Source: Glycocaulis sp. (GTDB lineage Bacteria; Pseudomonadota; Alphaproteobacteria; Caulobacterales; Maricaulaceae). Taken from it: a stretch of 64,000 bases of DNA. Under the pieces are notes generated by a model. That model worked only from the letters and a program-made list of their open reading frames with translations, was not told the DNA's origin and did no database searches. Positions 1 to 64,000 of this stretch are shown here, piece after piece. Position numbers and translations under genes: made by a program. Within the stretch, counting starts at the first letter, position 1, and each line of letters starts with the position of its first letter. Location: assembly GCA_022565665.1 (NCBI GenBank), contig JAIUMI010000001.1, positions 310,001-374,000 on the forward strand, in the 5' to 3' direction.

Positions 1-2
1 TG

Positions 3-281
3 AATGACCGTCTCAACCTGCATTTCAATGCGGGCGTGGAACGCGACCTTACCGAAAACGAGACCGTGGGTGTGTGGGGCATGGCCGCCCAGGTGATGGC
101 CACCGACCGGCTGGAACTGATCGGCGAGGTGTTCGGCGCGGAGAATGATCGCCCCGGCTGGCAGGCCGGTATCCGCCCCTACGTGTTCGACGGCAATGTG
201 GCGCTCGAGATCGTCTATGGACGCAATCTCGATGGCGAACGGGCCGACTGGCTGACCTTGGGCCTCTCGTTCGAGTTCTAG
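3..281 (+). CDS. Outer-membrane beta-barrel protein, C-terminal part (5' end outside window)
   Basis: The reading frame is open from position 3, so the gene begins upstream of the window and only its last 92 residues are seen. These alternate hydrophobic and polar residues in short strands separated by turns (for example LHFNAGVERD, LELIGEVFG, WQAGIRPYVF, VALEIVYGR) and end in LSFEF. A terminal phenylalanine is the usual recognition signal for the Bam outer-membrane assembly machinery. This supports a beta-barrel in the outer membrane, but porin, transporter or adhesin cannot be told apart from this fragment. A strong intrinsic terminator follows 15 bases after the stop codon. Confidence 0.6.
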   Translation, partial: NDRLNLHFNAGVERDLTENETVGVWGMAAQVMATDRLELIGEVFGAENDRPGWQAGIRPYVFDGNVALEIVYGRNLDGERADWLTLGLSFEF

Positions 282-295
282 CCATCAATGGGTTG

Positions 296-334
296 AAGGG
301 CAGGCCGGGCGTGCTATCGCTTGGGCCTGCCCTT
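296..334 (+). terminator. Intrinsic terminator after the beta-barrel gene, just upstream of the MgtC-like gene
   Basis: A perfect 11-bp stem (296-306 with 324-334, AAGGGCAGGCC/GGCCTGCCCTT) has a 17-nt loop and is followed by TTCTCCT. It lies between the beta-barrel stop at 281 and the MgtC-like start at 356, only 21 nt from the latter. It could therefore also act as an attenuator for that gene. Confidence 0.75.
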
Positions 335-355
335 TCTCCTGTATGGTGCCTCGTC

Positions 356-1063
356 ATGCTCGATCCGCTGATCATCCAGTCCGCCATCAATCTGGTCGCT
401 GCCGTCCTGCTTGGCAGCCTGATCGGGTTTGAACGCCAGTGGCGCCAGCGCCTTGCGGGCCTGCGTACCAACACGCTGGTGGCGCTGGGCTCTGCCAGTT
501 TCGTGGTCTTCTCCACCCTTTATGGCGGGGACGAGGTGAGCCCTACCCGTGTGGCCGCGCAGGTCGTATCCGGGGTCGGCTTTATCGGGGCCGGGATCAT
601 TTTCCGCGAAGGCTTCAATGTGCGCGGGCTCAACACGGCCGCCACGCTCTGGTGCGCCGCAGCCGTGGGTGTGCTCGCCGGTGCGGGCGCGATCGAGTAC
701 GCCTTCCTCGTGGCGGTTCTGGTTGTGCTGGTGAACCTTCTGCTGCGCCCGCTGGCCGCGAAGATCAACCGCCAGCCCATGGACAGTGCCGAACTGCCCG
801 CAGGCTATGCCGTCACCATTGTCTGCCGGGGCGAACAGGAAGCCCATATCCGCGCACTTCTGCTGCAGGGCGTGGCCTCGGGCGGCCTGCATCTGAAATC
901 CCTCGACAGCGAGAATATCGAGGAGAGTGAACGGGTTGAAGTCAGTGCCGAGCTCTCCGCCGACAGCCGCGCGGACAAGACGCTGGAGCAGATTGTTGGA
1001 CGGCTGAGTCTTGAGCCGGCGGTTACGGCCGCGCGCTGGCGCATTTCCGATATGGAGCGCTAA
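356..1063 (+). CDS. MgtC/SapB family membrane protein
   Basis: The 235-residue protein has an N-terminal half of about four hydrophobic helices carrying family motifs: GSLIGFERQWR, AGLRTNTLVALGSA, GVGFIGAGII and GLNTAATLW. This is the MgtC/SapB fold, linked in other bacteria to magnesium limitation and acid or intracellular stress. The C-terminal part (from about residue 150) is soluble and resembles the ACT-like tail of some members. I chose the ATG at 356 because translation from there begins directly with the conserved first helix; a TTG at 293 would place the start before the terminator stem. No good Shine-Dalgarno sequence is visible. The terminator ending at 334 leaves very little room for a leader. 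Confidence 0.85.
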   Translation: MLDPLIIQSAINLVAAVLLGSLIGFERQWRQRLAGLRTNTLVALGSASFVVFSTLYGGDEVSPTRVAAQVVSGVGFIGAGIIFREGFNVRGLNTAATLWCAAAVGVLAGAGAIEYAFLVAVLVVLVNLLLRPLAAKINRQPMDSAELPAGYAVTIVCRGEQEAHIRALLLQGVASGGLHLKSLDSENIEESERVEVSAELSADSRADKTLEQIVGRLSLEPAVTAARWRISDMER

Positions 1064-1128
1064 GCCGCTTGGCCGCTCACTCTCCCCGTTCTAGGGTGCT
1101 GGCAGGACAGACTAGGGGGAGATCAATC

Positions 1129-1605
1129 ATGTTCCGCGCAATGATGGCCGCCATTCTGCTGGCAGGGCTTGCCTGTTCGGGCGCTCTGGCCAATGAGACG
1201 ATCCGCCATGTCGATGCTGGCACGCTGCGCGCAGTGGTCGAACGGCTGGGCCACGAAAACCTTGGCGAAGCCGTGCTGGAGAACGGCGCTCCGGCCATCG
1301 AGGCGCGCCAGCCAGACGGTTTCAGCTATGCGCTGGTTGGCGTGGTGTGCGAGGACGGGCGATGCCTTGGCATGATGAGCCAGGTCGAGTTCGACAATGA
1401 TATCGGCCTGACCGCCAACCACACTAATGAGATCAATGTACGCTGGGCTGCGGTGAAGGCCGTGCTTTTCGGACAGTCGGTCCAGTTTTCCCGCTACGAC
1501 ATCGCCGATGGCGGCACCAGCGCCGAAGCGCTCGCCGCCTCGGTGGACGTGCTGCTCAGCGTGACTGCGGTCATCATCGCTGCCTTCCAGCAGGCGGACG
1601 ATTAA
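1129..1605 (+). CDS. Secreted YbjN-domain protein
   Basis: The 158-residue protein starts at an ATG preceded by AGGGGGAGA. It has a clear signal peptide (MFRAMMAAILL..., probable cleavage after ALA at residue 21), so the mature part is periplasmic. The mature region follows the YbjN pattern: an early helix (VERLGH), a strand pair around FSYALVGVVCEDGRC, the NEINVRW segment that matches the family's iNeWN motif, and a C-terminal helix. YbjN-fold proteins resemble type III secretion chaperones, and their biochemical role is not established. It converges on prmA with only 8 bases between stop codons. Confidence 0.6.
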   Translation: MFRAMMAAILLAGLACSGALANETIRHVDAGTLRAVVERLGHENLGEAVLENGAPAIEARQPDGFSYALVGVVCEDGRCLGMMSQVEFDNDIGLTANHTNEINVRWAAVKAVLFGQSVQFSRYDIADGGTSAEALAASVDVLLSVTAVIIAAFQQADD

Positions 1606-1613
1606 GCCCTGCC

Positions 1614-2486
1614 CTAACCCGCTTTCAGCGTCAGGATCGCCCAGCCATCGATGAGATCGGTATGGGCGGTGACGAGCCCGGCGTCCCGGTAGGCCGCTTC
1701 CACGCCCGCAATCTGCTCTTCCAGCAGGCCGGAGAGGATCGCTCGGCCATCCGGCGCCAGCCGCTCAGCCAGCGCGCGGGCGAGTTCCTGTAGAGGACCT
1801 GCCAGGATATTGGCAAAGATCAGGTCAAAGGCCGCGCCCTCAAAGGCCGGATGATCAAACCCGTCCGCCACGATGGCCTCAATGCGGTCTGACACACCAT
1901 TCTTCGCGGTATTGATATCGGTCTCGGTGACGGCTTCAGGGTCGATATCGCTCGCCAGCACATCGGCATTCGGCCAGACCAGCGCCGCCGCGATGGCCAG
2001 CGCGCCGGTACCGCAGCCCAGATCCAGCACGCGGGCGACTTTCAGCCCCTCACGCTCCAGCCGGTCGCACGCAATGAGGCAGCCCTTCGTGGTGCCGTGA
2101 TGGCCTGTGCCGAAAGCCGGCCCCGCCTCCACTTCAATACCCACTTCTCCGGGCTGGAGCGTCCTGCGTGCGTGCTCGCCATAGACCACGAACCGGCCCG
2201 CCTTCACCTCCGGCAACCCTTCAAGCGACAGGCGCACCCAGTCCTCTTCCGGCAGGGGCGCGAACTGGATTTCGGCCACGCTGGCGTCCAGGCCGATGCT
2301 GGCCAGGAAGGCGTCCACATCGATCTGCCCGCCAAACAGCACGTCCAGCCGCCATGTCTCCGGCCCGCCATCCTCGAAGAAGGACCAGGACAGGGCCGGT
2401 CCGTCCTCCATCGCGCCGAGCGCTGCATCCGCCGCCTTCATGGGCACGGCGGGGCCGATGGCAAGCAGGCGCCAGAGCGTGGACAT
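1614..2486 (-). CDS. prmA: Ribosomal protein L11 methyltransferase
   Basis: The 290-residue protein is a SAM-dependent methyltransferase that trimethylates ribosomal protein L11. The PrmA signature AFGTGHHGTTKGC is present near residue 125 (the usual form is FGTGxHxTT). It is followed by the SAM-binding motif I VLDLGCGTGALAIAAA and the family's variant of motif IV, IFANILAGPL. The N-terminal 110 residues correspond to the L11-recognition domain. The length is typical. It lies 16 bases downstream of the ABC permease gene on the same strand and may be transcribed with it. Confidence 0.93.
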   Translation of the reverse strand: MSTLWRLLAIGPAVPMKAADAALGAMEDGPALSWSFFEDGGPETWRLDVLFGGQIDVDAFLASIGLDASVAEIQFAPLPEEDWVRLSLEGLPEVKAGRFVVYGEHARRTLQPGEVGIEVEAGPAFGTGHHGTTKGCLIACDRLEREGLKVARVLDLGCGTGALAIAAALVWPNADVLASDIDPEAVTETDINTAKNGVSDRIEAIVADGFDHPAFEGAAFDLIFANILAGPLQELARALAERLAPDGRAILSGLLEEQIAGVEAAYRDAGLVTAHTDLIDGWAILTLKAG

Positions 2487-2502
2487 GGGATATTTCCTCT
2501 CG

Positions 2503-3336
2503 CTAACGCTCGCGTCTGTAGAGCCACATCGTGACCGGGCCGAAAATGGCCGCGATCACGCCGGGGGCGAGCAGCGCCAGCAATATCGCGCCCGCGTCCG
2601 GTGTGCCAGCCATGATATCGCGGATGGCGGTGACCAGCAGCGAGACCGGATTGACCGACACCACCGCCTGCAGCCAGCCGGGCATGGTCGCCGGGTCCAC
2701 ATAGATGTTGGAGGCAAAGGTGAGCGGCATCAGCACCAGCCAGGCGAGCGTCATCACGGTCGATGGCGTGCGCACCGAAAGCGCCAGCGCGGTGAAAACC
2801 CAGCCAAAGCCAAACGCAAACGCATTCATCAGCAGGAGGGCCGGGATCACTGCGATGAACCCGCCTTCCGGCCGGTAGCCCATCAGCGTACCGATGATGA
2901 AGACGATGATGCCGGATGCCGTAAAGCGGAACACGTCGGCCAGCATCGCACCGGCAATCGGCCCCGGCGACCAGACCGGCAGGGAGCGGAAGCGGTCGAA
3001 CACGCCCTTGGAAATGTCGGTATTGAGCGTGAAGCCGGTATAGACCGACGTGAAAACAATCGTCTGCACCAGAATGCCCGGCAGCAGGAATTGCAGATAG
3101 GCGTCGGTGGAGCCGGCCAGCGCGCCACCGAACAGATAGGTGAACATCACCGTGAACATGATGGGGGTAACCACCACGTCGAAGAGCTGTTCGGGCATGT
3201 GCTTGATCTTCAGGAGCGCCCGCCACGCATAGGTGAGGCTCACCGAGACCGCATGAGGCGGGCGTGCGGCGATGGCCGGGGCGGACTGGACGGCGTTTTC
3301 AGCCGCTTGCTCCAGGCGCTTTGTCATCTCGCTCAT
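2503..3336 (-). CDS. ABC-2 type exporter permease (DrrB-like)
   Basis: The 277-residue integral membrane protein has about six hydrophobic segments and the ABC-2 permease pattern. A cytoplasmic N-terminus is followed by TPIMFTVMFTYLFGGAL, then QFLLPGILVQT and FDRFRSLP, which are hallmarks of the DrrB/NodJ group. It would form the channel of a drug, lipid or polysaccharide exporter with the ATPase encoded immediately upstream. Its start codon overlaps the ATPase stop by 4 bases (ATGA), which indicates coupled translation. The substrate cannot be predicted. Confidence 0.88.
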   Translation of the reverse strand: MSEMTKRLEQAAENAVQSAPAIAARPPHAVSVSLTYAWRALLKIKHMPEQLFDVVVTPIMFTVMFTYLFGGALAGSTDAYLQFLLPGILVQTIVFTSVYTGFTLNTDISKGVFDRFRSLPVWSPGPIAGAMLADVFRFTASGIIVFIIGTLMGYRPEGGFIAVIPALLLMNAFAFGFGWVFTALALSVRTPSTVMTLAWLVLMPLTFASNIYVDPATMPGWLQAVVSVNPVSLLVTAIRDIMAGTPDAGAILLALLAPGVIAAIFGPVTMWLYRRER

Positions 3337-4307
3337 TCTGCCGCCTCCGTCTCTGGGCCATCTTCCGGTTCTGGCGGGCGTCCGGTCAGCGCGAAAAACA
3401 CTTCATCAAGGCTCGGCTGGCTCAGCGCATAGCCCGACAGGGTGATCCCCGCCGCCGACAGCGCGCCCAGCGCGGCGAGGCCCGCATCCGGGTCTGCCAC
3501 ATCGACGCTGAGGCCCGTGCCATTGCCGTTGGCGCGCACCTCGCCCACCAGCATGTCGGACAGAAGCCGGGAGGCCTCCTCGCGCCGCTGCGCGTTAACG
3601 AGGCTGATCTGCAACACGCCTCCGCCGACTTTGGCCTTGAGTTCAGCGCTGGTTCCGCGCGCAATGATCCGGCCGTGATCGACAACGGCGATCTCGTCCG
3701 CGAGCTGGTCGGCCTCTTCCAGATACTGTGTAGTCAGAAGGATGGTCGTGCCGCTGGCGGCAAGGCCGCGCACGATATCCCAGACCTGATTGCGCGAGCG
3801 CGGATCAAGCCCGGTGGTCGGTTCGTCCAGAAACAGGAGTTCCGGGCGGCGGATGAGGCTGGAAGCGATATCGAGCTTGCGCCGCATGCCGCCGGAATAG
3901 TCCTTCGCCTGTTTGCTGGCAGAATCGGCGAAATCAAACGCGATCAGAAGGCCCATCGCCCGGTCCTTCGCGTCATTACCCTTCAGGCCTGACAGGCGCG
4001 AGAGGAGGAGCAGATTCTCATACCCGGTCAGGTCTTCATCTACCGAGGCGAACTGCCCGGTCAGGCTGATCTTGCGGCGCACCTCGCGTGCCTCGCGTTC
4101 GATATCGTGACCGAGCACGCTCGCACTGCCGCCAGAGGGGCGCAGCAGGGTTGCCAGCATGCGCACCAGCGTGGTTTTCCCTGCGCCATTAGGGCCGAGC
4201 ACGGCAAAAATCTCGCCGCGCTTCACGTCCAGATCGATACCGTCTACGGCGCGCTTCTCTCCGAAACGGCGGGCAAGGGCGCGGGTTTCAATGGCATGGG
4301 CCGTCAT
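3333..4307 (-). CDS. ABC exporter ATP-binding protein (DrrA-like)
   Basis: The 324-residue ATPase has all ABC motifs: Walker A GPNGAGKTT near residue 40, Q-loop near SLTGQF, signature YSGGMRRKLD near 140, Walker B LLFLDEPTTGLD and the H-loop region (here LLTTQYLEEAD, with Q in place of the usual H). The C-terminal extension ending SLDEVFFALTG is typical of DrrA (daunorubicin-resistance family). I chose the ATG at 4307, where the domain begins; a longer frame reaching 4412 has no family-like sequence. It is co-transcribed with the permease downstream. The Q for H change in the switch is common in DrrA-type proteins. Confidence 0.9.
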   Translation of the reverse strand: MTAHAIETRALARRFGEKRAVDGIDLDVKRGEIFAVLGPNGAGKTTLVRMLATLLRPSGGSASVLGHDIEREAREVRRKISLTGQFASVDEDLTGYENLLLLSRLSGLKGNDAKDRAMGLLIAFDFADSASKQAKDYSGGMRRKLDIASSLIRRPELLFLDEPTTGLDPRSRNQVWDIVRGLAASGTTILLTTQYLEEADQLADEIAVVDHGRIIARGTSAELKAKVGGGVLQISLVNAQRREEASRLLSDMLVGEVRANGNGTGLSVDVADPDAGLAALGALSAAGITLSGYALSQPSLDEVFFALTGRPPEPEDGPETEAAE

Positions 4308-4500
4308 GGGCAAGCTCGTCAGCAAGGACCGGGGCGGGGTGGTGTAGCCCAATCGGCGCGTGGCACAACCCAGCAAAATATTACGGTTTCGACAGGCACG
4401 GAGGCTCTGCATCGCGCCTTGCCGGCCCGCCCCGCCCTTCAGCCAGCGTTCAGCTTGCCCGCGCCACCCTTGATGCGGATTGGTTCAAAGGGAGGTGCCG

Positions 4501-4959
4501 ATGGCACAGGGGATTACATCAAGGGGCCTGTCATCGCGCGGCGGACTGACGCTGCTCACTGCCATCGCCCTGATACTGGGCGCGTGCGCCACCCAGGAAG
4601 GGTATCGCCAGCAGACCGCGCTCTATGTCGGACAGAGCTCTGACCTTCTGATCATCGAGCGCGGCTCACCGGTGGCGCGGGACTATCTGTCCGATGGCTC
4701 GGAGGTGTGGACCTATTTCTTCGCGGAGAACCGCCATGATCCGGGCGGCTATCACACCGTCCCGCGTGAGCGGCGCGTGGTGTGGCGGGATGATCGCGGC
4801 CGCCAGCACGTGCGTGTCGAGCAGTATGAGGAGACGGTCTACACCCCGCCCCGCTCATGGGTGGAGGAGTGCGAGACGCGCTTCATCGTGACGCCGGACG
4901 GTTTCGTGCGCGACTTCCGCTTCAACGGGCAGGCCTGCCGCGCGCCGGAAATTCACTAG
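4501..4959 (+). CDS. Hypothetical lipoprotein
   Basis: The 152-residue protein starts at an ATG with a good ribosome site (GGGAGG, 5-6 bases upstream). The N-terminus is a lipoprotein signal ending in the lipobox LGAC with the acylated cysteine at residue 29. The mature part has a GxS/YLSDGSEVWTY segment reminiscent of the SmpA/OmlA-like small outer-membrane lipoprotein fold, followed by a DRGRQHVRVEQYEE strand region. Two further cysteines (near ECETRF and GQACR) could form a disulfide in the periplasm. I do not recognise a named family. It converges with the hydroquinone reductase gene. Confidence 0.7.
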   Translation: MAQGITSRGLSSRGGLTLLTAIALILGACATQEGYRQQTALYVGQSSDLLIIERGSPVARDYLSDGSEVWTYFFAENRHDPGGYHTVPRERRVVWRDDRGRQHVRVEQYEETVYTPPRSWVEECETRFIVTPDGFVRDFRFNGQACRAPEIH

Positions 4960-4968
4960 CCGGCCGAG

Positions 4969-5005
4969 GTGGCGGGTGGGGCTGTCAGCCCCGCCCGTCC
5001 GCCAC
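4969..5005. terminator. Hairpin between convergent genes
   Basis: A nested stem pairs 4969-4975 (GTGGCGG) with 4999-5005 (CCGCCAC), and 4978-4984 (GGGGCTG) with 4986-4992 (CAGCCCC). It spans the stop codon of the leftward gene. No T-run follows on either strand, so it may be a weak bidirectional terminator or a 3' stabilising hairpin. Confidence 0.45.
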
Positions 5006-5953
5006 GTGTACGAGAGGCCCGGACGACACCACCCCCGTCGGGTTGATCATGTCGTGGCTCTCGTAATAGTGCCGCTTGGCATGATCGAGATTGAAGAGCT
5101 CTGCCACATCCCCATGCCCATGCAGGCGGCGGGCATAGGATGCCAGATGCGGAAAATCGGTCAGCCGTTTGAGATTGCATTTGAAATGGCCGTGATAGAC
5201 TGGGTCAAAGCGCACCAGCGTCGTATAGAGCCGCCAGTCGGCTTCGGTCAGCGTGTCGCCGGTGAGGTATTTGCGGCCATCGCCGAGAAGGCCTTCCAGC
5301 CAGTCGAGGCTCTCGAACAGCTCCGTGACGGCACCCTCATACGCCTTCTGCGAGGTGGCAAAGCCGGATTTGTAGACCCCGTTATTCACCGTGTCATAGA
5401 TGCGCGCGTTCAGCGCATCGATCTCTTCGCGCAGGGCTTGCGGGTAGTAGTCGCCGGGCTTTGCGCCCACCCCGTCAAAGGCGGAGTTGAACATGCGGAT
5501 GATGTCCGCGCTCTCATTGGAAACGATGGTGCCGGTCTTCCTGTCCCAGAGCACGGGCACGGTCACCCGGCCTGAATATTCCGGCTCGGCCGCCGTATAG
5601 ACCTGATGCATGAAGTCGGCCTTGTGGATCGGGTCGGCGATCACGCCCGGGCCTTCCTTGAAGGTCCAGCCATTCTCCTTCATCAGCCAGTGCACGACCG
5701 AGAGCGAGATCATGTCCTCCAGACCCTTGATCCGGCGGAAGATCAGCGTGCGGTGCGCCCACGGACAGGCGAGCGAGACATAGAGATGGTAGCGCCCCGG
5801 CTCAGCCTTGAAGCCGCCCTTGCCGGTCGGGCCGGGCTCGCCATCAGCGGTCACCCAGTTGCGGAACACGCTGTCCCAGCGCTCGAACTTTCCGCCCGTG
5901 CTTTCGGTGTCATACCATTCGTCTTTCCAGACGCCATCAACGAGCCGGCCCAT
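4985..5953 (-). CDS. Glutathionyl-hydroquinone reductase (YqjG/PcpF/ECM4 family)
   Basis: The 322-residue xi-class glutathione transferase has the catalytic-cysteine motif CPWAHR near residue 63. The thioredoxin-like subdomain continues with VPVLWDRKTGTIVSNES, the glutathione-binding VP...NES pattern. The C-terminal helical domain contains the family's DxLTEADWRLY and RFDPVYHGHFKCN. These enzymes reduce glutathionyl-hydroquinones and some quinones in the cytosol. The start is supported by AAGGAGG upstream. The pirin gene lies 50 bases upstream on the same strand, and pirins are also quinone-related enzymes or regulators, so a small redox operon is plausible. Confidence 0.92.
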   Translation of the reverse strand: MGRLVDGVWKDEWYDTESTGGKFERWDSVFRNWVTADGEPGPTGKGGFKAEPGRYHLYVSLACPWAHRTLIFRRIKGLEDMISLSVVHWLMKENGWTFKEGPGVIADPIHKADFMHQVYTAAEPEYSGRVTVPVLWDRKTGTIVSNESADIIRMFNSAFDGVGAKPGDYYPQALREEIDALNARIYDTVNNGVYKSGFATSQKAYEGAVTELFESLDWLEGLLGDGRKYLTGDTLTEADWRLYTTLVRFDPVYHGHFKCNLKRLTDFPHLASYARRLHGHGDVAELFNLDHAKRHYYESHDMINPTGVVSSGPLVHVADGRG

Positions 5954-6003
5954 GGTCGGCCTCCTTCTTTTTTCTGCTTTTCAGTTCTGTTCGCTGCGGG
6001 CGG

Positions 6004-6840
6004 TCAGAAACGGCCCATCTGGTAGTCCAGCATGGCCTGACGCACCTCGCCTTCGGTGTTCATCACGAACGGCCCGCCCCATGCAATCGGCTCTCCGATC
6101 GGGTAGCCGGCTGCCAGAATGGCCCTTGCGCCGTCGGGGCCTGCCTCGATACGCACCGTATCGCCCGGACCAAAAACGCCCAGATGCGCTTCAGGCAGGG
6201 CGATGCCGGAGACGCTCACCGCGCCGGTGTGGATCGCCAGAATAGTAGTCTTGTCGGCCAGGATCGGTTCCTCGAATACGCTGCCCGGCTCCATCACCAG
6301 TTCGGCATAGAAGGGCTCCACCGTGACGCCCTTTACCGGGCCTTCAACACCGGTGGAGGTGCGGCCCGCTACGATCTTTGCCGTGACCCCCGGACGCACG
6401 TCTGCGGGCACGTCCGCGGCGTCATATTCCTGATAGCCGGCAGGTTTCATCTTCTCGGCGGCGGGCAGGTTGATCCAGAGCTGGAAGCCGCTCATCAGCC
6501 CGTCTTCCTGCTCAGGCATCTCCGAATGGACGATACCGCCAGCGGCCGTCATCCACTGCACCCCGCCCGGCTCGATCACACCTTCATGGCCCTTATTGTC
6601 CTTGTGGCGCATGCGGCCCGCGACCATGTAGGTCACGGTCTCGAACCCCCGGTGCGGATGCTCGGGAAAGCCCGCGATATAATCGTCCGGATTATCCGAG
6701 TGGAACTTGTCCAGCATCAGGAACGGGTCGAGCACGCGCAATTCGGGCGTGCCGAGAAGCCGGGTCATCTTCACCCCTGCCCCGTCCGAAGCGGCCATGC
6801 CGCGCGTCACTTTTACCAGCGGCCGGTAAATGCCTGCCAT
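6004..6840 (-). CDS. Pirin family protein
   Basis: The 278-residue bicupin has the pirin hallmark in its N-terminal cupin: HPHRGFETVTYM, then a HKDNKG loop, GGVQWMTAAGGIVHSE and, a little later, GFQLWINLP. The H-x-H, H and E residues that bind iron are all there. Pirins are iron proteins; some have quercetin dioxygenase activity and others regulate central metabolism. AAGGAGG lies 8 bases before the start. It is first in a probable two-gene unit with the glutathionyl-hydroquinone reductase. Confidence 0.9.
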   Translation of the reverse strand: MAGIYRPLVKVTRGMAASDGAGVKMTRLLGTPELRVLDPFLMLDKFHSDNPDDYIAGFPEHPHRGFETVTYMVAGRMRHKDNKGHEGVIEPGGVQWMTAAGGIVHSEMPEQEDGLMSGFQLWINLPAAEKMKPAGYQEYDAADVPADVRPGVTAKIVAGRTSTGVEGPVKGVTVEPFYAELVMEPGSVFEEPILADKTTILAIHTGAVSVSGIALPEAHLGVFGPGDTVRIEAGPDGARAILAAGYPIGEPIAWGGPFVMNTEGEVRQAMLDYQMGRF

Positions 6841-7041
6841 GATTAAGCCTCCTTGCGGTGCTTTTCACCGCTCCTGACATGGCGGCTGGGCGCGCACGTG
6901 TCGAGGTGTGGCGGGGCAGAGTTCTCTTTCCATGAGGGAAGCAATCAAATCGGTCCCTGCGCACGCGGGAGCGATGGACGCCGCCCCTATCGCACGCTAA
7001 GGCAGGTTTGAAATGCCATCTGGAAAGGCTTTGAAGGACTG

Positions 7042-8508
7042 ATGAGCGAGAGTTTCACGCTGGGTTGGGAAGAATGGGCGTCGTTCCCGGCGCTGGGCAT
7101 TCCTGCCATCAAGGCCAAGGTGGATACCGGCGCGCGCACCTCTGCGCTGCACGCCATTTCCGTGGAGCCGTTCGGCCCGGACAAGAACCCGCAGGTGCGC
7201 TTCGTCATTCACCCGATTCCGAGCGAACCGGAGGTCGAGATCGTGTGCGCGGCACCGGCTGTGGACCGTCGCGAAGTGACCTCCTCCAATGGCGAATCCG
7301 AGCTGCGCTGGGTGATCGAGGCGATGGTGAAGGTGGGGGGGCGCGAATGGCCCATCGAGCTGACCCTGACCAACCGGGAGAGCATGAATTACCGCATGCT
7401 GCTGGGCCGCACCGCGATCCGCGACGGCATCGTGGTCAATCCGGCCGTGTCCTATGTGCAGGGCAAGATCGGCTACAAGGTCTATGCCGATTTCCCGCGC
7501 CAGAAGCCGGTAAAGCGCCCCTTGCGCATCGCCATCCTGACACGCGAGCCGACCAACTATTCCTCCCGCCGGCTGAAAGACGCCGCAGAAGCGCGCGGCC
7601 ATGTCGCCGAGATGATCAATACGGCGCGCTGCTCCATGGGCATCAATACGCTTTCGCCCGCGATATACTATGATGGCCGCCGCCTGCCACGCTATGACGC
7701 GGTGATCCCGCGCATCGGTGCCTCGATGACCAATTACGGCATGGCGGTGATCCGCCAGTTTGCCATGACCGGCACCTACATCCTCAATCCGGCCGCCGCC
7801 ATCGGGGCGAGCCGTGACAAGCTTTACGCCCACCAGCTGCTCGCCCGCGCCGGGATCGGCATGCCCTCCACCGCCTTTGCCCACTCGCCGAAAGACACCA
7901 AGACCCTGATTGAGCTGGTCGGCGGGGCGCCGCTGGTGGTGAAGCTGCTGGAAAGCACGCAAGGCCGGGGCGTAGTGCTAGCCGATACCAAGAAGGCTGC
8001 CGAGAGCGTGATCGACGCATTCCGGGGGCTGGATGCCAACTTCATCGTGCAGGAATTCGTCAAGGAGGCGGGCGGCGCGGACATTCGCTGCTTCGTGGTG
8101 GGCGGCAAGGTGGTCGCCTCGATGAAGCGTCAGGCCAAGGCCGATGAGTTCCGCTCCAACCTGCACCGGGGCGGCACAGCCGAGTCTGTTAAGATCAGCC
8201 CGGATGAACGCTCTGCCGCGGTGCGCGCCGCCAAGGCGATGGGGCTGTCAGTGGCCGGTGTGGATCTGCTGCGCTCTGACTCCGGCCCCAAAATCCTGGA
8301 GGTCAATTCCTCGCCCGGTCTGGAAGGGATCGAACGCACCAGCGGCAAGGATGTGGCCGGGCTCATCATCGAGCATCTGGAAGGCCAGGTGCGCACCGTC
8401 AGCCTGCCCAAGCCCTCGCGCCGGAAAAGCGCGCTGAAAGCCGCCGACGCGCCGGAGCTGACCGAAATCGCCGCCATCAAGGCCAGCGGAGACGCGGCAG
8501 GCGAATAA
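7042..8508 (+). CDS. Retropepsin-like protease domain fused to RimK-type ATP-grasp ligase
   Basis: The 488-residue protein has two recognisable parts. Residues 1-145 match the RimB/'ATP-dependent zinc protease' family: [29 protein letters not shown] (Asp-Thr-Gly, as in retropepsins) and the later [16 protein letters not shown]. Residues 155-450 are a RimK-like ATP-grasp ligase with [52 protein letters not shown] and the metal-binding [14 protein letters not shown]. RimK adds glutamates to ribosomal protein S6 and can make poly-alpha-glutamate; RimB-type proteases are proposed to act in the same pathway. A GAAGGA site precedes the ATG. The C-terminal 40 residues are a basic tail of no known family. 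Confidence 0.88.
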
Positions 8509-8542
8509 AAAGGCCCGCGCCAGGGGACATGGCGCGGGCCTT
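8509..8542. terminator. Bidirectional intrinsic terminator
   Basis: A perfect 12-bp stem, AAGGCCCGCGCC (8510-8521) with GGCGCGGGCCTT (8531-8542), has a 9-nt loop between two convergent genes. Read leftward it runs into TTTTTATT, so it most clearly terminates the fasciclin gene. Rightward the T-run is short. Confidence 0.85.
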
Positions 8543-8564
8543 GAAGTGCCGAACGGGGGAGGAA

Positions 8565-9062
8565 TTAGTTCGGCAGGATAACCGCGTCGATGACGTGGAT
8601 GACACCGTTGGAGGCTTCGATATCGGCGGCGATGACGTTCGCACCGTCCACGGTAACCGTGCCGTCCTCACCCACAATGACCGTGACTTCAGAGCCTAGC
8701 AGCGTAGGAAGATTGTACGTGCCCGCGTCAATGTCGGAGGTGTAGGCACCGGCGACCACATGATAGGTCAGCACGGCCTGCAACTGCGGAAGGTTTTCCG
8801 GCTGCAACAGGGTTTCCACCGTGCCCTCAGGCAGAGCCGCAAAAGCCTCATCGGTCGGCGCGAACACGGTGAACGGGCCTTCACCTTTCAGCGCATCAAC
8901 CAGCCCGGCGGCTTCGACCGCGGCAACCAGCGTGTTGAAGTCATCGGCGGTCACCGCCGTGTCCACAATGTCGGCCGGCCCGGAATGGTGGTCGGCCAGC
9001 ACGGGAGCCGCCAGAAGAGCGGCGGCAGCAGCGGTCGAGGAAATTAGGGCAGTCATACGCAT
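8565..9062 (-). CDS. Secreted fasciclin (FAS1) domain protein
   Basis: The 165-residue protein starts at the ATG at 9062 (GGAGA upstream; a second ATG lies two codons later). A signal peptide ends at about residue 23 (APVLA). The rest is a single FAS1 domain: [13 protein letters not shown], then the H1 motif [25 protein letters not shown], and the closing H2-type segment [18 protein letters not shown]1 domains are extracytoplasmic adhesion or matrix modules, and small single-domain bacterial forms are common and mostly uncharacterised. A palindromic operator candidate sits 56 bases upstream. Confidence 0.93.
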
Positions 9063-9117
9063 GGGCTTTTCTCCGTTCGATCTGCTTGGAACCGGCAGGC
9101 AGCATGGCTCTGCTGGC

Positions 9118-9133
9118 AATACCAGGTGGTATT
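9118..9133. promoter_or_regulatory. Palindromic operator candidate upstream of the fasciclin gene
   Basis: AATACCA-GG-TGGTATT is a perfect 7-2-7 inverted repeat, 56 bases before the fasciclin start codon. It is followed on the far side by an A+T-rich GTATAC-containing stretch (9134-9151). The size and spacing suit a dimeric repressor or activator site; the regulator is unknown. Confidence 0.4.
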
Positions 9134-9316
9134 TGATATCGTATACGCGATACTGGAGGGGGCGGATCACACACGGGGGCAAAAAAGTTAATTCCCCTGC
9201 AGCAGCGCGGTGATGGGGTAAACTGGCAACTGGCGGCGGGGCCGGACTGGTCTCCCGGCGTTCAGCGGCGCAACAGCAATCTCAGATCAAGCCGGGGACA
9301 GGCCGAGCGCAATTTT

Positions 9317-9388
9317 GGTTCCGCGCACTGGCGCCCCGGCGTGCAGCGCCGCAAGCGCGAACGCGCGACCGGCCTCGTGGCCGGAACC
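9317..9388. repeat. Structured intergenic repeat, copy A
   Basis: The 72-base element is bounded by the inverted repeat GGTTCCG/CGGAACC. Inside are at least two more stems (GGCGC...GCGCC and CCGGCC-TCGT-GGCCGG), giving a branched fold. The internal sequences TTCCGCGCACT and GCAAGCGCGA recur in the longer element at 41768-41896. It lies between the fasciclin and tRNA-Gly genes. Confidence 0.5.
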
Positions 9389-9420
9389 GACCCCGCGGAT
9401 GCGGGGGAGGACAGGGGAAA

Positions 9421-9494
9421 TGGAGCGGGTGAAGGGAATCGAACCCTCGTCGTAAGCTTGGGAAGCTTCTGCTCTACCATTGAGCTACACCCGC
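9421..9494 (-). tRNA. tRNA-Gly (anticodon CCC)
   Basis: The leftward strand folds as a complete tRNA with encoded 3' CCA (9421-9423). The acceptor stem is GCGGGTG/CACCCGC, the D-arm GCTCAATGGTAGAGC, the anticodon loop TTCCCAA, and the T-arm AGGGTTCGATTCCCT. The anticodon reads CCC. The body closely resembles E. coli tRNA-Gly(CCC). The length is 74 nt including CCA. Confidence 0.97.
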
Positions 9495-9554
9495 AAGAGG
9501 CGCCGCGTGCCGCACTGATGTACGGCGGCAGCGCTTTTCACGCAAGGCCGTTAG

Positions 9555-10970
9555 CTAGTTCGGAAATTCCAGTCCCAGCGCGTCATGCATCGCCCGGTTC
9601 AGCTCGATATTGTCGAGATAGATCCGGTTTTCCTCCGGTATGCCCCAGGCGGCCAGCCCGTCATCGCGCCCTGTAGCCTTCGCCGCGATGCGCTCGGCGC
9701 CCGCCCCGTGCGCCCAGACCGGAACCAGCTCATTGGTGTGATTGTCGGTGTGCCAGCGCGCCAGCGGCAGGTGGCCTGCGCCCTGCCCGACGACATTCTG
9801 GAAAGCTTCCTCCAGCGAGTCCGGGCCCAGAAGCAGACCATTACCGTGATCGGTCGTGACCACGATCAGCGTCTCCTCCCATGACGAATGGGTTTCCACC
9901 CAGTCCACCACGGCCTCGATCGCCAGGTTGAAGCCGATCTGCTCCTCGATAATGCGCGGCAGATTGTTGGAATGGGCTGCCCAGTCCACGGCGCCGCCCT
10001 CGATCATCAGGAAGAAGGGCGCATCCTGCGCGTGAAGGGTGTTCAGCGCCCCGACGCTCATCGTGGCAAGGTCCGGAACGGTGGGGATGAGCGGATCATC
10101 CATGCCGTCGCCATCGCGCCCGAAGCGGATGGTGGCAGCAACCGGCACCGTACCGATTATGCGCTCGCCAGCCGCGATTTCGCGCTCACCGCTCGCCAGC
10201 GCCTCAAAGCCTGTAAGCGTGTCGATGGAGGTCCAGCCCGCCTCGCCCGCGCTCAGCGCCTGCCAGGTGTCCGCTCCGCCCACATAGCGGTAATCCACGT
10301 CCTCGCCACTGCGCGGAAGGCCGTTATTGTCGAAATAGGGGTGGCCTGCCCCCATCACCACGGTAGCGGCCTGATCGGTCACGATCTGCCGGCCGATTTC
10401 TTCATAATTCTGGCGCGACGTGTTGTGCGCGAGAAATGCCGCCGGTGTGGCATGGCTCCAGTACACGTCCGCGATGGAGCCGAACACGCCGCCATTGGCC
10501 GCCAGTGTCTGGCCGATATGGGAAAGCCGGGTGCCGTCCGGCGCGATATTGAGCGCGCCATTGCGCACTTTCACACCGCTGGCCAGCGCCGTGCCGGCTG
10601 CCGCGCTGTCGGTGGCATTGGTGCGCAGATAGCGATACCCCTCAAAGCCCTGCGGATAGGTCGTATCGCGGGCCTCAAACACATCATCGGTGGGGGTGTC
10701 ATCCCAGGCGGGTACACCATCATAGCTGCCCGGCTCGCCATCCTCGCGCCCTTGCGAGTAGGTTGACATGAAGACGTGGACATCGAACCCGTCATACACC
10801 TCCTGGCCCAGCGCGCCATGACGGTAATGGCTGGCCGCCTGCCAGGTGGTCATGCCCGCCCCGTCGCTGATCATCAGGATCACATTGCGTGCTTCCTGGG
10901 CATTAGCCGCCGAGGCCAGACCAAGGGCAGCAAAACTGATCGCGGCAAGGTGGAAAATCCGGGTCATCAT
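9555..10970 (-). CDS. Secreted alkaline phosphatase
   Basis: The 471-residue protein has a signal peptide with a predicted cut after residue 24 (SAANA). The first metal site and core strand ILMISDGAG are followed by TDSAAAGTALASGVK, containing the catalytic Asp-Ser-Ala of the PhoA superfamily. Later come the metal ligands EGGAVDWAAHSNN and TTDHGNG and the C-terminal GAGAERI segment. It hydrolyses phosphate monoesters in the periplasm or outside the cell. The start (tandem ATG, GAAGGA upstream) is clear. A Pho box lies 49 bases upstream, so induction by PhoB during phosphate starvation is expected. Confidence 0.93.
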   Translation of the reverse strand: MMTRIFHLAAISFAALGLASAANAQEARNVILMISDGAGMTTWQAASHYRHGALGQEVYDGFDVHVFMSTYSQGREDGEPGSYDGVPAWDDTPTDDVFEARDTTYPQGFEGYRYLRTNATDSAAAGTALASGVKVRNGALNIAPDGTRLSHIGQTLAANGGVFGSIADVYWSHATPAAFLAHNTSRQNYEEIGRQIVTDQAATVVMGAGHPYFDNNGLPRSGEDVDYRYVGGADTWQALSAGEAGWTSIDTLTGFEALASGEREIAAGERIIGTVPVAATIRFGRDGDGMDDPLIPTVPDLATMSVGALNTLHAQDAPFFLMIEGGAVDWAAHSNNLPRIIEEQIGFNLAIEAVVDWVETHSSWEETLIVVTTDHGNGLLLGPDSLEEAFQNVVGQGAGHLPLARWHTDNHTNELVPVWAHGAGAERIAAKATGRDDGLAAWGIPEENRIYLDNIELNRAMHDALGLEFPN

Positions 10971-11018
10971 AATTCCTTCTGGCGGTGGCGAACGGGTAAG
11001 CAGGGGTATCAGCCCGGT

Positions 11019-11036
11019 ATGACAGGGCCATGAAAG
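11019..11036 (-). promoter_or_regulatory. Pho box (PhoB binding site) upstream of the alkaline phosphatase
   Basis: Read leftward the sequence is CTTTCAT-GGCC-CTGTCAT: two 7-base half-sites (6/7 and 7/7 to the CTGTCAT consensus) in direct repeat with the canonical 11-base period. The alkaline phosphatase start codon is 49 bases further on, leaving room for a -10 element about ten bases past the box. Confidence 0.75.
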
Positions 11037-11106
11037 GGGACTGGCCGTGCGGCCAGCGTGCGCCTAAGTGTGATAGCACACGCCACGCCCATTTGAAGGA
11101 CGCCCC

Positions 11107-11607
11107 ATGGCCGAAGCCCTTTCCACTGCGCCGGAAGGTGAAACCCTCTCCGAAGCCTATGCCCGTGTGTGCGAGGAGATCGCGGCCATCGTCGCAGGCG
11201 AGACCAGCGAGACGGCGCGCTTTGCCACTGCCGCCTGTGTGCTGGCGCAGAACTTCGCGCCGCGCTTTTTCTGGACGGGCTTCTATGTGGTCGACCCGCA
11301 AAAGCCGGATGAGCTGGTGGTCGGTCCCTATCAGGGCACGCTTGGGTGTTTGCGGATTCCGTTGGGCAAGGGTGTGTGCGGGGCGGCAGCGGCGAGTGGC
11401 CAGACCCAGCTCGTGCCGGACGTACACGCCTTTCCCGGTCATATCGCCTGTGACAGCCGTTCCAATTCAGAGATCGTCGTGCCGGTTTTCCGCGCCGATG
11501 GTGCGCTGGCAGCCGTGCTGGACGTCGATTCAGAAAGCCTTGATGCCTTCGGCCCCGAAGACCAGACAGGGCTTGAAGCGATCTGCGAGATCCTGCTGAC
11601 GGCCTAG
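11107..11607 (+). CDS. msrC: Free methionine-(R)-sulfoxide reductase (GAF domain, MsrC type)
   Basis: The 166-residue protein is one GAF domain with the fRMsr signature: FWTGFYVVD, VGPYQGTLGCLRIP, GKGVCGAAA and HIACDSRSNSEIVVP. The three conserved cysteines (in LGC, GVCG and IACD) match the catalytic and resolving cysteines of this family, and the terminal strand region is AVLDVDSE. It reduces free methionine-(R)-sulfoxide with thioredoxin, a cytosolic oxidative-damage repair step. The ATG is preceded by GAAGGA. Its stop codon overlaps by 4 bases the stop of the convergent hypothetical gene. Confidence 0.92.
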   Translation: MAEALSTAPEGETLSEAYARVCEEIAAIVAGETSETARFATAACVLAQNFAPRFFWTGFYVVDPQKPDELVVGPYQGTLGCLRIPLGKGVCGAAAASGQTQLVPDVHAFPGHIACDSRSNSEIVVPVFRADGALAAVLDVDSESLDAFGPEDQTGLEAICEILLTA

Positions 11608-12101
11608 AATATTCCGAGGAATTTCTTGCGCCTGGCGCGCGCTTCCGGCTCGGGAGCCTCAACGGCTTCCGCTTCGGCCGTATCCGTCACCTCCGGCGCG
11701 GCAGGCTCGTCAATCGTCTCACCTGACAGCGCGTGCGGCTCGCGGGTCTCCGATTTCAGCGGCGGCGCTTCATGGGCGGCGGGAACAGCCTCGCTTTTCA
11801 GGACGGGCGCTTCGGGCGTGCAGATATCGGCGTCACACAGCGAGGCACCCAGCACGCCGGATGCGCTGACCGGTAGTGGCGAATAGGGCCCGGACGTGTC
11901 GGCCAGCCCCAGCGCGGAGCGTACCTCCATCCGGAAGGCCCCGGCGCGCGTCTCAATGCGGTGGCGCCGGTCCTCCTCCTCGCGCAGGCGGGAGAGATCA
12001 GCCGGGCGCGGGGCCCTGACGGCAATCGCGCTTTCAGTGCGGGCCTTGATCAGCGCACCGCGCGCCCGGTCAAGGTCTAGTCGGGATGGGTCCTGGCTCA
12101 T
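11604..12101 (-). CDS. Hypothetical protein, partner of the Ntn-hydrolase-like gene
   Basis: The 165-residue protein belongs to no recognised family. The first 65 residues are charged and helical (LDLDRARGALIKARTES..., RLREEEDRRHRIETR), likely a coiled coil. The middle and C-terminal parts are low-complexity Ala/Glu/Pro-rich sequence ending in the basic-hydrophobic tail ARRKKFLGIF. There is no signal peptide and no membrane segment. It starts 23 bases after the stop of the Ntn-hydrolase-like gene, with AAGGA 9 bases before its ATG, so the two are probably one operon. The short hydrophobic C-terminal tail could be a docking peptide; that is speculation. Confidence 0.65.
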   Translation of the reverse strand: MSQDPSRLDLDRARGALIKARTESAIAVRAPRPADLSRLREEEDRRHRIETRAGAFRMEVRSALGLADTSGPYSPLPVSASGVLGASLCDADICTPEAPVLKSEAVPAAHEAPPLKSETREPHALSGETIDEPAAPEVTDTAEAEAVEAPEPEARARRKKFLGIF

Positions 12102-12124
12102 GGCGTCATTTCCTTACACGGCCC

Positions 12125-13363
12125 TCAGGCCTTGCGAGCATACCATTCGAGGCCGCTGGTGCGCGAGATCATCACCACATCCACCTCCCCGCCCACGCCC
12201 GTCTGGGTCATGTGCAGGCTGGTTTTCAGGATGTTGAGCTCGACGAGCGATTTCGCCGTTTCCGCGATCTGGCGCTTGCCGGAAGCGGCCACGACCTGAA
12301 TGAACGGATCGATGAACTCGGCCTGGCTGACCGAATGGGCGGCGCGGATGAACTGGCCGGTCAGGGCGGGCAGTGCGCCCTTCTGCAGCTTCGCCATCAC
12401 CTCGCCCACCGCTTCGGGGCCTAGCCCGGCCTCCTTCAGCGCGTTCTCTGCGGCGGCTTCATTGGTCACCAGATTCATCGAGATCATCATGTCGAACATG
12501 AGCGGATGAATCCCGCGCAGGAAGGCATGGGTCATGTCGGCCTGCGCGAAGGTGCGCACAAAGGCGTTCGGCCCGTCATTCACGCCCACTTCCGTCGTCT
12601 CATCATGGGCGCGTTTCATCACCCCGTCCACGAGGATGGACGCGTAATGGTGATCATAGACCGGGAAGATGTCGCCAGCGCCGAACCCGGCAAAGACCAG
12701 CCCGGCAAAGGGTTCCAGAAAGGCCGGCTTGGTGACGATCATGTAGGCGAAGTCGAACAGGCGCGCGCGCATGGACTCTTCCTGCCCGAACGCGCCCAGC
12801 GCCTCGGCGATCAGCCCGTCGAGCATCTCGCCATAAACCTCGTAGAAGCGTTCGCGCGTCAGCGTCTCGAACACAGCCAGGTCCGGGCGCGATTGCCCGC
12901 TATCGTCATGGGCGAGATGGGCGCGGTAGAGCTCCAGCGCAGCCTCGAAGGCTTCTGCGTCGTCCTCATACCCTGCGCCGGGATAGCTCGCCATGGCGCG
13001 GGCATGGTTGAGAAGGGTGAGGAAGGCCGCACGCATCAGGCCTTCAAACTCCTCGCGCTCCTCCTCCTCGGGGAAGAGTTTGCGATTGCCGTCCACGAAG
13101 GCAAAGAAGGCTTTCGCGCAGTCCTGAACCGTATCGAACCCGGTACTGCCATGACTCTGGCGGAAAGCATGGGCGATCTGCGACCAGGACCGGCCCAGTA
13201 CATCGCCGCGCGAATACACCATCAGCGCGACTGACCCGTTCAGCGGCAGGATTTTCTCCGCTTCCAGCGTCACGACGGGTTCCGGCCCGCCGCCATAGGT
13301 CACCGCGCTATCGGCCGCGAGCGCGACCGCCTGGCGGTTCATGATCATCACTTCAGACGTCAT
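12125..13363 (-). CDS. Ntn-hydrolase-like protein, proteasome/HslV-type N-terminus, uncharacterised
   Basis: The 412-residue protein has an N-terminus that follows the threonine-protease pattern. After Met removal, Thr becomes residue 1. LAADSAVT places an Asp 16 residues further on (as Thr1-Asp17 in HslV and proteasome beta subunits), and EKILPL places a Lys where Lys33 falls, with a 3-residue insertion. The strand LNGSVALMVYSRGDVLG then matches the next core strand. From about residue 60 it is mostly helical and acidic, with no family I recognise, and twice the length of HslV. There is no HslU gene nearby. It is the first gene of a two-gene unit. Autoprocessing activity is inference. Confidence 0.6.
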   Translation of the reverse strand: MTSEVMIMNRQAVALAADSAVTYGGGPEPVVTLEAEKILPLNGSVALMVYSRGDVLGRSWSQIAHAFRQSHGSTGFDTVQDCAKAFFAFVDGNRKLFPEEEEREEFEGLMRAAFLTLLNHARAMASYPGAGYEDDAEAFEAALELYRAHLAHDDSGQSRPDLAVFETLTRERFYEVYGEMLDGLIAEALGAFGQEESMRARLFDFAYMIVTKPAFLEPFAGLVFAGFGAGDIFPVYDHHYASILVDGVMKRAHDETTEVGVNDGPNAFVRTFAQADMTHAFLRGIHPLMFDMMISMNLVTNEAAAENALKEAGLGPEAVGEVMAKLQKGALPALTGQFIRAAHSVSQAEFIDPFIQVVAASGKRQIAETAKSLVELNILKTSLHMTQTGVGGEVDVVMISRTSGLEWYARKA

Positions 13364-13491
13364 AGGCCCAACTTCCCCTCACCGGCGCGTCTCTTGCCGC
13401 ACCGGCCCATTTCACGGTCCCTCTGCTGCCCGGCAGGCAGCCCGTTAACAGAAGGTTACCGCGAAAAAAGCGGTGGTGTTAAGGCCATTAG

Positions 13492-13526
13492 GCCGCGCCG
13501 GCGCCGATTATTGCGCCGGGCGCGGC
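13492..13526 (-). terminator. GC-rich hairpin after the DoxX gene
   Basis: The stem of about 13 bp with one bulge (GCCGCGCCGGCGC against GCGCCGGGCGCGGC) has an 8-nt A+T-rich loop. It begins 8 bases past the DoxX stop on the leftward strand and has no T-run, so it may terminate weakly or stabilise the 3' end. Confidence 0.45.
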
Positions 13527-13533
13527 TTGCAGG

Positions 13534-13995
13534 TCACGCCGGATCGCTGGCCTCTGCGGGCTTTGCGCGCTTTTCCAGCCAGGCATCGACCGACCAGCGC
13601 CCCGGTCCGGCGAGGGCAAAGTGGAGCGGGATGAAGATCAGGACAAGGGCCGGCCACCAATTGCGGAAATCCCCGCCCCAGTGAACCATCGCGATGGCCA
13701 CGATGAAGTTGAACACCATCACCAGGCTTGCCGCGCGGGTGAACGCGCCAAGAAGGATCAGCGCTCCGCAGATGAACTGGGCATAGACCGACAGCGGCGC
13801 CATCAGCTCAGGCCAGATGAAACCGTAATGATCCACAAAGCCGACGAACTCCGCCATGCGTTCGGCCGACAGGATATTGTCCTGCGTCTCCCACATCAGG
13901 AAGCTGCCAGTCAGCAGCCTAAGCGCCAACAGACCAAAGTCGGCCGGCGCACCCTGCGGCGGTGCGCCGCGCACGAACAGAACGGATTTAAGCAT
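13534..13995 (-). CDS. DoxX family membrane protein
   Basis: The 153-residue protein has four predicted membrane helices. It shows the DoxX/SURF4-like pattern: LLALRLLTGSFLMWETQDNI at the first helix, FICGALILLGAFTRAASLVMV in the middle, and a histidine- and tryptophan-containing loop MVHWGGDFRNWWPALVLIF. DoxX-type proteins are small inner-membrane proteins linked to sulfur or quinone redox and thiol stress in some bacteria; the specific role here is unknown. GGGGAGG lies 5-6 bases before the ATG. It appears to be a single-gene unit. Confidence 0.82.
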   Translation of the reverse strand: MLKSVLFVRGAPPQGAPADFGLLALRLLTGSFLMWETQDNILSAERMAEFVGFVDHYGFIWPELMAPLSVYAQFICGALILLGAFTRAASLVMVFNFIVAIAMVHWGGDFRNWWPALVLIFIPLHFALAGPGRWSVDAWLEKRAKPAEASDPA

Positions 13996-14078
13996 GTTTG
14001 CCTCCCCAGCATTTTTGGGAAACGCTAGACCATGCCACCGTCCTTTCGGGTTAAATGATCGTAAGGTTTCTGGCTCTG

Positions 14079-16316
14079 CTACTCGCGCAAATGGCGGTCG
14101 AAGAAGGCCATCTGCGTCTTGAGAAGGTGTATCTGCAAGGGCGGCGGGCGGATACCGTGGCGCTCGCCCGGATAGGTCATGATCTCGAACAGCTCGCCGC
14201 GCTCCTGCAACTCGGCAAAGAGACGCGTGGAATGGTCGAAGGTCACATTATCGTCAGCCATGCCGTGAATGATGAGAAGCGGGGTTTCATAGCCGTCGAT
14301 ATGGCTGAAGACAGAACCCGCCTCATACCCGTCCGCATTTTCCTGCGGGGTGGACATGTAGCGCTCGGTGTAATGGGTGTCGTAGAGCGCCCAGTCGGTA
14401 ACCGGCGCGCCTGCAATCCCGGCGGCGAACCGGCCAGGTGCCTGTAGCGCGGTCATCAGCGTCATGTACCCGCCATAGGACCAGCCCCACAGGCCGACCC
14501 GGTCGCCATCAACGAAATCACGCGCCTGCAGCCAGTCGAGCCCTGCCAGCTGATCCTCGACCTCCAGAATGCCCATGCGCAGGTGCAGCTCGGCCTCGAA
14601 GGCATGGCCCCGGTTCCATGTGCCCCGGTTATCGACCTTGAAGAGCACATAGCCGGACTGGACGAGGATCTGGTCGCGAAGTGACTGCCAGCCCGTGTGC
14701 ACGGTCTGGACCAGCGGGCCGCCATAGACCTGTACGATGGCCGGGCAGGGCGTGGCCGCCGTACAGTGATCCGGGCGGTACATCTGCCAGTATAGCTCGC
14801 TCACCCCGTCAGCGGCGGTCAGCGTGCCGTATTCCGGCGTCACATGTGCCGCCAGGTAAGGCGCGTAAGGATGGGCGTCGCCGAGCGCGTTTTCCTCCAC
14901 CCAGGCGATGCGCGCGCCATCCATGGCGTAGAGCGCGGTCTGGGGCGGGGTGGAGAGGTCGGAATAGGTGCCGATAAAGCCCGAACCGCCAGACCCCACC
15001 GTCACGCTCCAGCGGCCTTCCCCGGAAGTGACACGCACCGGCTCGCCGCCATCGAAACCGACCTGATAAAGGTGCTGTTCCAGCGGGCTGTCCATCCAGC
15101 CGGTAAACCAGATCAGCCCCTCTTCCTCATCAACGCCTTCAAGGCTGTCGATCACCCATTCCCCGGAAGTAATCTCGCGCATCTCGCCGTCGGCGCCAAC
15201 ATGGCGGATATGGCGGAAGCCGGACTGTTCGGAGAGATAGAGCGCGCCGCCCCCGGAAAGCGGGCGCAGATCATGGGTGAGGTTGATCCAGCTGTCCGCG
15301 CGTTCGGTGACGCGCCGCGTACGGTTTTCCGCGCCAGTGCGCGGATCAAGTGCCAGCAGGTTCCACTCGGTCTGCGCACGGTTCTGGCGTTGCACCCATA
15401 GCGTGCCGCCAGACCGGCTCCAGTTGACACGGGCAAGATAGATATCGGTTTCATCGCCCAGATCCATGTCCGTAACCTCGCCCGAGGCCAGATCGATGAC
15501 ATGCAAGGTGACAAGGGCATTGGGCGTACCGGCGCGCGGATAGCGCTGCTCGCTGACCGATACCGCATCGGCGGTGATGCCGAAGCGTTCGACGATCATC
15601 ACCGGGTTCTCGTCCACCCGCGCGACCGCGATGCGGCTGTCATCAGGCGACCACCAGTATCCTGTGTAGCGGCGCATCTCCTCTTGAGCGACGAACTCGG
15701 CCATGCCCCAGCTGATCGCACCGCCGCCTTCGGTCGTCAGGGCGCGTTCCTCGCCGGTGGCCAGATCATGGACCCACAGATTCTGCTCGCGGATGAAGGA
15801 GACATAGCCGCCGCGCGGACTGACCTTGGCGTCGGTCTCGAACTCTTCTGTTTCGGTCAGGCGGCGCGCCTCGCCGGTTTCGACGTCCACGTAGAAGACA
15901 TCGCCATCGAGCGGCACCAGCACGGCTTCGCCTGCCTCGTCCCACTGATAGCTGACAACGCCAGAGGCGGTGATGCGCGCGCGCTCGCGGAACTGGATTT
16001 CAGCCTCCGTCAGTTCGCGTTCTTCAGGTGCCAGCTGGCGGGCATCGACGAGCACGTAGGACCGGCCCGTTTCCACATCCATCGCCCAGAGGTCCTGCAC
16101 GGTGCGGTCTTCTTCTTTGGAGCGCAGGAAGGTGACCCGGCTGCCATCAGGCGAAAAGCGCACCGAGCGCGCCGTGGGGCCGGTCAGATCCGGCGACCCG
16201 TACAGCCGCTCGATGGTCAGGCGTTCACCCGTATCTTCCAGAACGGGCGTGGCGGCCTGCTCACAGGCGGAAAGAACAAGGCCAACGGGCAGTACGGAAA
16301 GGAGAAGCGCGCGCAT
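14079..16316 (-). CDS. Dipeptidyl peptidase IV (S9 prolyl oligopeptidase family), lipoprotein
   Basis: The 745-residue protein begins with a lipoprotein signal (lipobox LSAC, Cys18), so it is membrane-anchored and periplasmic or surface-exposed. Residues 40-470 are the DPP-IV N-terminal beta-propeller, including the Glu-containing EMRRYTGYWWSPD motif that binds the substrate amino terminus. The C-terminal hydrolase has GWSYGGYMT (nucleophile near Ser613), the Asp in HGMADDNV and the His in GERHGI. It removes X-Pro or X-Ala dipeptides. The start codon lies directly after a terminator-like hairpin and T-run with no Shine-Dalgarno sequence, so the mRNA may be leaderless. Confidence 0.92.
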   Translation of the reverse strand: MRALLLSVLPVGLVLSACEQAATPVLEDTGERLTIERLYGSPDLTGPTARSVRFSPDGSRVTFLRSKEEDRTVQDLWAMDVETGRSYVLVDARQLAPEERELTEAEIQFRERARITASGVVSYQWDEAGEAVLVPLDGDVFYVDVETGEARRLTETEEFETDAKVSPRGGYVSFIREQNLWVHDLATGEERALTTEGGGAISWGMAEFVAQEEMRRYTGYWWSPDDSRIAVARVDENPVMIVERFGITADAVSVSEQRYPRAGTPNALVTLHVIDLASGEVTDMDLGDETDIYLARVNWSRSGGTLWVQRQNRAQTEWNLLALDPRTGAENRTRRVTERADSWINLTHDLRPLSGGGALYLSEQSGFRHIRHVGADGEMREITSGEWVIDSLEGVDEEEGLIWFTGWMDSPLEQHLYQVGFDGGEPVRVTSGEGRWSVTVGSGGSGFIGTYSDLSTPPQTALYAMDGARIAWVEENALGDAHPYAPYLAAHVTPEYGTLTAADGVSELYWQMYRPDHCTAATPCPAIVQVYGGPLVQTVHTGWQSLRDQILVQSGYVLFKVDNRGTWNRGHAFEAELHLRMGILEVEDQLAGLDWLQARDFVDGDRVGLWGWSYGGYMTLMTALQAPGRFAAGIAGAPVTDWALYDTHYTERYMSTPQENADGYEAGSVFSHIDGYETPLLIIHGMADDNVTFDHSTRLFAELQERGELFEIMTYPGERHGIRPPPLQIHLLKTQMAFFDRHLRE

Positions 16317-16317
16317 G

Positions 16318-16351
16318 AAAAAACGTCCGGTCAGTTGAAGCTGACCGGACG
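16318..16351 (-). terminator. Intrinsic terminator abutting the DPP-IV start codon
   Basis: Read leftward, a perfect 11-bp stem (CGTCCGGTCAG/CTGACCGGACG, 16324-16334 with 16341-16351, 6-nt loop) runs into TTTTTT, then C, then the ATG of the DPP-IV gene. It would end transcripts of the response regulator gene located upstream. Confidence 0.85.
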
Positions 16352-16453
16352 CTACAAGGCTGATCGATTATTGGCCAGAGAGCCTAAGCCGCCGGTACGC
16401 TGTCATCCTCCGGCCGCGTAGCGGTCCGGGCCATGACACCTGTTAGGCAACCC

Positions 16454-17938
16454 TCACCCGGCCTCGCGGAAATTGTCCACGTCGAGATCGTATTCGCGCA
16501 CCTTGCGATAGAGCGTGGAACGGCCCAGCCCCAGCCTGCGCGCCACTTCCGCCATCCGGCCCGAATAGGTTTCGATGGCAAACGCGATAAGATCGCGCTC
16601 GATCGATTCCAAGGGCCGCAAGTGCCCGCCCTCATCGGTGATGTCGACGGGGTAAGCTGCTGGGTGACTGTTGGACACGAAACCCGCCTCATCGACCGGC
16701 TCGGCGGGTGCTGCCGTGGCTGCGACCGGGGCCGGACGCTCAGGCTCTGCCTGACGCAAGGTCGGGTTGAGGCCGGAAATCTGCGGGAAGTCCTCCGGTG
16801 TCAGATAATCCCCGTCGCACAGCACGACCGCGCGGAAGACGGCGTTCTCCAGCTGGCGCACATTGCCCTTCCAGTGATGGCGGGCGAGCATGTCCATGGT
16901 CTCCGACGTCGCGTCGAGTACGGACTTGCCTTCCTGCGCGTTGAAGCGGGCGATGAAATGACGCACCAGCGCCGGAATGTCGTCCGCGCGCTCGGCAAGG
17001 CTCGGCACCTCAATCGGGAAGACGTTCAGGCGGTAGAACAGATCCTCGCGGAATGCGCCGGATTTGACCAGCTCGGCGAGGTCACGGTTCGTCGCCGAGA
17101 TGATGCGCACATCGACCTTCACCGGCTTCTTGCCGCCAACCGGATCCACCTCGCCTTCCTGCAGGGCGCGCAGAAGCTTGACCTGCATGTCGAGCGGCAG
17201 CTCGCCGATCTCGTCAAGGAAGAGCGTGCCGCCATCAGCTTCCTGAAACTTGCCCATATGCTTGGCAACCGCGCCGGTGAACGCGCCCTTCTCGTGACCA
17301 AAGAGGGTTGATTCCACCAGATTTTCCGGGATCGCACCGCAATTGACCGCCACGAAAGGACGGCCCGCACGGTCGGAGGCAGCCATGATGGAGCGCGCAA
17401 CCAGCTCCTTGCCGACGCCGCTTTCACCAGTGATGAGGATCGGGATGTTGGACTTGGCCGCGCGCTCACCCAGGCGCACCACCTGCCGCATGGCAGGGGC
17501 TGCCGCGATCATGTCCTTGAAGCCAAGCTGGCCGGACTGCGCGCGTTTGAGACGCGTCACCTCGCCCGCCAGATCCTTCACCTTGAAGGCATTGCGGATC
17601 GAGACCGCGATGCGCTCAGGGCTGGCGGGCTTCACGAAGAAATCCACCGCACCGGCGCGCATGGCTTTCACCACCGTTTCGATGCCGCCATGGGCGGTCA
17701 GCACAATGACGGGCAGATCCGGCTCGCGCGCCTTTATGACCTCCAGCGTCTCCTGACCATCCATGCCCGGCATGACAAGGTCCAGCAGGACCACGTCAAT
17801 GCCGCCACGCTTGACGCGCTCAAGGCCCGCCTCGCCGCTCTCGGCGGTTTCGGGATGATGTCCCTGCTTTTCAAGGACCGCCTGCATCAGCCGGCGTTGC
17901 GTCGGATCGTCATCAACGATCAGGATTGTCTTGGCCAT
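16454..17938 (-). CDS. Sigma-54 dependent response regulator (NtrC family, TacA-like)
   Basis: The 494-residue protein has three domains. The receiver (1-120) has DDD at 9-11, the phospho-acceptor Asp53 in VVLLDLVMPG, and the switch Lys in FFVKPAS. The AAA+ domain (about 140-380) has Walker A GESGVGKE, the sigma-54 contact loop GAFTGA, Walker B GTLFLDEIGEL and the arginine region FREDLFYRLNVFPI. The C-terminal Fis-type helix-turn-helix is MAEVARRLGLGRSTLYRKVREY. The DDDPTQRRL opening recalls Caulobacter TacA, a stalk and cell-cycle regulator, but I cannot confirm orthology. No sensor kinase gene is adjacent. I chose the ATG at 17938, where the receiver begins. Confidence 0.92.
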   Translation of the reverse strand: MAKTILIVDDDPTQRRLMQAVLEKQGHHPETAESGEAGLERVKRGGIDVVLLDLVMPGMDGQETLEVIKAREPDLPVIVLTAHGGIETVVKAMRAGAVDFFVKPASPERIAVSIRNAFKVKDLAGEVTRLKRAQSGQLGFKDMIAAAPAMRQVVRLGERAAKSNIPILITGESGVGKELVARSIMAASDRAGRPFVAVNCGAIPENLVESTLFGHEKGAFTGAVAKHMGKFQEADGGTLFLDEIGELPLDMQVKLLRALQEGEVDPVGGKKPVKVDVRIISATNRDLAELVKSGAFREDLFYRLNVFPIEVPSLAERADDIPALVRHFIARFNAQEGKSVLDATSETMDMLARHHWKGNVRQLENAVFRAVVLCDGDYLTPEDFPQISGLNPTLRQAEPERPAPVAATAAPAEPVDEAGFVSNSHPAAYPVDITDEGGHLRPLESIERDLIAFAIETYSGRMAEVARRLGLGRSTLYRKVREYDLDVDNFREAG

Positions 17939-18249
17939 CTCACCCACACCTTCATCTGTCCCACCCAAGGGGCGCAGGCTGGGTCTTGTGATGGCGCCTC
18001 CGCAGTCTTCTGCGTGAGAGCCGGGCCCAATCCCCTGCGTCCCCGATGCGCACCGTTATGGGACACCTCCGGTAAAGATCGCGTGTAAGGCATGGTCAGA
18101 ATTGGTTAGGGTAAATAGAGGGTTAGCATTAATCGACCGGTAAGGGACCGGCCTTGCGCGATTGACGCGCGCCGCCCGCGGGCCTACCCATCTCGCCCCT
18201 TCCCTGCCGCCTCGTGGCGGCGCGTTTTTTCCGAGGAGCTGGCCTGGCC
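17939..18249. other. Divergent intergenic region with possible small RNA or leader
   Basis: This 311-base gap lies between the response regulator (leftward) and the alpha/beta hydrolase (rightward). Its right end carries a short hairpin plus T-run (18206-18230). Upstream are further stems (CCGGT-AAGGG-ACCGG near 18140) and an A+T-rich segment around 18108-18135 that could hold a promoter. No credible small protein gene was found. A small RNA or regulatory leader would fit. Confidence 0.4.
18206..18230 (+). terminator. Terminator-like hairpin just before the alpha/beta hydrolase gene
   Basis: The 6-bp stem GCCGCC/GGCGGC has a TCGT loop and is followed by GCGTTTTTT. The T-run ends 19 bases before the hydrolase ATG at 18250, with no gene ending upstream on this strand. 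It may end a short RNA or attenuate the hydrolase mRNA. Confidence 0.5.
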
Positions 18250-19182
18250 ATGACGGAAACCCCGCGTCCGCCTGCGCCCCTGATCGCGTTCAACGGCCAA
18301 CCCGTACCGGCGCCGGACTGGTTCACAGCGGCGCTGGATACGCCCGTCGAGACCGGAACGGCAACACGCGATGGCACGCCACTCGCCTGGAAGGCGTGGG
18401 GGAAGCGCGGCGCGCCGGGCGTGATCCTTGTTCATGGCGGCACCGCCCATAAGGGCTGGTGGGACGCGATAGGCCCGTTCCTCGCCGCTGAAGGCCGCCG
18501 CGTCGTCGCGCCTGACCTTGCCGGTATGGGGACAAGCGGCTGGCGCGAGGCCTATTCGATGAATGACCATGCCGCCGACATGCGCGCAGCCGCCGAGGCG
18601 GGCGGTGCGTTCGAGGCGGGCAAGCCGGTCTTTGCCGGCCATTCCTTTGGCGGGTTTGTCACGCTGAGCGCGGTGCTGGCATTCGGTGATGCGCTCAAAG
18701 CCGGGATCATTCTGGACAGCCCGATCCGGCCACCGAAACAGCAGCGCGAGGGCGCTCCCCCGCGCAGGGGCGGGCGCGCCTATGCCGACATGACAGCGGC
18801 CCTGGCCCGTTTCCGCCTGCTGCCTGAACAGCCCTGCGAGCATCTGTGGCTGGTTGATCATATCGCCCGCGGCTCCATCAAGCCGGTCGAGGGCGGGTTC
18901 ACCTGGACGTTCGATCCGGATCTGTGGGCCAAGCTCAGCTATGAGCGGCGCGATCCCGAACACGCTGCAGCCAACCTGAAATGCCCGCTCGCCTTTGTGC
19001 GCGGTGCCCAATCGCGCCTGATGCAGGCTGAAACCTGGGATTATATGCGCGGCGTGTTCACTGCCTCGCCTTTCGTGTCCGTGCCGGGCGCACAGCATCA
19101 CCTCATCCTTGATCAACCGCTGGCCGTGGTTGGTGTGCTCAATGCGCTGATCGAAGGCTGGGCGGGGCATTTGGGCGCATAG
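18250..19182 (+). CDS. Alpha/beta hydrolase
   Basis: The 310-residue protein has the alpha/beta hydrolase fold. The oxyanion segment is VILVHGGTAHKGWWD, followed by APDLAGMGTSGW, the nucleophile elbow VFAGHSFGGFV (Ser near residue 139), an Asp-containing strand near CPLAFVRGAQS, and a C-terminal catalytic His in PGAQHHLILDQP. The substrate is unknown; esterase, lipase or epoxide-type activity are all possible. I chose the ATG at 18250 rather than the GTG at 18214, because the latter would translate the terminator hairpin. GAGGAG lies 12 bases upstream. Confidence 0.83.
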   Translation: MTETPRPPAPLIAFNGQPVPAPDWFTAALDTPVETGTATRDGTPLAWKAWGKRGAPGVILVHGGTAHKGWWDAIGPFLAAEGRRVVAPDLAGMGTSGWREAYSMNDHAADMRAAAEAGGAFEAGKPVFAGHSFGGFVTLSAVLAFGDALKAGIILDSPIRPPKQQREGAPPRRGGRAYADMTAALARFRLLPEQPCEHLWLVDHIARGSIKPVEGGFTWTFDPDLWAKLSYERRDPEHAAANLKCPLAFVRGAQSRLMQAETWDYMRGVFTASPFVSVPGAQHHLILDQPLAVVGVLNALIEGWAGHLGA

Positions 19183-19265
19183 TGGCGCTGAGGTCTTGGC
19201 CCGCCCGCCGGGCCATGCTAAGCGGCGGTAAATCACGTCTTTGCCGAGGACAGGGAGTTTCAGAC

Positions 19266-19559
19266 ATGGCAGCCGATTACACGCGCGGACAAATGGATAT
19301 CTCCGAACAGCGTGCCATGTATGTGGGGTCCATGAAGGTGGGCGTCTCCTGCACACTCATCACGGCCTATTCCATCTTCTTCCTGACGCTGGCTTTTGCC
19401 ACCGGCATGGACTGGTTCACCTCGCTGGGCTTTGGCGTCGCCGTGGGCCTGATTGGCGGCCTCCTGATCAAGCAGGGACCCTGGTACTGGGTGACGCTGG
19501 TGGCCCTGACGGTGATCGCCGCCATTACGGGCGGCCTGATGGCGCTGTTTGCGGGCTAA
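19266..19559 (+). CDS. Cytochrome c oxidase subunit IV, aa3-type family
   Basis: The 97-residue membrane protein starts at an ATG with GGGAG upstream. The N-terminal GQMDISEQRAMYVGSMKVG matches the bacterial aa3-oxidase subunit IV motif (the usual form is MDIsEqeaTY..F). It is followed by three hydrophobic segments where most members have only one, so the protein is about twice the usual length. Such subunits are non-catalytic accessory parts of haem-copper oxidases in the inner membrane. The next genes encode the transhydrogenase, so this is a respiratory neighbourhood, though no main oxidase gene is present. Confidence 0.7.
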   Translation: MAADYTRGQMDISEQRAMYVGSMKVGVSCTLITAYSIFFLTLAFATGMDWFTSLGFGVAVGLIGGLLIKQGPWYWVTLVALTVIAAITGGLMALFAG

Positions 19560-19656
19560 GCCTTAGAAATCTCGAATTTTACCATTGCGCCGTGCGCAGT
19601 TTCGCGCATTCTGACGCCTTGCAATCCTTCGTGACCAGCAGGGCGGACCAGCACTC

Positions 19657-20781
19657 ATGCGCATAGCGGTACTCACCGAAACCCATCCCGGCGAAGCGCG
19701 CGTGGCCGCGACCCCGGATTCGGTGAAGGCCCTTGTAAAAGCAGGCGCAAGCATCACCATCGAGAAGGGCGCAGGCGCGAAAGCCAGCTTTCCCGATGCG
19801 GCCTATGAAGAGGCCGGCGCGAAAACCTCTACCCGCGCCACGGCGCTGAAAGATGCCGAACTGATTCTCAGCGTGCGCCGCCCGGATGAGGCCGTTCTGG
19901 CGAAATTTCCCAAGGATGCGGTGCTGGTCGGCCTTCTGGAGCCCCATGACGGCAAGGCATTTGCCGAAGCGTGTGCCAAGGGCGGGATCAATGCGCTCGC
20001 CATGGAATACACACCGCGCATCACCCGCGCGCAGGCCATGGACGCGCTGTCCTCGCAATCCAATCTTGCCGGTTACCGCGCCGTGATCGAGGCCGCCTCC
20101 ATCTATGGCCGCGCCTTCCCCATGATGATGACGGCCGCCGGCACCATTGCCGCGGCGAAAGCCTTCGTGATGGGGGCAGGCGTGGCGGGCCTGCAGGCCA
20201 TCGCCACCGCGCGCCGCCTGGGCGCGATTGTCTCTGCCACCGATGTGCGCCCCGCTGCGAAGGAACAGGTCGCCTCGCTGGGCGCGAAGTTCGTCGCGGT
20301 GGAGGATGAGGAGTTCAAGGCCGCGGAAACCGCTGGCGGCTATGCCAAGGAAATGAGCGCGGAATACAAGGCCAAGCAGTCCGAGCTGGTTGCCGCCCAT
20401 ATCGCCAAGCAGGATATTGTGGTGACGACGGCGCTGATCCCCGGCCGTCCCGCCCCGCGCCTCATCACCAAGGCGATGGTGGAAGCGATGAAGCCCGGCT
20501 CGGTCATTGTCGATATCGCAGCGAGTGCAGGCGGGAATTGCGAGCTGACCAAGGCCGACGAGATCGTCGAGCATGGCGGGGTGAAGATCGCCGGTTTCTC
20601 CAACCTGCCCGCGCGCCTTGCCGCTGATGCGTCCCAGCTTCTCGCCAAGAACTTCGTCAATCTCTACCCGCTCCTCAAGGACGAGGCGGGCAAGCTCGCC
20701 CCCCAATGGGAGGACGACATCATCAAGGGGATGACCCTGACCCGCGACGGGCAGGTGATACATCCCTCATTTGGAGGATAG
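19657..20781 (+). CDS. pntAA: NAD(P) transhydrogenase alpha subunit, part 1 (NAD-binding)
   Basis: The 374-residue protein is the soluble NAD(H)-binding domain I of the proton-translocating transhydrogenase. Family segments include ETHPGEARVAATPDSVK at the start, QSNLAGYRAVIEAA, the dinucleotide fold VMGAGVAGLQAIATARRLGA, VSATDVRPAAKEQV, ALIPGRPAPRLI and SVIVDIAASAGGNCE. In this alphaproteobacterial arrangement PntA is divided into two polypeptides. It is first in the operon with a small membrane peptide gene, pntAB and pntB. The enzyme couples the proton gradient to NADPH formation. Confidence 0.95.
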   Translation: MRIAVLTETHPGEARVAATPDSVKALVKAGASITIEKGAGAKASFPDAAYEEAGAKTSTRATALKDAELILSVRRPDEAVLAKFPKDAVLVGLLEPHDGKAFAEACAKGGINALAMEYTPRITRAQAMDALSSQSNLAGYRAVIEAASIYGRAFPMMMTAAGTIAAAKAFVMGAGVAGLQAIATARRLGAIVSATDVRPAAKEQVASLGAKFVAVEDEEFKAAETAGGYAKEMSAEYKAKQSELVAAHIAKQDIVVTTALIPGRPAPRLITKAMVEAMKPGSVIVDIAASAGGNCELTKADEIVEHGGVKIAGFSNLPARLAADASQLLAKNFVNLYPLLKDEAGKLAPQWEDDIIKGMTLTRDGQVIHPSFGG

Positions 20782-20785
20782 GTCC

Positions 20786-20875
20786 ATGAAACGCCGTGTG
20801 ACCCAGATCATCATGGCCGGTGTCGCCATCGTGACGCTGACTGCCTTTTCCGCCGCCGCGCTGATGCTCGGCTAG
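20786..20875 (+). CDS. Small membrane peptide within the pnt operon
   Basis: This short open frame encodes 29 residues. A basic start (MKRRV) is followed by one continuous hydrophobic stretch ([14 protein letters not shown]...). GGAGG lies 8-9 bases before its ATG, at the very end of pntAA, and the stop is 38 bases before pntAB. That spacing, the strong ribosome site and the single membrane segment argue for a real gene, perhaps a small partner of the membrane part of the transhydrogenase. I know of no named family. Confidence 0.55.
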
Positions 20876-20913
20876 CCGACAGACAAGGGCCCTTCAAGGG
20901 CCGGAGTGAACGC

Positions 20914-21252
20914 ATGGAAGCGATTGATCCGAATATCTACCGCCTCGCCATTTTCGTGCTGGCCGTGTTCGTTGGCTATTACGTGGTCTGGTCGGTGACG
21001 CCTGCCCTTCACACACCGCTGATGAGCGTGACAAACGCGATCTCCTCAGTGATCGTGGTGGGCGCGCTGCTCGCCGCCGGAGCCGCTGCGGTGGGAATTG
21101 GCAGCCAGTTCGCGCAAGGGCTTGGCCTGCTCGCCGTGCTGCTCGCCTCCATCAACATATTCGGCGGCTTCCTCGTCACCCAGCGCATGCTGGCCATGTA
21201 CAAGAAGAAGGAAAAGCCGGCCCCGGCGGAGAAGCCGGGTTCGGCCTCCTGA
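20914..21252 (+). CDS. pntAB: NAD(P) transhydrogenase alpha subunit, part 2 (membrane domain)
   Basis: The 112-residue protein has three to four membrane helices: [20 protein letters not shown], a central segment with [23 protein letters not shown], and [19 protein letters not shown]. The [20 protein letters not shown] block is the hallmark of the PntA membrane domain II. It joins pntB to form the proton channel. GGAGTG precedes the ATG. The C-terminal tail is Lys/Pro-rich and cytoplasmic. Confidence 0.94.
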
Positions 21253-21300
21253 TCTGATTTTGTGCCCTTTCCGGACTGCCCAGCACGAGGCGATTAGCCC

Positions 21301-22707
21301 ATGACCCCCAATCTTGCCGCCCTGTTCTATCTCGGCTCCGGCATCCTCTTCATTCTGGCGCTGCGCGGCCTGTCGAGCCCGGAGACCTCTCGTCGGGGCA
21401 ATTATTTCGGCATGGCGGGTATGGCGATTGCCGTCACCACGACCCTGCTGCTTCTCAATGTCGGGTTTGGCGGCTTCATCATGATCGCCGGCGCGGTAGC
21501 TATTGGCGGCACGATCGGCGCCGTGATCGCGCGGCGCATCGCCATGACGGCGATGCCGCAGCTGGTCGCGGGCTTCCACTCGCTGGTCGGCCTGTGCGCC
21601 GTGCTGGTGGCGGCGGCTGCGCTCTATGCGCCCACAGCGTTCGGTATCGCAGACGAGATGGGAGGGCTGAAAGCCCTTTCCCTTATCGAGCTTGGGATCG
21701 GCACGGCCATCGGCGCGATCACGTTTTCCGGCTCCATCATCGCCTTCATGAAGCTGCAGGGCATCATGTCGGGCACGCCTCTGGTCTTCCCCGGCCAGCA
21801 CTGGCTCAATCTGGGCCTTGGCATCGGGACGGCGGTCTTCATCGCCTTCCTGGTCGCCTCTGGCGGGGATGCAAAGGCCGCCTTCTGGATCGTGGCGGTT
21901 TTGGCGCTGGTGCTCGGCGTATTGCTGATCGTGCCCATTGGCGGTGCGGACATGCCCGTCGTCGTCTCCATGCTGAACTCGTATTCGGGCTGGGCGGCAG
22001 CGGCGCTGGGCTTCACGCTGGAAAATGTCGCCCTGCTGGTGACGGGCGCGCTCGTGGGCTCGTCCGGTGCGATCCTCTCCTACATCATGTGCAAGGGGAT
22101 GAACCGCTCCTTCATCTCCGTCATCCTTGGCGGGTTTGGCGGAGACAGCGTCGCCTCGGCGGCTGAAGATACCAGCGGGCGCATCGTCAAGCAGGGCTCA
22201 GCCGACGATGCCGCCTTCATCCTGAAAAATGCCGGCAAGGTCATCATCGTGCCGGGCTATGGCATGGCGGTGGCGCAGGCCCAGCATGCCCTGAAGGAAA
22301 TGGGCGATGCGCTCAAAGCCGAGGGCGTGGATGTCTCCTACGCCATCCACCCGGTCGCAGGTCGCATGCCCGGCCACATGAATGTGCTGCTGGCCGAGGC
22401 CCAGGTGCCCTATGACGAGGTGTTCGAGCTGGAAGACATCAACTCGGCCTTCTCGCAAGCCGATGTGGCCTTCGTGATCGGGGCCAATGACGTGACCAAC
22501 CCGTCGGCGGAGGATGATCCCTCCAGCCCGATCTATGGCATGCCTGTCCTGCAGGTGTGGAAGGCGGGCACGGTGATGTTCGTCAAGCGCTCCATGGGTT
22601 CGGGCTATGCCGGGGTCGATAACCCCGTCTTTTTCCGCGACAACACCATGATGCTGCTGGGCGATGCCAAGAAGATGGCAGAGAACATCGTCAAGGCGAT
22701 GCATTAG
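21301..22707 (+). CDS. pntB: NAD(P) transhydrogenase beta subunit
   Basis: The 468-residue protein has eight or nine membrane helices in its first 270 residues (including AGFHSLVGLCAVLVA, TFSGSIIAFMKLQG, NSYSGWAAAALGF and SGAILSYIMCKGMNRS). They are followed by the NADP(H)-binding domain III with the motif VPGYGMAVAQAQHAL, AIHPVAGRMPGHMNVLLAEA, VIGANDVTNPSA and VFVKRSMGSGYAGVDN. This is a full-length PntB. It is last in the pnt operon and converges on the MerR gene 7 bases away. Confidence 0.96.
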   Translation: MTPNLAALFYLGSGILFILALRGLSSPETSRRGNYFGMAGMAIAVTTTLLLLNVGFGGFIMIAGAVAIGGTIGAVIARRIAMTAMPQLVAGFHSLVGLCAVLVAAAALYAPTAFGIADEMGGLKALSLIELGIGTAIGAITFSGSIIAFMKLQGIMSGTPLVFPGQHWLNLGLGIGTAVFIAFLVASGGDAKAAFWIVAVLALVLGVLLIVPIGGADMPVVVSMLNSYSGWAAAALGFTLENVALLVTGALVGSSGAILSYIMCKGMNRSFISVILGGFGGDSVASAAEDTSGRIVKQGSADDAAFILKNAGKVIIVPGYGMAVAQAQHALKEMGDALKAEGVDVSYAIHPVAGRMPGHMNVLLAEAQVPYDEVFELEDINSAFSQADVAFVIGANDVTNPSAEDDPSSPIYGMPVLQVWKAGTVMFVKRSMGSGYAGVDNPVFFRDNTMMLLGDAKKMAENIVKAMH

Positions 22708-22714
22708 GCGCCCG

Positions 22715-23140
22715 CTAGCGCGCCTCGAATTTGGCAAGGCGGGCCTTCGAGCCCTCATGGATGAGGCGTAGCTCGTCCAGCGTCTCGTCAATCTGGCGGC
22801 GCTTGTCTTCCAGCTCGGCGATTTTCTCGCCCGTGCGCGCGATCACATAGCGCAGCTGCTTCTCACGACCTTCGCCCTCGCGTCCGTACAGATCGAGGAA
22901 GGTTCGGATCTCCGACAGCTTGGAGCCTATCGCCTTGGCGCGCAGGATCAGCGACAGGCGCTGGCGGTCGGTCTCGGTATAGATGCGCTGTGTGCCGACC
23001 CGCTTCGGGCTTATCAGCCCCTTGTCCTCATAGAAGCGTATGGTGCGCTGGCTGATGTCAAAATGCGCAGCCAGATCGGCGATCCCGTAAAGGGTTTCAC
23101 CGTCGCGGACGCTCTCCCGCTCTGCTGCTGCTCCCGCCAT
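22715..23140 (-). CDS. MerR family transcriptional regulator, likely local regulator of the catabolic operon
   Basis: The 141-residue protein begins its MerR DNA-binding domain at about residue 16 (YGIADLAAHFDISQRTIRFYEDKGLISPKRVG...RIYTETDRQRLSLI). A long C-terminal coiled coil (about 85-130, ending RLAKFEAR) dimerises the protein. There are no metal-binding cysteines, so an organic ligand or acyl-CoA effector is more likely than a metal. The size and layout resemble LiuR, the MerR-type regulator of branched acyl-CoA degradation in proteobacteria. It is divergent from the SDR-carboxylase operon, with an ACGTATACGT palindrome between them. Confidence 0.85.
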   Translation of the reverse strand: MAGAAAERESVRDGETLYGIADLAAHFDISQRTIRFYEDKGLISPKRVGTQRIYTETDRQRLSLILRAKAIGSKLSEIRTFLDLYGREGEGREKQLRYVIARTGEKIAELEDKRRQIDETLDELRLIHEGSKARLAKFEAR

Positions 23141-23170
23141 TCCACCCCTACCTGACGCTTACAAGAACTG

Positions 23171-23185
23171 CTTGACGTATACGTA
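23171..23185. promoter_or_regulatory. Operator candidate between MerR gene and catabolic operon
   Basis: TTGACGTATACGTAA contains the perfect 10-base palindrome ACGTATACGT and also provides a TTGACG -35-like hexamer for the rightward operon. It lies in the 117-base divergent gap, 31 bases before the regulator start and 73 bases before the GTG of the SDR gene. The shape suits a MerR/LiuR-type dimer. Confidence 0.5.
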
Positions 23186-23257
23186 AGCATGCGCCAGCCT
23201 GAAGGAGATGACAAGAGCCGCAAGCAAGCAGGCCGGTCTGGGAGGAGACGCACACCC

Positions 23258-24139
23258 GTGAGCGCCAAGGGGTATGACAGCGTGTTTCGCAATGACCTCT
23301 TCGCCGGGAAGACGATAATCGTCACCGGCGGCGGATCCGGCATTGGCCGCTGCACGGCCCATGAGCTGGCAAGCCTTGGCGCGAAGGTCATCATCACAGG
23401 CCGCAAGACGGAAAAACTGCAAGGCGTAGCCGCCGAGATCACGGCAGATGGCGGCATCTGCCACAGCGCGAGCTTCGACATACGCGACGAGGAGGCCGTG
23501 AAGGCCGCCGTGGCGGATATCGTCGCCGAACATGGCCCCATCCATGGGCTTGTGAACAATGCCGGCGGGCAGTTTCCGGCGAACTTGCAGGACATCTCCA
23601 AGAAGGGCTGGGACGCGGTAATCGCGACCAACCTCACTGGCGGCTTCCTGATGATGCGTGCCGTGTTTGAGGCTTCCATGGCCGAACATGGCGGCACGAT
23701 CGTCAACATGACGGCCGATATGTGGAACGGGATGCCGGGCATGGCCCATTCCGGTGCTGCGCGCGCGGGCATGTCAAACCTTACCAAGACGGCGGCCTTT
23801 GAGTGGGCGCAGTATGGCGTGCGGGTGAATGCCGTGGCGCCGGGCTGGATCGCCTCCTCGGGCATGGACACCTATGGCGGCGCGGTGCGCGCCATGATCC
23901 CGCATCTGCGCCAGCACCTGCCGGCCAAGCGCATGGGCAGCGAGGCGGAGGTGTCCTCTGCCATCGTGTTCCTCTTAAGCGAGGGCGCAAGCTTCATCAC
24001 CGGCGTGACCTTCGCCATTGATGGCGGCGCGCCGCTGGGTAGTGCGGTCTTCCCGCTGCCTGACCATGAGAAAAGCACCGCCTATAACGGCTTCCACCGG
24101 GCGGTGGACCCGGAAGTCCTGCGCGGAGGTGGCAGCTAA
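23258..24139 (+). CDS. SDR family oxidoreductase (AtuB-like)
   Basis: The 293-residue protein has the Rossmann motif IIVTGGGSGIGRC near residue 20 and the NNAGG motif. The catalytic region reads MAHSGAARAGMSNLTKT, in which the usual Tyr of YxxxK is missing, as in 2,4-dienoyl-CoA and trans-2-enoyl-CoA reductases. The rest, EWAQYGVRVNAVAPGWI, is typical. This suggests reduction of an unsaturated or 3-oxo acyl-CoA with NAD(P)H. I chose the GTG at 23258 because GGAGGAG lies 10 bases before it; the ATG at 23189 would read through the operator region. It overlaps the carboxylase gene by one base (TAATG). First gene of the island. Confidence 0.8.
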   Translation: MSAKGYDSVFRNDLFAGKTIIVTGGGSGIGRCTAHELASLGAKVIITGRKTEKLQGVAAEITADGGICHSASFDIRDEEAVKAAVADIVAEHGPIHGLVNNAGGQFPANLQDISKKGWDAVIATNLTGGFLMMRAVFEASMAEHGGTIVNMTADMWNGMPGMAHSGAARAGMSNLTKTAAFEWAQYGVRVNAVAPGWIASSGMDTYGGAVRAMIPHLRQHLPAKRMGSEAEVSSAIVFLLSEGASFITGVTFAIDGGAPLGSAVFPLPDHEKSTAYNGFHRAVDPEVLRGGGS

Positions 24140-25749
24140 TGCCTGTGCTTACATCCCGCCTCAACGCCTCAAGCGACGAATTTCGCGCCAATGCGGACAA
24201 GATGGCCGAGCGGCTCGCCGAGGTGCGTGGCCTTGAAGAAAAGGTGCGCGCCAATTCAGAGCGCAAGCGGGCAGATTTTGAAAAGCGCGGCCAGCTATTG
24301 CCCCGTGAACGTGTGGCGCGGCTGCTCGACCGCGATGCGCCCTTTATCGAGCTGTCGCCTCTGGCGGGCCTGAAAATGCACGATGATGACGGGGACAAGG
24401 GCGCCTCTGGCGGCGGCTCCGTTGTCGGTATCGGGCAGGTCTGCGGCAAGCGCGTCATAATCGGGGCGAGCGACAGCGCCATCAAGGGCGGTACGGTCGC
24501 ACCGATGGGCCTGAAAAAGGCTCTGCGCGCGCAGGAAATCGCGTTTGAGAACAAGCTGCCCATGATCCATCTGGTGGAATCAGGCGGCGCGAACCTGCTC
24601 TACCAGGCCGAGATTTTCGTCGATGGCGGGCGCAGCTTTGCCAATCAGGCGCGGCTTTCGGCGGCTGGTATCCCGCAGATCGCTGTCGTGCATGGCTCCT
24701 CCACGGCGGGCGGGGCCTATCTGCCGGGCCTGTCCGACTATGTGGTGCTGGTGAAGGACCGCTCGAAAATCTTCCTCGCCGGACCACCGCTGGTGAAGGC
24801 CGCGATTGGCGAGGACGCCGATGATGAAAGCCTTGGCGGGGCAAAGCTCCACGGCGAGGTGACAGGCCTTGGCGAATACGTCGCCGAGAACGATGCGCAG
24901 GCCATCGCCTATGCCCGCGAGATCATGGACAAGCTGAACTGGGACGCGGCCACGCCGCCGGGGCAAGGCGAACCGCCGAAATTTGCCAGCGAGGAATTGC
25001 TGGGCGTCGTGCCCGCCGATGAGCGCACGCCTTATGATGTGAAAGAGGTGATCGCGCGCATCGTCGATGGGTCGGACTTCCTGGAGTTCAAGGCGCGCTA
25101 TGGCGCGGAGACGGTGTGCGGCCATGCCCGCATTGGCGGGCATCTGGTGGGGATTCTGGGCAATAACGGTCCGATCCAGCCCGAAGGCTCGATGAAGGCA
25201 GGGCAGTTCATCCAGCTCTGCGATCAGTCCGGCACGCCGCTCATCTTCCTGCAGAACACCACCGGCTACATGGTTGGCTCGAAGGCCGAGGCTGACGGTG
25301 CGATCAAGCATGGCTCGAAAATGATCCAGGCTGTTGCCAATGCGCGCATCGCCAAGATCACCATCGTGCTCGGCGGCTCTTATGGCGCGGGCAATTACGG
25401 CATGTGCGGGCGCGGCTTTGATCCGCGCTTCATCTTTGCCTGGCCGACCGCCCGCACCGCCGTGATGGGCGGGGCGCAGGCCGCCAAGGTGATGGAGATC
25501 ATCACCCGCGCCAAGAATGAGCGCGCCGGCCAGCCGACCGATGAAGATGGCCTCAAAGCCATGAGTGACATGATCCGCACCGGGCTGGAGGACCAGTCCT
25601 ATGCCCTCTTCGGCACAGCGCGGCTGTGGGATGATGGCATTATCGACCCGCGCGACACCCGCGCCATCCTTACCGAGACCCTGAATATCTGTGCGGAGGC
25701 CGATGCCCGCACGCTCCACCCCAACACGTTTGGCGTGGCCCGCTTCTAG
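24139..25749 (+). CDS. Acyl-CoA carboxylase carboxyltransferase subunit (geranyl-CoA carboxylase beta-like)
   Basis: The 536-residue carboxyltransferase has the two crotonase-fold halves of biotin carboxylases. The oxyanion-hole glycines are in GSSTAGGAYLPGLSD and GSYGAGNYGMCGRGFDPRF, and the CoA-binding FLAGPPLVKAA is present. It forms the beta part of an alpha6beta6 carboxylase with the biotin subunit at 27724. It differs from methylcrotonyl-CoA carboxylase by having a short FVDGGRSFANQARLS segment where MCC has the longer DREHFGR insert. This favours a bulkier substrate such as geranyl-CoA (AtuC). Substrate preference is inferred from this segment and the gene order. Confidence 0.83.
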   Translation: MPVLTSRLNASSDEFRANADKMAERLAEVRGLEEKVRANSERKRADFEKRGQLLPRERVARLLDRDAPFIELSPLAGLKMHDDDGDKGASGGGSVVGIGQVCGKRVIIGASDSAIKGGTVAPMGLKKALRAQEIAFENKLPMIHLVESGGANLLYQAEIFVDGGRSFANQARLSAAGIPQIAVVHGSSTAGGAYLPGLSDYVVLVKDRSKIFLAGPPLVKAAIGEDADDESLGGAKLHGEVTGLGEYVAENDAQAIAYAREIMDKLNWDAATPPGQGEPPKFASEELLGVVPADERTPYDVKEVIARIVDGSDFLEFKARYGAETVCGHARIGGHLVGILGNNGPIQPEGSMKAGQFIQLCDQSGTPLIFLQNTTGYMVGSKAEADGAIKHGSKMIQAVANARIAKITIVLGGSYGAGNYGMCGRGFDPRFIFAWPTARTAVMGGAQAAKVMEIITRAKNERAGQPTDEDGLKAMSDMIRTGLEDQSYALFGTARLWDDGIIDPRDTRAILTETLNICAEADARTLHPNTFGVARF

Positions 25750-25769
25750 ACCGCTGAAGGAACGCTCCC

Positions 25770-26927
25770 ATGCAGTTCACCACCGAACACAACCAGCTTC
25801 GCGACACGATTGCCAAATTCGTCGCGACCGAGATCAACCCGTATGTCGAGGAGTGGGAAAAGGCGGAAGAGTTTCCCTCCCACGAGCTTTTCAAGAAGAT
25901 GGGTGATCTGGGCCTTCTGGGCCTGCGCTGGCCGGAGAAGTTCGGCGGGGCGGGGCTCGATTTCTCCTACGCACTGGTGCTCGCCGAGGAGCTGGGCCTT
26001 GTGAACTGTGGCGGCGTGCCGATGGCCATTGGCGTACAGACCGACATGGCGACCCCGGCGTTGGCAAATTTCGGTTCTGACGAGCTGCGCGCGGAATTTC
26101 TCGCGCCCGCCATTTCCGGCGATGCGGTGGTCTGCCTTGGCGTGTCCGAACCGGGCGGCGGGTCTGATGTGGCGGCGCTGAAAACCACAGCCAAATCCGA
26201 CGGCGATGACTACGTCATCACCGGCACCAAGATGTGGATCACCAATGGCATGAAGGCGGACTGGTGCTGCCTGCTCGCCAACACGTCGGACGGGCCTGCG
26301 CACGGCAACAAATCCCTCATCATCGTGCCGATGAATTCCAAGGGGATCACCCGCCAGAAAATCCACAAGATCGGCATGCACTGCTCAGACACCGCCCAGC
26401 TCTTCTTCGACGAGGTGCGGGTGCCCAAACGCAACCGGATCGGCGATGAGGGCGCAGGCTTCCTCTACCAGATGCTGCAATTCCAGGAGGAGCGCCTGTT
26501 CGGCGCGGCCTCCTCGCTCAAAAGCCTCGACCGGGCGATTGATCTGACCATCGAATACACGCGCGATCGCAAGGCGTTCGGCCATTCGGTGCTGGACAAT
26601 CAGGTGGTCCATTTCCGCCTCGCCGAGCTGCGCACCGAGGTGGAGGCGCTGCGCGCGCTGACCTACCGGGCCATCGACGAGTTCATGGCGGGACGGGATG
26701 TGACGCGCCTTGCTTCCATGGCGAAGCTGAAATGCGGGCGGCTGACGCGCGAGGTGGCCGATAGCTGCCTGCAATACTGGGGCGGCATGGGCTACACGTC
26801 CGACAACCCCATCGCCCGCTCCTTCCGCGACGGCCGCCTGATCTCAATCGGTGGCGGCACCGACGAGATCATGCTGGGCATTATCTGCAAGCTGGAAGGC
26901 ACCCTGCCCAGGCGCCGGAAAGACTGA
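25770..26927 (+). CDS. Acyl-CoA dehydrogenase (citronellyl-CoA/isovaleryl-CoA type, AtuD-like)
   Basis: The 385-residue flavoprotein is a complete acyl-CoA dehydrogenase: N-terminal helices, FAD-binding GVSEPGGGSDVAALKT and MWITNG, and a C-terminal helical domain. At the position of the usual catalytic Glu (YEGT) it has GGGT. A Glu in FQEERLFG (residues 240-241) sits where isovaleryl-CoA dehydrogenase carries its base. That points to a branched-chain substrate, as does GGVPMAIGVQTDMATPAL, which I recall from citronellyl-CoA dehydrogenase. It introduces the double bond before carboxylation. Its stop overlaps the next start by one base. Confidence 0.88.
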   Translation: MQFTTEHNQLRDTIAKFVATEINPYVEEWEKAEEFPSHELFKKMGDLGLLGLRWPEKFGGAGLDFSYALVLAEELGLVNCGGVPMAIGVQTDMATPALANFGSDELRAEFLAPAISGDAVVCLGVSEPGGGSDVAALKTTAKSDGDDYVITGTKMWITNGMKADWCCLLANTSDGPAHGNKSLIIVPMNSKGITRQKIHKIGMHCSDTAQLFFDEVRVPKRNRIGDEGAGFLYQMLQFQEERLFGAASSLKSLDRAIDLTIEYTRDRKAFGHSVLDNQVVHFRLAELRTEVEALRALTYRAIDEFMAGRDVTRLASMAKLKCGRLTREVADSCLQYWGGMGYTSDNPIARSFRDGRLISIGGGTDEIMLGIICKLEGTLPRRRKD

Positions 26928-27727
26928 TGAGCGCGCCCCAGACCCTTCTCATCGAAACCCGCGACGGCGTGCGTCATGTGACGCTGAACCGGCCGAAAAC
27001 CCGCAATGCCATGTCGATTGCCATGGTGGACGAGCTGCTGGCTGCGCTGAAAAGCGCTGAAGATGACGGCGTACGCGCCATAGTGCTGACAGGTGCGGGC
27101 GGGCATTTCTGCTCGGGCGGTGATGTGAAGGATATGGGCGCGGCCTATGTCGGTCCCGGCCCCGATGGCGAAGATCCGGCAGCGAAGGTCAACGCCCAGT
27201 TCGGCCATTTGTGCAAAGCCTATGCGGAGACCGGCCTGCCGGTGATCGTCGTGCTGGAAGGCGCGGTGCTGGGCGGCGGATTTGGTCTGGCCTGCGTTGC
27301 CGATGTGGCGCTGGCGCGCGAGACGGCTCTGTTCCGCCTGCCCGAGACCGGGCTTGGCCTTGTCCCGGCGCAGATCGCGCCGTTTCTGGTCGAACGGCTT
27401 GGCTATTCCGAAGCGCGCCGTCTGGCCGTGACGGGCGGGAAGATAGACGCGCTGGGCGCGCTGCGCCTTCGCCTCGTGCATGGCGTGCATGAGGGCGAGG
27501 ACGCGATGAATGCCGCGCTTGAGGCTGTTCTGGCTGACATCCGCAAAGGCGCGCCGAATGCGATTGCTCAGACCAAGCGCCTGATGCGCCGTGCGCGCCT
27601 GGCTGATGCCGGTTCGCTGATTGATGATGCGGCGAAGGTCTTTGCCGCCGCTGTGCGCAGCGAGGAGGGGGCGGAAGGGCTGTCTGCCTTCATCGAGAAA
27701 CGCCCGGCCAGATGGGTGCAGGGATGA
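26927..27727 (+). CDS. Enoyl-CoA hydratase (AtuE-like)
   Basis: The 266-residue crotonase-fold enzyme has the two oxyanion-hole motifs, GGHFCSGGDVKDM near residue 62 and VLGGGFGLACVADV near 110. It also has the catalytic-region segment LPETGLGLVPAQIAPFLVERLG near 140, which carries one of the two expected glutamates. The other position is not clearly Glu, so an unusual hydration mechanism is possible. In the terpene pathway this step hydrates isohexenylglutaconyl-CoA. Its 3' end overlaps the alpha carboxylase gene by 4 bases. Confidence 0.85.
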   Translation: MSAPQTLLIETRDGVRHVTLNRPKTRNAMSIAMVDELLAALKSAEDDGVRAIVLTGAGGHFCSGGDVKDMGAAYVGPGPDGEDPAAKVNAQFGHLCKAYAETGLPVIVVLEGAVLGGGFGLACVADVALARETALFRLPETGLGLVPAQIAPFLVERLGYSEARRLAVTGGKIDALGALRLRLVHGVHEGEDAMNAALEAVLADIRKGAPNAIAQTKRLMRRARLADAGSLIDDAAKVFAAAVRSEEGAEGLSAFIEKRPARWVQG

Positions 27728-29694
27728 GCGCTTACCGCACCATCAAGTCCGTTCTGGTGGCCAATCGCGGCGAGATTGCCGTGCGGGTCTTACGCTATGC
27801 GAAAAGCCGCAATATCCGCGCCATCGCCGTCTATTCCGATGCCGATGCAGAGGCGATGCATGTGCGCGAAGCGGATATGGCCGTGCATATCGGTCCGGCA
27901 GCGGCATCGGCAAGCTATCTCAATATCGAGGCGATCATTGCGGCAGCCAAGGCGACCGGCGCGGACGCCATCCATCCGGGCTATGGCTTCCTGTCGGAGA
28001 ATGCCGCGTTCGCGCGGGCTTGTGCGGCCGAAGGCATCATCTTCATCGGTCCGCCGGCCGACGCCATCGAGGCGATGGGCGACAAGGCGCGCGCCAAGGC
28101 GCTGCTGGCGGCTTCCGGCATTTCCATGGTGCCCGGCTGGCAGGGCGAGGATCAGTCTGACGCCAATCTGGCCAAGCAGGCTGATGCTATCGGCTATCCG
28201 CTGCTGATCAAGGCCGTCGCGGGCGGGGGCGGGCGCGGTATGCGCGCGGTGAACTCCAGCAAAGAGTTTGCAGAGGCTCTGAAATCGGCGCGGCGCGAGG
28301 CCAAATCCTCCTTTGGCGATGATGCGGTGCTGCTGGAAAAGCTGATCCACCCTGCCCGCCATGTTGAGGTGCAGGTGTTCGCCGACAGCCATGGCAACAC
28401 CATCCATATCGGCGAGCGCGATTGCTCGGCCCAGCGCCGCCGCCAGAAGGTGGTCGAGGAAGCCCCGTCGCCTGCCGTCAACGAGACACTGCGTGCCGCC
28501 ATGGGCGCAGAAGCTGTGCGGGTGGCGCAGGCCGTGGGCTATGTCGGCGCGGGCACGGTGGAATTCCTGCTGGATGCAGACGGGAAGTTCTACTTCCTTG
28601 AAATGAACACCCGCCTGCAGGTGGAGCATCCTGTAACCGAAGAGGTCTACGGGATGGACCTTGTGGAATGGCAGTTCGTGGTGGCCGCAGGCGGCATGCT
28701 GCCGGCCACGCAGGAGCAGATCGAGCCTGAAGGCCATTCGATTGAAGTGCGCCTCTACGCCGAAGACCCCTTGGACGGGTTCAAGCCGCAATCGGGCGAA
28801 ATCATCCATTTCGAGCCGGACGATGCCGCGCGCGAAGTGCGTATTGATACCGGGTTTGAAACCGGCGATGTGGTCAGCACGGCCTATGACGCGATGGTGG
28901 CCAAGATCATAGCCTTCGCACTCAATCGCGATGAGGCCATCGACCGGCTGATCGCCGGGCTCTCCAAGGCCCCCATGCTGGGCGTGAAAACCAATCGCGA
29001 TTTCCTGATCAGGCTGCTGGATAGCGAAGCCTTCCGCACCGGCGCGGTAACCATTTCTGATCTGGACGACTGGGCGGCGTCTGCAAGCGGCCCGTTCGCG
29101 GCGGAACCCGTCCTCGGCGAAGGAATAGCGGTGGCGGCAGCACTGCTCGCCGCCCCGGATGAGGGTGCGGTACGTGGCGGATCGGTGAAGCGCTTTACCT
29201 TGCCGCTAGAGGCTGATGGCGAAGCGACGGACGTCTTCGTGGAGCAGGATGGCGCGCATGCCGTGACGGTGAACGTCGGCAACATCCGCCATTCGATCAC
29301 CCTCCTCGCAGAAGACGCGCCCCTTTTGCGCTACCGTCTCGACGGTGTGGACCGGCAGGCCTGTGTGGCCGAAGGCGCAGACGGCACGCTCCACATTGCA
29401 TTGGAGCGCCGCATCGTTGCGGTGCGTGAACCCTCCGCCTTCTCCGACGGCGATGCCGCTGACCCCGCCCGCATCATCGCGCCGGTCTCCGGCGCGCTGG
29501 TGGCGGTGAACGTCAAACCCGGCGATGCGGTGAAGGCGGGCGATGTGCTTGCCCTCATGGAAGCGATGAAAATGGAAATGCGCCTCACCGCCGCTGCCGA
29601 TGGCGTCGTGAAGGCGGTGCACGCCGCTGCGGGCCAGCAGGCCGCAGGCGGCACGCTTCTGATTGAACTGGAACTGGAAGGATCAAAGCCATGA
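27724..29694 (+). CDS. Biotin carboxylase / biotin carrier subunit (geranyl- or methylcrotonyl-CoA carboxylase alpha)
   Basis: The 656-residue protein has a complete biotin carboxylase domain (1-450: VLVANRGEIAVRVLR, HPGYGFLSENAAFARAC, the ATP-grasp glycine loop AGGGGRGMR, and EMNTRLQVEHPVTE). A middle BT-type domain follows, then a C-terminal biotin carrier with LMEAMKMEMRL, biotinylated Lys about residue 616. It carboxylates biotin with ATP and bicarbonate and passes it to the beta subunit at 24139. The ATG at 27724 overlaps the hydratase stop. The length fits MCC/GCC alpha chains. Confidence 0.92.
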   Translation: MSAYRTIKSVLVANRGEIAVRVLRYAKSRNIRAIAVYSDADAEAMHVREADMAVHIGPAAASASYLNIEAIIAAAKATGADAIHPGYGFLSENAAFARACAAEGIIFIGPPADAIEAMGDKARAKALLAASGISMVPGWQGEDQSDANLAKQADAIGYPLLIKAVAGGGGRGMRAVNSSKEFAEALKSARREAKSSFGDDAVLLEKLIHPARHVEVQVFADSHGNTIHIGERDCSAQRRRQKVVEEAPSPAVNETLRAAMGAEAVRVAQAVGYVGAGTVEFLLDADGKFYFLEMNTRLQVEHPVTEEVYGMDLVEWQFVVAAGGMLPATQEQIEPEGHSIEVRLYAEDPLDGFKPQSGEIIHFEPDDAAREVRIDTGFETGDVVSTAYDAMVAKIIAFALNRDEAIDRLIAGLSKAPMLGVKTNRDFLIRLLDSEAFRTGAVTISDLDDWAASASGPFAAEPVLGEGIAVAAALLAAPDEGAVRGGSVKRFTLPLEADGEATDVFVEQDGAHAVTVNVGNIRHSITLLAEDAPLLRYRLDGVDRQACVAEGADGTLHIALERRIVAVREPSAFSDGDAADPARIIAPVSGALVAVNVKPGDAVKAGDVLALMEAMKMEMRLTAAADGVVKAVHAAAGQQAAGGTLLIELELEGSKP

Positions 29695-30578
29695 GCAAGG
29701 CCGTCATCACCTGCGCGATCAATGGCGTGCTGACCAATCCCAAACAGCATCCCGTGCCCGTCACGCCTGCTGAAATGGCGAAAAGCGCGCGCGAGGCCTA
29801 CGATGCGGGCGCGGCCGTCATGCACGTTCATTTCCGCATGCAGGAAGACGGGATGGGCGGGTTTCCAAGCTGGGATCCGGACCTGGCGCTGGAAATGTGC
29901 GACGCGATCCGCGTTGCCTGCCCCGGCGTGATCATCAACCAGACAACCGGCATTGTCGGCCCGGATGTGTCCGGGCCGGTAGCCTGCATCCGCAAGGTGA
30001 AGCCGGAAATCGCCGCGTGCAATGCGGGCTCGCTGAACTATCTCAAGATCAGAAGCGACGGGTCGTGGGCCTGGCCGCCCATGATGTTCGACAATCCGGT
30101 GGAGAAGATCCAGACCATGATCGACGCCATGGCCGAGACCGGCGCGCATCCGGAGTTCGAGTGCTTTGATGTCGGCATTGTCCGCTCGGTCAACATGTAT
30201 ATCGAGAACGGGATGGCCCCCTCGTCCCACTATAATTTCGTGATGGGCGTGGCGTCCGGCATGCCGTGCGATGCGCGGCTGCTGGAGTTGCTGACCGAGT
30301 ACAAGCGCGAAGGTGATCCCTGGCAGACCACGCTGATCGGGCGCGCAGAAATCTGGCCGGTTCACCAGCGTGCCGCCGAACTGGGGGGTATGCTGCGCAC
30401 CGGTCTTGAGGATACTTTCTATCTGCCTGACGGGACACGTGCTTCAGGTAACGGAGCGCTGATCGAGGCACTTGTGCAATGTGCGCGTAATGCGGGCCGG
30501 GAGATCGCTTCTCCGTCAGAAGCCCGCGCGCTGATGAAGCTCGGGGAGAATGCTGATGGTAGCCGCCACCGCCGCTGA
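29691..30578 (+). CDS. BKACE family protein (DUF849, 3-keto-5-aminohexanoate cleavage enzyme family)
   Basis: The 295-residue TIM-barrel protein has the zinc-binding HVH pair (His45/His47 in AVMHVHFR), INQTTG and NAGSLNYL in mid-barrel, and the C-terminal VHQRAAELGGMLRTGLEDTFYLP. These enzymes cleave beta-keto acids with acetyl-CoA to give acetoacetate and a new acyl-CoA. The characterised Kce has a Glu (from memory Glu14) in a TGAET motif; here that motif is NGVLT, with Leu, which argues against an amino-containing substrate. It occupies the place where an HMG-CoA lyase would be expected. It overlaps both neighbours. Confidence 0.85.
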   Translation: MSKAVITCAINGVLTNPKQHPVPVTPAEMAKSAREAYDAGAAVMHVHFRMQEDGMGGFPSWDPDLALEMCDAIRVACPGVIINQTTGIVGPDVSGPVACIRKVKPEIAACNAGSLNYLKIRSDGSWAWPPMMFDNPVEKIQTMIDAMAETGAHPEFECFDVGIVRSVNMYIENGMAPSSHYNFVMGVASGMPCDARLLELLTEYKREGDPWQTTLIGRAEIWPVHQRAAELGGMLRTGLEDTFYLPDGTRASGNGALIEALVQCARNAGREIASPSEARALMKLGENADGSRHRR

Positions 30579-32373
30579 TCTGCCGCGTCTGGCCGGAGGC
30601 AAACGCTTTCCGTCCACACCGGCCCGCCTGATCGATAATGGCGAGACGAAGCCGGCCGCGCCGGCCTATGTCTTCCATGACGGGTCGGACTGGGTGACAC
30701 GCAGCTGGCGGGAATACGCCGATGAGGCGAGGCAGGCTGGCCGCGCGCTGGTCGCGCTGGGCCTGCAGAAGGACCAGTCGGTGGCGATCCTCGGCTTCAA
30801 CCGGCCCGAATGGACGATAATGGCCAACGCCGCGATGATGGCAGGTGGCCGACCGTCCGGCATTTACTGGACCAGCGCGCCGCCCGAAATCGCCTATATC
30901 CTCCAGCATTCGGAAAGCCCGGTCTATCTCGTGGAGGATACCGAGCAGGCCCGTCAGGCGCTCGAACTCAAGGCCGACTGCCCGAACCTGGCCCATATCG
31001 TCGTCATGCGCGGGGCCGAGGCACCTGAGGGGACGATGAGCTGGGAGGCCTTCATGGCGCTCGGCACCGAGGACCATGAGGACGCGTTGCTGGCCCGGCT
31101 CGACGCGCTGGAAGAGCATGGCATCGCCACACTCATCTACACATCAGGCACCACAGGGCCGCCCAAGGCGGTCATGCTGAGCCATGGCAATATTGCGTGG
31201 AGCGCGTCCGCGCTGATCGAGATGTTCGGCCGCAAGGAAGGGGACCGCTCGCTTTCCTATCTGCCGATTGCCCATATCGCGGAGCAGCAGGCCTCGGTAC
31301 ACAATCACGCCGCCGCTGGCGGCACGCTCTGGTTTGCGCGCTCGATGGAGACGCTGGCCGAGGATCTCAAAGCCTGCCGGCCGACCATCTTTTTCGGTGT
31401 GCCACGCGTGTGGGAGAAGATGGCCGAGACCATTCAGGGCCGCCTCGCCGAAGCGACCGGACCCAAGGCCAAGCTCGCAGGCTGGGCGATGGAGACCGCA
31501 CGGGCGGTCAATCTTGCCGCGATCGACAACAGCTCAGTCTCGCCGCTCCTGAAAGTTCAAAAAGCGATTGCCGACAAGCTTGTCCTCTCCAAGGTGAAGG
31601 ACGCGTTGGGGCTGGATAAATCGCGCATGCTGATCTCCGGCGCGGCGCCTATCTCGCCGGAGGTCCTGCGCTTCTTTGCAGGGCTCGATCTCGTGATCTA
31701 TGAGGGCTATGGCCAGTCGGAAACCTCAGCGCCCTCCAGCTTCAACGGCCCTGGCGCAGCGCGCCTTGGCTCGGTCGGCAAGCTGGTGCCGGGCATGCAG
31801 TGCCGTGTCACCGAAGAGGGCGAGCTTCTGGTCAAGGGCCCGAACATCTTCAAGGGCTATATGAAGAATAACGACGCCACCGCCGACAGCTTCACTGCCG
31901 ATGGGTGGATGCGCACCGGCGATGTGGTCAATATCGATGATGACGGCTTCATCTTCATCACGGGCCGGATCAAGGACATCATCATCACGGCAGGCGGCAA
32001 GAACATCACGCCGGCCAATCTCGAAACCGATCTGATGAATATCCCGCTGATCGAACACGCGGTCGTGGTGGGTGACGCCAAGCCATACCTCGCGGCCCTC
32101 CTCACCCTTAGCGCGGACGGGCTTGCCGCCTTTGCCAAAAAGCATGGCCTTGAGGGCGATATCCGCAATCACCCCAAAGTTCTGGAGGCCATTCAGGCGG
32201 GCGTCGATGACCTCAATACCCGCCATGCGCGCGTGGAGAATATCCGCAAGTTTGCCATCCTGCCCGGCGCACTGAGTGTGGAGGGCGGCGAGCTGACACC
32301 GACCATGAAGGTGAAGCGCAAGGTGGTGATTGAGCGCCACAAGGAGACGGTTGAAAGCCTCTATGCCAAGTAG
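30556..32373 (+). CDS. Long-chain type acyl-CoA synthetase (AMP-binding)
   Basis: The 605-residue adenylate-forming enzyme has the P-loop TLIYTSGTTGPPKAVMLSH near residue 194. Further motifs are LPIAHIAEQ, the aromatic segment GYGQSETSAPSS, and the C-terminal hinge GWMRTGDVVNIDDDGFIFITGRIKDIIITAGGKN. It activates a carboxylic acid to its CoA thioester, the entry step for the enzymes encoded upstream, as AtuH does in the terpene pathway. I preferred the ATG at 30556 over 30550 because GGGGAG is then 7 bases away. The start overlaps the BKACE gene by 23 bases. Confidence 0.9.
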   Translation: MVAATAADLPRLAGGKRFPSTPARLIDNGETKPAAPAYVFHDGSDWVTRSWREYADEARQAGRALVALGLQKDQSVAILGFNRPEWTIMANAAMMAGGRPSGIYWTSAPPEIAYILQHSESPVYLVEDTEQARQALELKADCPNLAHIVVMRGAEAPEGTMSWEAFMALGTEDHEDALLARLDALEEHGIATLIYTSGTTGPPKAVMLSHGNIAWSASALIEMFGRKEGDRSLSYLPIAHIAEQQASVHNHAAAGGTLWFARSMETLAEDLKACRPTIFFGVPRVWEKMAETIQGRLAEATGPKAKLAGWAMETARAVNLAAIDNSSVSPLLKVQKAIADKLVLSKVKDALGLDKSRMLISGAAPISPEVLRFFAGLDLVIYEGYGQSETSAPSSFNGPGAARLGSVGKLVPGMQCRVTEEGELLVKGPNIFKGYMKNNDATADSFTADGWMRTGDVVNIDDDGFIFITGRIKDIIITAGGKNITPANLETDLMNIPLIEHAVVVGDAKPYLAALLTLSADGLAAFAKKHGLEGDIRNHPKVLEAIQAGVDDLNTRHARVENIRKFAILPGALSVEGGELTPTMKVKRKVVIERHKETVESLYAK

Positions 32374-33835
32374 CAGGCCCTTGCCGGAGAGGCTGGACAC
32401 GCTTGTCATCGGCGCGGGCATGTCCGGCATCGCCATGGGCTATCACCTGAAACAGCACGGGCTGGATGATTTCCTGATCGCGGAAAAGTCAGACGGGTTT
32501 GGCGGGGTCTGGCGCGACAACCGCTATCCCGGCGCGGGCTGTGACGTGCCGAGCCACCTCTACTCCTTCTCCTTTGCGCTAAAACCTGACTGGAGCCGCA
32601 AATACGCGCTGCAGGCGGAGATCCTCGACTATTTCGAAGCCTGCGCCGCGCGCTTCGGGCTGGGCGATCATCTGCGCACGGGGCTTATTGTCCGCTCACT
32701 GACATTCGAAGAAAGTGAAGGCCGCTGGCAGGTGCGCTTTGCCGATGGACGCCAGACCAGTGCGCGTGTGGTGATCAGCGCGGTCGGCCAGCTCTCCGAA
32801 CCCTTCACGCCCGAGATTGCGGGCCTTTCAGATTTTACTGGCCCCGTCATGCACACCGCGCGCTGGAACAATTCGGTAAAGCTCGACGGCCAGCGCGTAG
32901 CGCTAATCGGCAATGCAGCGAGCGCCATCCAGCTCTTGCCGGAGGCGAGTGAACGCGCGCGCGAACTGACCGTTTTCCAGCGCACCCCCAACTGGATCAT
33001 CGCCAAGCCTGACAGGGCCTTTACCGCATTCGAAAAATGGGCCTTTGCCCATATTCCGGGCTGGCAGCGGCTCTACCGGATGGGCAGTTTCATCATCCAC
33101 GAGCTGCGCTATTCCGCGCTCATCAAGGGTTCGCTCGCCAGCCGTTTCACACTCTGGTCTGGCAAGCGCAGGATCACCAGAGGGATCAAGGATCCGGCGC
33201 TGCGCGCGAAGCTGACACCGGACTACCCGCCGGGCTGCAAGCGCATCCTGCTCTCCAATGATTTCTTCGAGGTGATGCAGCGCGGGAATGTCCGCCTGGT
33301 GACGGACGGGATCAGGCGCATTCTCCCGGACGGGGTGGAGACATCCAGCGGCGAAATCATCCCTGCTGACACCCTGATCATGGCGACAGGTTTTGTAACG
33401 ACCGAATTCCTGCCGACGCTGGACGTGACGGGCGCAGAGGGCCGCAGCTTGCGCGAAGCGTGGGGCGCATCGCCGCGTGCCTACAAGGGCGTGGCAGTGG
33501 CCGGGTTCCCGAACCTTTTCATGCTGTACGGGCCGAACACCAATCTGGGCCACAACTCCATCATCTTCATGGTTGAACGGCAGGCTGAATACATCGCCGA
33601 CAAGGCGGGCCTGATCCTCGATGGCGGGCTGAAAACCCTCACCGTCCGGCCGGAGGCAGAAAGCCGCTATAACGCGGAACTGCAACAACGCCTTTCGAAA
33701 ACCGTGTGGGCCGGAGACTGCCCGTCCTGGTACAAGACCTCAGACGGCGTCATCACCCAGAACTGGGAAGGCCTTGCCACCCGCTTTGCGCGCACGCTTG
33801 GCCGGCGCGATGATGCGGACTGGGAGGCGGTTTAG
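32363..33835 (+). CDS. Baeyer-Villiger-type flavin monooxygenase
   Basis: The 490-residue protein has the FAD Rossmann motif VIGAGMSG at 15-22, then GGVWRDNRYPGAGCDVPSHLYS, typical of cyclohexanone and hydroxyacetophenone monooxygenases. The Baeyer-Villiger fingerprint appears as FTGPVMHTARWN (158-169), with Asn where Pro or Asp is usual. The NADPH motif reads LIGNAASAI, a degenerate GxGxxG. It would insert oxygen into a ketone to give an ester or lactone. It overlaps the ligase stop by 11 bases, and its own stop is 6 bases from the convergent esterase gene. Confidence 0.87.
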   Translation: MPSSRPLPERLDTLVIGAGMSGIAMGYHLKQHGLDDFLIAEKSDGFGGVWRDNRYPGAGCDVPSHLYSFSFALKPDWSRKYALQAEILDYFEACAARFGLGDHLRTGLIVRSLTFEESEGRWQVRFADGRQTSARVVISAVGQLSEPFTPEIAGLSDFTGPVMHTARWNNSVKLDGQRVALIGNAASAIQLLPEASERARELTVFQRTPNWIIAKPDRAFTAFEKWAFAHIPGWQRLYRMGSFIIHELRYSALIKGSLASRFTLWSGKRRITRGIKDPALRAKLTPDYPPGCKRILLSNDFFEVMQRGNVRLVTDGIRRILPDGVETSSGEIIPADTLIMATGFVTTEFLPTLDVTGAEGRSLREAWGASPRAYKGVAVAGFPNLFMLYGPNTNLGHNSIIFMVERQAEYIADKAGLILDGGLKTLTVRPEAESRYNAELQQRLSKTVWAGDCPSWYKTSDGVITQNWEGLATRFARTLGRRDDADWEAV

Positions 33836-33841
33836 CGCCCT

Positions 33842-34762
33842 TTAAGCCAGTTGCAGTTCCACCCAGACGCGCGCACGGTCAATGGCCCAGTCGGCTTCGG
33901 GGATGAGAGGCGAGAAGATCTGGAAGTCGTGCCACATCCCGTCCCAGATTTCGCAATCAACCGGCACGCCCGCCGCTTCCAGCTTTTCGGCCAGCCGCGT
34001 GGAATCGCTCAAGAGGATTTCGTCTGAGCCTACCTGAATGAGGGTTGGCGGCAGGCCCTTGAGGTCAGCAAATAGCGGTGAGGCTTCCGGATCATCGCCC
34101 GGCCGTCCGCCAAGATAAAGCTGGCCGCCCGCACCGAGATAGTCCGGGTTGAGCATGGGATCGCGCATCGCCTTTGTGCTTACGCTCTCCCCGCTCATCG
34201 ACAGATCCGTCCACGGAGAGATCAGATAGAGCGCGTCAGGCAGACGCTCACCCGCATCACGCAGGCGCAGGGTGGCCGACAGCGCAAGCCCGCCGCCGGC
34301 GGAATCGCCAGACAGGATCACCGGGCCTTTTTCCTCCGCCATCACCGCCTGAATCGCACTCACCGCGTCGTCGATGGCCGCGGGGCAGGGATGTTCGGGC
34401 GCCATGCGGTAATTGATAGAGACGGCGTTCAGGCCGAACGCCTTGCTCATGCGGGCCACCAGCGCGCGATGGCTGAGCGCAGAGCCGCGCGAATACCCCC
34501 CGCCATGCAGGTAAACCAGCGTGCCACGGCGCGCTCCATCCGGGGTGAAGCTGAGCCCGCCCATCCCGCCCAATACGACGGTCGTCACGGCAACGCCTTT
34601 GGGCATGGGCATCTGGCGGCCAGCCTTGTCCATGCGGGCGCGGGCATGAGCGACGTCAATGCCGGGAGACAGGCTCTCGCGCCCGGCCTTGCGCGCCATG
34701 CGCCGTCCGAGCAGGCCGCGCAGGCGCAACCCCTTGCGCTGGGGGATGTGTTCGATCGTCAT
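33842..34762 (-). CDS. Alpha/beta hydrolase, hormone-sensitive-lipase type
   Basis: The 306-residue protein belongs to esterase family IV. The oxyanion motif is LVYLHGGGYSRGSAL near residue 85. The nucleophile elbow VILSGDSAGGGLALS follows near 158, then the Asp region (LIQVGSDEILLSDS) and the catalytic His in MWHDFQIFSP. Such enzymes hydrolyse short to medium esters or lactones. It is downstream of the monoglyceride-lipase-like gene with a 4-base overlap. The pair converges on the monooxygenase and could hydrolyse its ester product. Confidence 0.86.
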   Translation of the reverse strand: MTIEHIPQRKGLRLRGLLGRRMARKAGRESLSPGIDVAHARARMDKAGRQMPMPKGVAVTTVVLGGMGGLSFTPDGARRGTLVYLHGGGYSRGSALSHRALVARMSKAFGLNAVSINYRMAPEHPCPAAIDDAVSAIQAVMAEEKGPVILSGDSAGGGLALSATLRLRDAGERLPDALYLISPWTDLSMSGESVSTKAMRDPMLNPDYLGAGGQLYLGGRPGDDPEASPLFADLKGLPPTLIQVGSDEILLSDSTRLAEKLEAAGVPVDCEIWDGMWHDFQIFSPLIPEADWAIDRARVWVELQLA

Positions 34763-35706
34763 GCCTGTTCGCGCCCTTCTTCGATGATGCGTGCCGCCCA
34801 GTCGGCAAAGTCGCTCATGGCCTGCTCATAGCCGGTATCGTGCAGGGCTTCGTGGCGCCCTTTCGGGTCCATGCGCACGGTCACGCGGGTAAAGCGCGTA
34901 TTATAGAGCCGCGCCTGCAGCGTCTTGATCGCCTTGCCATTATTGGTGGCCGGATCATGCCCGCCGCCTGCGAGATGGAAAGGCAGGTCACGCGCGGTGT
35001 TTTCCAGACGCGCGCCGTCCTCCGCGCGCTCGAACCCGGTGATGAAGTCGCCCCACAGCGCGCGCGAGGCGGGCCAGCCGCACATCGGATCGTTGATATA
35101 GGCATCGACCTCTTCGGGGATGCGCGAGAGCCAGTCGAACATGGTGCGCGCCTTTTTCATCCGCTTGCCCCAGGTTTCGAAGGTCAGCGCATTGATCCAC
35201 AGGCTCGGCTCGGTGCGCTTGCGGACAAAACCCTCCAGCCACAATACAGCGCGCATCAGGCCGGTCAGGCTGCCCAGCGCCAGATTGGAGTTCCAGATCG
35301 CCACGCCGGCGAGATGGGGGTGCTCGTCCATCGCCTGGTTCATCGCGATCACCCCGCCCATGGAGTGACCGAACACGATCACCGGCAGGCCCGGAAAGCG
35401 TTTCTGCATGTGTTCACGTACAAAGCGGGCATCGCCCATCACCTTGTTCCAGCCGTCTTGCAGCGCATAGACGGTGGGCGGCGCGTCCGGCGCGGTGGTC
35501 AGGGCGTGGCCACGATGATCGTGCGCGCTGACATGGAAGCCCCGCCCTGCAAGGTAACTGGCAAAGCGCTGATAGCGGCCTGAATGTTCGGCCAATCCAT
35601 GATGTATCATCACGATGCCCTTTGCCGGGCCTTCAGCCTCCATCACGCGCAGCGCAAGGCGCGCGCCGGTCGGGCTCTCCACGAATTGCGGTTCGAACGG
35701 GCGCAT
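34759..35706 (-). CDS. Alpha/beta hydrolase, monoacylglycerol lipase-like
   Basis: The 315-residue serine hydrolase has the HG motif of monoglyceride lipases, VMIHHGLAEHSGRYQRFASYL. The nucleophile elbow VIVFGHSMGGVIAMNQ is near residue 117, and AHDHRGHALTT precedes it. The C-terminal Asp and His are in GGGHDPATN and GRHEALHDTGYE. There is no signal peptide. Its start is divergent from glpK, and glycerol released by such a lipase would feed glycerol kinase, an alternative to a role in the adjacent catabolic island. Confidence 0.85.
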   Translation of the reverse strand: MRPFEPQFVESPTGARLALRVMEAEGPAKGIVMIHHGLAEHSGRYQRFASYLAGRGFHVSAHDHRGHALTTAPDAPPTVYALQDGWNKVMGDARFVREHMQKRFPGLPVIVFGHSMGGVIAMNQAMDEHPHLAGVAIWNSNLALGSLTGLMRAVLWLEGFVRKRTEPSLWINALTFETWGKRMKKARTMFDWLSRIPEEVDAYINDPMCGWPASRALWGDFITGFERAEDGARLENTARDLPFHLAGGGHDPATNNGKAIKTLQARLYNTRFTRVTVRMDPKGRHEALHDTGYEQAMSDFADWAARIIEEGREQA

Positions 35707-35790
35707 CTTCCCCCCTTATCTTCAAGCTGAAGCGAGTTTAGCCTCCATTCCAACTGGCTTGCCATCACCTTGGCATCGGGGGAGGATTTC

Positions 35791-37287
35791 ATGCTCAGCC
35801 GCTCGCGCAAAGCGCCCGCCATACTGGCGCTCGATCAGGGTACGACCTCGAGCCGGGCGATTGTTTTCGATACACTTGGCGGCGTGATCGCGATTGCGCA
35901 GGAGGAGTTCAACCAGATCTACCCCCGGCCCGGCTGGGTTGAGCATGACCCGGAAGTGATCTGGGCAACCGTGCTCTCCACCGCCCGCAAGGCCATCAAG
36001 GCTGGCGATGCCAAGGGCTATGAGATCGCCTGCATTGGCGTCACCAATCAGCGCGAGACGACGCTTGTCTGGGACCGGCAGACCGGCGAACCTGTCCACA
36101 ACGCCATTGTCTGGCAGGACCGGCGGACAGGAGAGACATGCGCAAAGCTGGAAAGCGAGGGCGCAGGCGCGGAGGTGGCCAGGCGCGCCGGGCTGGTGCT
36201 GGACCCGTATTTCTCCGCCACAAAAATCGGCTGGATACTCGATAATGTGCCGGGTGCGCGCAAAAGGGCGGAGGCCGGAAAACTCGCCTTCGGCACGGTG
36301 GAAAGCTTCCTCATCTGGCGGCTGACCAAAGGCAAGCGCCACGTCACCGACGCCACCAATGCCAGCCGGACGAGCCTCTATAATCTCGAGGCGCAGGACT
36401 GGGACGAAACGCTTCTGAAGCTCTTCAACATCCCCCGCGCTTTGCTGCCGGAGGTGGTTGATTGCGCCGGCGAGCTGGGCATGGCGGACAAGTCCGTGCT
36501 GGGCCGCGCCATCGCGATCACCGGATCGGCAGGCGACCAGCAGGCCGCCGCCATCGGACAGGCCTGCATTACCCCCGGGGAGATGAAATCCACCTATGGC
36601 ACGGGCGCCTTCATGCTGCTCAACACGGGCGACACGCCTGTTCTCTCGCAGAATCGGCTGCTGACCACTACCGCCTGGCGGCTGAACGGCAAGTCCAGCT
36701 TCGCGCTGGAAGGCTCGGTGCTTTCTGCCGGTGCGACTATACAATGGCTGCGCGACGGACTGGGGATCATCGCCAAAGCCTCCGAGGTGGAGGCGCTCGC
36801 CGAAAGCGCAGACCCGGACGCGCCGGTCTATCTGGTGCCCGCCTTTACAGGGCTCGGCGCGCCGCACTGGAATCCTGAGGCGCGCGCCATGATCACCGGC
36901 ATCACGCGGGGTACGGGAAGGGCCGAGATCGCGCGCGCTGCGCTGGATTCAACCGCCCTGCAGACCCTTGATCTCCTGACCGCCATGCGCGCGGACGGGG
37001 CGGCGGCGACACGGCTTAAAGTGGATGGCGGCATGGTGGCCAACAACGCCTTCCTGCAGCGCCTGTCAGACATTTGCGCGCTGGAGGTGGTACGCCCGGT
37101 CAATGCCGAGACCACCGCCTGGGGTGCGGGTTTTCTTGCCGGGCTGGGTGCCGGGATTTTCGGCGATCTCTCCGAGGCGGCGCGCCTGTGGAAAGCCGAG
37201 CGCAGCTTTATCCCGGAGGCCGATACGGCCAGCCGCCAGCGCCTGATTTCGGGTTGGCAGGACGCGCTGAAACGCGCCACGATGTAA
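35791..37287 (+). CDS. glpK: Glycerol kinase
   Basis: The 498-residue FGGY-family kinase has the glycerol kinase N-terminus ILALDQGTTSSRAIVFD, substrate-binding TNQRETTLVWDRQTG and AIVWQDRRT, ATP-site GSAGDQQAAAIGQ and STYGTGAFMLLNTG, and PAFTGLGAPHWNPEARA. It phosphorylates glycerol to glycerol 3-phosphate in the cytosol. I chose the ATG at 35791, preceded by GGGGGAGG at 5-6 bases; a TTG at 35770 would include that ribosome site. No glpF or glpD gene is adjacent. Its stop codon lies inside a 17-base palindrome. Confidence 0.95.
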   Translation: MLSRSRKAPAILALDQGTTSSRAIVFDTLGGVIAIAQEEFNQIYPRPGWVEHDPEVIWATVLSTARKAIKAGDAKGYEIACIGVTNQRETTLVWDRQTGEPVHNAIVWQDRRTGETCAKLESEGAGAEVARRAGLVLDPYFSATKIGWILDNVPGARKRAEAGKLAFGTVESFLIWRLTKGKRHVTDATNASRTSLYNLEAQDWDETLLKLFNIPRALLPEVVDCAGELGMADKSVLGRAIAITGSAGDQQAAAIGQACITPGEMKSTYGTGAFMLLNTGDTPVLSQNRLLTTTAWRLNGKSSFALEGSVLSAGATIQWLRDGLGIIAKASEVEALAESADPDAPVYLVPAFTGLGAPHWNPEARAMITGITRGTGRAEIARAALDSTALQTLDLLTAMRADGAAATRLKVDGGMVANNAFLQRLSDICALEVVRPVNAETTAWGAGFLAGLGAGIFGDLSEAARLWKAERSFIPEADTASRQRLISGWQDALKRATM

Positions 37288-37298
37288 TAATATTACAT
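37282..37298. promoter_or_regulatory. Perfect 17-base palindrome upstream of thrS
   Basis: ATGTAATA-A-TATTACAT is a perfect 8-1-8 inverted repeat, very A+T-rich against a G+C-rich background. It overlaps the glpK stop codon and lies 83 bases before the thrS start. It looks like an operator or a promoter-proximal site; no T-box features are present. Confidence 0.45.
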
Positions 37299-37381
37299 TC
37301 ACGTGGAATCCGGTCATGGACTTGTGCGGCGCACGCGCTTAAATCCGGAGCCCTGTCCCACATTTGATCGTCAAGAAACCC

Positions 37382-39217
37382 ATGTCCCAGCAAGACTTCC
37401 CCCTTGATACGAAGCGCCACACGGCGGCCCATCTGATGGCGGCTGCCGTGAAGGAAATCTGGCCTGAAGCCCGTTTCGGCGTGGGACCGGCGACCGCGAC
37501 CGGCTTCTATTACGACATCAACCTGCCCAATACGCTGACGCCTGAAGATCTTACCCAGATCGAGAAGCGCATGAAGGATATGCGCAAGAAGCGCATTCCC
37601 ATGGTGCGTGAGGAATTGCCAATCGACAGCGCCATTGAGTACATGCGCCGCGAGGGCCAGGACTTCAAAGTCGAGCTGCTGGAACTGCTGCGCGACAAGG
37701 GCTCCACGGCCATTGCCAAGGAAACGGGCGATGAGAGCGTGGCCGGCGACGGCCTGGATTCCGTCAGCTTCTACAAGCTCGGTGATTTCGTTGATCTGTG
37801 CCGCGGCCCGCATGTGGATCATTCCGGCCAGGTCGGACATTTCAAGCTGCGCTCCATCGCAGGCGCCTATTGGCGCGGGGATGCGAAAAACCCGCAGCTC
37901 CAGCGCATCCACGCTTTGTGCTTTGACACCAAGGAAGAGCTGGACGCGGAAATCCTGCGCCTTGAGGAGCAGGCCAAGCGCGATCACCGCAAGATCGGCA
38001 AGGAGATGGGGCTTTTCACCATCGTGGAAGAGGTCGGTGCGGGCCTGCCGCTATGGTTGCCGGCCGGCAATGTGATCCGCGACGAGCTGGAACATCTCGC
38101 CCGTCAGGAAGAGCGCAAGGCGGGCTATCAGCGCGTTTCCACGCCGCACATCACCAAGGGCGAGCTGTATCACAAGTCGGGCCACCTGCCCTATTACGCG
38201 GACGATATGTACGCGCCGATCATGATCGACGAGCAGGAATATTATCTGCGGCCCATGAACTGCCCGCACCATCATATGATCTATGCCCATGATCAGTGGA
38301 GCTATCGCGACCTGCCGGTACGTCTGTCCGAATACGGACAGGTTTACCGCTATGAGGCCTCAGGCGGGCTTAGCGGCCTGATGCGCGTGCGCGGCTTCTG
38401 CCAGAACGATGCGCATATCTATTGCCGCGAGGATCAGGCCAAGGACGAGTTCCTGGCCGTGATGCACATGCACGCGAAGTACTATCGCATGTTCGGCATC
38501 GAGGATTTCTGGATGCGGCTGTCGCTGCCCGATTTCGACAATCTCGACAAATATGTCGACGACACAGATGGCTGGATGAAGGCGCTCGGCATCCTCAAAG
38601 AGGCAATGGACGCGTCCGGTTATCCGTACAAGGAAGTTGATGGCGAGGCGGCCTTCTACGGGCCCAAGGTGGACTTCATGGCCAAGTCGGTGGTCGGTAC
38701 CGAGTACGCGATCTCGACCAACCAGCTCGACTTCATGGCGACCAAGCGCTTCGACCTGGAATACACGTCGGAAGACGGCAGCAAGAAGCCCGTCTATGTG
38801 ATCCACCGCGCGCCGCTGGGCTCACACGAGCGTTTCGTGGCCTTCCTGATCGAGCACTATGCGGGGAAGTTCCCGGTCTGGCTGGCGCCCGTTCAGGCCG
38901 TGGTGATCCCGATTGCCGACCGGCACGAGGACTACGCGAAACAGGTGCAGCAGCGCCTGTTCGAGGCCGAAACCAAATCGGTGCATTCGGGCATCCGCGC
39001 CGAGGCGGATCTGGCGGGCGAGCGCATGCAGAAGAAGATCCGCAACGCGCAGACCCGCAAGATTCCCTATATGCTGGTGGTCGGCGATGCTGAAGCCGAA
39101 GCGGGCACGGTGGCCCTGCGCCACCGCGATCATGGTGATCTCGGCACGGTGAGCGTGGATGATCTCATCGCGCGCATCACCAAGGAGATCAATGAGCGCG
39201 AGGATGTGACGGGGTAG
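37382..39217 (+). CDS. thrS: Threonyl-tRNA synthetase lacking the TGS domain
   Basis: The 611-residue protein starts almost at the editing domain. HTAAH (13-17) and DLCRGPH supply the HxxxH and Cys-Arg editing and zinc motifs of domain N2. The N-terminal TGS domain (about 60 residues in E. coli) is absent. The class II core follows: PMNCPHHHMIY (zinc Cys), SGGLSGLMRVRGFCQNDAHIYC, AFYGPKVDF, TNQLDF and HRAPLGSHERF. The C-terminal anticodon domain is VVIPIADRH...KKIRNAQTRKIPYMLVVGDAE. It charges tRNA-Thr. No upstream start would add a TGS domain: no TGS-like sequence lies between the glpK stop and 37382. Confidence 0.93.
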   Translation: MSQQDFPLDTKRHTAAHLMAAAVKEIWPEARFGVGPATATGFYYDINLPNTLTPEDLTQIEKRMKDMRKKRIPMVREELPIDSAIEYMRREGQDFKVELLELLRDKGSTAIAKETGDESVAGDGLDSVSFYKLGDFVDLCRGPHVDHSGQVGHFKLRSIAGAYWRGDAKNPQLQRIHALCFDTKEELDAEILRLEEQAKRDHRKIGKEMGLFTIVEEVGAGLPLWLPAGNVIRDELEHLARQEERKAGYQRVSTPHITKGELYHKSGHLPYYADDMYAPIMIDEQEYYLRPMNCPHHHMIYAHDQWSYRDLPVRLSEYGQVYRYEASGGLSGLMRVRGFCQNDAHIYCREDQAKDEFLAVMHMHAKYYRMFGIEDFWMRLSLPDFDNLDKYVDDTDGWMKALGILKEAMDASGYPYKEVDGEAAFYGPKVDFMAKSVVGTEYAISTNQLDFMATKRFDLEYTSEDGSKKPVYVIHRAPLGSHERFVAFLIEHYAGKFPVWLAPVQAVVIPIADRHEDYAKQVQQRLFEAETKSVHSGIRAEADLAGERMQKKIRNAQTRKIPYMLVVGDAEAEAGTVALRHRDHGDLGTVSVDDLIARITKEINEREDVTG

Positions 39218-39219
39218 GC

Positions 39220-40509
39220 CTATTCCAGCACCCCGTCCGGGACCGGGTCGCAATAGCTCTTCACATCGAAGATGCGCTGGTCGGTGATGATGTCAGACGG
39301 GCGCAAGGGGCGTGACAGCTCCATCCCCTCCAGCGTGCGTGCGCGTGACAGCGCCACATAGGCTTGGCCATGCGCGAAGAGGCGGCCCGGCAGGTCGAGA
39401 TAGACCCGGTCCAGCGTCAGGCCCTGTGCCTTGTGGATGGTCATCGCCCAGGCGAGCCTTAGCGGGATCTGGGTGAAGCTGCCGACCGTCTCCTTGGTCA
39501 GCGTCTTGGCGCTGGCATCGAAATTATAGGCATGGCGGTCCCATTGAACCGGCTCGATCCGGTGCACGTCCTCGCCGATCTTCACCATCACGCCAGGATC
39601 GGCAAAGCCCACTACCTCGCCCAGCGAACCGTTGACCCAGCGCCCGCCCGGATCGTTCCTTAAAAGCATCACCCGCGCGCCGCGTTTGAGGATCAGCGGA
39701 TCGTCCGTAGGCAGAATACGGCCATCAAACTGACCGGAAGTCTTGCCCTCGATAAGCTGCGGCGCGCCCGGCAGGGCGTCCAGCCGCTGCGCATTGATAC
39801 GGAAGGCGGCCTCGTTGGTGGGAGTGAGCACGACATGGGTGGCGCTGGCCTCCAGCCCCGAACGCCCCGTGACGCGCGTATTGAGCACGGCGCCCTCGTC
39901 GCGGGTCAACTCGCCAGTGCGCACCGCGTTGAGAATATTTAGGAAGTCCGGGTCTTCCTGACGGAAAACCTTGGTCAGCTCCACCAGCGTGAAACCCGCA
40001 TCGCGAAACACCGGCGGATGGAAGAAGAAGGGTCCGCCATAGCTCATGTCGAGATAGCCGGCCTCTTCCTCACGCACCACGGGGGGCAGCTGGGCCAGAT
40101 CTCCCACGACAATCATCCGTACACCGCCAAAGGGCTCGGCGCTCTCCCGGTTGAGCCGCAGGCTGGCATCAATGGCCCACATCATGTCGGAGCGGACCAT
40201 GGAAATCTCGTCGATGACGAGCGTTTTGAGCGCCCTGACCGCGCGGGCATGGCGCAAGCGGCGAATGTCGGACGGTTCGACCAGCCTTGGTGGCAGGCGG
40301 AAGAAGGAATGGAGGGTCTGCCCGCCCGCCTGCATGGCTGCAACGCCGGTGGGCGCCAGCACGGCCGCCGACGGCCCCAGCCTTTCCAGGAGGGCGCGCG
40401 TCAGCGTCGTCTTGCCGGTGCCCGCCCGGCCGGTGAGGAAGATGTGGGAGCGGCTGCGTTCGAGATAGTCGAGTACAGGGCTCGCCGGAGCGGGCAGATT
40501 GGCGGTCAT
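39220..40509 (-). CDS. PIF1/RecD2-like superfamily 1 helicase
   Basis: The 429-residue helicase has Walker A FLTGRAGTGKTTLTRALLE near residue 25, motif Ia APTGVAAMQAGGQTLHSFF, Walker B LVIDEISMVRSDM, motif III VGDLAQLPPVV, and the C-terminal SF1B motifs LAWAMTIHKAQGLTLD and AYVALSRARTLEG. This arrangement is that of PIF1-like 5'-3' helicases. A role in replication-fork or recombination-intermediate unwinding is expected from the family. It lies just downstream of recF on the same strand (64 bases between), and its stop abuts the thrS stop. Confidence 0.88.
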   Translation of the reverse strand: MTANLPAPASPVLDYLERSRSHIFLTGRAGTGKTTLTRALLERLGPSAAVLAPTGVAAMQAGGQTLHSFFRLPPRLVEPSDIRRLRHARAVRALKTLVIDEISMVRSDMMWAIDASLRLNRESAEPFGGVRMIVVGDLAQLPPVVREEEAGYLDMSYGGPFFFHPPVFRDAGFTLVELTKVFRQEDPDFLNILNAVRTGELTRDEGAVLNTRVTGRSGLEASATHVVLTPTNEAAFRINAQRLDALPGAPQLIEGKTSGQFDGRILPTDDPLILKRGARVMLLRNDPGGRWVNGSLGEVVGFADPGVMVKIGEDVHRIEPVQWDRHAYNFDASAKTLTKETVGSFTQIPLRLAWAMTIHKAQGLTLDRVYLDLPGRLFAHGQAYVALSRARTLEGMELSRPLRPSDIITDQRIFDVKSYCDPVPDGVLE

Positions 40510-40573
40510 CGGGCCTGAGCTTGGGCAACGGAGGACAGGAGCGGTTCAGGCTGGCCCGTTTCGCAACTTGCCG

Positions 40574-41722
40574 CTACCCCTCACATACCGCCCTGCCTGC
40601 CTCCACGCTCACATACTGCACCCGCGCGCCAAAGGCGGTAAACAGGCCCTTCTCCACGCCCGTGAGCCAGGCCTGGCAGCCAATGGCGGTGATGGCATCG
40701 GCCAGCCCCTCGCGCCGGTCAGCATCAAGATGGGCGCAGGCTTCATCAAAGATCATCACCGGCGCGGTGCCCCGCTCGCGCGCCAGCGCGGAGCCTTGCG
40801 CCAGCGCCAGCCCCAGCAGTAGCGCCTTCTGCTCGCCGGTGGAGCAATCGGCCGCGACCTGATCCTTTTCCCGGTGCCGGGCCAGCAATTCGGTGCGGTG
40901 CGGACCGGACAGCGCCCGGCCTGCCGCCGCGTCCTTGCGGCGGGTGGATTTCAGCCGCTCGGCAAAGCGCGCCTCCGCCTCGGTTTCAGACTCGTCCAGA
41001 AACCCCTCCAGAAGCCCCTCCAGAGCGAGATCGGCCTTCGGGAAGGCGGAGGGCGGCCTTGCATCAATTTCGCCCTGCAGGGCGCTTAAGGCCGCCTTGC
41101 GGGCCATCGCCATCGCGGTGCCGGAAGAGGCCATCTCGGCCTCCAGCGCATCCAGCCAGGCCGGGTCCACGGCCATGCCTTCATCCATGCGGTCCAGCAG
41201 GCGCTGGCGCTCGCGCATCGCCTTCTCATAGGCGCTGGCCTGGCGGGCATGGTCAGGCTCTCCTGCCAGCACCAGCCGGTCGAAGAAGCGCATCCGGTCG
41301 CCGCGCGGGCCCGCCCAGAGCCGGTCTTCCCGCGGGGTGAGCCAGATCATCGGGAAGAGGCGCGCGAGCGCGGTCTGTGTGGCCGCTGCTCCCTCCAGCC
41401 GTGTGCGGCGGCGGGCGGGATTGTCGGGATCAGAGCCGGTGGCGAGCGTTACCGGGCCATCGGCCGTCTCCGCCTCGGCATGGACGGCCCAGACCGGCGC
41501 GCCTTCACCATCCCGGCGCTGGCGCACCGCATCGGCTCCGGCGGCGCGCAAGCCCCTGCCAGGCCCCAGAAACGATACCGCTTCAACCAGATTGGTCTTG
41601 CCCGCCCCGTTGGGACCGAACAGGCAGACGGGCCGCATATCCAGCGTGAGATCAAGGCTCGCATAATTGCGAAACCCGGTGAGTTTCAGCCGGGTGACGG
41701 CAGCGCGGCTTGCTACGGTCAT
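40574..41722 (-). CDS. recF: DNA replication and repair protein RecF
   Basis: The 382-residue SMC-like ATPase has Walker A LFGPNGAGKTNLVEAVSFLGPGRGLR near residue 33, a RecF-specific helical middle region, the signature STGEQKALLLGLALAQ, Walker B VMIFDEACAHLDADRR, and the C-terminal QAWLTGVE. It loads RecA at single-strand gaps with RecO and RecR. It follows dnaN on the same strand, with the structured repeat at 41768-41896 in between. RecF is about the usual length. Confidence 0.94.
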   Translation of the reverse strand: MTVASRAAVTRLKLTGFRNYASLDLTLDMRPVCLFGPNGAGKTNLVEAVSFLGPGRGLRAAGADAVRQRRDGEGAPVWAVHAEAETADGPVTLATGSDPDNPARRRTRLEGAAATQTALARLFPMIWLTPREDRLWAGPRGDRMRFFDRLVLAGEPDHARQASAYEKAMRERQRLLDRMDEGMAVDPAWLDALEAEMASSGTAMAMARKAALSALQGEIDARPPSAFPKADLALEGLLEGFLDESETEAEARFAERLKSTRRKDAAAGRALSGPHRTELLARHREKDQVAADCSTGEQKALLLGLALAQGSALARERGTAPVMIFDEACAHLDADRREGLADAITAIGCQAWLTGVEKGLFTAFGARVQYVSVEAGRAVCEG

Positions 41723-41767
41723 TGCGAACTACTCCACCCGGCACCGCATAACCTGTTCCTAGTTCCG

Positions 41768-41896
41768 CAGCCCATCCGGGCTGCGATGTTCCGCGCACTA
41801 GCGCGGGCGGCCGTTCGGCCTCTCGGGCCGCCTTGCGGCCCGCAAGCGCGACCGCGCGTCCGCAGCTTCTGCGAGGAGCGAAGCCCGGATGGGCTG
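41768..41896. repeat. Structured intergenic repeat, copy B, between dnaN and recF
   Basis: The 129-base element has perfect 15-base inverted arms (CAGCCCATCCGGGCT 41768-41782, AGCCCGGATGGGCTG 41882-41896). The interior is G+C-rich and self-complementary (GGCGGCC...GGGCCGCC) and contains TTCCGCGCACT and GCAAGCGCGA shared with copy A at 9317. It starts about 40 bases after the dnaN stop on the leftward strand, so it may also attenuate recF transcription. Confidence 0.65.
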
Positions 41897-41934
41897 AGCA
41901 TCACAAAAAGATGGACCCCGGCCCTTGGCCGGAC

Positions 41935-43053
41935 CTACACCCGCAGCGGCATCAGCACGTATTCAGCATCGGGATCGCCGGAATCGGTGACGCGCGTGGG
42001 CGAACCGGAATCGGCAAACTCGAACACCGCCTCATCCCCGCCGATCTGGCCTGCAACATCCAGCAGATAGCGCGCATTGAAGCCGATCACGATTTCCGGC
42101 GCGCTGTAATCGGCGTGCAATTCCTCGCTGGCCGTCCCGCTTTCCGGATTGTTCACCGCCAGCACCAGCGTGGAGTCGGCAATGGTCAGCTTGATGGAGC
42201 GTGACTTCTCCTGGCTGATCGTGGCCACCCGGTCGACGGCCTGCGCAAACGGGGCACGATCCACCTTCATGATCTTGTCATTGCCGCGCGGAATGACGCG
42301 CTCATAGTCCGGGAAGGTGCCGTCAATCAGCTTGGAAGTCAGCACGGCGGAGCCCAGTTCGAAGCGGATCTTGCCTTCGGACACCTGCACGCGGATCTCG
42401 TCATCGACATCCTCAAGCAGGCGGCGCAGCTCGTGGATGGGTTTGCGCGGCACGATGACAGCCGGCATGGATTCCGCCCCTGCGGGCAGATCGGCTTCGG
42501 CCAGCGCCAGACGATGGCCGTCGGTTGCCACGGCGCGCAGCGTCTTGCGGCCATCGCGCTCTGCAGCGTGCAGATGGATGCCGTTGAGATAATAGCGCGT
42601 CTCCTCGGTGGAGATCGCAAAACGCGTCTTGTCGATCAGGCGGGCGAGTGCCGCGCCCGGCAGGGAGAAGCCGGTGGCAAGGTCCTCGGTCGGCATGACC
42701 GGAAAGTCGCCAGCGGGCAGCGCAGGCAGGTTGAAGCGCGAACGCCCGGCCGAGAGCTGAAGGCGCGGATCATCGCCCGCCATCTGCAGCGTCACATCGG
42801 CGCCTTCGGGCAGCTTGCGCGCGATTTCATAGAGCGTGTGGGCAGGCGCTGTGACGACACCGGAGCGCTCCACATGGGCGGGCGCTTCTTCCACGATCTC
42901 GGTATCAAGATCGGTCGCTGTGAGGCGCATGTGCTGACCGTTGGCATTGATCAGCACATTGGACAGGATCGGTATGGTGTTGCGCCGCTCGACAACCGCC
43001 TGGACGTGACCGAGAGCCTTCAAGAGGGCCGCGCGCTCTATGGTGAGCTTCAT
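41935..43053 (-). CDS. dnaN: DNA polymerase III beta subunit (sliding clamp)
   Basis: The 372-residue protein has the beta-clamp layout of three similar domains: the MKLTIERAALLKALGHVQAVVERRNTIPILSNVLI start, LPAGDFPVMP and VVIVPRKPIHELRRLL in the second domain, DGTFPDYERVIPR, and the C-terminal GDEAVFEFADSGSPTRVTD...YVLMPLRV tail. The clamp tethers replicative polymerase to DNA. It follows dnaA on the same strand, separated by a terminator and a promoter region that contains two GANTC sites, so it is likely transcribed separately from dnaA. Confidence 0.97.
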   Translation of the reverse strand: MKLTIERAALLKALGHVQAVVERRNTIPILSNVLINANGQHMRLTATDLDTEIVEEAPAHVERSGVVTAPAHTLYEIARKLPEGADVTLQMAGDDPRLQLSAGRSRFNLPALPAGDFPVMPTEDLATGFSLPGAALARLIDKTRFAISTEETRYYLNGIHLHAAERDGRKTLRAVATDGHRLALAEADLPAGAESMPAVIVPRKPIHELRRLLEDVDDEIRVQVSEGKIRFELGSAVLTSKLIDGTFPDYERVIPRGNDKIMKVDRAPFAQAVDRVATISQEKSRSIKLTIADSTLVLAVNNPESGTASEELHADYSAPEIVIGFNARYLLDVAGQIGGDEAVFEFADSGSPTRVTDSGDPDAEYVLMPLRV

Positions 43054-43113
43054 CGCCTGAACCTTCTGACCTTTTTAAGGAGACGGATATCCGTGAACCG
43101 GGCCGCCACCGGG

Positions 43114-43130
43114 GAATCGCTTGTTGAATC
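43114..43130. promoter_or_regulatory. Pair of GANTC methylation sites in the dnaN promoter region
   Basis: GAATC occurs at 43114-43118 and again at 43126-43130, 61 bases upstream of the dnaN start. GANTC is the CcrM adenine methylation target in Caulobacterales and many other alphaproteobacteria and is often found in cell-cycle-controlled promoters. Confidence 0.5.
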
Positions 43131-43147
43131 GGTTAAACACCATAGAC

Positions 43148-43185
43148 CAAAAGAAACGGCCGCAAGAAGGGGTGTCTTGCGGCCG
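43148..43185 (-). terminator. Intrinsic terminator of dnaA
   Basis: A perfect 11-bp stem, CGGCCGCAAGA (43157-43167) with TCTTGCGGCCG (43175-43185), has a 7-nt loop. Read leftward it is followed by TTTCTTTT. It lies 23 bases after the dnaA stop. Confidence 0.85.
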
Positions 43186-43207
43186 CGGGGGGCGAGGTGG
43201 AGCGCGC

Positions 43208-44680
43208 CTATCCGCGCAACCGCTTCCTTATGGCGTCGATGTCCTCGGCGAGTACCGGATCGGCGCCCATCTGGCCGGTGATCTTGGCCACCGCATGGAT
43301 GACCGTGGAGTGGTCGCGCCCGCCAAAGCGCCTGCCGATATCGGGCAGTGAACGCGTGGTCATGGTCTTGGCCAGATACATCGCGATATGGCGGGGGCGC
43401 ACGACCGACTGGGTACGGCGTTTTGAATTGATATCGGCAGGTGTGATCGAGAAATAAGCCGCGACCGCCTTCTGAATCTCGTCCACCGTCACGCGCTTCT
43501 CGGCCCGTATGGGCAGCTCACCCAGCACGTCTTCCACCGCTTCCAGGGTCACCGGACGCTCCATATAGGCGGTACGTACGATGACATTGTTCAGGACGCC
43601 TTCCAGCTCGCGCGCCGAGCTGGTCACGCGCGCGGCAAGAAAGTCACGCACCTGTTCGGGCACTTCCAGATTGGGGCAGTGAGAGCGGGCCTGCGCCACC
43701 TTGCAGTCCACGATCTTGCGGCGCAGATCGAGATCCGGCCCTTGCAGCGGACAGGCAAACCCGCCGCGCAGGAGCGAGCGCAGCCGCTCATCACCGACAC
43801 CCAGCTCCGATGGTGCACAGTGCGAGGCCAGCACGACCTGCCGGTTCTCCGCGATCAACGCGGCGATCGTGTGCAGGAACTCGTCCTCGGTGCGCGGCTT
43901 GCCGGCGATGAAGTGCACATCGTCGATCAGCAGAACATCGCAAGCCCGGACCTGATCCTTGAAAGGCTGCACATCACGGGCCCGCAGCGCGGACTGGAAG
44001 CCGTTCAGGAACTCTTCGGCCGTCAGGTAGAGCGCCTTGCGGCCGGACTCGCCCAGACTCACCGCATGGGCAATCGCCATCAGAAGGTGCGTTTTGCCCA
44101 CGCCGTAATCGCCGTGGAAGAAGGCAGGATTGAAGGGCGGCATGGCCGAGGCCGAAATAGCCTTCGCCGCAGTCACCGCCATCGCATTGGCCGAGCCCAC
44201 CATGAAGGTGTTGAAGGTGAAACGTCCGTCACCATGCGCACCGCCTGAAACGCCGCCAAGCGGCAGGCTGGACGCGGACTGCGCAAGTTCTGAGACCGCA
44301 GGCGCTTCAGGGCGCAAAGCGCGGCTTGCTGGCGCCGCGGCCATTTGCGGCTGGCTGCGCACCGCCAACGCGCCTTCGCAGCAGATCACGATATCGCGCG
44401 GGCCGGTGTCGAAAGCCGCCCAGAGCGCTCTCAGGCGCGCGCCAAGATTATCCTCGACCCAGGCGCGCCCGAAATCGTTCGAGCAGATAATGCGCACCGA
44501 CCCGGCCGCCGCATCCTCCGCGACCCGCAGACGCGCGATCTCGGACACGTATATGACGTCCCCGTATTCCTGACGCAGCCGGGCGCGTACATCGCGCCAG
44601 ACATCGCTGACCGACGGTGTTCCCTGCATGGCTGTCCGCTGCTCTGTTCTGGCGTTAGAAACTGAAGTGTTCAGCCCCAT
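43208..44680 (-). CDS. dnaA: Chromosomal replication initiator protein DnaA
   Basis: The 490-residue AAA+ protein has a short N-terminal domain I, a low-complexity linker (residues about 110-160), Walker A HGDYGVGKTHLLMAIAHA, Walker B DVLLIDDVHFIAGK, sensor regions, and the C-terminal DnaA-box-binding signature RPRHIAMYLAKTMTTRSLPDIGRRFGGRDHSTVIHAV. It opens the origin and is also a transcription factor. The ATG at 44680 (GGGGACC upstream) is preferred; an internal ATG at 44629 is possible. Four GANTC sites lie in its upstream region. It follows rpsT on the same strand. Confidence 0.97.
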   Translation of the reverse strand: MGLNTSVSNARTEQRTAMQGTPSVSDVWRDVRARLRQEYGDVIYVSEIARLRVAEDAAAGSVRIICSNDFGRAWVEDNLGARLRALWAAFDTGPRDIVICCEGALAVRSQPQMAAAPASRALRPEAPAVSELAQSASSLPLGGVSGGAHGDGRFTFNTFMVGSANAMAVTAAKAISASAMPPFNPAFFHGDYGVGKTHLLMAIAHAVSLGESGRKALYLTAEEFLNGFQSALRARDVQPFKDQVRACDVLLIDDVHFIAGKPRTEDEFLHTIAALIAENRQVVLASHCAPSELGVGDERLRSLLRGGFACPLQGPDLDLRRKIVDCKVAQARSHCPNLEVPEQVRDFLAARVTSSARELEGVLNNVIVRTAYMERPVTLEAVEDVLGELPIRAEKRVTVDEIQKAVAAYFSITPADINSKRRTQSVVRPRHIAMYLAKTMTTRSLPDIGRRFGGRDHSTVIHAVAKITGQMGADPVLAEDIDAIRKRLRG

Positions 44681-45090
44681 AGGTCCCCAACCTCAACTCA
44701 TGACGCGCTGCGGGTGGATCCGCAGTCAACCCTTTGATTTAAGACAAGACTTCTCCGTCGTCGGTCGAGGGTATTCCTCGCCTCCGCGCCCCGCTCTTGG
44801 TCCGTATGGAGATCAGTCAAGTCGGTCAGCACAGGTTAGCCAGAGCCGTCCGGGAATCAACTCCATTAACCCTGTTTTCCGAGCGATTCTGACCTTGACA
44901 ATGAGATTCCCCTGACCCTGCCAAGCTTTGCGGCCTGTAAAAAATTTCAGTGTGATTCTTTCGTTCCGCAGGTGTTCACCAAGACCCGGTCCGGACGGGT
45001 GACAGCGCTGTCATGTCACAGATTATTGATGTGCCGCATCGCCTTGCCTGCAAGGCGATCTCACGGATGTGAACGATGAGCTCCAGACGC
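44681..45090. other. dnaA upstream region
   Basis: This 410-base non-coding stretch lies between dnaA and the rpsT terminator. It contains the GANTC cluster at 44854-44958 and an A+T-rich run around 44935-44960. TTGACT hexamers on the leftward strand could serve as -35 elements. No perfect DnaA box (TTATCCACA) was found, so I would not call it the origin. No small protein gene is supported. Confidence 0.5.
44854..44958. promoter_or_regulatory. Cluster of four GANTC sites upstream of dnaA
   Basis: GANTC occurs at 44854, 44885, 44905 and 44954, four sites in 105 bases. At this base composition about one per 300 bases would be expected. CcrM methylation at GANTC controls dnaA transcription in Caulobacter crescentus, so a similar control is plausible here. 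Confidence 0.55.
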
Positions 45091-45122
45091 AAAAACGCGC
45101 TCGCAGCAGAACTGCAAGCGCG
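45091..45122 (-). terminator. Intrinsic terminator of rpsT
   Basis: The 11-bp stem has one G-T pair (45096-45106 with 45112-45122, CGCGCTCGCAG/CTGCAAGCGCG) and a 5-nt loop. Read leftward it runs into TTTTT. It lies 33 bases after the rpsT stop. Confidence 0.88.
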
Positions 45123-45155
45123 CTCGTAACTAGTCCGGATAAGGACGGGTTTTTA

Positions 45156-45422
45156 CTAAGCTGTCATCGATTTGACGCGGGCAGAAAGCCGGGAGACTTT
45201 CCGTGCGCCGGTATTCTTGTGGATGACGCCCTTTGACACGGCGGTCATCACCTCGGACTCAGCCGCGCGAAGGGCGTTGCGCGCCTCGTCCGCATTGCCA
45301 GCGGCAATCGCCAGCTCCACCTTCTTCACAAAGGTGCGCATGCGCGAGCGGCGGGTTTTGTTGATGGCGGTGCGGCGCGCAATCTTGCGCACCATTTTCT
45401 TCGCCGAACTCGTATTCGCCAT
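45156..45422 (-). CDS. rpsT: 30S ribosomal protein S20
   Basis: The 88-residue basic protein begins [18 protein letters not shown] and continues [16 protein letters not shown], the canonical S20 start and first helix. Later come [26 protein letters not shown]. The whole chain is helical. It binds 16S rRNA in the small subunit body. GGGAG lies 5 bases before this ATG; a start four codons earlier is also open but not family-like. In many alphaproteobacteria rpsT lies next to dnaA, as here. Confidence 0.96.
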
Positions 45423-45564
45423 GGAAGCTCCCAAAGGCCGTGTCAGTCGTTCAAATCCGTTGGTTCATCTTCGCGCCACCAGCCTGTCAGGGCAAGCGTC
45501 AAGCGAAGCGAGGCGCGGGCTATACCTGTGCAGGTGCGGCGCGTCAACTGCGCCGCGTGTTAAT

Positions 45565-46341
45565 TCAGCGATGGCGGAAGTGTGCGGCACGCTTGTTGGC
45601 AAAGGCGGCCATGCCTTCCTTCTGGTCCTCAGTGGCAAACTGGGACTGGAAGACGCGCCGTTCAAAGCGTACGCCTTCGGCCAGCCCCATTTCGAACGCC
45701 ATGTTCACCGCCTCTTTCGTCATCATGGCGATCGGCAGGGACTTCGCGGCAATCGCCTCGGCCGCCTCCATGGCGGTGTCGAGCAGATCATCGCCCGGCA
45801 CAATGCGAGAGACGAGGCCTGCGCGCTCGGCTTCCTCGGCATTCATCATGCGCCCTGTCAGGCACAGATCCATGGCCTTGGCCTTGCCGACCGCACGCGG
45901 CAGGCGCTGGGTGCCACCCGCGCCCGGCATCACGCCGAGATTGATCTCGGGCTGGCCAAACTTGGCGTTCTCCGCCGCGATAATGAAATCGCACATCATC
46001 GCGATCTCGCACCCGCCGCCCAGCGCATAACCAGCTACAGCCGCGATGATCGGCTTGCGAAAGCGCGCTACCGACTCCCAGCTTTGGGCGAAGGGGTCAT
46101 GCATGTAGAGCGAGACAAAATCGCGATCCTGCAATTCCTTGATGTCCGCGCCGGCCGCAAACGCCTTGGCCGAACCGGTCAGCACCACACAGCCAATACC
46201 TTCGTCCGCCTCGAACCCGGCCAGAGCATCAGCCAGTTCGGCCGTCAGCTCGTCACACAGCGCGTTGAGTGCGGACGGGCGATCGAACGTGATCACGCCG
46301 ACACGGCCCTCGGTCTTGGTCTGGATTGTCTTGTAGGCCAT
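45565..46341 (-). CDS. Enoyl-CoA hydratase
   Basis: The 258-residue crotonase has the oxyanion motifs [12 protein letters not shown] near residue 62 and [17 protein letters not shown] near 105. Both catalytic glutamates are visible in the expected context ([11 protein letters not shown] and [25 protein letters not shown]). It performs classical trans-2-enoyl-CoA hydration in beta-oxidation. AGGAGG lies about 6 bases before this ATG; a longer open frame upstream is not family-like. An enoyl-CoA hydratase in this position between rpsT and mutM is a recurring alphaproteobacterial arrangement. Confidence 0.93.
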
Positions 46342-46414
46342 CTGGGCCCTCCTGCTGCATGGCACCGTCATGACGGCACCGCGACACCTTCTTGCGGCGG
46401 CCTCCATACAGGAA

Positions 46415-46446
46415 GCCCGCCCCGGGGTCGACACCCCGAAGCGGGC
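46415..46446 (-). terminator. Hairpin after the TraB/GumN gene
   Basis: A nested stem pairs GCCCGC (46415-46420) with GCGGGC (46441-46446), enclosing CGGGGT-CGAC-ACCCCG. It lies 24 bases after the TraB/GumN stop on the leftward strand. The T-content downstream is low, so termination strength is uncertain. Confidence 0.5.
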
Positions 46447-46469
46447 CTGTTGGCAGTTTGCGGTGAAGG

Positions 46470-47390
46470 CTAGTGGCGGGTAACCGTCAGACCTTCAGCC
46501 TCCAGAAGGGCTATCACACCCTCCTCGCCCGGCATGTGACCGGCGCCCACCGCGACGAAGTGGGTGCCGCCTTCATTGAGGATTTCAAGGATTTGCGGGA
46601 TCCAGGCGCGGTTACGGTCAACCATGATGGCCATGTAGATTTCCTCATTGGCATCACGCATGGCGTCATTGACCTGCGCATCGAGCGCCGCCATGTCACC
46701 CGTTGCCCAGGCAGTCACCATGGCATCCATCTCGCTCTCCAGCTCGGAGATTTCAGCCAGCGACAGGCTCAGCCATTCCACCTGCGTTTCCAGCGACAGA
46801 TCGGCAAAGACGCGCATCTGGCTTTCCACCGTCTCGAAATAGCCAAAGCCCTTGCCCGCCGCATCGGCTTCGCCTTTCAGCACCGCTTCAACACCCGCGG
46901 TGGGGTCAAAGCCCAGCATCTGCAGCTGGGTCGTGGCCAGCAACAGGCCGGCCAGCCAGGGCTGGAGCGGCTCCAGATTGGCCGCCGGAATACCCATCCC
47001 GCCAGCGACTTCCGCCAGGGCAGCCTGTGTCTCGGCATCAAGCAGTGAGGACAGGGTGACGCCCGGCGCGTTTACACCGATCTGCGGGATGAGCGCCTGC
47101 ACCTCGGCCTGCGCTTCGGGGCTTAGCACATCCGCCTCGAACCAGACACGGTCGGAGCTGGCGAACGCCGCGTTCACTGCATCGCTGCGCCAGTCCAGAC
47201 CGGCGGGCAGGAGGTGGAAGGTGCCGAACAGATGGACCGTGGCATTGTCATGCTCGATGGTCCACAGGGCCGGCGAGGCCTCGGTATGGGCATAATCCTG
47301 CGCAAAGCTGCGCTCCAGGGAGGAGAGACCCACCCCGGCTAGGAAGCCCACTGCCGCCAGAGCGGCTGTTCTCATGATCTTTTTCAGCAT
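46470..47390 (-). CDS. TraB/GumN family protein, secreted
   Basis: The 306-residue protein starts with a membrane or signal segment ([24 protein letters not shown]). The family core follows: [16 protein letters not shown] near residue 53 (the GTxH motif) and [19 protein letters not shown] at the C-terminus (the GxxH motif), separated by a helical middle. The TraB/GumN group is related to putative metalloproteases of the Tiki fold, and the GxH motifs are its likely metal ligands. The function here is unknown. The upstream region holds an A+T-rich inverted repeat. Confidence 0.85.
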
Positions 47391-47469
47391 GGGTTTGACC
47401 TTTTGACCTGATGGACGGCCGCTCCCAATGAACGGCCTTTGCGAACCTGATATCGCATCAATTGTTGTA

Positions 47470-47492
47470 TGTCTATAACATTTGTTATGACA
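47470..47492. promoter_or_regulatory. A+T-rich inverted repeat in the TraB/GumN promoter
   Basis: TGTCTATAAC-ATTT-GTTATGACA is a near-perfect inverted repeat (one extra base in the left arm). It lies 80 bases upstream of the TraB/GumN start in a locally A+T-rich stretch. It may be an operator; the regulator is unknown. Confidence 0.35.
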
Positions 47493-47513
47493 TATTTGTA
47501 ATGCGACGCCTCT

Positions 47514-48386
47514 TTATCGCTGGCAGCGCGGGCAGAAGAAGGTGGATCGTCCCTGCTGGACCAACCGCTCGATCCGGGCCGGACACGTGCCTTCTGCCTC
47601 ACACCGCCCCGGCTCGCCTTCGCGGCCATAGACATCGAAGCGGTGCTGGAAATAGCCCAGCGCCCCATCGGGGCCAGCATAGTCGCGCAAGGTGGAGCCG
47701 CCTGCCGCTATCGCCTCGGCGATGACGGCGCGTACAGATCCGGCGAGTGCCTCGGCGCGCGCGCCTGCAATTGTGCCGGCCTTGCGGCGCGGGCTGACCC
47801 GCGCCCGCCACAGCGCCTCGCATACATAGATGTTCCCCAGCCCCGCCACGATGCGCTGATCGAGCAGCGCAGTCTTCACCGGGCCGCGACGGCCTTTGAG
47901 CGCTTCAGCCAGATACGGCCCGGAGAACTGGTTGGAGTCCGGCTCCGGCCCCAGGAGGGACAGATATTTCTGCGTGGGCTCAACGGCCGTTTCAAACAGA
48001 TCCATAAAGCCGAAGCGGCGCGGATCGTTATAGGTGACAACCACCCCGCCCTCTAGCTCCAGCACGACATGGTTGTGGGCCGGATTGGCAGGCGCGGCAT
48101 AGACGAAATCGCCCGGCTGGCGGCTGATATCCTCTGCCGTGATGGAGAAGCGTCCCGACATGCCCAGATGCATGAGCAGGGTCTCGCCAGAGCCGAGCCG
48201 CGCCAGCAGGTATTTCGCCCGCCGGTCGACACGCTCCACCCGTGTGCCGGTCAGGCGCTCTGCAAAGCGGTCTGGAAACGCAAAGCGCAGATCGGGCCGG
48301 TTGGCCCGCGCGGAGAGAATGCGCCGCCCTTCCATCGCAGGCACAAGGCCGCGCCGCACGGTCTCCACTTCTGGCAATTCAGGCAT
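47514..48386 (-). CDS. mutM: Formamidopyrimidine-DNA glycosylase
   Basis: The 290-residue enzyme begins [14 protein letters not shown], where the N-terminal Pro (after Met removal) is the Schiff-base nucleophile and Glu3 is catalytic. The Lys in the LLARL beta-turn region, [10 protein letters not shown], the helix-two-turn-helix [20 protein letters not shown], and the C-terminal zinc finger (Cys-Glu-Ala-Glu-Gly-Thr-Cys ... [12 protein letters not shown]) are all present. It excises 8-oxoguanine and FapyG. I chose the ATG at 48386, since mature Pro1 is essential. It is divergent from the YbaY-like lipoprotein gene. Confidence 0.96.
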
Positions 48387-48472
48387 GACGCGCTCCTTTG
48401 TGCCAGATGAACTTAGAACGCGCCGCGCCTGCATGCTAAGAGCGGTGTTCAGCGCCTGACCGGGAGATATCG

Positions 48473-49150
48473 ATGCGTACCGCGCCTGTCCTTGCCCTGC
48501 TCGCCCTTCTGCTGGCGGGCTGCAGCCCTTTTGACGAAACCGCAGAGCGTACGCTGACCGCCACCTTGAGCGTCGGTGAGCCGGTCAGCCTGCCCGATGA
48601 CACGCTCGCCGTGGTGGAACTGAGGGCGCTTGCCGAAGATGGCCCGGTCGCCGCCAAAGCCAGCGTGGCGCTGGAAGACGCCTCCCTGCCGCTGGAGGTT
48701 TCGCTGAGCGTCGATCCGGCCCATCTCGACACGCAGTACCGCTATGGCGTGCGCGCAGCGCTGATCATCGAGGATGAGCTGCGCTGGCTCTCCGAGTTGC
48801 AGCCCGTCAATGTACGCCGGGCGCACATCGAGGCAGGCGAAATACGCCTGGACCCCTTCGATCCGGCTTTGCTGGAGGGTCTTGTAGACGGTAACGGCGT
48901 GCAGATGGAGGCCGAAGAGGCCTATTTCCTGTGCGGCGATGGCCTCATCATTGTCGAGCGCGATGCCGATGGCGCCGTCCTGCACATCGAGGAAAGCGAA
49001 TATGCGCTGAGCCCTGCCCGGGCGGGCGAGGAGCCCGGCCTCATCATCCATGAAAGCGAGGACGGCAATGCCCGCTTTGAGGATGCCGGGGCGACGGCGC
49101 GCTATCTCATTGAGGGCGAGGCAGGCCCCGATTGCGTGCGGCTGATGTAG
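48473..49150 (+). CDS. YbaY/YscW-like lipoprotein
   Basis: The 225-residue protein starts with a lipoprotein signal (lipobox LAGC, Cys17). The next 110 residues have the YbaY/YscW pattern: [42 protein letters not shown] and [12 protein letters not shown], a beta-sandwich domain found in type III secretion pilotins and in YbaY. The remaining 90 residues are acidic and contain two cysteines; I do not recognise that part. It is probably an outer-membrane lipoprotein. It is followed by ubiE after 61 bases. Confidence 0.78.
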
Positions 49151-49211
49151 CGCGCACCTGCGGCGTTCACGCCACTGGCGCTGGCGCGCATCCTCCCATA
49201 GTTTCACGCCC

Positions 49212-49973
49212 ATGACACAGACAGGACATAGCGGCGAGACCGCGTCTTTCGGCTTTCGCGAGGTGCCTCGCGGGGAGAAGCAATCGCTGGTTCGCGGCGT
49301 GTTCGACCGCTCCGCGCGGCGCTATGACCTCATGAATGACCTCATGAGCCTTGGCATTCACCGGGTCTGGAAGGACATAACCATCACGCGGGCAAGGCCG
49401 AGGCCTGGCGAACATCTCATTGACGTGGCAGGCGGCACCGGCGATCTGGCCCGCGCCTTCATTGCCCGGGCTGGCGAAAAGCCCGGACCGGCCGCGACGG
49501 CCATCGTGGCCGACATCAACGAGGAAATGCTGCGTGCTGGCATCAAGCGCGGCAGCGCGGAAGGCATTGAATGGGCCGTGGCCAATGCCGAATGCCTGCC
49601 CTTTGCGCAAGAGAGCGCAGACTGCGTGATGATCGGGTTCGGCATCCGCAATGTGACTGACCGCATGCAGGCCTTGCGCGAGATGCACCGCGTGCTGAAG
49701 CCCGGCGGGCGTTTCCTGTGCCTTGAATTTTCCCGGCCCGTCACCCGCGCGGTCTCGCGCGCTTATGATCTGTGGTCGTTCAGGGCGATCCCGGAGCTTG
49801 GCGCCCTCGTTGCCAAGGACCGGGACAGCTATCAATACCTCGTGGAATCCATCCGCCGCTTCCCCCATCAGGAGGCGTTTGCCGCCGAAATGCGCGAGGC
49901 CGGCTTTGCCAATGTGAAGGTGACGAACCTGTCTGGCGGCATTGCGGCCCTGCACACGGGCTGGAAGGTGTGA
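49212..49973 (+). CDS. ubiE: Ubiquinone/menaquinone biosynthesis C-methyltransferase
   Basis: The 253-residue class I methyltransferase has the UbiE signature [28 protein letters not shown] near residue 25, then SAM-binding [14 protein letters not shown] and [10 protein letters not shown], and the C-terminal [35 protein letters not shown]. It carries out a C-methylation of the ubiquinone ring. With ubiB directly downstream it forms a ubiquinone unit, an arrangement common near mutM and dnaA in this class. Confidence 0.95.
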
Positions 49974-50043
49974 CCCGCAGACATTGCGCCGCACATGAGG
50001 GTACTCGCCAACTCAGGTTTGGCACCCTAAACCTCCCCGTCTG

Positions 50044-51591
50044 ATGTTTGGCTCGATTGCAACCTTCCTGCGCCTGATGCGCGCGGCGTGGACGCTGGCG
50101 CGGCACGACGCCATTTTCCCTGTGGAGTATCAGGCGATATTTCCCGCGCCCGCGCGGCTGGCAGGGCGTGTGGCGCGTCTTGTCGCGATCCGGGACCGGG
50201 CAGCCAATCCCGGTGAACGGCTGGCGCGCGCGCTGGAAGAGCTGGGCCCGTCCTATGTAAAGCTGGGTCAGGTGCTGGCCACCAGGGCCGATGTAGTGGG
50301 CATGGAGTTCGCGCGCGGCCTCTCCCGCCTGCAGGACCGCATGGCCCCCTTCCCCGAAGCCGAGGCCCGCAAGGTGGTCGAGGCGGAGCTGGGTGAGACC
50401 ATCGACGCACTGTTTGCCGAGTTTGGTCCGCCTGCCGCTGCCGCCTCCATCGCGCAGGTGCACAAGGCCGTCACCCGCTCCGGCGAAACGGTGGCGGTGA
50501 AGGTGCTGCGCCCCGGCATCGATCAGCGCATCACCCGCGACATTGCCGTACTTCGCATGGGCGCGGGGCTGGCGGTGAGGCTGTTTCCGGCCTCGCGCAG
50601 GCTGGAGCCGCGCGCTTTCGTGGAGACCGTAGCCCGCTCTCTGGTGCTCGAGCTGGATCTCCGCATGGAAGCGGCAGGCGCGAGCGAGCTCCTGGAGGCT
50701 GCCACCGCCGCAGACAACCTCAACATTCCTCTGGTCGTCTGGCCGCTCACCGCGCGGCGCGTGCTCACCACTGAATGGATCGACGCCATACCGTTGACCG
50801 ACATGGCGGCGGTGGAGGCGGCGGGGATCGACCGGGTGAAGCTGGCGGCCGACATCACCGATGCCTTCCTTGCCTGCGCGCTGGACCGGGGCGTGTTCCA
50901 TGCCGACATGCATGCCGGCAATCTCTTCGTAGACAGCTCTGGCGGGCTGTGGGCGGTCGATTTTGGCATTGTCGGACGGCTGGAAGGCCCGGAACGGCGC
51001 TATCTGGCGCGCATCCTCCACGGCTTCCTGACGCGCGATTATGCCGCCGCCGCCGAAGCCCATTTCGAGGCCGGCTATGTGCCGTCTCACCACGTCCATG
51101 CTGACTTCGCAGCCGCCTTGCGTTCCGTGGCCGAGCCGATTTTCGGCAAGCGGGCCGACGAAGTGCCGATGTCACGCGTCCTGCTGCAGCTCTTCGAGGT
51201 GACCGAGCTCTTCGACATGCGCCTCCAGCCCCAGCTCATCCTCCTGCAGAAGACGATGGTGCAGGTGGAGGGCGTGTGCCGCTTGCTCACCCCTGCCCAT
51301 GATATGTGGCAATCTTCCAGCCCCGCGGTGGAGCGCTTCATGCGCCGTGAGATCGGGCCGGAGGGGCGTGTGCGCGACTTCCTTGCCGATCTCGACAAGG
51401 TACGCACCAGCCTTCTGCGGCTTCCCGATACGCTGGACCGGCTGACATTGGCAGCGGAACGCATGAACACGCCGGCGGGCACCAGCTCCGCTCACCCATC
51501 CCGCCGTTGGCGCACAGGCCTGCTGATCGCTGGCGCCGCCCTGCTTGGCGTGGTTTTCACTCTCGCTCTGACCGGCCGGATTGCATTGTAA
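50044..51591 (+). CDS. ubiB: Ubiquinone biosynthesis protein UbiB (ADCK-type atypical kinase)
   Basis: The 515-residue protein has the UbiB/ADCK core: SYVKLGQVLATRADVVG (the KxGQ motif), the Ala-rich loop PAAAASIAQVHKAVT, VAVKVLRPGI, the EWIDAIPLTD region, GVFHADMHAGNLFV and WAVDFGIVGRL (metal-binding DFG). Two C-terminal membrane helices end the chain (LLIAGAALLGVVFTLALTG). UbiB is needed for aerobic ubiquinone synthesis, probably as an ATPase that handles membrane-bound intermediates. Its stop codon is part of the hairpin operator of the next gene pair. Confidence 0.94.
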   Translation: MFGSIATFLRLMRAAWTLARHDAIFPVEYQAIFPAPARLAGRVARLVAIRDRAANPGERLARALEELGPSYVKLGQVLATRADVVGMEFARGLSRLQDRMAPFPEAEARKVVEAELGETIDALFAEFGPPAAAASIAQVHKAVTRSGETVAVKVLRPGIDQRITRDIAVLRMGAGLAVRLFPASRRLEPRAFVETVARSLVLELDLRMEAAGASELLEAATAADNLNIPLVVWPLTARRVLTTEWIDAIPLTDMAAVEAAGIDRVKLAADITDAFLACALDRGVFHADMHAGNLFVDSSGGLWAVDFGIVGRLEGPERRYLARILHGFLTRDYAAAAEAHFEAGYVPSHHVHADFAAALRSVAEPIFGKRADEVPMSRVLLQLFEVTELFDMRLQPQLILLQKTMVQVEGVCRLLTPAHDMWQSSSPAVERFMRREIGPEGRVRDFLADLDKVRTSLLRLPDTLDRLTLAAERMNTPAGTSSAHPSRRWRTGLLIAGAALLGVVFTLALTGRIAL

Positions 51592-51606
51592 GCACGAATG
51601 TGCTTA
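51589..51606. promoter_or_regulatory. Operator candidate of the AbrB-Doc module
   Basis: TAAGCAC-GAAT-GTGCTTA is a perfect 7-4-7 inverted repeat. It overlaps the ubiB stop codon, adjoins the TTATAT box at 51603-51608 that could be a -10 element, and lies 22 bases before the antitoxin start. Autoregulation by the antitoxin is likely. Confidence 0.5.
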
Positions 51607-51627
51607 TATCCGGCTTGGAGGTGCATC

Positions 51628-51915
51628 ATGCGCGAACGGCCCGGACATCCCTTTGATCACGAAACGGCTCAGCCAGCCGACGCGCCGGTCAACGAGACAC
51701 GCAAGCTGCGCAAGACCGGCAATAGCTATGGCGTGACGCTCTCCAAGGCAGCTCTCGATGCGGCCGGCTTTTCGCCCGACCATCCCGTAGCCGTGATCGC
51801 CGAGCCGGGCCGTGTCATCATCCGCCCGGCAGGCGGAGCTTATGACGACACGGTCGAGGCAGGGCGTGAGGCGATGGCCCAATACCGGTTTGCGCTTGAG
51901 GCGCTGGCGCGATGA
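51628..51915 (+). CDS. AbrB/MazE-like antitoxin
   Basis: The 95-residue protein has a SpoVT-AbrB-type swapped-hairpin DNA-binding core: TRKLRKTGNSYGVTLSKAALDAAGFSPDHPVAVIAEPGRVIIRPA, in which the GNSYGVTL segment is typical of MazE-like antitoxins. The C-terminal 25 residues would bind the toxin. GGAGG lies 6 bases before this ATG. It overlaps the Doc gene by 4 bases (ATGA). In the classical phd-doc module the antitoxin is of the Phd fold instead, so this pairing is a variant. Confidence 0.8.
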   Translation: MRERPGHPFDHETAQPADAPVNETRKLRKTGNSYGVTLSKAALDAAGFSPDHPVAVIAEPGRVIIRPAGGAYDDTVEAGREAMAQYRFALEALAR

Positions 51916-52319
51916 GCGTCCGCCTGCCCGATTATGCAGGCTATCTCGCAGTCATGGGGGAGGTGCTAGCCAAAAGCGGCGGCACCGCTCTTCAACTGCG
52001 TGATGAGGGCCTGCTGCAGTCCGCCTTTGCCCGGCCGGAAAACCTCATGGTCTATGCCGGGGGCAGCAGCGATGTATTTGCCGTGGCAGCCAGCCTTGCA
52101 GCCGGCATTGCGCGCAACCATCCTCTTGTCGATGGCAACAAGCGCGCAGCGGCAACGGCCTTCCTCGTCACGCTCTTCCTAAATGGCCTTCGTATCGATA
52201 CAACCCAGGCCGGTCTGGCAGAGACATTCCAGTCGCTTGCTGCTGGTACGATGAACGAGCAGGCCCTTGCGGAATGGGGCGCGCGCCATGCGGTGGAAGA
52301 CACACGATTTGCCCGGTGA
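51912..52319 (+). CDS. Doc-type toxin (Fic/Doc family)
   Basis: The 135-residue protein is a death-on-curing family member. The catalytic Fic-like motif is ARNHPLVDGNKRAAATAFLV near residue 67 (HxFxxGNKR in Doc, with Leu for Phe here). The preceding LRDEGLLQSAFARPENLMVYA is the Doc N-terminal substrate region. Doc phosphorylates elongation factor Tu and arrests translation. It is translated coupled with the AbrB-type antitoxin upstream. Confidence 0.88.
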   Translation: MSVRLPDYAGYLAVMGEVLAKSGGTALQLRDEGLLQSAFARPENLMVYAGGSSDVFAVAASLAAGIARNHPLVDGNKRAAATAFLVTLFLNGLRIDTTQAGLAETFQSLAAGTMNEQALAEWGARHAVEDTRFAR

Positions 52320-52364
52320 CCGGAGCGGCCTGTCCGGCCATGACGCGCGCGAAAGGGAGACAGC

Positions 52365-52904
52365 ATGACCCGGCGCATCCTTCTCATCATTTCCGGCGGT
52401 ATTGCCGCTTACAAGGCGCTGGAGCTGATCCGCGAGCTGAAGCGGCGCGGTATTGCCTCGCGCTGCATCCTCACTGAAGCCGCCAAGCAGTTTGTCACAC
52501 CGATGAGCGTCGCCGCCCTGTCCGGCGAGAAGGTTTATGACGATCTCTTCTCGCTAACCGACGAAACCGAGATGGGCCATATCGAGCTGTCGCGCTCGGC
52601 TGATCTGGTGGTCGTCGCGCCCGCCACCGCCAATATCATGGCCAAGGCCGCCCACGGACTGTGCGATGACATGGCCTCCACCGCATTGCTGGCCACTGAC
52701 AAGCCGGTCCTGATGGCCCCTGCCATGAATGTGCGCATGTGGGAGCATGCCGCGACACAGGCCAATCTCGCCACGCTGAAAGGCCGGGGCGTGCATTTCG
52801 TTGGCCCCGATGAGGGCGATATGGCGTGCGGCGAGTTCGGCCCCGGACGCCTCGCCGAACCTGTGGTCATTGCCGGGGCCATCGAGGCGCTTCTGCCCGC
52901 ATGA
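52365..52904 (+). CDS. coaC: Phosphopantothenoylcysteine decarboxylase (separate CoaC)
   Basis: The 179-residue flavoprotein contains only the N-terminal half of the usual CoaBC. It has ILLIISGGIAAYKALELIREL, GHIELSRSADLVVVAPATANIMAKAAHGLCDDMAS (catalytic His near residue 68), APAMNVRMWEH (the PAMN motif) and GDMACGEFGPGRLAEP (catalytic Cys). It decarboxylates phosphopantothenoylcysteine to phosphopantetheine, using FMN. The gene ends with its own stop codon, overlapping the coaB start by 4 bases. Confidence 0.93.
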   Translation: MTRRILLIISGGIAAYKALELIRELKRRGIASRCILTEAAKQFVTPMSVAALSGEKVYDDLFSLTDETEMGHIELSRSADLVVVAPATANIMAKAAHGLCDDMASTALLATDKPVLMAPAMNVRMWEHAATQANLATLKGRGVHFVGPDEGDMACGEFGPGRLAEPVVIAGAIEALLPA

Positions 52905-53569
52905 GCGCGCCGCACATCATCCTGACTGCTGGCCCTACCATAGAGCCGCTCGATCCGGTGCGCTTCCTCTCCAACCGGTCTTCCGGCAAGCAGGGCTATG
53001 CCCTGGCGGGCGCGCTGACGGCACGGGGCGCGCGTGTCACGCTTGTCTCCGGTCCGGTGCATCTTGAAACACCGCCGGGCGTCATCCGCATCGATGTCGA
53101 AACCGCGTGCGAGATGATGGCGGCGGTGGAAGCCGCCCTGCCGGCAGACGCGTTTATCGGTGTCGCGGCCGTCGCCGACTGGCGGCCCGCGGAACGTCAT
53201 GCGCAAAAACTGAAAACCGACAAGGCCGGATTTGCCAACCTGAAACTCGCCGAGAATCCTGACATATTGCGTACGATCGCCCACCTGCCGCCGGGCAGGC
53301 GCCCGGCGCTGGTTATTGGCTTTGCCGCAGAGACAGAAGCCGATCCCGTGGCCCTGGAGACCCTTGCGCATCAAAAAATGCGGCGCAAGGGCTGCGACAT
53401 GATAATAGCCAATGATGTTTCAGAAGGCGTCATGGGAGGGGATAACAATACTGTCCTTGTTGTTTCAAAAGAAGAAACATCGAAAATTCCCCATGCGGAT
53501 AAATCCGCTATAGCAGCACAACTGGCCGGTACAGTGATGGCCTTGCTTGGGAACCATCGGAAAGTCTAG
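52901..53569 (+). CDS. coaB: Phosphopantothenate-cysteine ligase (separate CoaB)
   Basis: The 222-residue protein is the synthetase half of CoaBC. The opening HIILTAGPTIEPLDPVRFLSNRSSGKQGYALAGAL contains the CTP/phosphopantothenate-binding TAGPTxEPLDPVR and SSGKxG. Next come VAAVADWRP, LKLAENPDIL, VIGFAAETE and ANDVSEGVMGGDNNTVLVV. It joins 4'-phosphopantothenate to cysteine. It starts inside the coaC stop (ATGA). The lengths of the two halves add up to that of a normal fused enzyme, so this is a split, not a decay. Confidence 0.93.
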   Translation: MSAPHIILTAGPTIEPLDPVRFLSNRSSGKQGYALAGALTARGARVTLVSGPVHLETPPGVIRIDVETACEMMAAVEAALPADAFIGVAAVADWRPAERHAQKLKTDKAGFANLKLAENPDILRTIAHLPPGRRPALVIGFAAETEADPVALETLAHQKMRRKGCDMIIANDVSEGVMGGDNNTVLVVSKEETSKIPHADKSAIAAQLAGTVMALLGNHRKV

Positions 53570-53638
53570 CGTGTTGCTTGGACGCAGCTTGCCGATGTGA
53601 GGGATACGGGCTGCGCTGAAAACACCAAGGAGACTTCC

Positions 53639-54094
53639 ATGAAATCCATTCTTGCCGCCGGCGCCGCCCTGACCATGAGCGTGGCCCTTGGCGCCCCCGC
53701 CCTGGCCCAGTGCTATGCCGTGTTTGCCGAGGAAGGCCGCCAGCCCGAGCCCATCCCAGGCTATGTGCTTGAAGAGCACACCGCCCAGCCCGGCCCGCTT
53801 GCTCCGCCGCCTGTGCCTGAAGGCACTGTCGGCCTTCTGTGCGACCGTGACACCGTGGTGCCTGACCAGAACGACTTCAAACTGCTGCTTAACGGCTACG
53901 CCCTGCTGACCCGTGCGGGCGAGGGTGAGGACACCACGATCCTCAATATGGGCATTGTGGAAGGCAATTACTCCATCGCGGTAATGGCAGGTGAAATCAA
54001 CGAGCAGGAGCGCGAGGACATCATCGCCGCTGTGGAAGGCTTCGATGATGGCATTGACGAGCTGGAGCGCTGGATGGAAGAAAACCCGCAATAG
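53639..54094 (+). CDS. Secreted hypothetical protein
   Basis: The 151-residue protein has a signal peptide with a predicted cut after residue 23 (GAPALA). The mature part starts [10 protein letters not shown], then has a Pro-rich segment ([21 protein letters not shown]), a single second cysteine in [10 protein letters not shown], which could pair with the first, and a mixed strand-helix region ending in the acidic helix [14 protein letters not shown]. No family is recognised. AAGGAG lies 6 bases before the ATG. It sits between coaB and dut without an obvious link to either. Confidence 0.65.
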
Positions 54095-54117
54095 GTTTTC
54101 TTTTTCCGGGGGCAGAC

Positions 54118-54567
54118 ATGGTGAAGGTCCGCATCAAGGCGCTTGAGCATTTCGCGGGCCTGGACCTCCCCCGCTATCAGACACCGGGATCGGCGGGCAT
54201 GGATTTGCCCGCCGCTCTTCCCCAAGATGCTCCGGTCACGCTGCAGCCCGGCCATTGGCAGCTCATCCCGACGGGCCTCTCCATTGCCCTTCCAGAAGGG
54301 TATGAAGCGCAGGTACGGCCACGCTCGGGCCTTGCCGCGAAATTCGGCATTTCCTGCGTCAACACGCCGGGGACGATCGATGCGGACTATCGCGGCGAAA
54401 TCCACGTCAACCTGATCAATCACGGGCGCGAGCCCTTCGTGGTGAAGCGCGGCGAGCGCATCGCCCAGATGATCATAGCCCCGGTTGTACAGGCCGTTCT
54501 GGAGCCTGTTGATACGCTGGATGAAACCCAGCGTGGCGCGGGTGGTTTCGGCTCGACAGGCGTCTGA
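54118..54567 (+). CDS. dut: dUTPase
   Basis: The 149-residue trimeric dUTP diphosphatase has all five motifs: [55 protein letters not shown] and [11 protein letters not shown] (the C-terminal P-loop-like tail). It hydrolyses dUTP to dUMP and keeps uracil out of DNA. The length is standard. In many alphaproteobacteria dut directly follows coaBC; here a secreted-protein gene is interposed. Confidence 0.97.
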
Positions 54568-54577
54568 CCGCCGGCCT

Positions 54578-54883
54578 CTAGCGCAGACCCGGAAAGCTCG
54601 TCACATATTCCACGCGTATGTCCGGGAAGCTCTCCACATACTGGATGGTGAAGTCCGGAAAGCTGCCGACGAACTGCCAGCGCCCGCATCGGTCCGGAAA
54701 GCTGTCCACACGCTGAACGCGCAGATCGGGAAAGCTGGTGACGGCCTGCACCCGGATGTCGGGAAAGCTCGTCACGATTTTCACCCGGCCCTGCAGGGCG
54801 ATGCCGTCAAACCGGCAGTCCGCGTCTATCGGGCCAGAAACCAGCCCGGCAGCAAGCAGTGGTGCGGCCAGAAGAACACTCAT
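54578..54883 (-). CDS. Small secreted protein with six SFPD repeats
   Basis: The 101-residue protein has a short signal peptide (about 1-21, hydrophobic, ending near GPIDA). From residue 34 to the end it consists of repeats of an 11-residue unit with the pattern V-Q-x-V-x-S-F-P-D-x-R. The SFP triplet occurs at residues 39, 50, 61, 74, 85 and 96, spaced 11, 11, 13, 11 and 11. The strict alternation suggests a regular beta-solenoid or beta-prism. Two cysteines (23, 66) could form a disulfide. I know no function. It is leftward, convergent with dut, and its start is 62 bases from the uvrD stop. Confidence 0.72.
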   Translation of the reverse strand: MSVLLAAPLLAAGLVSGPIDADCRFDGIALQGRVKIVTSFPDIRVQAVTSFPDLRVQRVDSFPDRCGRWQFVGSFPDFTIQYVESFPDIRVEYVTSFPGLR

Positions 54884-54945
54884 GCGCCAATCCTCCTGCC
54901 GGGAAGGTTTGAGCGCCGCCCATGAATGCACTCTGAAAGAGCGGT

Positions 54946-57249
54946 TCAGGCCCGTTCCACGAAGCTGGAGACCACCTTCTTCTCGCCCGCCTTGTCGAAA
55001 GCGACGGTGAGCTTGGCACCGTCAGCCATCAGAATCCGGCCATAGCCGAATTTCTGGTGGAAGACCCTGTCTCCGCGCTTGAATCCGCCTGCGCCGGCAT
55101 CGCCGCTCTCGATCAGCTTTGCCTTGCCCTCGATCACGCCCGGATCACGGCGATTACCGCTTTCCTGCGCCGCCTTGAAGCGCTTCCAGCCCGGACTGTC
55201 ATAGGCGGAGCGGAACGGGTCGGCGGGCTCTGACACGCCGGCAAAGCCGGGGCCAGCATCGTGATAGCCGGTTTCGGATTGCGCTTCGGCGTGCTCGGCC
55301 GGCAATTCATCGATGAAGCGCGAAGGCAGGACGGACTGCCAGCGCCCGAAAATCATCCGGTTCGCGGTAAACGAGATGATGGCGCGCTCCCTCGCCCGCG
55401 TGATGCCCACGTATGCCAGGCGGCGCTCCTCCTCGAGGCTCGCCGTGCCGCCCTCATCCAGCGAGCGCTGGGAGGGAAACACCGTCTCCTCCCAGCCGGG
55501 CAGGAAGACCAGCGGAAACTCCAGCCCCTTGGCAGCATGGAGCGTCATCAGCGAGACCTCATCGCCGGTGCTGGCAGAATCAAGATCGGCCACCAGCGAG
55601 ACGTGTTCCAGATAGGCTTCCAGCGTATCGAACTGGCCCATGGAGCGGACAAGTTCCTTCAGGTTATCAAGACGGCCTGCGGCCTGCGGGCTCTTGTCCT
55701 CGCGCCACATCGCCGTATAGCCGCTTTCATCGAGGATGATCTCGGCCAGCTCGTCATGGCGCATCATCTCGAGCTGGCCGCGCCAGCGCTCGACATCGCG
55801 CAGGAAAACCTGAAGCGCGGTGCGCGCCTTGCCGCGTATTTCGTCGGTCTGGACCATCAGGCCCGCCATCTCGCTCATCGAGACCCCGGCCTGACGGGCA
55901 GCGGACGCGATCTTCTGCACGCTGGTCTCGCCAATCCCGCGTTTGGGGACGTTCACAATCCGCTCGAACGCCAGATCGTCCTCGGGCGAGCGCACAAGGC
56001 GCATATAGGCGTGGGCATCGCGGATTTCGGCGCGTTCGAAGAAGCGCGGGCCGCCAATCACCTTGTAGGGCAGGCCCAGCATGATGAAGCGGTCTTCAAA
56101 CGCCCGCATCTGCCAGGAGGCGCGCACCAGAATGGCGATGTCGTTGTGCTGGCGGCCGGAGCGGACGAAGGCCTCGATCTCGTCGGCCACGAACCGGGCC
56201 TCGGCCTCGCCATCCCAAAGCCCCCTCACCTGCACCTTCTCGCCCGGATCATCCTCGGTCCACAGCGTCTTGCCGAGGCGAGCGCGGTTGGCCTTGATGA
56301 GGCCGGAGGCCGCGCCCAGAATATGGCCCGTCGAGCGGTAATTGCGCTCCAGCCGGATCACGGTCGCGCCGGGAAAGTCCTTTTCAAAGCGCAATATGTT
56401 GTCCACTTCGGCGCCGCGCCAGCCATAGATGGACTGGTCGTCATCGCCCACACAGCAGAGATTGCCCGACCCGCGCGCGAGTAGGCGCAGCCAGAGATAC
56501 TGGCACACATTCGTGTCCTGATACTCGTCCACCAGAAGATAGCGGAAGCGCTTGTGGTAGAGGGCCAGCACGTCGGCGTGCTCGGTGAAAAGCGTCAGAT
56601 TGTGCAGCAGGAGGTCGCCGAAATCGCAGGCATTGAGGACTTTGAGCCGCTCCTGATAGAGCGTGTAGAGCGCACCCGCCTTGCCGTCAGCGAACGTCCA
56701 CTTGTCTTCCTCGCCGAGCTTTTCCGGGCGGATGCCGCGGTTCTTCCAGCCGTCGACGAGGGAAGCGAAATGGCGCGGCGTCCAGCGCTTCTCGTCAATG
56801 CCTTCTGCTTGCAGGATCTGCCTGATCAGCCTTAGCTGGTCGTCGGTGTCGAGAATGGTGAAGGAGGATTTGAGGCCCACCAGCTCGGCATGGCGGCGCA
56901 ATATCTGCGCGGCGATGGAGTGGAAGGTGCCAAGCCAGGGCAGGCCCTCCACCGCCTCACCAATGATCGCGCCGACACGCTCTTTCATCTCGCGCGCGGC
57001 CTTGTTGGTAAAGGTGACCGAGAGAATTTCCCACGGATTGGCCCGGCCCGTGGCAAGGATGTGCGCCAGCCGTGTGGTCAGGACGCGCGTCTTGCCTGTG
57101 CCTGCACCAGCTAGCACCAGCACCGGGCCTTCAATCGCTTCCACCGCCGCGCGCTGCTCAGCATTGAGCCCCGCCAGATAGGCAGGCGCGGCTCCACCGC
57201 CGGAGGGCGGACGGGCAGAAGCCTGCTGGGAAAGGGGTATGGAGCTCAT
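54946..57249 (-). CDS. uvrD: UvrD/PcrA-type DNA helicase
   Basis: The 767-residue SF1A helicase has motif I VLAGAGTGKTRVLTTR (47-54), motif Ia VTFTNKAAREMKERV, motif II YLLVDEYQDTN, motif III VGDDDQSIYGWRGA, motif IV RLERNYRS, motif V LMTLHAAKGLEFPLVFLPG and motif VI EERRLAYVGITRARE. The C-terminal 55 residues (GDRVFHQKFGYGRI...) are the Tudor-like domain of PcrA/UvrD. It unwinds DNA 3'-5' in nucleotide excision and mismatch repair. I chose the ATG at 57249; a start 20 codons earlier would translate the repeat at 57266-57350. No strong ribosome site is visible. Confidence 0.95.
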   Translation of the reverse strand: MSSIPLSQQASARPPSGGGAAPAYLAGLNAEQRAAVEAIEGPVLVLAGAGTGKTRVLTTRLAHILATGRANPWEILSVTFTNKAAREMKERVGAIIGEAVEGLPWLGTFHSIAAQILRRHAELVGLKSSFTILDTDDQLRLIRQILQAEGIDEKRWTPRHFASLVDGWKNRGIRPEKLGEEDKWTFADGKAGALYTLYQERLKVLNACDFGDLLLHNLTLFTEHADVLALYHKRFRYLLVDEYQDTNVCQYLWLRLLARGSGNLCCVGDDDQSIYGWRGAEVDNILRFEKDFPGATVIRLERNYRSTGHILGAASGLIKANRARLGKTLWTEDDPGEKVQVRGLWDGEAEARFVADEIEAFVRSGRQHNDIAILVRASWQMRAFEDRFIMLGLPYKVIGGPRFFERAEIRDAHAYMRLVRSPEDDLAFERIVNVPKRGIGETSVQKIASAARQAGVSMSEMAGLMVQTDEIRGKARTALQVFLRDVERWRGQLEMMRHDELAEIILDESGYTAMWREDKSPQAAGRLDNLKELVRSMGQFDTLEAYLEHVSLVADLDSASTGDEVSLMTLHAAKGLEFPLVFLPGWEETVFPSQRSLDEGGTASLEEERRLAYVGITRARERAIISFTANRMIFGRWQSVLPSRFIDELPAEHAEAQSETGYHDAGPGFAGVSEPADPFRSAYDSPGWKRFKAAQESGNRRDPGVIEGKAKLIESGDAGAGGFKRGDRVFHQKFGYGRILMADGAKLTVAFDKAGEKKVVSSFVERA

Positions 57250-57265
57250 GGGCGCGCGGACAAAT

Positions 57266-57350
57266 CCCGGATACGATTCGGAAGACAAGACCTCCAAGCT
57301 AGCACGCAAGCGCCCGCGTTACAGGGCGCGATGTGCGGGCGGAGGCGTGG
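57266..57350. repeat. Intergenic direct repeat, copy 1
   Basis: The 85-base unit begins CCGGATACGATTC and ends GATGTGCGGGCGGAGGCGTGG. It is nearly identical to copy 2 at 58228-58310, in the same orientation. It contains a hairpin, CGCCCGC...GCGGGCG with 17 bases between. It lies in the divergent gap between uvrD and the membrane protein gene. Confidence 0.75.
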
Positions 57351-57426
57351 GGCAGGCTTTCCTTGACACGCCCGCTATCCCGGTGAAGTTTCCGTTCCGA
57401 AGAAGACAATGGGGGAGGATATAATC

Positions 57427-58197
57427 ATGGCGGATGCTGCACTTGCGCCATCGCCGGAAACCGCTCAGGAGACGCCGGCACGGCCGGGATTCTTTTTCTA
57501 CATGTCGCTGGTTATGCTGGCGCTCGTCTTCATAGGATTTTCCAAGACATTCTATCTGCGCGCCTTCTTCGAGCAGGAAGAGTTCATGAGCGACGCGTTC
57601 ATGACGCGCGAGCTCTATATCCATGGCTCGGTGATGACCGGGTGGTACGTGCTTCTGGTCATCCAGACCTTCCTCATCGGGCGCGGTGCATACGGCGTTC
57701 ACAAGGTGATGGGGCTTGCAGGACTGGCACTGGCGGCCGCCGTGATCCTGACCGGCATTCCCGTCATCACCGGCTTCGCCCCGCGCCTGATCTCGGCCGG
57801 GCTGGAGGCCGACATGGTGCTGCCGATCATCTCGGTGCTGATCTGGTTTGATATTCTCGCGCTGGCCGCCTTTGCCGGGCTGGTTGGAATGGCCGTTCTG
57901 CTGCGCGGTGACGGAAACGCGCACAAGCGGCTGATGCTGCTGGCCAGCATCACCTTCATGCTGCCCGCTACCTTCCGTATCGTGAACGGGTATGCACCAG
58001 ACTGGCCCGCCATGCCGATCGCCTTGATCGTCTCGCTGCTCCTGCTGGCCGTGATGGCCGTCTACGATTTCCGGACCTTGCGCAAGCTGCACCCGGCTAC
58101 CCTGTTTGGCGGGATCGCGGTCGCGGCCCTGACGGCTTTGGGGTTCGTCATCGGCGCATCCGGCGCCGGGCAGGGCTTCGTCGCCGGGATGCTGTAG
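57427..58197 (+). CDS. Hypothetical integral membrane protein
   Basis: The 256-residue protein has about seven hydrophobic segments (for example FFFYMSLVMLALVFIGF, SVMTGWYVLLVIQTFLI, MGLAGLALAAAVILTGI, VLIWFDILALAAFAGLVGMAVLL and ALIVSLLLLAVMAVYDF). Conserved-looking polar residues include His in YIHGSVMTGW and GVHKVMGL, which could bind haem or metal within the membrane; that is speculation. I do not recognise the family. GGGAGG lies 9 bases before the ATG. The gene is flanked on both sides by near-identical repeats. Confidence 0.72.
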   Translation: MADAALAPSPETAQETPARPGFFFYMSLVMLALVFIGFSKTFYLRAFFEQEEFMSDAFMTRELYIHGSVMTGWYVLLVIQTFLIGRGAYGVHKVMGLAGLALAAAVILTGIPVITGFAPRLISAGLEADMVLPIISVLIWFDILALAAFAGLVGMAVLLRGDGNAHKRLMLLASITFMLPATFRIVNGYAPDWPAMPIALIVSLLLLAVMAVYDFRTLRKLHPATLFGGIAVAALTALGFVIGASGAGQGFVAGML

Positions 58198-58227
58198 CAG
58201 GGCTTTCGCCCTGCCGGCGGGCTCGAT

Positions 58228-58310
58228 TCCGGATACGATTCTGGAGTTCAGACTTTCAAGCAAGCACGCAAGAGCCCGCGTTACAGGGCGCGATGTGCGG
58301 GCGGGGGTGG
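58228..58310. repeat. Intergenic direct repeat, copy 2
   Basis: The 83-base unit (TCCGGATACGATTC ... GATGTGCGGGCGGGGGTGG) matches copy 1 at 57266-57350 over its length with a few substitutions and gaps. The stretch GCCCGCGTTACAGGGC and the following 13 bases are identical. It lies between the membrane protein stop and mazE. Confidence 0.75.
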
Positions 58311-58328
58311 CAACGCCTGACCACAAAT

Positions 58329-58345
58329 GATATCTATATGATATC
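58329..58345. promoter_or_regulatory. Operator candidate of mazEF
   Basis: GATATC-TATAT-GATATC is a 6-5-6 inverted repeat 17 bases before the mazE start codon and next to the ribosome site. It fits autorepression by MazE or the MazEF complex. Confidence 0.5.
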
Positions 58346-58362
58346 CTGAAGGGAGAAAGGCG

Positions 58363-58608
58363 ATGAAAGCGCTGATCGGCAAATGGGGGCAGTCGCAGGC
58401 TGTGCGCCTGCCCAAGGACGTGTCCGACCGTCTGCGCCTGAAAGCCGGTGACGAGGTGGAAATGGAACTGGTCGAAGGCCGTCTTGTCATCACACCCGTC
58501 AAGCGCCCGGCCAAGCTGGACCCCGAGACACTTTTCGCCGAGATGGAGCTGTGTGACCCACCTGCCGAAACCGGCTGGGGGCCAGCGCGCGGGGCGGAGG
58601 CTTGGTAG
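58363..58608 (+). CDS. mazE: MazE-type antitoxin
   Basis: The 81-residue protein has the AbrB/MazE DNA-binding fold: KWGQSQAVRLPKDVSDRLRLKAGDEVEMELVEGRLVITPV is the MazE/ChpAI pattern (GNSxAVRxP, here GQSQAVRLP). The C-terminal 30 residues, acidic and less ordered, would wrap around MazF. GGGAGAAAGGCG precedes the ATG. It overlaps mazF by 7 bases. Confidence 0.9.
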   Translation: MKALIGKWGQSQAVRLPKDVSDRLRLKAGDEVEMELVEGRLVITPVKRPAKLDPETLFAEMELCDPPAETGWGPARGAEAW

Positions 58609-58982
58609 CGCAGGCGGTCGCTTTCCAGCCCGGCGATCTGGTCTGGCTGGAGTTCGGCGGGACATCCGGCCACGAACAGGACGGGCGGCGGCCCGCCGTC
58701 GTCGTCTCTGCGGGCGGCTATAATGCGCGCTCCAGCCTGATCCTCGTCTGCCCTGTCACCAGCAGCGGCAAGCCATGGCCCTTCAAGGTGAAGCTGGCCG
58801 GTGAGACCGGCGGGATTGATGGCCATGTCCTCGTGGATCAGGTCCGCGCCATTGATCCCAAGGCACGCTTTGCCCGGCAGGCGGGCAGGATCAGCGGGGC
58901 CTGTCTTGCCGACATCAGGGTGCGCCTCGCCGTTGTTCTCGCCCTACCCCCGGAAACCCAGGGCGACGAGATAGGTCTCTGA
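58602..58982 (+). CDS. mazF: MazF/PemK-type endoribonuclease toxin
   Basis: The 126-residue protein is a PemK/MazF toxin: [34 protein letters not shown] is the opening strand pair with the conserved GDLVWxxF...GxEQxxRRPAVVV motif. [20 protein letters not shown] and [12 protein letters not shown] follow. It cleaves mRNA at short sequence motifs. The start is a TTG at 58602, only 2-3 bases from GGAGG, so its initiation probably depends on coupling with mazE. Its 3' end overlaps the convergent rlmE gene by 39 bases. Confidence 0.9.
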
Positions 58983-59675
58983 GCTGTCGGCGCGGCTGGC
59001 GGCGGGCTTGGCGTGCTTCACCTTGTCAAAGCGCGGTTTCAGCCGGGCGAGGATTTCGCTTTCGGTGCCGCCCTGAAACGCCTTGGCGACGAACGCCCCG
59101 CCGGGGCGAAGCGTTTCCAGCGCGAAGTCTGCCGCCGCCTCGACCAGATTGACGATGCGCAAATGGTCCGTGCTCTTGTGCCCGGTAGTCCAGGGGGCAA
59201 GGTCGGAGAGCACAATATCGGCCGGACCGCCCAGCGCTTCCTTCACTGCCTCAGGCGCGCCGGGATCGGTGAAATCCATCGTGAGCAGGACTGCGCCAGC
59301 GATGTGGTCCATCTCCAGAAGGTCGATGCCGACGACATGGCTCGCCCCGCGTTTGAGGGCCACCTGCACCCAGCCACCCGGAGCCGCGCCAAGATCAGCC
59401 ACGCGCATGCCGGGTTTGAGAAGACCGAACTTCTCGTCCAGCTCGATCAGCTTGTAGGCCGCGCGCGAGCGATAGCCTTCCGCCTTCGCGCGCTGCACAT
59501 AAGGATCGTTGAGCTGGCGCTCCAGCCAGCGCTGGGACGAGACTTTACGCTTCTTGGCGGTCTTTACCCGCTCATGAAACTGCTTGTCGGCGCGCTTGCT
59601 GCCTCCCGCAGTGACAGGGCCGGAACGCCTGCGGCGGCGTTCTTCAGGCGGGCCATCGTCCTTGCCTGAACTCAT
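58944..59675 (-). CDS. rlmE: 23S rRNA (uridine-2552-2'-O) methyltransferase
   Basis: The 243-residue protein has the RrmJ/FtsJ core: [21 protein letters not shown] (the first catalytic Lys), the SAM-binding [36 protein letters not shown] (catalytic Asp), [11 protein letters not shown] (second Lys) and [15 protein letters not shown] (Glu), completing the K-D-K-E tetrad. It methylates U2552 of 23S rRNA. An extra basic N-terminal segment of about 40 residues precedes the core. Its start overlaps the stop of the upstream ppx gene by 4 bases, so the two are translationally coupled. Confidence 0.95.
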
Positions 59676-60808
59676 GCCTCGCCTCCTGCTGCCGGCACGG
59701 CCTTGCCACGGCCGCGCGCCTTGCGGCCGCGCCGCCCGCGCTTGCGCTTGGGATAGATGAGATTGAGCAGCAGACCCTCGCGAAGTCCGCGGTCTCCCAC
59801 CCGAAGGTGCGGCACCGGCCAGGCATCCATCACCGCCTCAAGGATAGCGCATCCCGCCACCACCAGATCGGCGCGCTCGGTGCCGATACACCCCTCGCCT
59901 GCCCGCCCCGCGGCATCCCTGGAAGACAGCCGGCCACACGCCGCGCGCGCCTCTTGTGAACTGATCCACAGCCCGTCTACCTGGTTGCGGTCATAACGCA
60001 CAAGATTGAGATGTACGCCAGCCAGCGAGGTGACCGTGCCGGACGTCCCGACCATATGCGCTCGGCCTGCCTCAAAAAGCGGGCGCAGGCGGCGCGCACC
60101 TTTGGGAAAACGCATCTCCTTGCGCACCTCGGCTTTCAGGCTTTCATACCAGGCAAGGCGTTCCTCAGCGTCCATATTGTCCGGTTCGGGCAGGCGTTCC
60201 GACAGGGTGACGACGCCCAGCGGTATGGTCGTCCAGCCGCGAATGCCGGGCCGGCCCGCATCGGGATAACCGCCACGCGCGCGCCACTCGGCCAGATCGA
60301 GCCAGCACATCTCGGTCGACCCGCCCCCGATATCGACCACCAGCGCGGCGTCGAAGCTGTCATCCAGGAGATCGAGACTGCCCTGCACGGCAAGGCGCGC
60401 CTCCTCCTCCGGGCTGATCAGATCAAGCGAGAGGCCGGTTTCCTGCCGCACGCGCTCAATGAAGGCCGGGCCATTATCAGCCATGCGGCAGGCCTGAGTG
60501 GCCACCGCCCGCAGCTTGGTGACCCGGCGGCGCTCCAGCTTCTGCGCGCATACGGCGAGCGCTTCGACCGCGCGGTCCATGGCGTCCTGGGAGAGCGAGC
60601 CGCTGGCGCCCAGCCCCTCGCCCAGCTTCACGATGCGCGAAAAGCTTTCCACCACGCGAAACCCGCGATGGGCGCGCTTGGCCATCAGCATGCGGCAATT
60701 ATTGGTGCCAAGGTCTATCGCGCCATAAATGACATCGCCGCGTGAACGCGATTGCGATTTGCCCTGCGATTCGCGCGCTGGCCGCCCGCCAGCTGCGTTG
60801 GTATCCAT
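59672..60808 (-). CDS. ppx: Ppx/GppA phosphatase family protein (exopolyphosphatase)
   Basis: The 378-residue ASKHA-fold enzyme has the phosphate-1 region [16 protein letters not shown] near residue 27, [36 protein letters not shown], the second phosphate motif [13 protein letters not shown], and the [14 protein letters not shown] motif. It hydrolyses terminal phosphates of polyphosphate and/or pppGpp; the two activities cannot be told apart here. The length is that of the short alphaproteobacterial forms. The C-terminus is Lys/Arg-rich. It is co-transcribed with rlmE. Confidence 0.9.
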
Positions 60809-60990
60809 GTCTTTCGAGCCTTAATGCCCGGAAAAACCCGGCGGAGCGCGCATGCCCGTGTGTCGAGCGCGCAGCCCTGATGCCCGGCAATCCGGTCTGG
60901 TCTATGTGTTGAAGAGAATGATAACACGATTGTGACACGATGACAGATGTTTGCCGCGCAGGGCCTGCAAATGCCACGTACAGCTGACCG

Positions 60991-61017
60991 CTTGCCCTGC
61001 CGCCGATCAGTTATAAC
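60991..61017 (+). promoter_or_regulatory. Possible promoter of hspQ
   Basis: CTTGCC (60991-60996) and TATAAC (61012-61017) are separated by 15 bases, 44 bases before the hspQ GTG. The CTTGCC element also resembles the -35 box of heat-shock sigma-32 promoters. The spacing is short, so this is a weak assignment. Confidence 0.3.
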
Positions 61018-61060
61018 TCACTGTTTTAATTGAATTAGATGGCGGAAAGGAAAAGCGGCC

Positions 61061-61381
61061 GTGCGTGAAGCCAGATTTGCCATCGGTGATGTGGTCCGCC
61101 ACCGGCTCTTCCCGTTCCGGGGGGTGGTATTTGATGTCGATCCGGAATTTGCCAATACCGAGGAATGGTGGCTGGCAATCCCGGAGCGTATCCGCCCGCG
61201 CAAGGACCAGCCCTTCTATCATGTGCTGGCAGAGAACGAGCAGACCCACTACACCGCCTATGTGTCAGAGCAGAACCTGCTGCCGGACGCGGCCAGCGGC
61301 CCTGTCAGCCACCCGGAAGCCACACGGCTCTTCGCCGGGTTTGACGGAGAGCGCTACACGCTGAAGGGTAAAGCGAACTAG
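61061..61381 (+). CDS. hspQ: Heat shock protein HspQ
   Basis: The 106-residue protein has the HspQ/YccV signature from its start: REARFAIGDVVRHRLFPFRGVVFDVDPEFANTEEWW, then QPFYHVLAENEQTHYTAYVSEQNLLPD. HspQ was found as a hemimethylated-DNA-binding protein and acts as a specificity enhancer of the Lon protease. The start is a GTG at 61061; an ATG upstream is in another frame and meets a stop. GGAAAGG precedes it. Its 3' end overlaps the convergent gene by 4 bases. Confidence 0.94.
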   Translation: MREARFAIGDVVRHRLFPFRGVVFDVDPEFANTEEWWLAIPERIRPRKDQPFYHVLAENEQTHYTAYVSEQNLLPDAASGPVSHPEATRLFAGFDGERYTLKGKAN

Positions 61382-61791
61382 CCCGCCAGCACCCAGACCA
61401 GCACCGGCGGCCAGACCAGCGCAATCAGGACGAGGATGGCGACCAGCCAGGCGCTGGACTGCAGCCCGCATCCGCGTTTCAGGGCGGGATATTCCGTTCC
61501 GACGAGAAAGCCCGCTGCCGCAAGAGCCTGCAGGGCAAGCAGCGGCATCATCACCTTTGGCCAGATCAGGCCTGCTGCTGACATGATGACGGTCGCGAGC
61601 CAGACGCCGCGTGCCAGCCCGCGATAACCGCCATAGCTGATGGAAAGGGAGCGGCGCAGCGTCTCCCCGCCCTCGATAGGGCGCCAAAGCAGAGCTACCA
61701 GCACACCGAACACAAGGATGTTGGCCGCATACGCACCGCGCAGCGCAGCCAGCGCCGGTTCGTCCGTGATTATCCCCGCCAGAGCGTCCAT
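61378..61791 (-). CDS. Hypothetical membrane protein
   Basis: The 137-residue protein has about four hydrophobic helices (NILVFGVLVALLW, GVWLATVIMSAAGLIWP, MPLLALQALAAAGFLV and WLVAILVLIALVWPPVLVW). No motif of a named family is seen. Helix 1 is followed by RPIEGGETLRRSLSISYGGYRGLARG, a polar amphipathic loop. I chose the ATG at 61791; a longer frame to 61821 lacks a ribosome site. It overlaps hspQ tail-to-tail and has a 66-base gap to the FAH gene, which reads in the same direction. Confidence 0.6.
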   Translation of the reverse strand: MDALAGIITDEPALAALRGAYAANILVFGVLVALLWRPIEGGETLRRSLSISYGGYRGLARGVWLATVIMSAAGLIWPKVMMPLLALQALAAAGFLVGTEYPALKRGCGLQSSAWLVAILVLIALVWPPVLVWVLAG

Positions 61792-61857
61792 AGGTCCACT
61801 CTGGCTGGGGAATGTGACCAAAGCTGACGGGTGGCGCGGCAGGATTAAGGCGGGACG

Positions 61858-62871
61858 CTACCGCTCGTAGCGCACCACTTCCTGCTCGATAGCTCCGAAG
61901 ATGGATTTGCCGGATTTATCGCGCATATCGATGCGGATCGTGTCGCCCGGCGTCATGAAGGGGGTTTTCGGTTTGCCGTCATTGATCGTCTCGATCATGC
62001 GGATTTCCGCGATGCACGAATAGCCCTTGCCGCCTTCGCTGACCGGCTTGCCGGGACCACCATCGAGCTTGTTCGACACCGTGCCGGAACCAACGATGGT
62101 TCCCGCCGTCACGGGCCGCGTCTTGGCAAGATGGGCGATCAGTTCTGGAAAACCGAACGTCATGTCCACGCCTGCATCCGGCTCGCCAAAGAGCTTGCCG
62201 TTATACTGCGAGCGGAGCGGCAGGTGCAGGCGCGCACCGTCCCACGCCTCGCCCAGCTCATCGGGCGTCACGGCGACGGGTGAAAAGGCGGTCGGTGGCT
62301 TGGACTGGAAGAAGCCGAACCCTTTGGCCAGTTCGCCGGGGATGAGACCTCGCAGGGACACGTCATTGCAGATCATCACAAGGCGGATGGCCTTGGCGGC
62401 CTCGTCCGCCGTGCAGCCCATCGGCGCGTCGCCGGTGATGACGGCCACCTCGCCCTCGAAATCGAGGCCCCACGCATCATCGCCAAGCGGAATGGGCTCG
62501 CGGGGAGCCAGGAAGGCATCAGACCCGCCCTGATACATCAGCGGGTCGGTCCAGAAGCTCTCCGGCATTTCCGCGCCGCGCGCTTTCCTGACCAGTTCGA
62601 CGTGGTTCACATAGGCCGATCCATCGGCCCATTGATAAGCGCGCGGCAGCGGTGAGAGCGCCTCATGCTCATGGAACCGCTCGCGCGGAATGGTCTCGCG
62701 GTGCAACTCGTCCGACAGGGTTTCGAGCTTCGGGGCAATCACGTCCCAGTTGTCGAGTGCTGCCTGCAAGGTGGGCGCGATGTGCGTGGCGTCGGCGCAC
62801 CAGGCAAGATCCTTGGAGACCACGACCAGACGGCCATCGCGGCGGCCATTCTTCAGGCTGGCAAGTTTCAT
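61858..62871 (-). CDS. Fumarylacetoacetate hydrolase family protein
   Basis: The 337-residue protein has the FAH-family fold. The N-terminal cap (1-80) is followed by LMYQGGSDAFLAPREPIPLG, WGLDFEGEVAVITGDAPMG (metal-binding Glu-x-Glu), MICNDVSLRGLIP, SKPPTAFSPVAVTPDELG and GTIVGSGTVSNKL, GKGYSCIAEIRMIETI. Members hydrolyse C-C bonds in acylpyruvates or hydrate and isomerise ring-cleavage products. This long form is typical of fumarylacetoacetase-like proteins. AAGGAG is 8-9 bases before the ATG. It is 21 bases downstream of the carbonic anhydrase gene, so it may be in the sbt-type operon. Confidence 0.88.
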   Translation of the reverse strand: MKLASLKNGRRDGRLVVVSKDLAWCADATHIAPTLQAALDNWDVIAPKLETLSDELHRETIPRERFHEHEALSPLPRAYQWADGSAYVNHVELVRKARGAEMPESFWTDPLMYQGGSDAFLAPREPIPLGDDAWGLDFEGEVAVITGDAPMGCTADEAAKAIRLVMICNDVSLRGLIPGELAKGFGFFQSKPPTAFSPVAVTPDELGEAWDGARLHLPLRSQYNGKLFGEPDAGVDMTFGFPELIAHLAKTRPVTAGTIVGSGTVSNKLDGGPGKPVSEGGKGYSCIAEIRMIETINDGKPKTPFMTPGDTIRIDMRDKSGKSIFGAIEQEVVRYER

Positions 62872-62892
62872 CGCTAAAGGCTCCTTTGCGCG

Positions 62893-63546
62893 TCAGGCGC
62901 GGTCAGCAAGGGGGGTAAGGGCGGGCGCCACAGGCTCAAACTGGCCATCGGGATTGAGCCATTCAAGCTCACCATCTGCAATGCCGAAGCGTGCGCCGTG
63001 AAGAGCAAGCCAGCCCTCCTGCACGGCTTCGGCAATGAACGGGAAGGACATGAGGCGCTCGCGCGAGCGGCGGATGGAGCGCAGCTCCATGTCATCGCAC
63101 AGATCATCCACGGGTGCGTCTGCGCCCAGCTCCCGGCAGGCTTCGGCATGGACAGGGATCAGCGGATCGAGCCATTTGCGCACGAACTGGGTGTCTTCTG
63201 CTGCACCGGTGGCCGCAGCATGCACCCCGCCGCACTGGCGATGGCCGAGGACCACGATGTTCTTAACTTTCAGTACCTTCACCGCATATTCCAGCGCGGC
63301 GGAAACGCCGTGATGGGCGGAGTCCGGCTCATAGGGCGGAACCAGATTGGCGACATTGCGGATGATGAACAGCTCGCCCGGCCCGGCATCGAAAATGGCG
63401 GCTGGATCGACACGGCTGTCAGCGCAGCCAATGACGAGCGTTTCAGGGCTCTGCCCCTTGGCGAGCGATTGCCAGAGACGCTGCTTGCGTTCAAAGCGCT
63501 CGGCGCGGAAGCGGGCAAAGCCCTCATGCAGGCGGGTGGGTATCAT
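62893..63546 (-). CDS. Beta-class carbonic anhydrase
   Basis: The 217-residue enzyme has the zinc-binding CADSRVDPAAI motif (Cys, and Asp-Arg dyad) near residue 40 and HRQCGGVHAAA (Cys and His) near 102, the canonical beta-CA sites. NVANLVPPYEPD and SAALEYAVKVLKVKNIVVLGH connect them. It interconverts CO2 and bicarbonate. It follows the PII-like gene after 46 bases and would supply or consume the bicarbonate taken up by the SbtA-like transporter. Confidence 0.94.
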   Translation of the reverse strand: MIPTRLHEGFARFRAERFERKQRLWQSLAKGQSPETLVIGCADSRVDPAAIFDAGPGELFIIRNVANLVPPYEPDSAHHGVSAALEYAVKVLKVKNIVVLGHRQCGGVHAAATGAAEDTQFVRKWLDPLIPVHAEACRELGADAPVDDLCDDMELRSIRRSRERLMSFPFIAEAVQEGWLALHGARFGIADGELEWLNPDGQFEPVAPALTPLADRA

Positions 63547-63592
63547 GAGGGCGGTCTAGCCTTCGATTGGGCGCGCGGCAAGCGCGGCTATG

Positions 63593-63904
63593 TCAGAACC
63601 GGTCGGCGCGCACCACCTGCACGTCCGACACCATGACGATGCCGATCTGGCGCTCCAGCAGCGCATAGACACGCTCCAGCACGGTATCGAGCACGGCGGG
63701 GTCGATGATCACCAGAACCATCACCATGCGCCCCGCGCTGGTGATCTGGCCCTCACGCGACCAGCTGCCATTGGCCCCGCGCCCGGACTTGGCTGGCAGC
63801 ACGGTCCACCCCTTCACGCCGGCCTTTTCCAGCACGGCTTCAAGGCGCGGCACGGCGGGCATCTCGATAATGATCTCAAGGCGCTTTTTCAGGCTGGTCT
63901 GCAT
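63593..63904 (-). CDS. PII-like signalling protein (SbtB/CPII type)
   Basis: The 103-residue protein has a PII-like ferredoxin fold. The opening strand is KRLEIIIEM, then the helix VPRLEAVLEKAGVKGWTVL, a glycine-rich T-loop region AKSGRGANGSWSREGQITSAG (compare GKGSR in SbtB), the strand RMVMVLVIID, a helix and the closing strand IGIVMVSDVQVVR. SbtB proteins bind cAMP or adenine nucleotides and gate the SbtA bicarbonate transporter. Its start is 5 bases from the upstream sbtA-like stop, a clear operon link. The nucleotide ligand is unproven. Confidence 0.82.
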   Translation of the reverse strand: MQTSLKKRLEIIIEMPAVPRLEAVLEKAGVKGWTVLPAKSGRGANGSWSREGQITSAGRMVMVLVIIDPAVLDTVLERVYALLERQIGIVMVSDVQVVRADRF

Positions 63905-63908
63905 CGGT

Positions 63909-64000
63909 CTAGCCTCCAGTGCCGGTTACAAGCCGGGCAAGCCAGAAATAAAGCGGAATGCCCGCCACCAGATTGAACGGGAAAGTGATCCCCAGCGCCA
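63909..64000 (-). CDS. SbtA-like sodium/bicarbonate symporter, C-terminal end (cut by window edge)
   Basis: Only the last 29 residues are inside the window, read leftward from the edge. ITFPFNLVAGIPLYFWLA matches the end of the final membrane helix of SbtA-type bicarbonate transporters (recalled as TFPFN...GIPLYYALA). The stop codon (63909-63911) is followed 5 bases later by the PII-like gene. The fragment is short, so the identification leans on this motif and on the neighbouring SbtB-like and carbonic anhydrase genes. Confidence 0.7.
   Translation of the reverse strand, partial: ALGITFPFNLVAGIPLYFWLARLVTGTGG

Follow-up and report, generated by a model that had tools for sequence, protein, structure and literature searches.

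What does a beta-keto acid cleavage enzyme (BKACE) do directly behind the carboxylase of an operon that otherwise resembles the Atu operon of Pseudomonas? This question is raised by positions 22715 to 35706 of the window, by which we mean the whole 64,000-nucleotide stretch of Glycocaulis sp. DNA analyzed here. Re-examination of open reading frames and Pfam domains placed all genes where the preliminary description of this island had put them, with the overlaps it had given. The features, with the evidence for each assignment in parentheses, are as follows.

22715 to 23140, minus strand: MerR-family regulator, divergent from the operon (Pfam MerR_1 and MerR-DNA-bind)
23172 to 23187, no strand: candidate MerR operator palindrome TTGACGTATACGTAAG (sequence; recurs upstream of relatives)
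23189 to 24139, plus strand: short-chain dehydrogenase (SDR) in the AtuB position (Pfam)
24139 to 25749, plus strand: carboxyltransferase beta subunit of the geranyl-CoA carboxylase (GCC) type, AtuC-like (bits, residues)
25770 to 26927, plus strand: acyl-CoA dehydrogenase (ACAD), AtuD-like (Pfam; position and identity)
26927 to 27727, plus strand: enoyl-CoA hydratase of the isohexenylglutaconyl-CoA hydratase type, AtuE-like (PDB matches)
27712 to 29694, plus strand: biotin carboxylase/BCCP alpha subunit, AtuF-like (Pfam; position)
29691 to 30578, plus strand: BKACE of a GCC-linked subfamily (PF05853; fold; residues)
30550 to 32373, plus strand: AMP-forming acyl-CoA ligase, FadD type, in the AtuH position (Pfam)
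32330 to 33835, plus strand: type I BVMO-like flavin monooxygenase (PDB matches; fingerprint)
33842 to 34762, minus strand: alpha/beta hydrolase, hormone-sensitive-lipase-type esterase, accessory (PF07859)
34759 to 35706, minus strand: alpha/beta hydrolase, Hydrolase_4/S33, accessory (PF12146)

Position 27724, given earlier as the start of the alpha gene, is indeed an in-frame ATG, in an open reading frame that itself opens at 27712. The SDR probably starts at the GTG at 23258 rather than at the ATG at 23189, because GGGAGGAG lies upstream of this GTG and the palindrome ends at 23187; the BVMO probably starts at the ATG at 32363. A near-complete block was present in 10 other loci of the same family, Maricaulaceae (L011 to L020; L014 is without the hydratase and BVMO, and the stretch of L019 shows no S33 esterase), and the core was also found in most testable loci among 80 named loci, a biased set consisting of the best 80 of 557 relatives. 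The gene order is thus far from chance. Locus counts rest on tblastn synteny, with gene calling poor to rough in high-GC DNA, and are not all independent, since the same genome appears twice as L014 and L033, L015 and L027, L017 and L028, and L019 and L031. Two stretches of viral contigs matched a pattern, neither of them encoding a relative.

In 50 of the 56 named loci having more than 7.5 kb of upstream DNA, this DNA held a relative of the MerR regulator in the opposite orientation. A strict palindrome pattern, picked after the sites had been seen, matched 55 of 67 upstream regions, compared with a mean of 0.015 and a maximum of 1 in 200 sets of shuffles; a looser pattern matched 60 of 67. 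The palindrome, TTGACGTATACGTAAG in the window, is a candidate operator of the MerR protein.

The beta subunit scored 723 bits against the GCC beta subunit 5ikl and 519 bits against the MCC beta subunit. It has the diagnostic Gly of GCC where MCC has Phe and is without the 3-residue MCC insertion, the features that distinguish the two enzymes according to a part of PMC4673880. Gly without the insertion was found in 106 of 106 GCC-type rows and the reverse in the single MCC row. Proteins with internal stops or less than 90% coverage were left out of the rows compared. The alpha subunit had MCC alpha as its top PDB match, and PDB matches do not separate GCC from MCC for this subunit. The top PDB matches of the hydratase were 4k3w (252 bits) and 4zu2 (246 bits), deposited as 'Putative isohexenylglutaconyl-CoA hydratase', with the next match at 125 bits; against NCBIfam NF004227 (gamma-carboxygeranoyl-CoA hydratase) it reached only 127 of 426 bits. 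Because the carboxylase is of the GCC type and the hydratase AtuE-like, the core is an Atu-like operon, as had been proposed earlier, and the beta-subunit residues do not place the carboxylase within MCC, the result that the preliminary description had named as contrary. An ordinary leucine (MCC) operon would have a similar gene set, and MCC and GCC are homologous, but the probability of such an operon is negligible: it was ruled out by the GCC residues and by a separate MCC-type paralogue in the same genome (contig C18), a beta subunit 51% identical that carries the MCC insertion.

Of the 27 BKACE-free GCC loci, 23 have an SDR that is 56 to 67% identical to that of the island, and 25 have an ACAD that is 60 to 68% identical to the island ACAD. 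No hydratase of this type was seen nearby in some BKACE loci (Glycocaulis profundi, several Sulfuritalea/Rhodocyclales, and the g38 genomes), and a ligase relative lies at most 1.5 kb after BKACE in 17 of 56 named loci. Of 51 testable loci, 41 have an SCP2 lipid-binding gene next to the operon, and L178, which has GCC but no BKACE, has one too; predicted cluster c11 is, judged from positions, probably antisense to SCP2. A GMC oxidoreductase occurs in 5 loci.

The BVMO and the esterases stand outside the conserved core. BVMO was found in 15 of 135 loci, all Maricaulaceae; it was not seen in Glycocaulis profundi, which retains most of the block. As a core member it was ruled out on this family-limited distribution. 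Its best PDB matches were phenylacetone and steroid monooxygenases. In the type I fingerprint, which we take to be FxGxxxHxxxW(P/D), the window protein carries FTGPVMHTARWN, that is, FxGxxxHxxxW followed by N at the last place; FxGxxxHxxxW was present in 14 of 15 family loci and P or D followed in 12 of 15 (exceptions: L013, N; L016, A; L032, no match). Both esterases adjoin the operon in Maricaulaceae loci, and a 45% relative of the PF07859 esterase was found in L186, a locus that has GCC but no BKACE. The preliminary description had joined all these genes in one ketone pathway, in which the BVMO would make an ester, an esterase would free the acid, the ligase would activate it, and the carboxylase branch and BKACE would finish. 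The BVMO-type protein, whose gene overlaps the ligase gene, and the esterases kept adjacent within the family are consistent with this pathway, but the distribution of BVMO makes it quite improbable. Having been found only in Maricaulaceae loci, BVMO would feed the core in one family at most, and a general entry step by BVMO and esterases is not supported.

BKACE matched PF05853 at 278.9 bits (cut-off, 24.8), and the best PDB folds for its predicted model (mean pLDDT, 85) were BKACE/DUF849 proteins. Residues H45, H47, R236, E240, and D241 were invariant in 29 BKACE rows and aligned to Kce residues that we take to form the metal site (two His, Glu) and to act in catalysis (Arg, Asp); the position of Kce Glu14 was an invariant Leu in the subfamily alignment. 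The stretch W126-P130 was invariant in the subfamily and missing from 3no5 and Kce, with a different insertion at this place in 3e02, and the best score against solved BKACEs was at most 118 bits. After identical proteins were dropped, the subfamily formed a group clearly apart from five further BKACEs belonging to the same order. A structure search showed that cis-epoxysuccinate hydrolases have the BKACE fold in common, and the family therefore does not fix the reaction; human HMG-CoA lyase was among the weak fold neighbors of the model (rank 40). That BKACEs act on free 3-oxo acids is documented in parts of PMC6365646 and PMC11961710, the latter giving a beta-keto acid and acetyl-CoA as the substrates of the enzyme studied. 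For this subfamily, we found no physiological role in print.

Of the 76 named loci in which upstream sequence exceeds 600 bases, 71 have the alpha subunit directly 5′ of BKACE, at a median gap of 19 bases; in 5 named loci BKACE is without an adjacent alpha subunit. GCC-adjacent members of the subfamily occur in Alpha- and Betaproteobacteria and Myxococcota. The carboxylase tree, made by a quick method that warned of long branches, required BKACE linkage to change 4 times, with supported branches forcing at least 3 of these changes; since the tree labels loci, G178 (L190), with BKACE on another contig, was counted as without BKACE.

What the preliminary description overlooked, and what we consider the main point, is the replacement of AtuA by BKACE. 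Among 40 GCC genomes, including that of the window, fused-length AtuA (a full PF07287 match with an open frame of at least 600, a split set after seeing the data) was present in 0 of the 14 with the BKACE subfamily versus 25 of the 26 without it; for any full PF07287 match, the figures were 2 of 14 versus 25 of 26. One fused and one short AtuA were checked for Pfam domains, and two long and four short ones for the length of their open reading frames. AtuA was found in no BKACE locus and in 19 of 27 GCC loci without BKACE. Wherever AtuA is near GCC (19 of 19 loci), it precedes the beta gene in the same orientation, and in G314 and the ten g38 genomes this place is occupied by BKACE. A full PF07287 match was present in 4 of 34 BKACE genomes, as three short forms and one of fused length; the latter genome, G452, has a second GCC, and its AtuA lies outside the 17 kb fetched around that second GCC. 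Weak partial matches in G241 and G330 were left out of the counts, no PF07287 match was obtained in G000 at an E of 0.001, and G191 is without both AtuA and this BKACE. The same swap in several bacterial groups suggests a second way of degrading branched terpene-like molecules.

One explanation of the exchange is that the BKACE subfamily is itself the lyase, a functional analogue of AtuA making a direct retro-aldol cut of 3-hydroxy-3-alkylglutaryl-CoA. The near one-for-one exchange, the occupation of the AtuA position by BKACE in G314 and g38, the distance from all solved BKACEs, the invariant W126-P130 stretch, and the weak fold likeness to human HMG-CoA lyase all point this way. However, the residues of BKACE chemistry are invariant and the BKACE studied takes the two substrates given above, and we regard this explanation as unlikely. 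An equally low probability was given to BKACE acting downstream or on a side substrate, with the exclusion of AtuA reflecting different substrates (e.g., long isoprenoids versus monoterpenes). The SCP2 and GMC oxidoreductase genes hint at a larger lipid substrate, and the GCC clades differ; against this, SCP2 is also present in the BKACE-free locus L178, and the linkage of BKACE was repeatedly gained or lost on separate GCC branches, with AtuA mostly gone in every BKACE group, which a mere substrate shift would not require.

By a small preponderance we favor reading the island, from its sequence, as a variant of the Atu pathway that would act on acids with a 3-methyl branch (isoprenoid acids), in which an HMG-CoA-lyase-type cut would be followed by BKACE; the substrate, every reaction, and the lyase step preceding BKACE are what we infer. 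The ligase and dehydrogenase would give a 3-methyl-2-enoyl-CoA, the GCC-type carboxylase would carboxylate its gamma methyl group, and the hydratase would form the tertiary alcohol, a 3-hydroxy-3-alkylglutaryl-CoA. An HMG-CoA-lyase-type enzyme encoded elsewhere would then cut on the CoA side to yield acetyl-CoA and a free 3-oxo acid, which BKACE would convert with acetyl-CoA to acetoacetate and a shortened acyl-CoA, with no ATP spent. Ketones may enter the pathway through the BVMO and esterases in Maricaulaceae. HMG-CoA lyase was found neither in the island nor in the 135 loci examined (tblastn); all 24 genomes searched have it, and the window's own genome has a single match above the cut-off, on contig C5, and a CoA-transferase pair (PF01144) for which acetoacetate is a possible substrate. 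MCC was present in 27 of 27 BKACE genomes tested, so that leucine use would call for an HMG-CoA lyase in any case and finding one does not tell the explanations apart. Further points against the favored reading are the lack of an HMG-CoA lyase in the loci, the BKACE loci in which no such hydratase or no alpha subunit was seen close by, the BKACE genomes with a full PF07287 match, G191 with neither gene, and the fold that BKACE has in common with cis-epoxysuccinate hydrolases. The late cleavage by BKACE suggested in the preliminary description agrees with this favored pathway. In the open-licence literature we found no paper describing the combination and, on phytol and isoprenoid ketones, nothing of use.

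Published accounts of the Atu route describe a lyase as removing acetate and leaving a 3-oxoacyl-CoA, the step being given to LiuE in PMC4097962 and to AtuA in PMC4847356. We infer that acetate and 3-oxoacyl-CoA are not the products of an HMG-CoA lyase. Tentatively, and somewhat short of an even chance, isoprenoid beta-decarboxymethylation may have two finishes that were swapped several times. With AtuA, a carboxylate-side cut would yield acetate and 3-oxoacyl-CoA; with BKACE, a CoA-side cut would yield the free 3-oxo acid, and acetyl transfer would give acetoacetate and acyl-CoA. The BKACE way would have a wide distribution (Alpha- and Betaproteobacteria, Myxococcota) and perhaps serve long isoprenoids such as phytol. 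If true, this would provide a physiological role for the BKACE subfamily and a marker gene by which another type of isoprenoid breakdown could be recognized. The near one-for-one exchange makes the Atu lyase question directly testable, and the lyase that it predicts for Pseudomonas is AtuA.

Among known systems, the closest is the atuABCDEFGH operon of Pseudomonas. The order SDR, GCC beta, ACAD, AtuE-type hydratase, GCC alpha, and then ligase is common to that operon and the island, as is the GCC active-site glycine. The Atu operon has AtuA and a second SDR (AtuG) after alpha, whereas the island is without both and has BKACE after alpha; the regulator is AtuR in Pseudomonas and MerR in the island. 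The Liu/MCC leucine operon has a related carboxylase architecture, and MerR-family LiuR regulators govern branched-chain amino acid use in Proteobacteria according to a part of PMC5343134; the island differs by its GCC carboxylase, its BKACE, and the absence of HMG-CoA lyase, with a separate MCC in the genome. In anaerobic naphthalene degradation, the substrate of ThnQS is a tertiary 3-hydroxyacyl-CoA with a carboxylate, like the proposed island intermediate. Unpublished results cited in PMC12016498 assign this AtuA-like enzyme a carboxylate-side cut that leaves a 3-oxoacyl-CoA, which goes to thiolase, and section 13 of that paper names no BKACE. With Kce (3-keto-5-aminohexanoate cleavage enzyme) and the deoxyribonate-pathway enzyme, for which a part of PMC6365646 proposes a late role in a catabolic route yielding a beta-keto acid, the island BKACE has fold, family, and catalytic residues in common; its subfamily differs in being tied to a gamma-carboxylase and in standing apart from the five other BKACEs of its order.

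The gene block that the preliminary description had reported was recovered in the window by gene calls and profile matches: eight genes run on the plus strand (23189-33835) with overlaps or gaps of no more than about 20 bases, flanked by a divergent MerR gene and two convergent esterase genes. Locus comparison showed that ten other Maricaulaceae loci keep nearly the whole block; neither the BVMO nor the AtuE-type hydratase was found beside the block's other genes in Glycocaulis profundi (L014 and L033, one genome fetched twice). In eight Maricaulaceae loci (L016, with relatives in L017-L019 and L028-L031), some of which are one genome twice, the esterase genes have an NADH:flavin oxidoreductase gene nearby, assigned to PF00724 by Pfam on the L016 copy (15529-17196). 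Close to the island, the minus strand of the window carries a cluster of replication genes (39220-44680; PIF1-like helicase, RecF/SMC-type, DNA polymerase III beta and DnaA), adjoined by a threonyl-type tRNA-synthetase gene (37364-39217). When the closest relatives (L011-L013, L015 and L027) were compared with window positions 22715-41722, a relative of the RecF/SMC-type gene (40574-41722) stood directly before MerR, and in L027 a pntB relative lay beyond the synthetase gene. The flanks in the window are opposite to those in these relatives, as if the segment bounded by MerR and the synthetase gene had been inverted.

Against solved structures, the carboxylase beta subunit scored 723 bits with the beta subunit of geranyl-CoA carboxylase (GCC; 5ikl) and 519 bits with that of the leucine-operon carboxylase (MCC; 3u9r). 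According to a passage of PMC4673880, GCC has Gly at the position of an MCC Phe, in MCC this position directly follows a 3-residue insertion, and the GCC-type pocket is larger than that of MCC. The window's subunit has the Gly and lacks the insertion, as do all 106 GCC-type rows of the alignment, the window counted; the sole MCC row, which is the second carboxylase of the same genome (contig C18, 51% identity to the window's), carries the insertion. The bit scores, the Gly and the absent insertion uphold the earlier Atu-like reading and point to GCC rather than MCC. The hydratase was closest to 4k3w (enoyl-CoA hydratase/isomerase) and 4zu2, deposited as a putative isohexenylglutaconyl-CoA hydratase, with a score about twice that of the next match, and reached 127 bits with the NCBIfam gamma-carboxygeranoyl-CoA hydratase, below the cut-off of 426.

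The predicted model of the beta-keto acid cleavage enzyme (BKACE; 29691-30578) had a mean pLDDT of 85 and its best fold matches were BKACE/DUF849, with cis-epoxysuccinate hydrolases close behind. Its metal and catalytic residues, which we take to have these roles, were invariant in 29 rows. Scanning the BKACE alignment against a species-genome collection matched at least 592 stretches, at least 557 of them relatives, of which the best 80, a set that leans to close relatives, were kept. Among these, the alpha subunit directly preceded BKACE in 71 of the 76 loci with more than 600 bases upstream (median gap, 19 bases; exceptions L039, L045, L047, L056 [Myxococcota] and L087). In the 56 loci with more than 7.5 kb upstream we found beta (51), ACAD (51), hydratase (49), alpha (53), MerR (50) and SDR (28), and a ligase after BKACE in 17. 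An SCP2 lipid-binding protein was encoded between the MerR and beta-subunit genes in 41 of 51 testable loci, all outside Maricaulaceae; the GCC locus L178, which has no BKACE, carries such a gene too. The SCP2 neighbours in other bacteria and the FadD-type ligase point to a lipid substrate; our guess is phytol-type isoprenoids, and the Maricaulaceae BVMO would suit isoprenoid methyl ketones. In some Betaproteobacteria (L058, L080, L093, L103 and L106) a gene for a GMC-type oxidoreductase lies close to the BKACE operon (Pfam on the L058 copy).

A palindrome of the type TTGACGTTAACGTCAA or TTGACGTATACGTCAA, a candidate operator, was present upstream in 55/67 loci by a strict pattern chosen after the sites had been seen (shuffles: mean, 0.015; maximum, 1) and in 60/67 by a looser one. 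The window's own genome has two more such palindromes near other acyl-CoA dehydrogenase genes (C1:66561-66580 and C3:49799-49812), which alone are weak evidence because a control pattern also matches twice in this genome (and 0 times in several relatives). Similar palindromes recur in related genomes.

In an evenly drawn sample of 397 genomes of the phylum (at least 90% completeness asked, the window's own counted), 40 encoded a beta subunit of the GCC type (E 1e-180), and up to 20 kb around GCC was fetched and compared in the other 39. The BKACE subfamily was beside GCC in 12 of these loci and not in 27, 19 of which had the putative Atu lyase AtuA (one fused AtuA as query, E 1e-20). The same query found AtuA in none of the BKACE loci, those of the relatives and of the best 80 included. 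At genome level, 61 GCC genomes were searched for the AtuA profile PF07287, and the BKACE subfamily was sought in the 27 genomes whose GCC locus lacks it and in four others; its matches split into two groups (at least 63% or at most 45% identity). One of the 27, G178, had a member on another contig, so that 14 of the 40 GCC genomes had the subfamily (the window's genome, the ten g38 genomes, G259, G314 and G178). Among these 14, a full PF07287 match occurred in two (G169 and G178) and a fused-length one (open frame of 600 or more) in none, versus 25 of the 26 without the subfamily by either count (exception, G191; weak partial matches in G241 and G330 were left out). Fisher's test, which ignores relatedness, gave p 2e-7 for any full match and 6e-10 for fused length; only the count by genus (0/9 versus 11/12; p 3e-5) takes relatedness into account. 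In the full set of 61 genomes, 22 had been chosen, through relatives or named loci, for having BKACE; there any full match occurred in 5/35 with BKACE versus 25/26 without, and a fused-length one in 1/35 versus 25/26. Both occur together only in G452, which carries a second GCC; its AtuA was not found in the stretch fetched around this second copy. In L205-L208, short AtuA genes that are not close to GCC precede a small independent reading frame, which by eye resembles the C-terminal domain fused in long AtuA.

Among the open-licence papers listed, we found none that combined BKACE-type with geranyl-CoA or acyclic-terpene terms; a subscription paper could describe the combination. The AtuA-like lyase ThnQS is reported, on unpublished results cited in PMC12016498, to cleave at the carboxylate side, so that a 3-oxoacyl-CoA remains. 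HMG-CoA lyase yields acetyl-CoA and acetoacetate (in a passage of PMC12016498), which implies cleavage at the CoA side with release of a free 3-oxo acid. Such a cut would supply the type of substrate used by BKACE, which converts a free 3-oxo acid and acetyl-CoA to acetoacetate and acyl-CoA (passages of PMC6365646 and PMC11961710). The proposed BKACE route would require HMG-CoA lyase, and a route through the free 3-oxo acid would account for the tendency of AtuA and BKACE to exclude each other. HMG-CoA lyase occurred in 24/24 BKACE genomes searched, but its presence does not discriminate, because all 27 BKACE genomes tested also have MCC. A CoA-transferase pair on contig C3 of the window's genome could serve to activate acetoacetate.

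On the carboxylase tree, built by a quick method with long branches flagged, four changes of BKACE linkage were needed and at least three forced; the linkage was therefore gained or lost more than once. In 19/19 AtuA loci, AtuA shared the strand of the beta gene and lay on its 5' side. BKACE precedes beta in the g38 genomes, directly in 9/10, with a gap in L199. The order of transcription in G314 is BKACE, SDR, beta, ACAD, hydratase, alpha and second SDR, so that BKACE there occupies the place that AtuA has in canonical loci such as that of G121.
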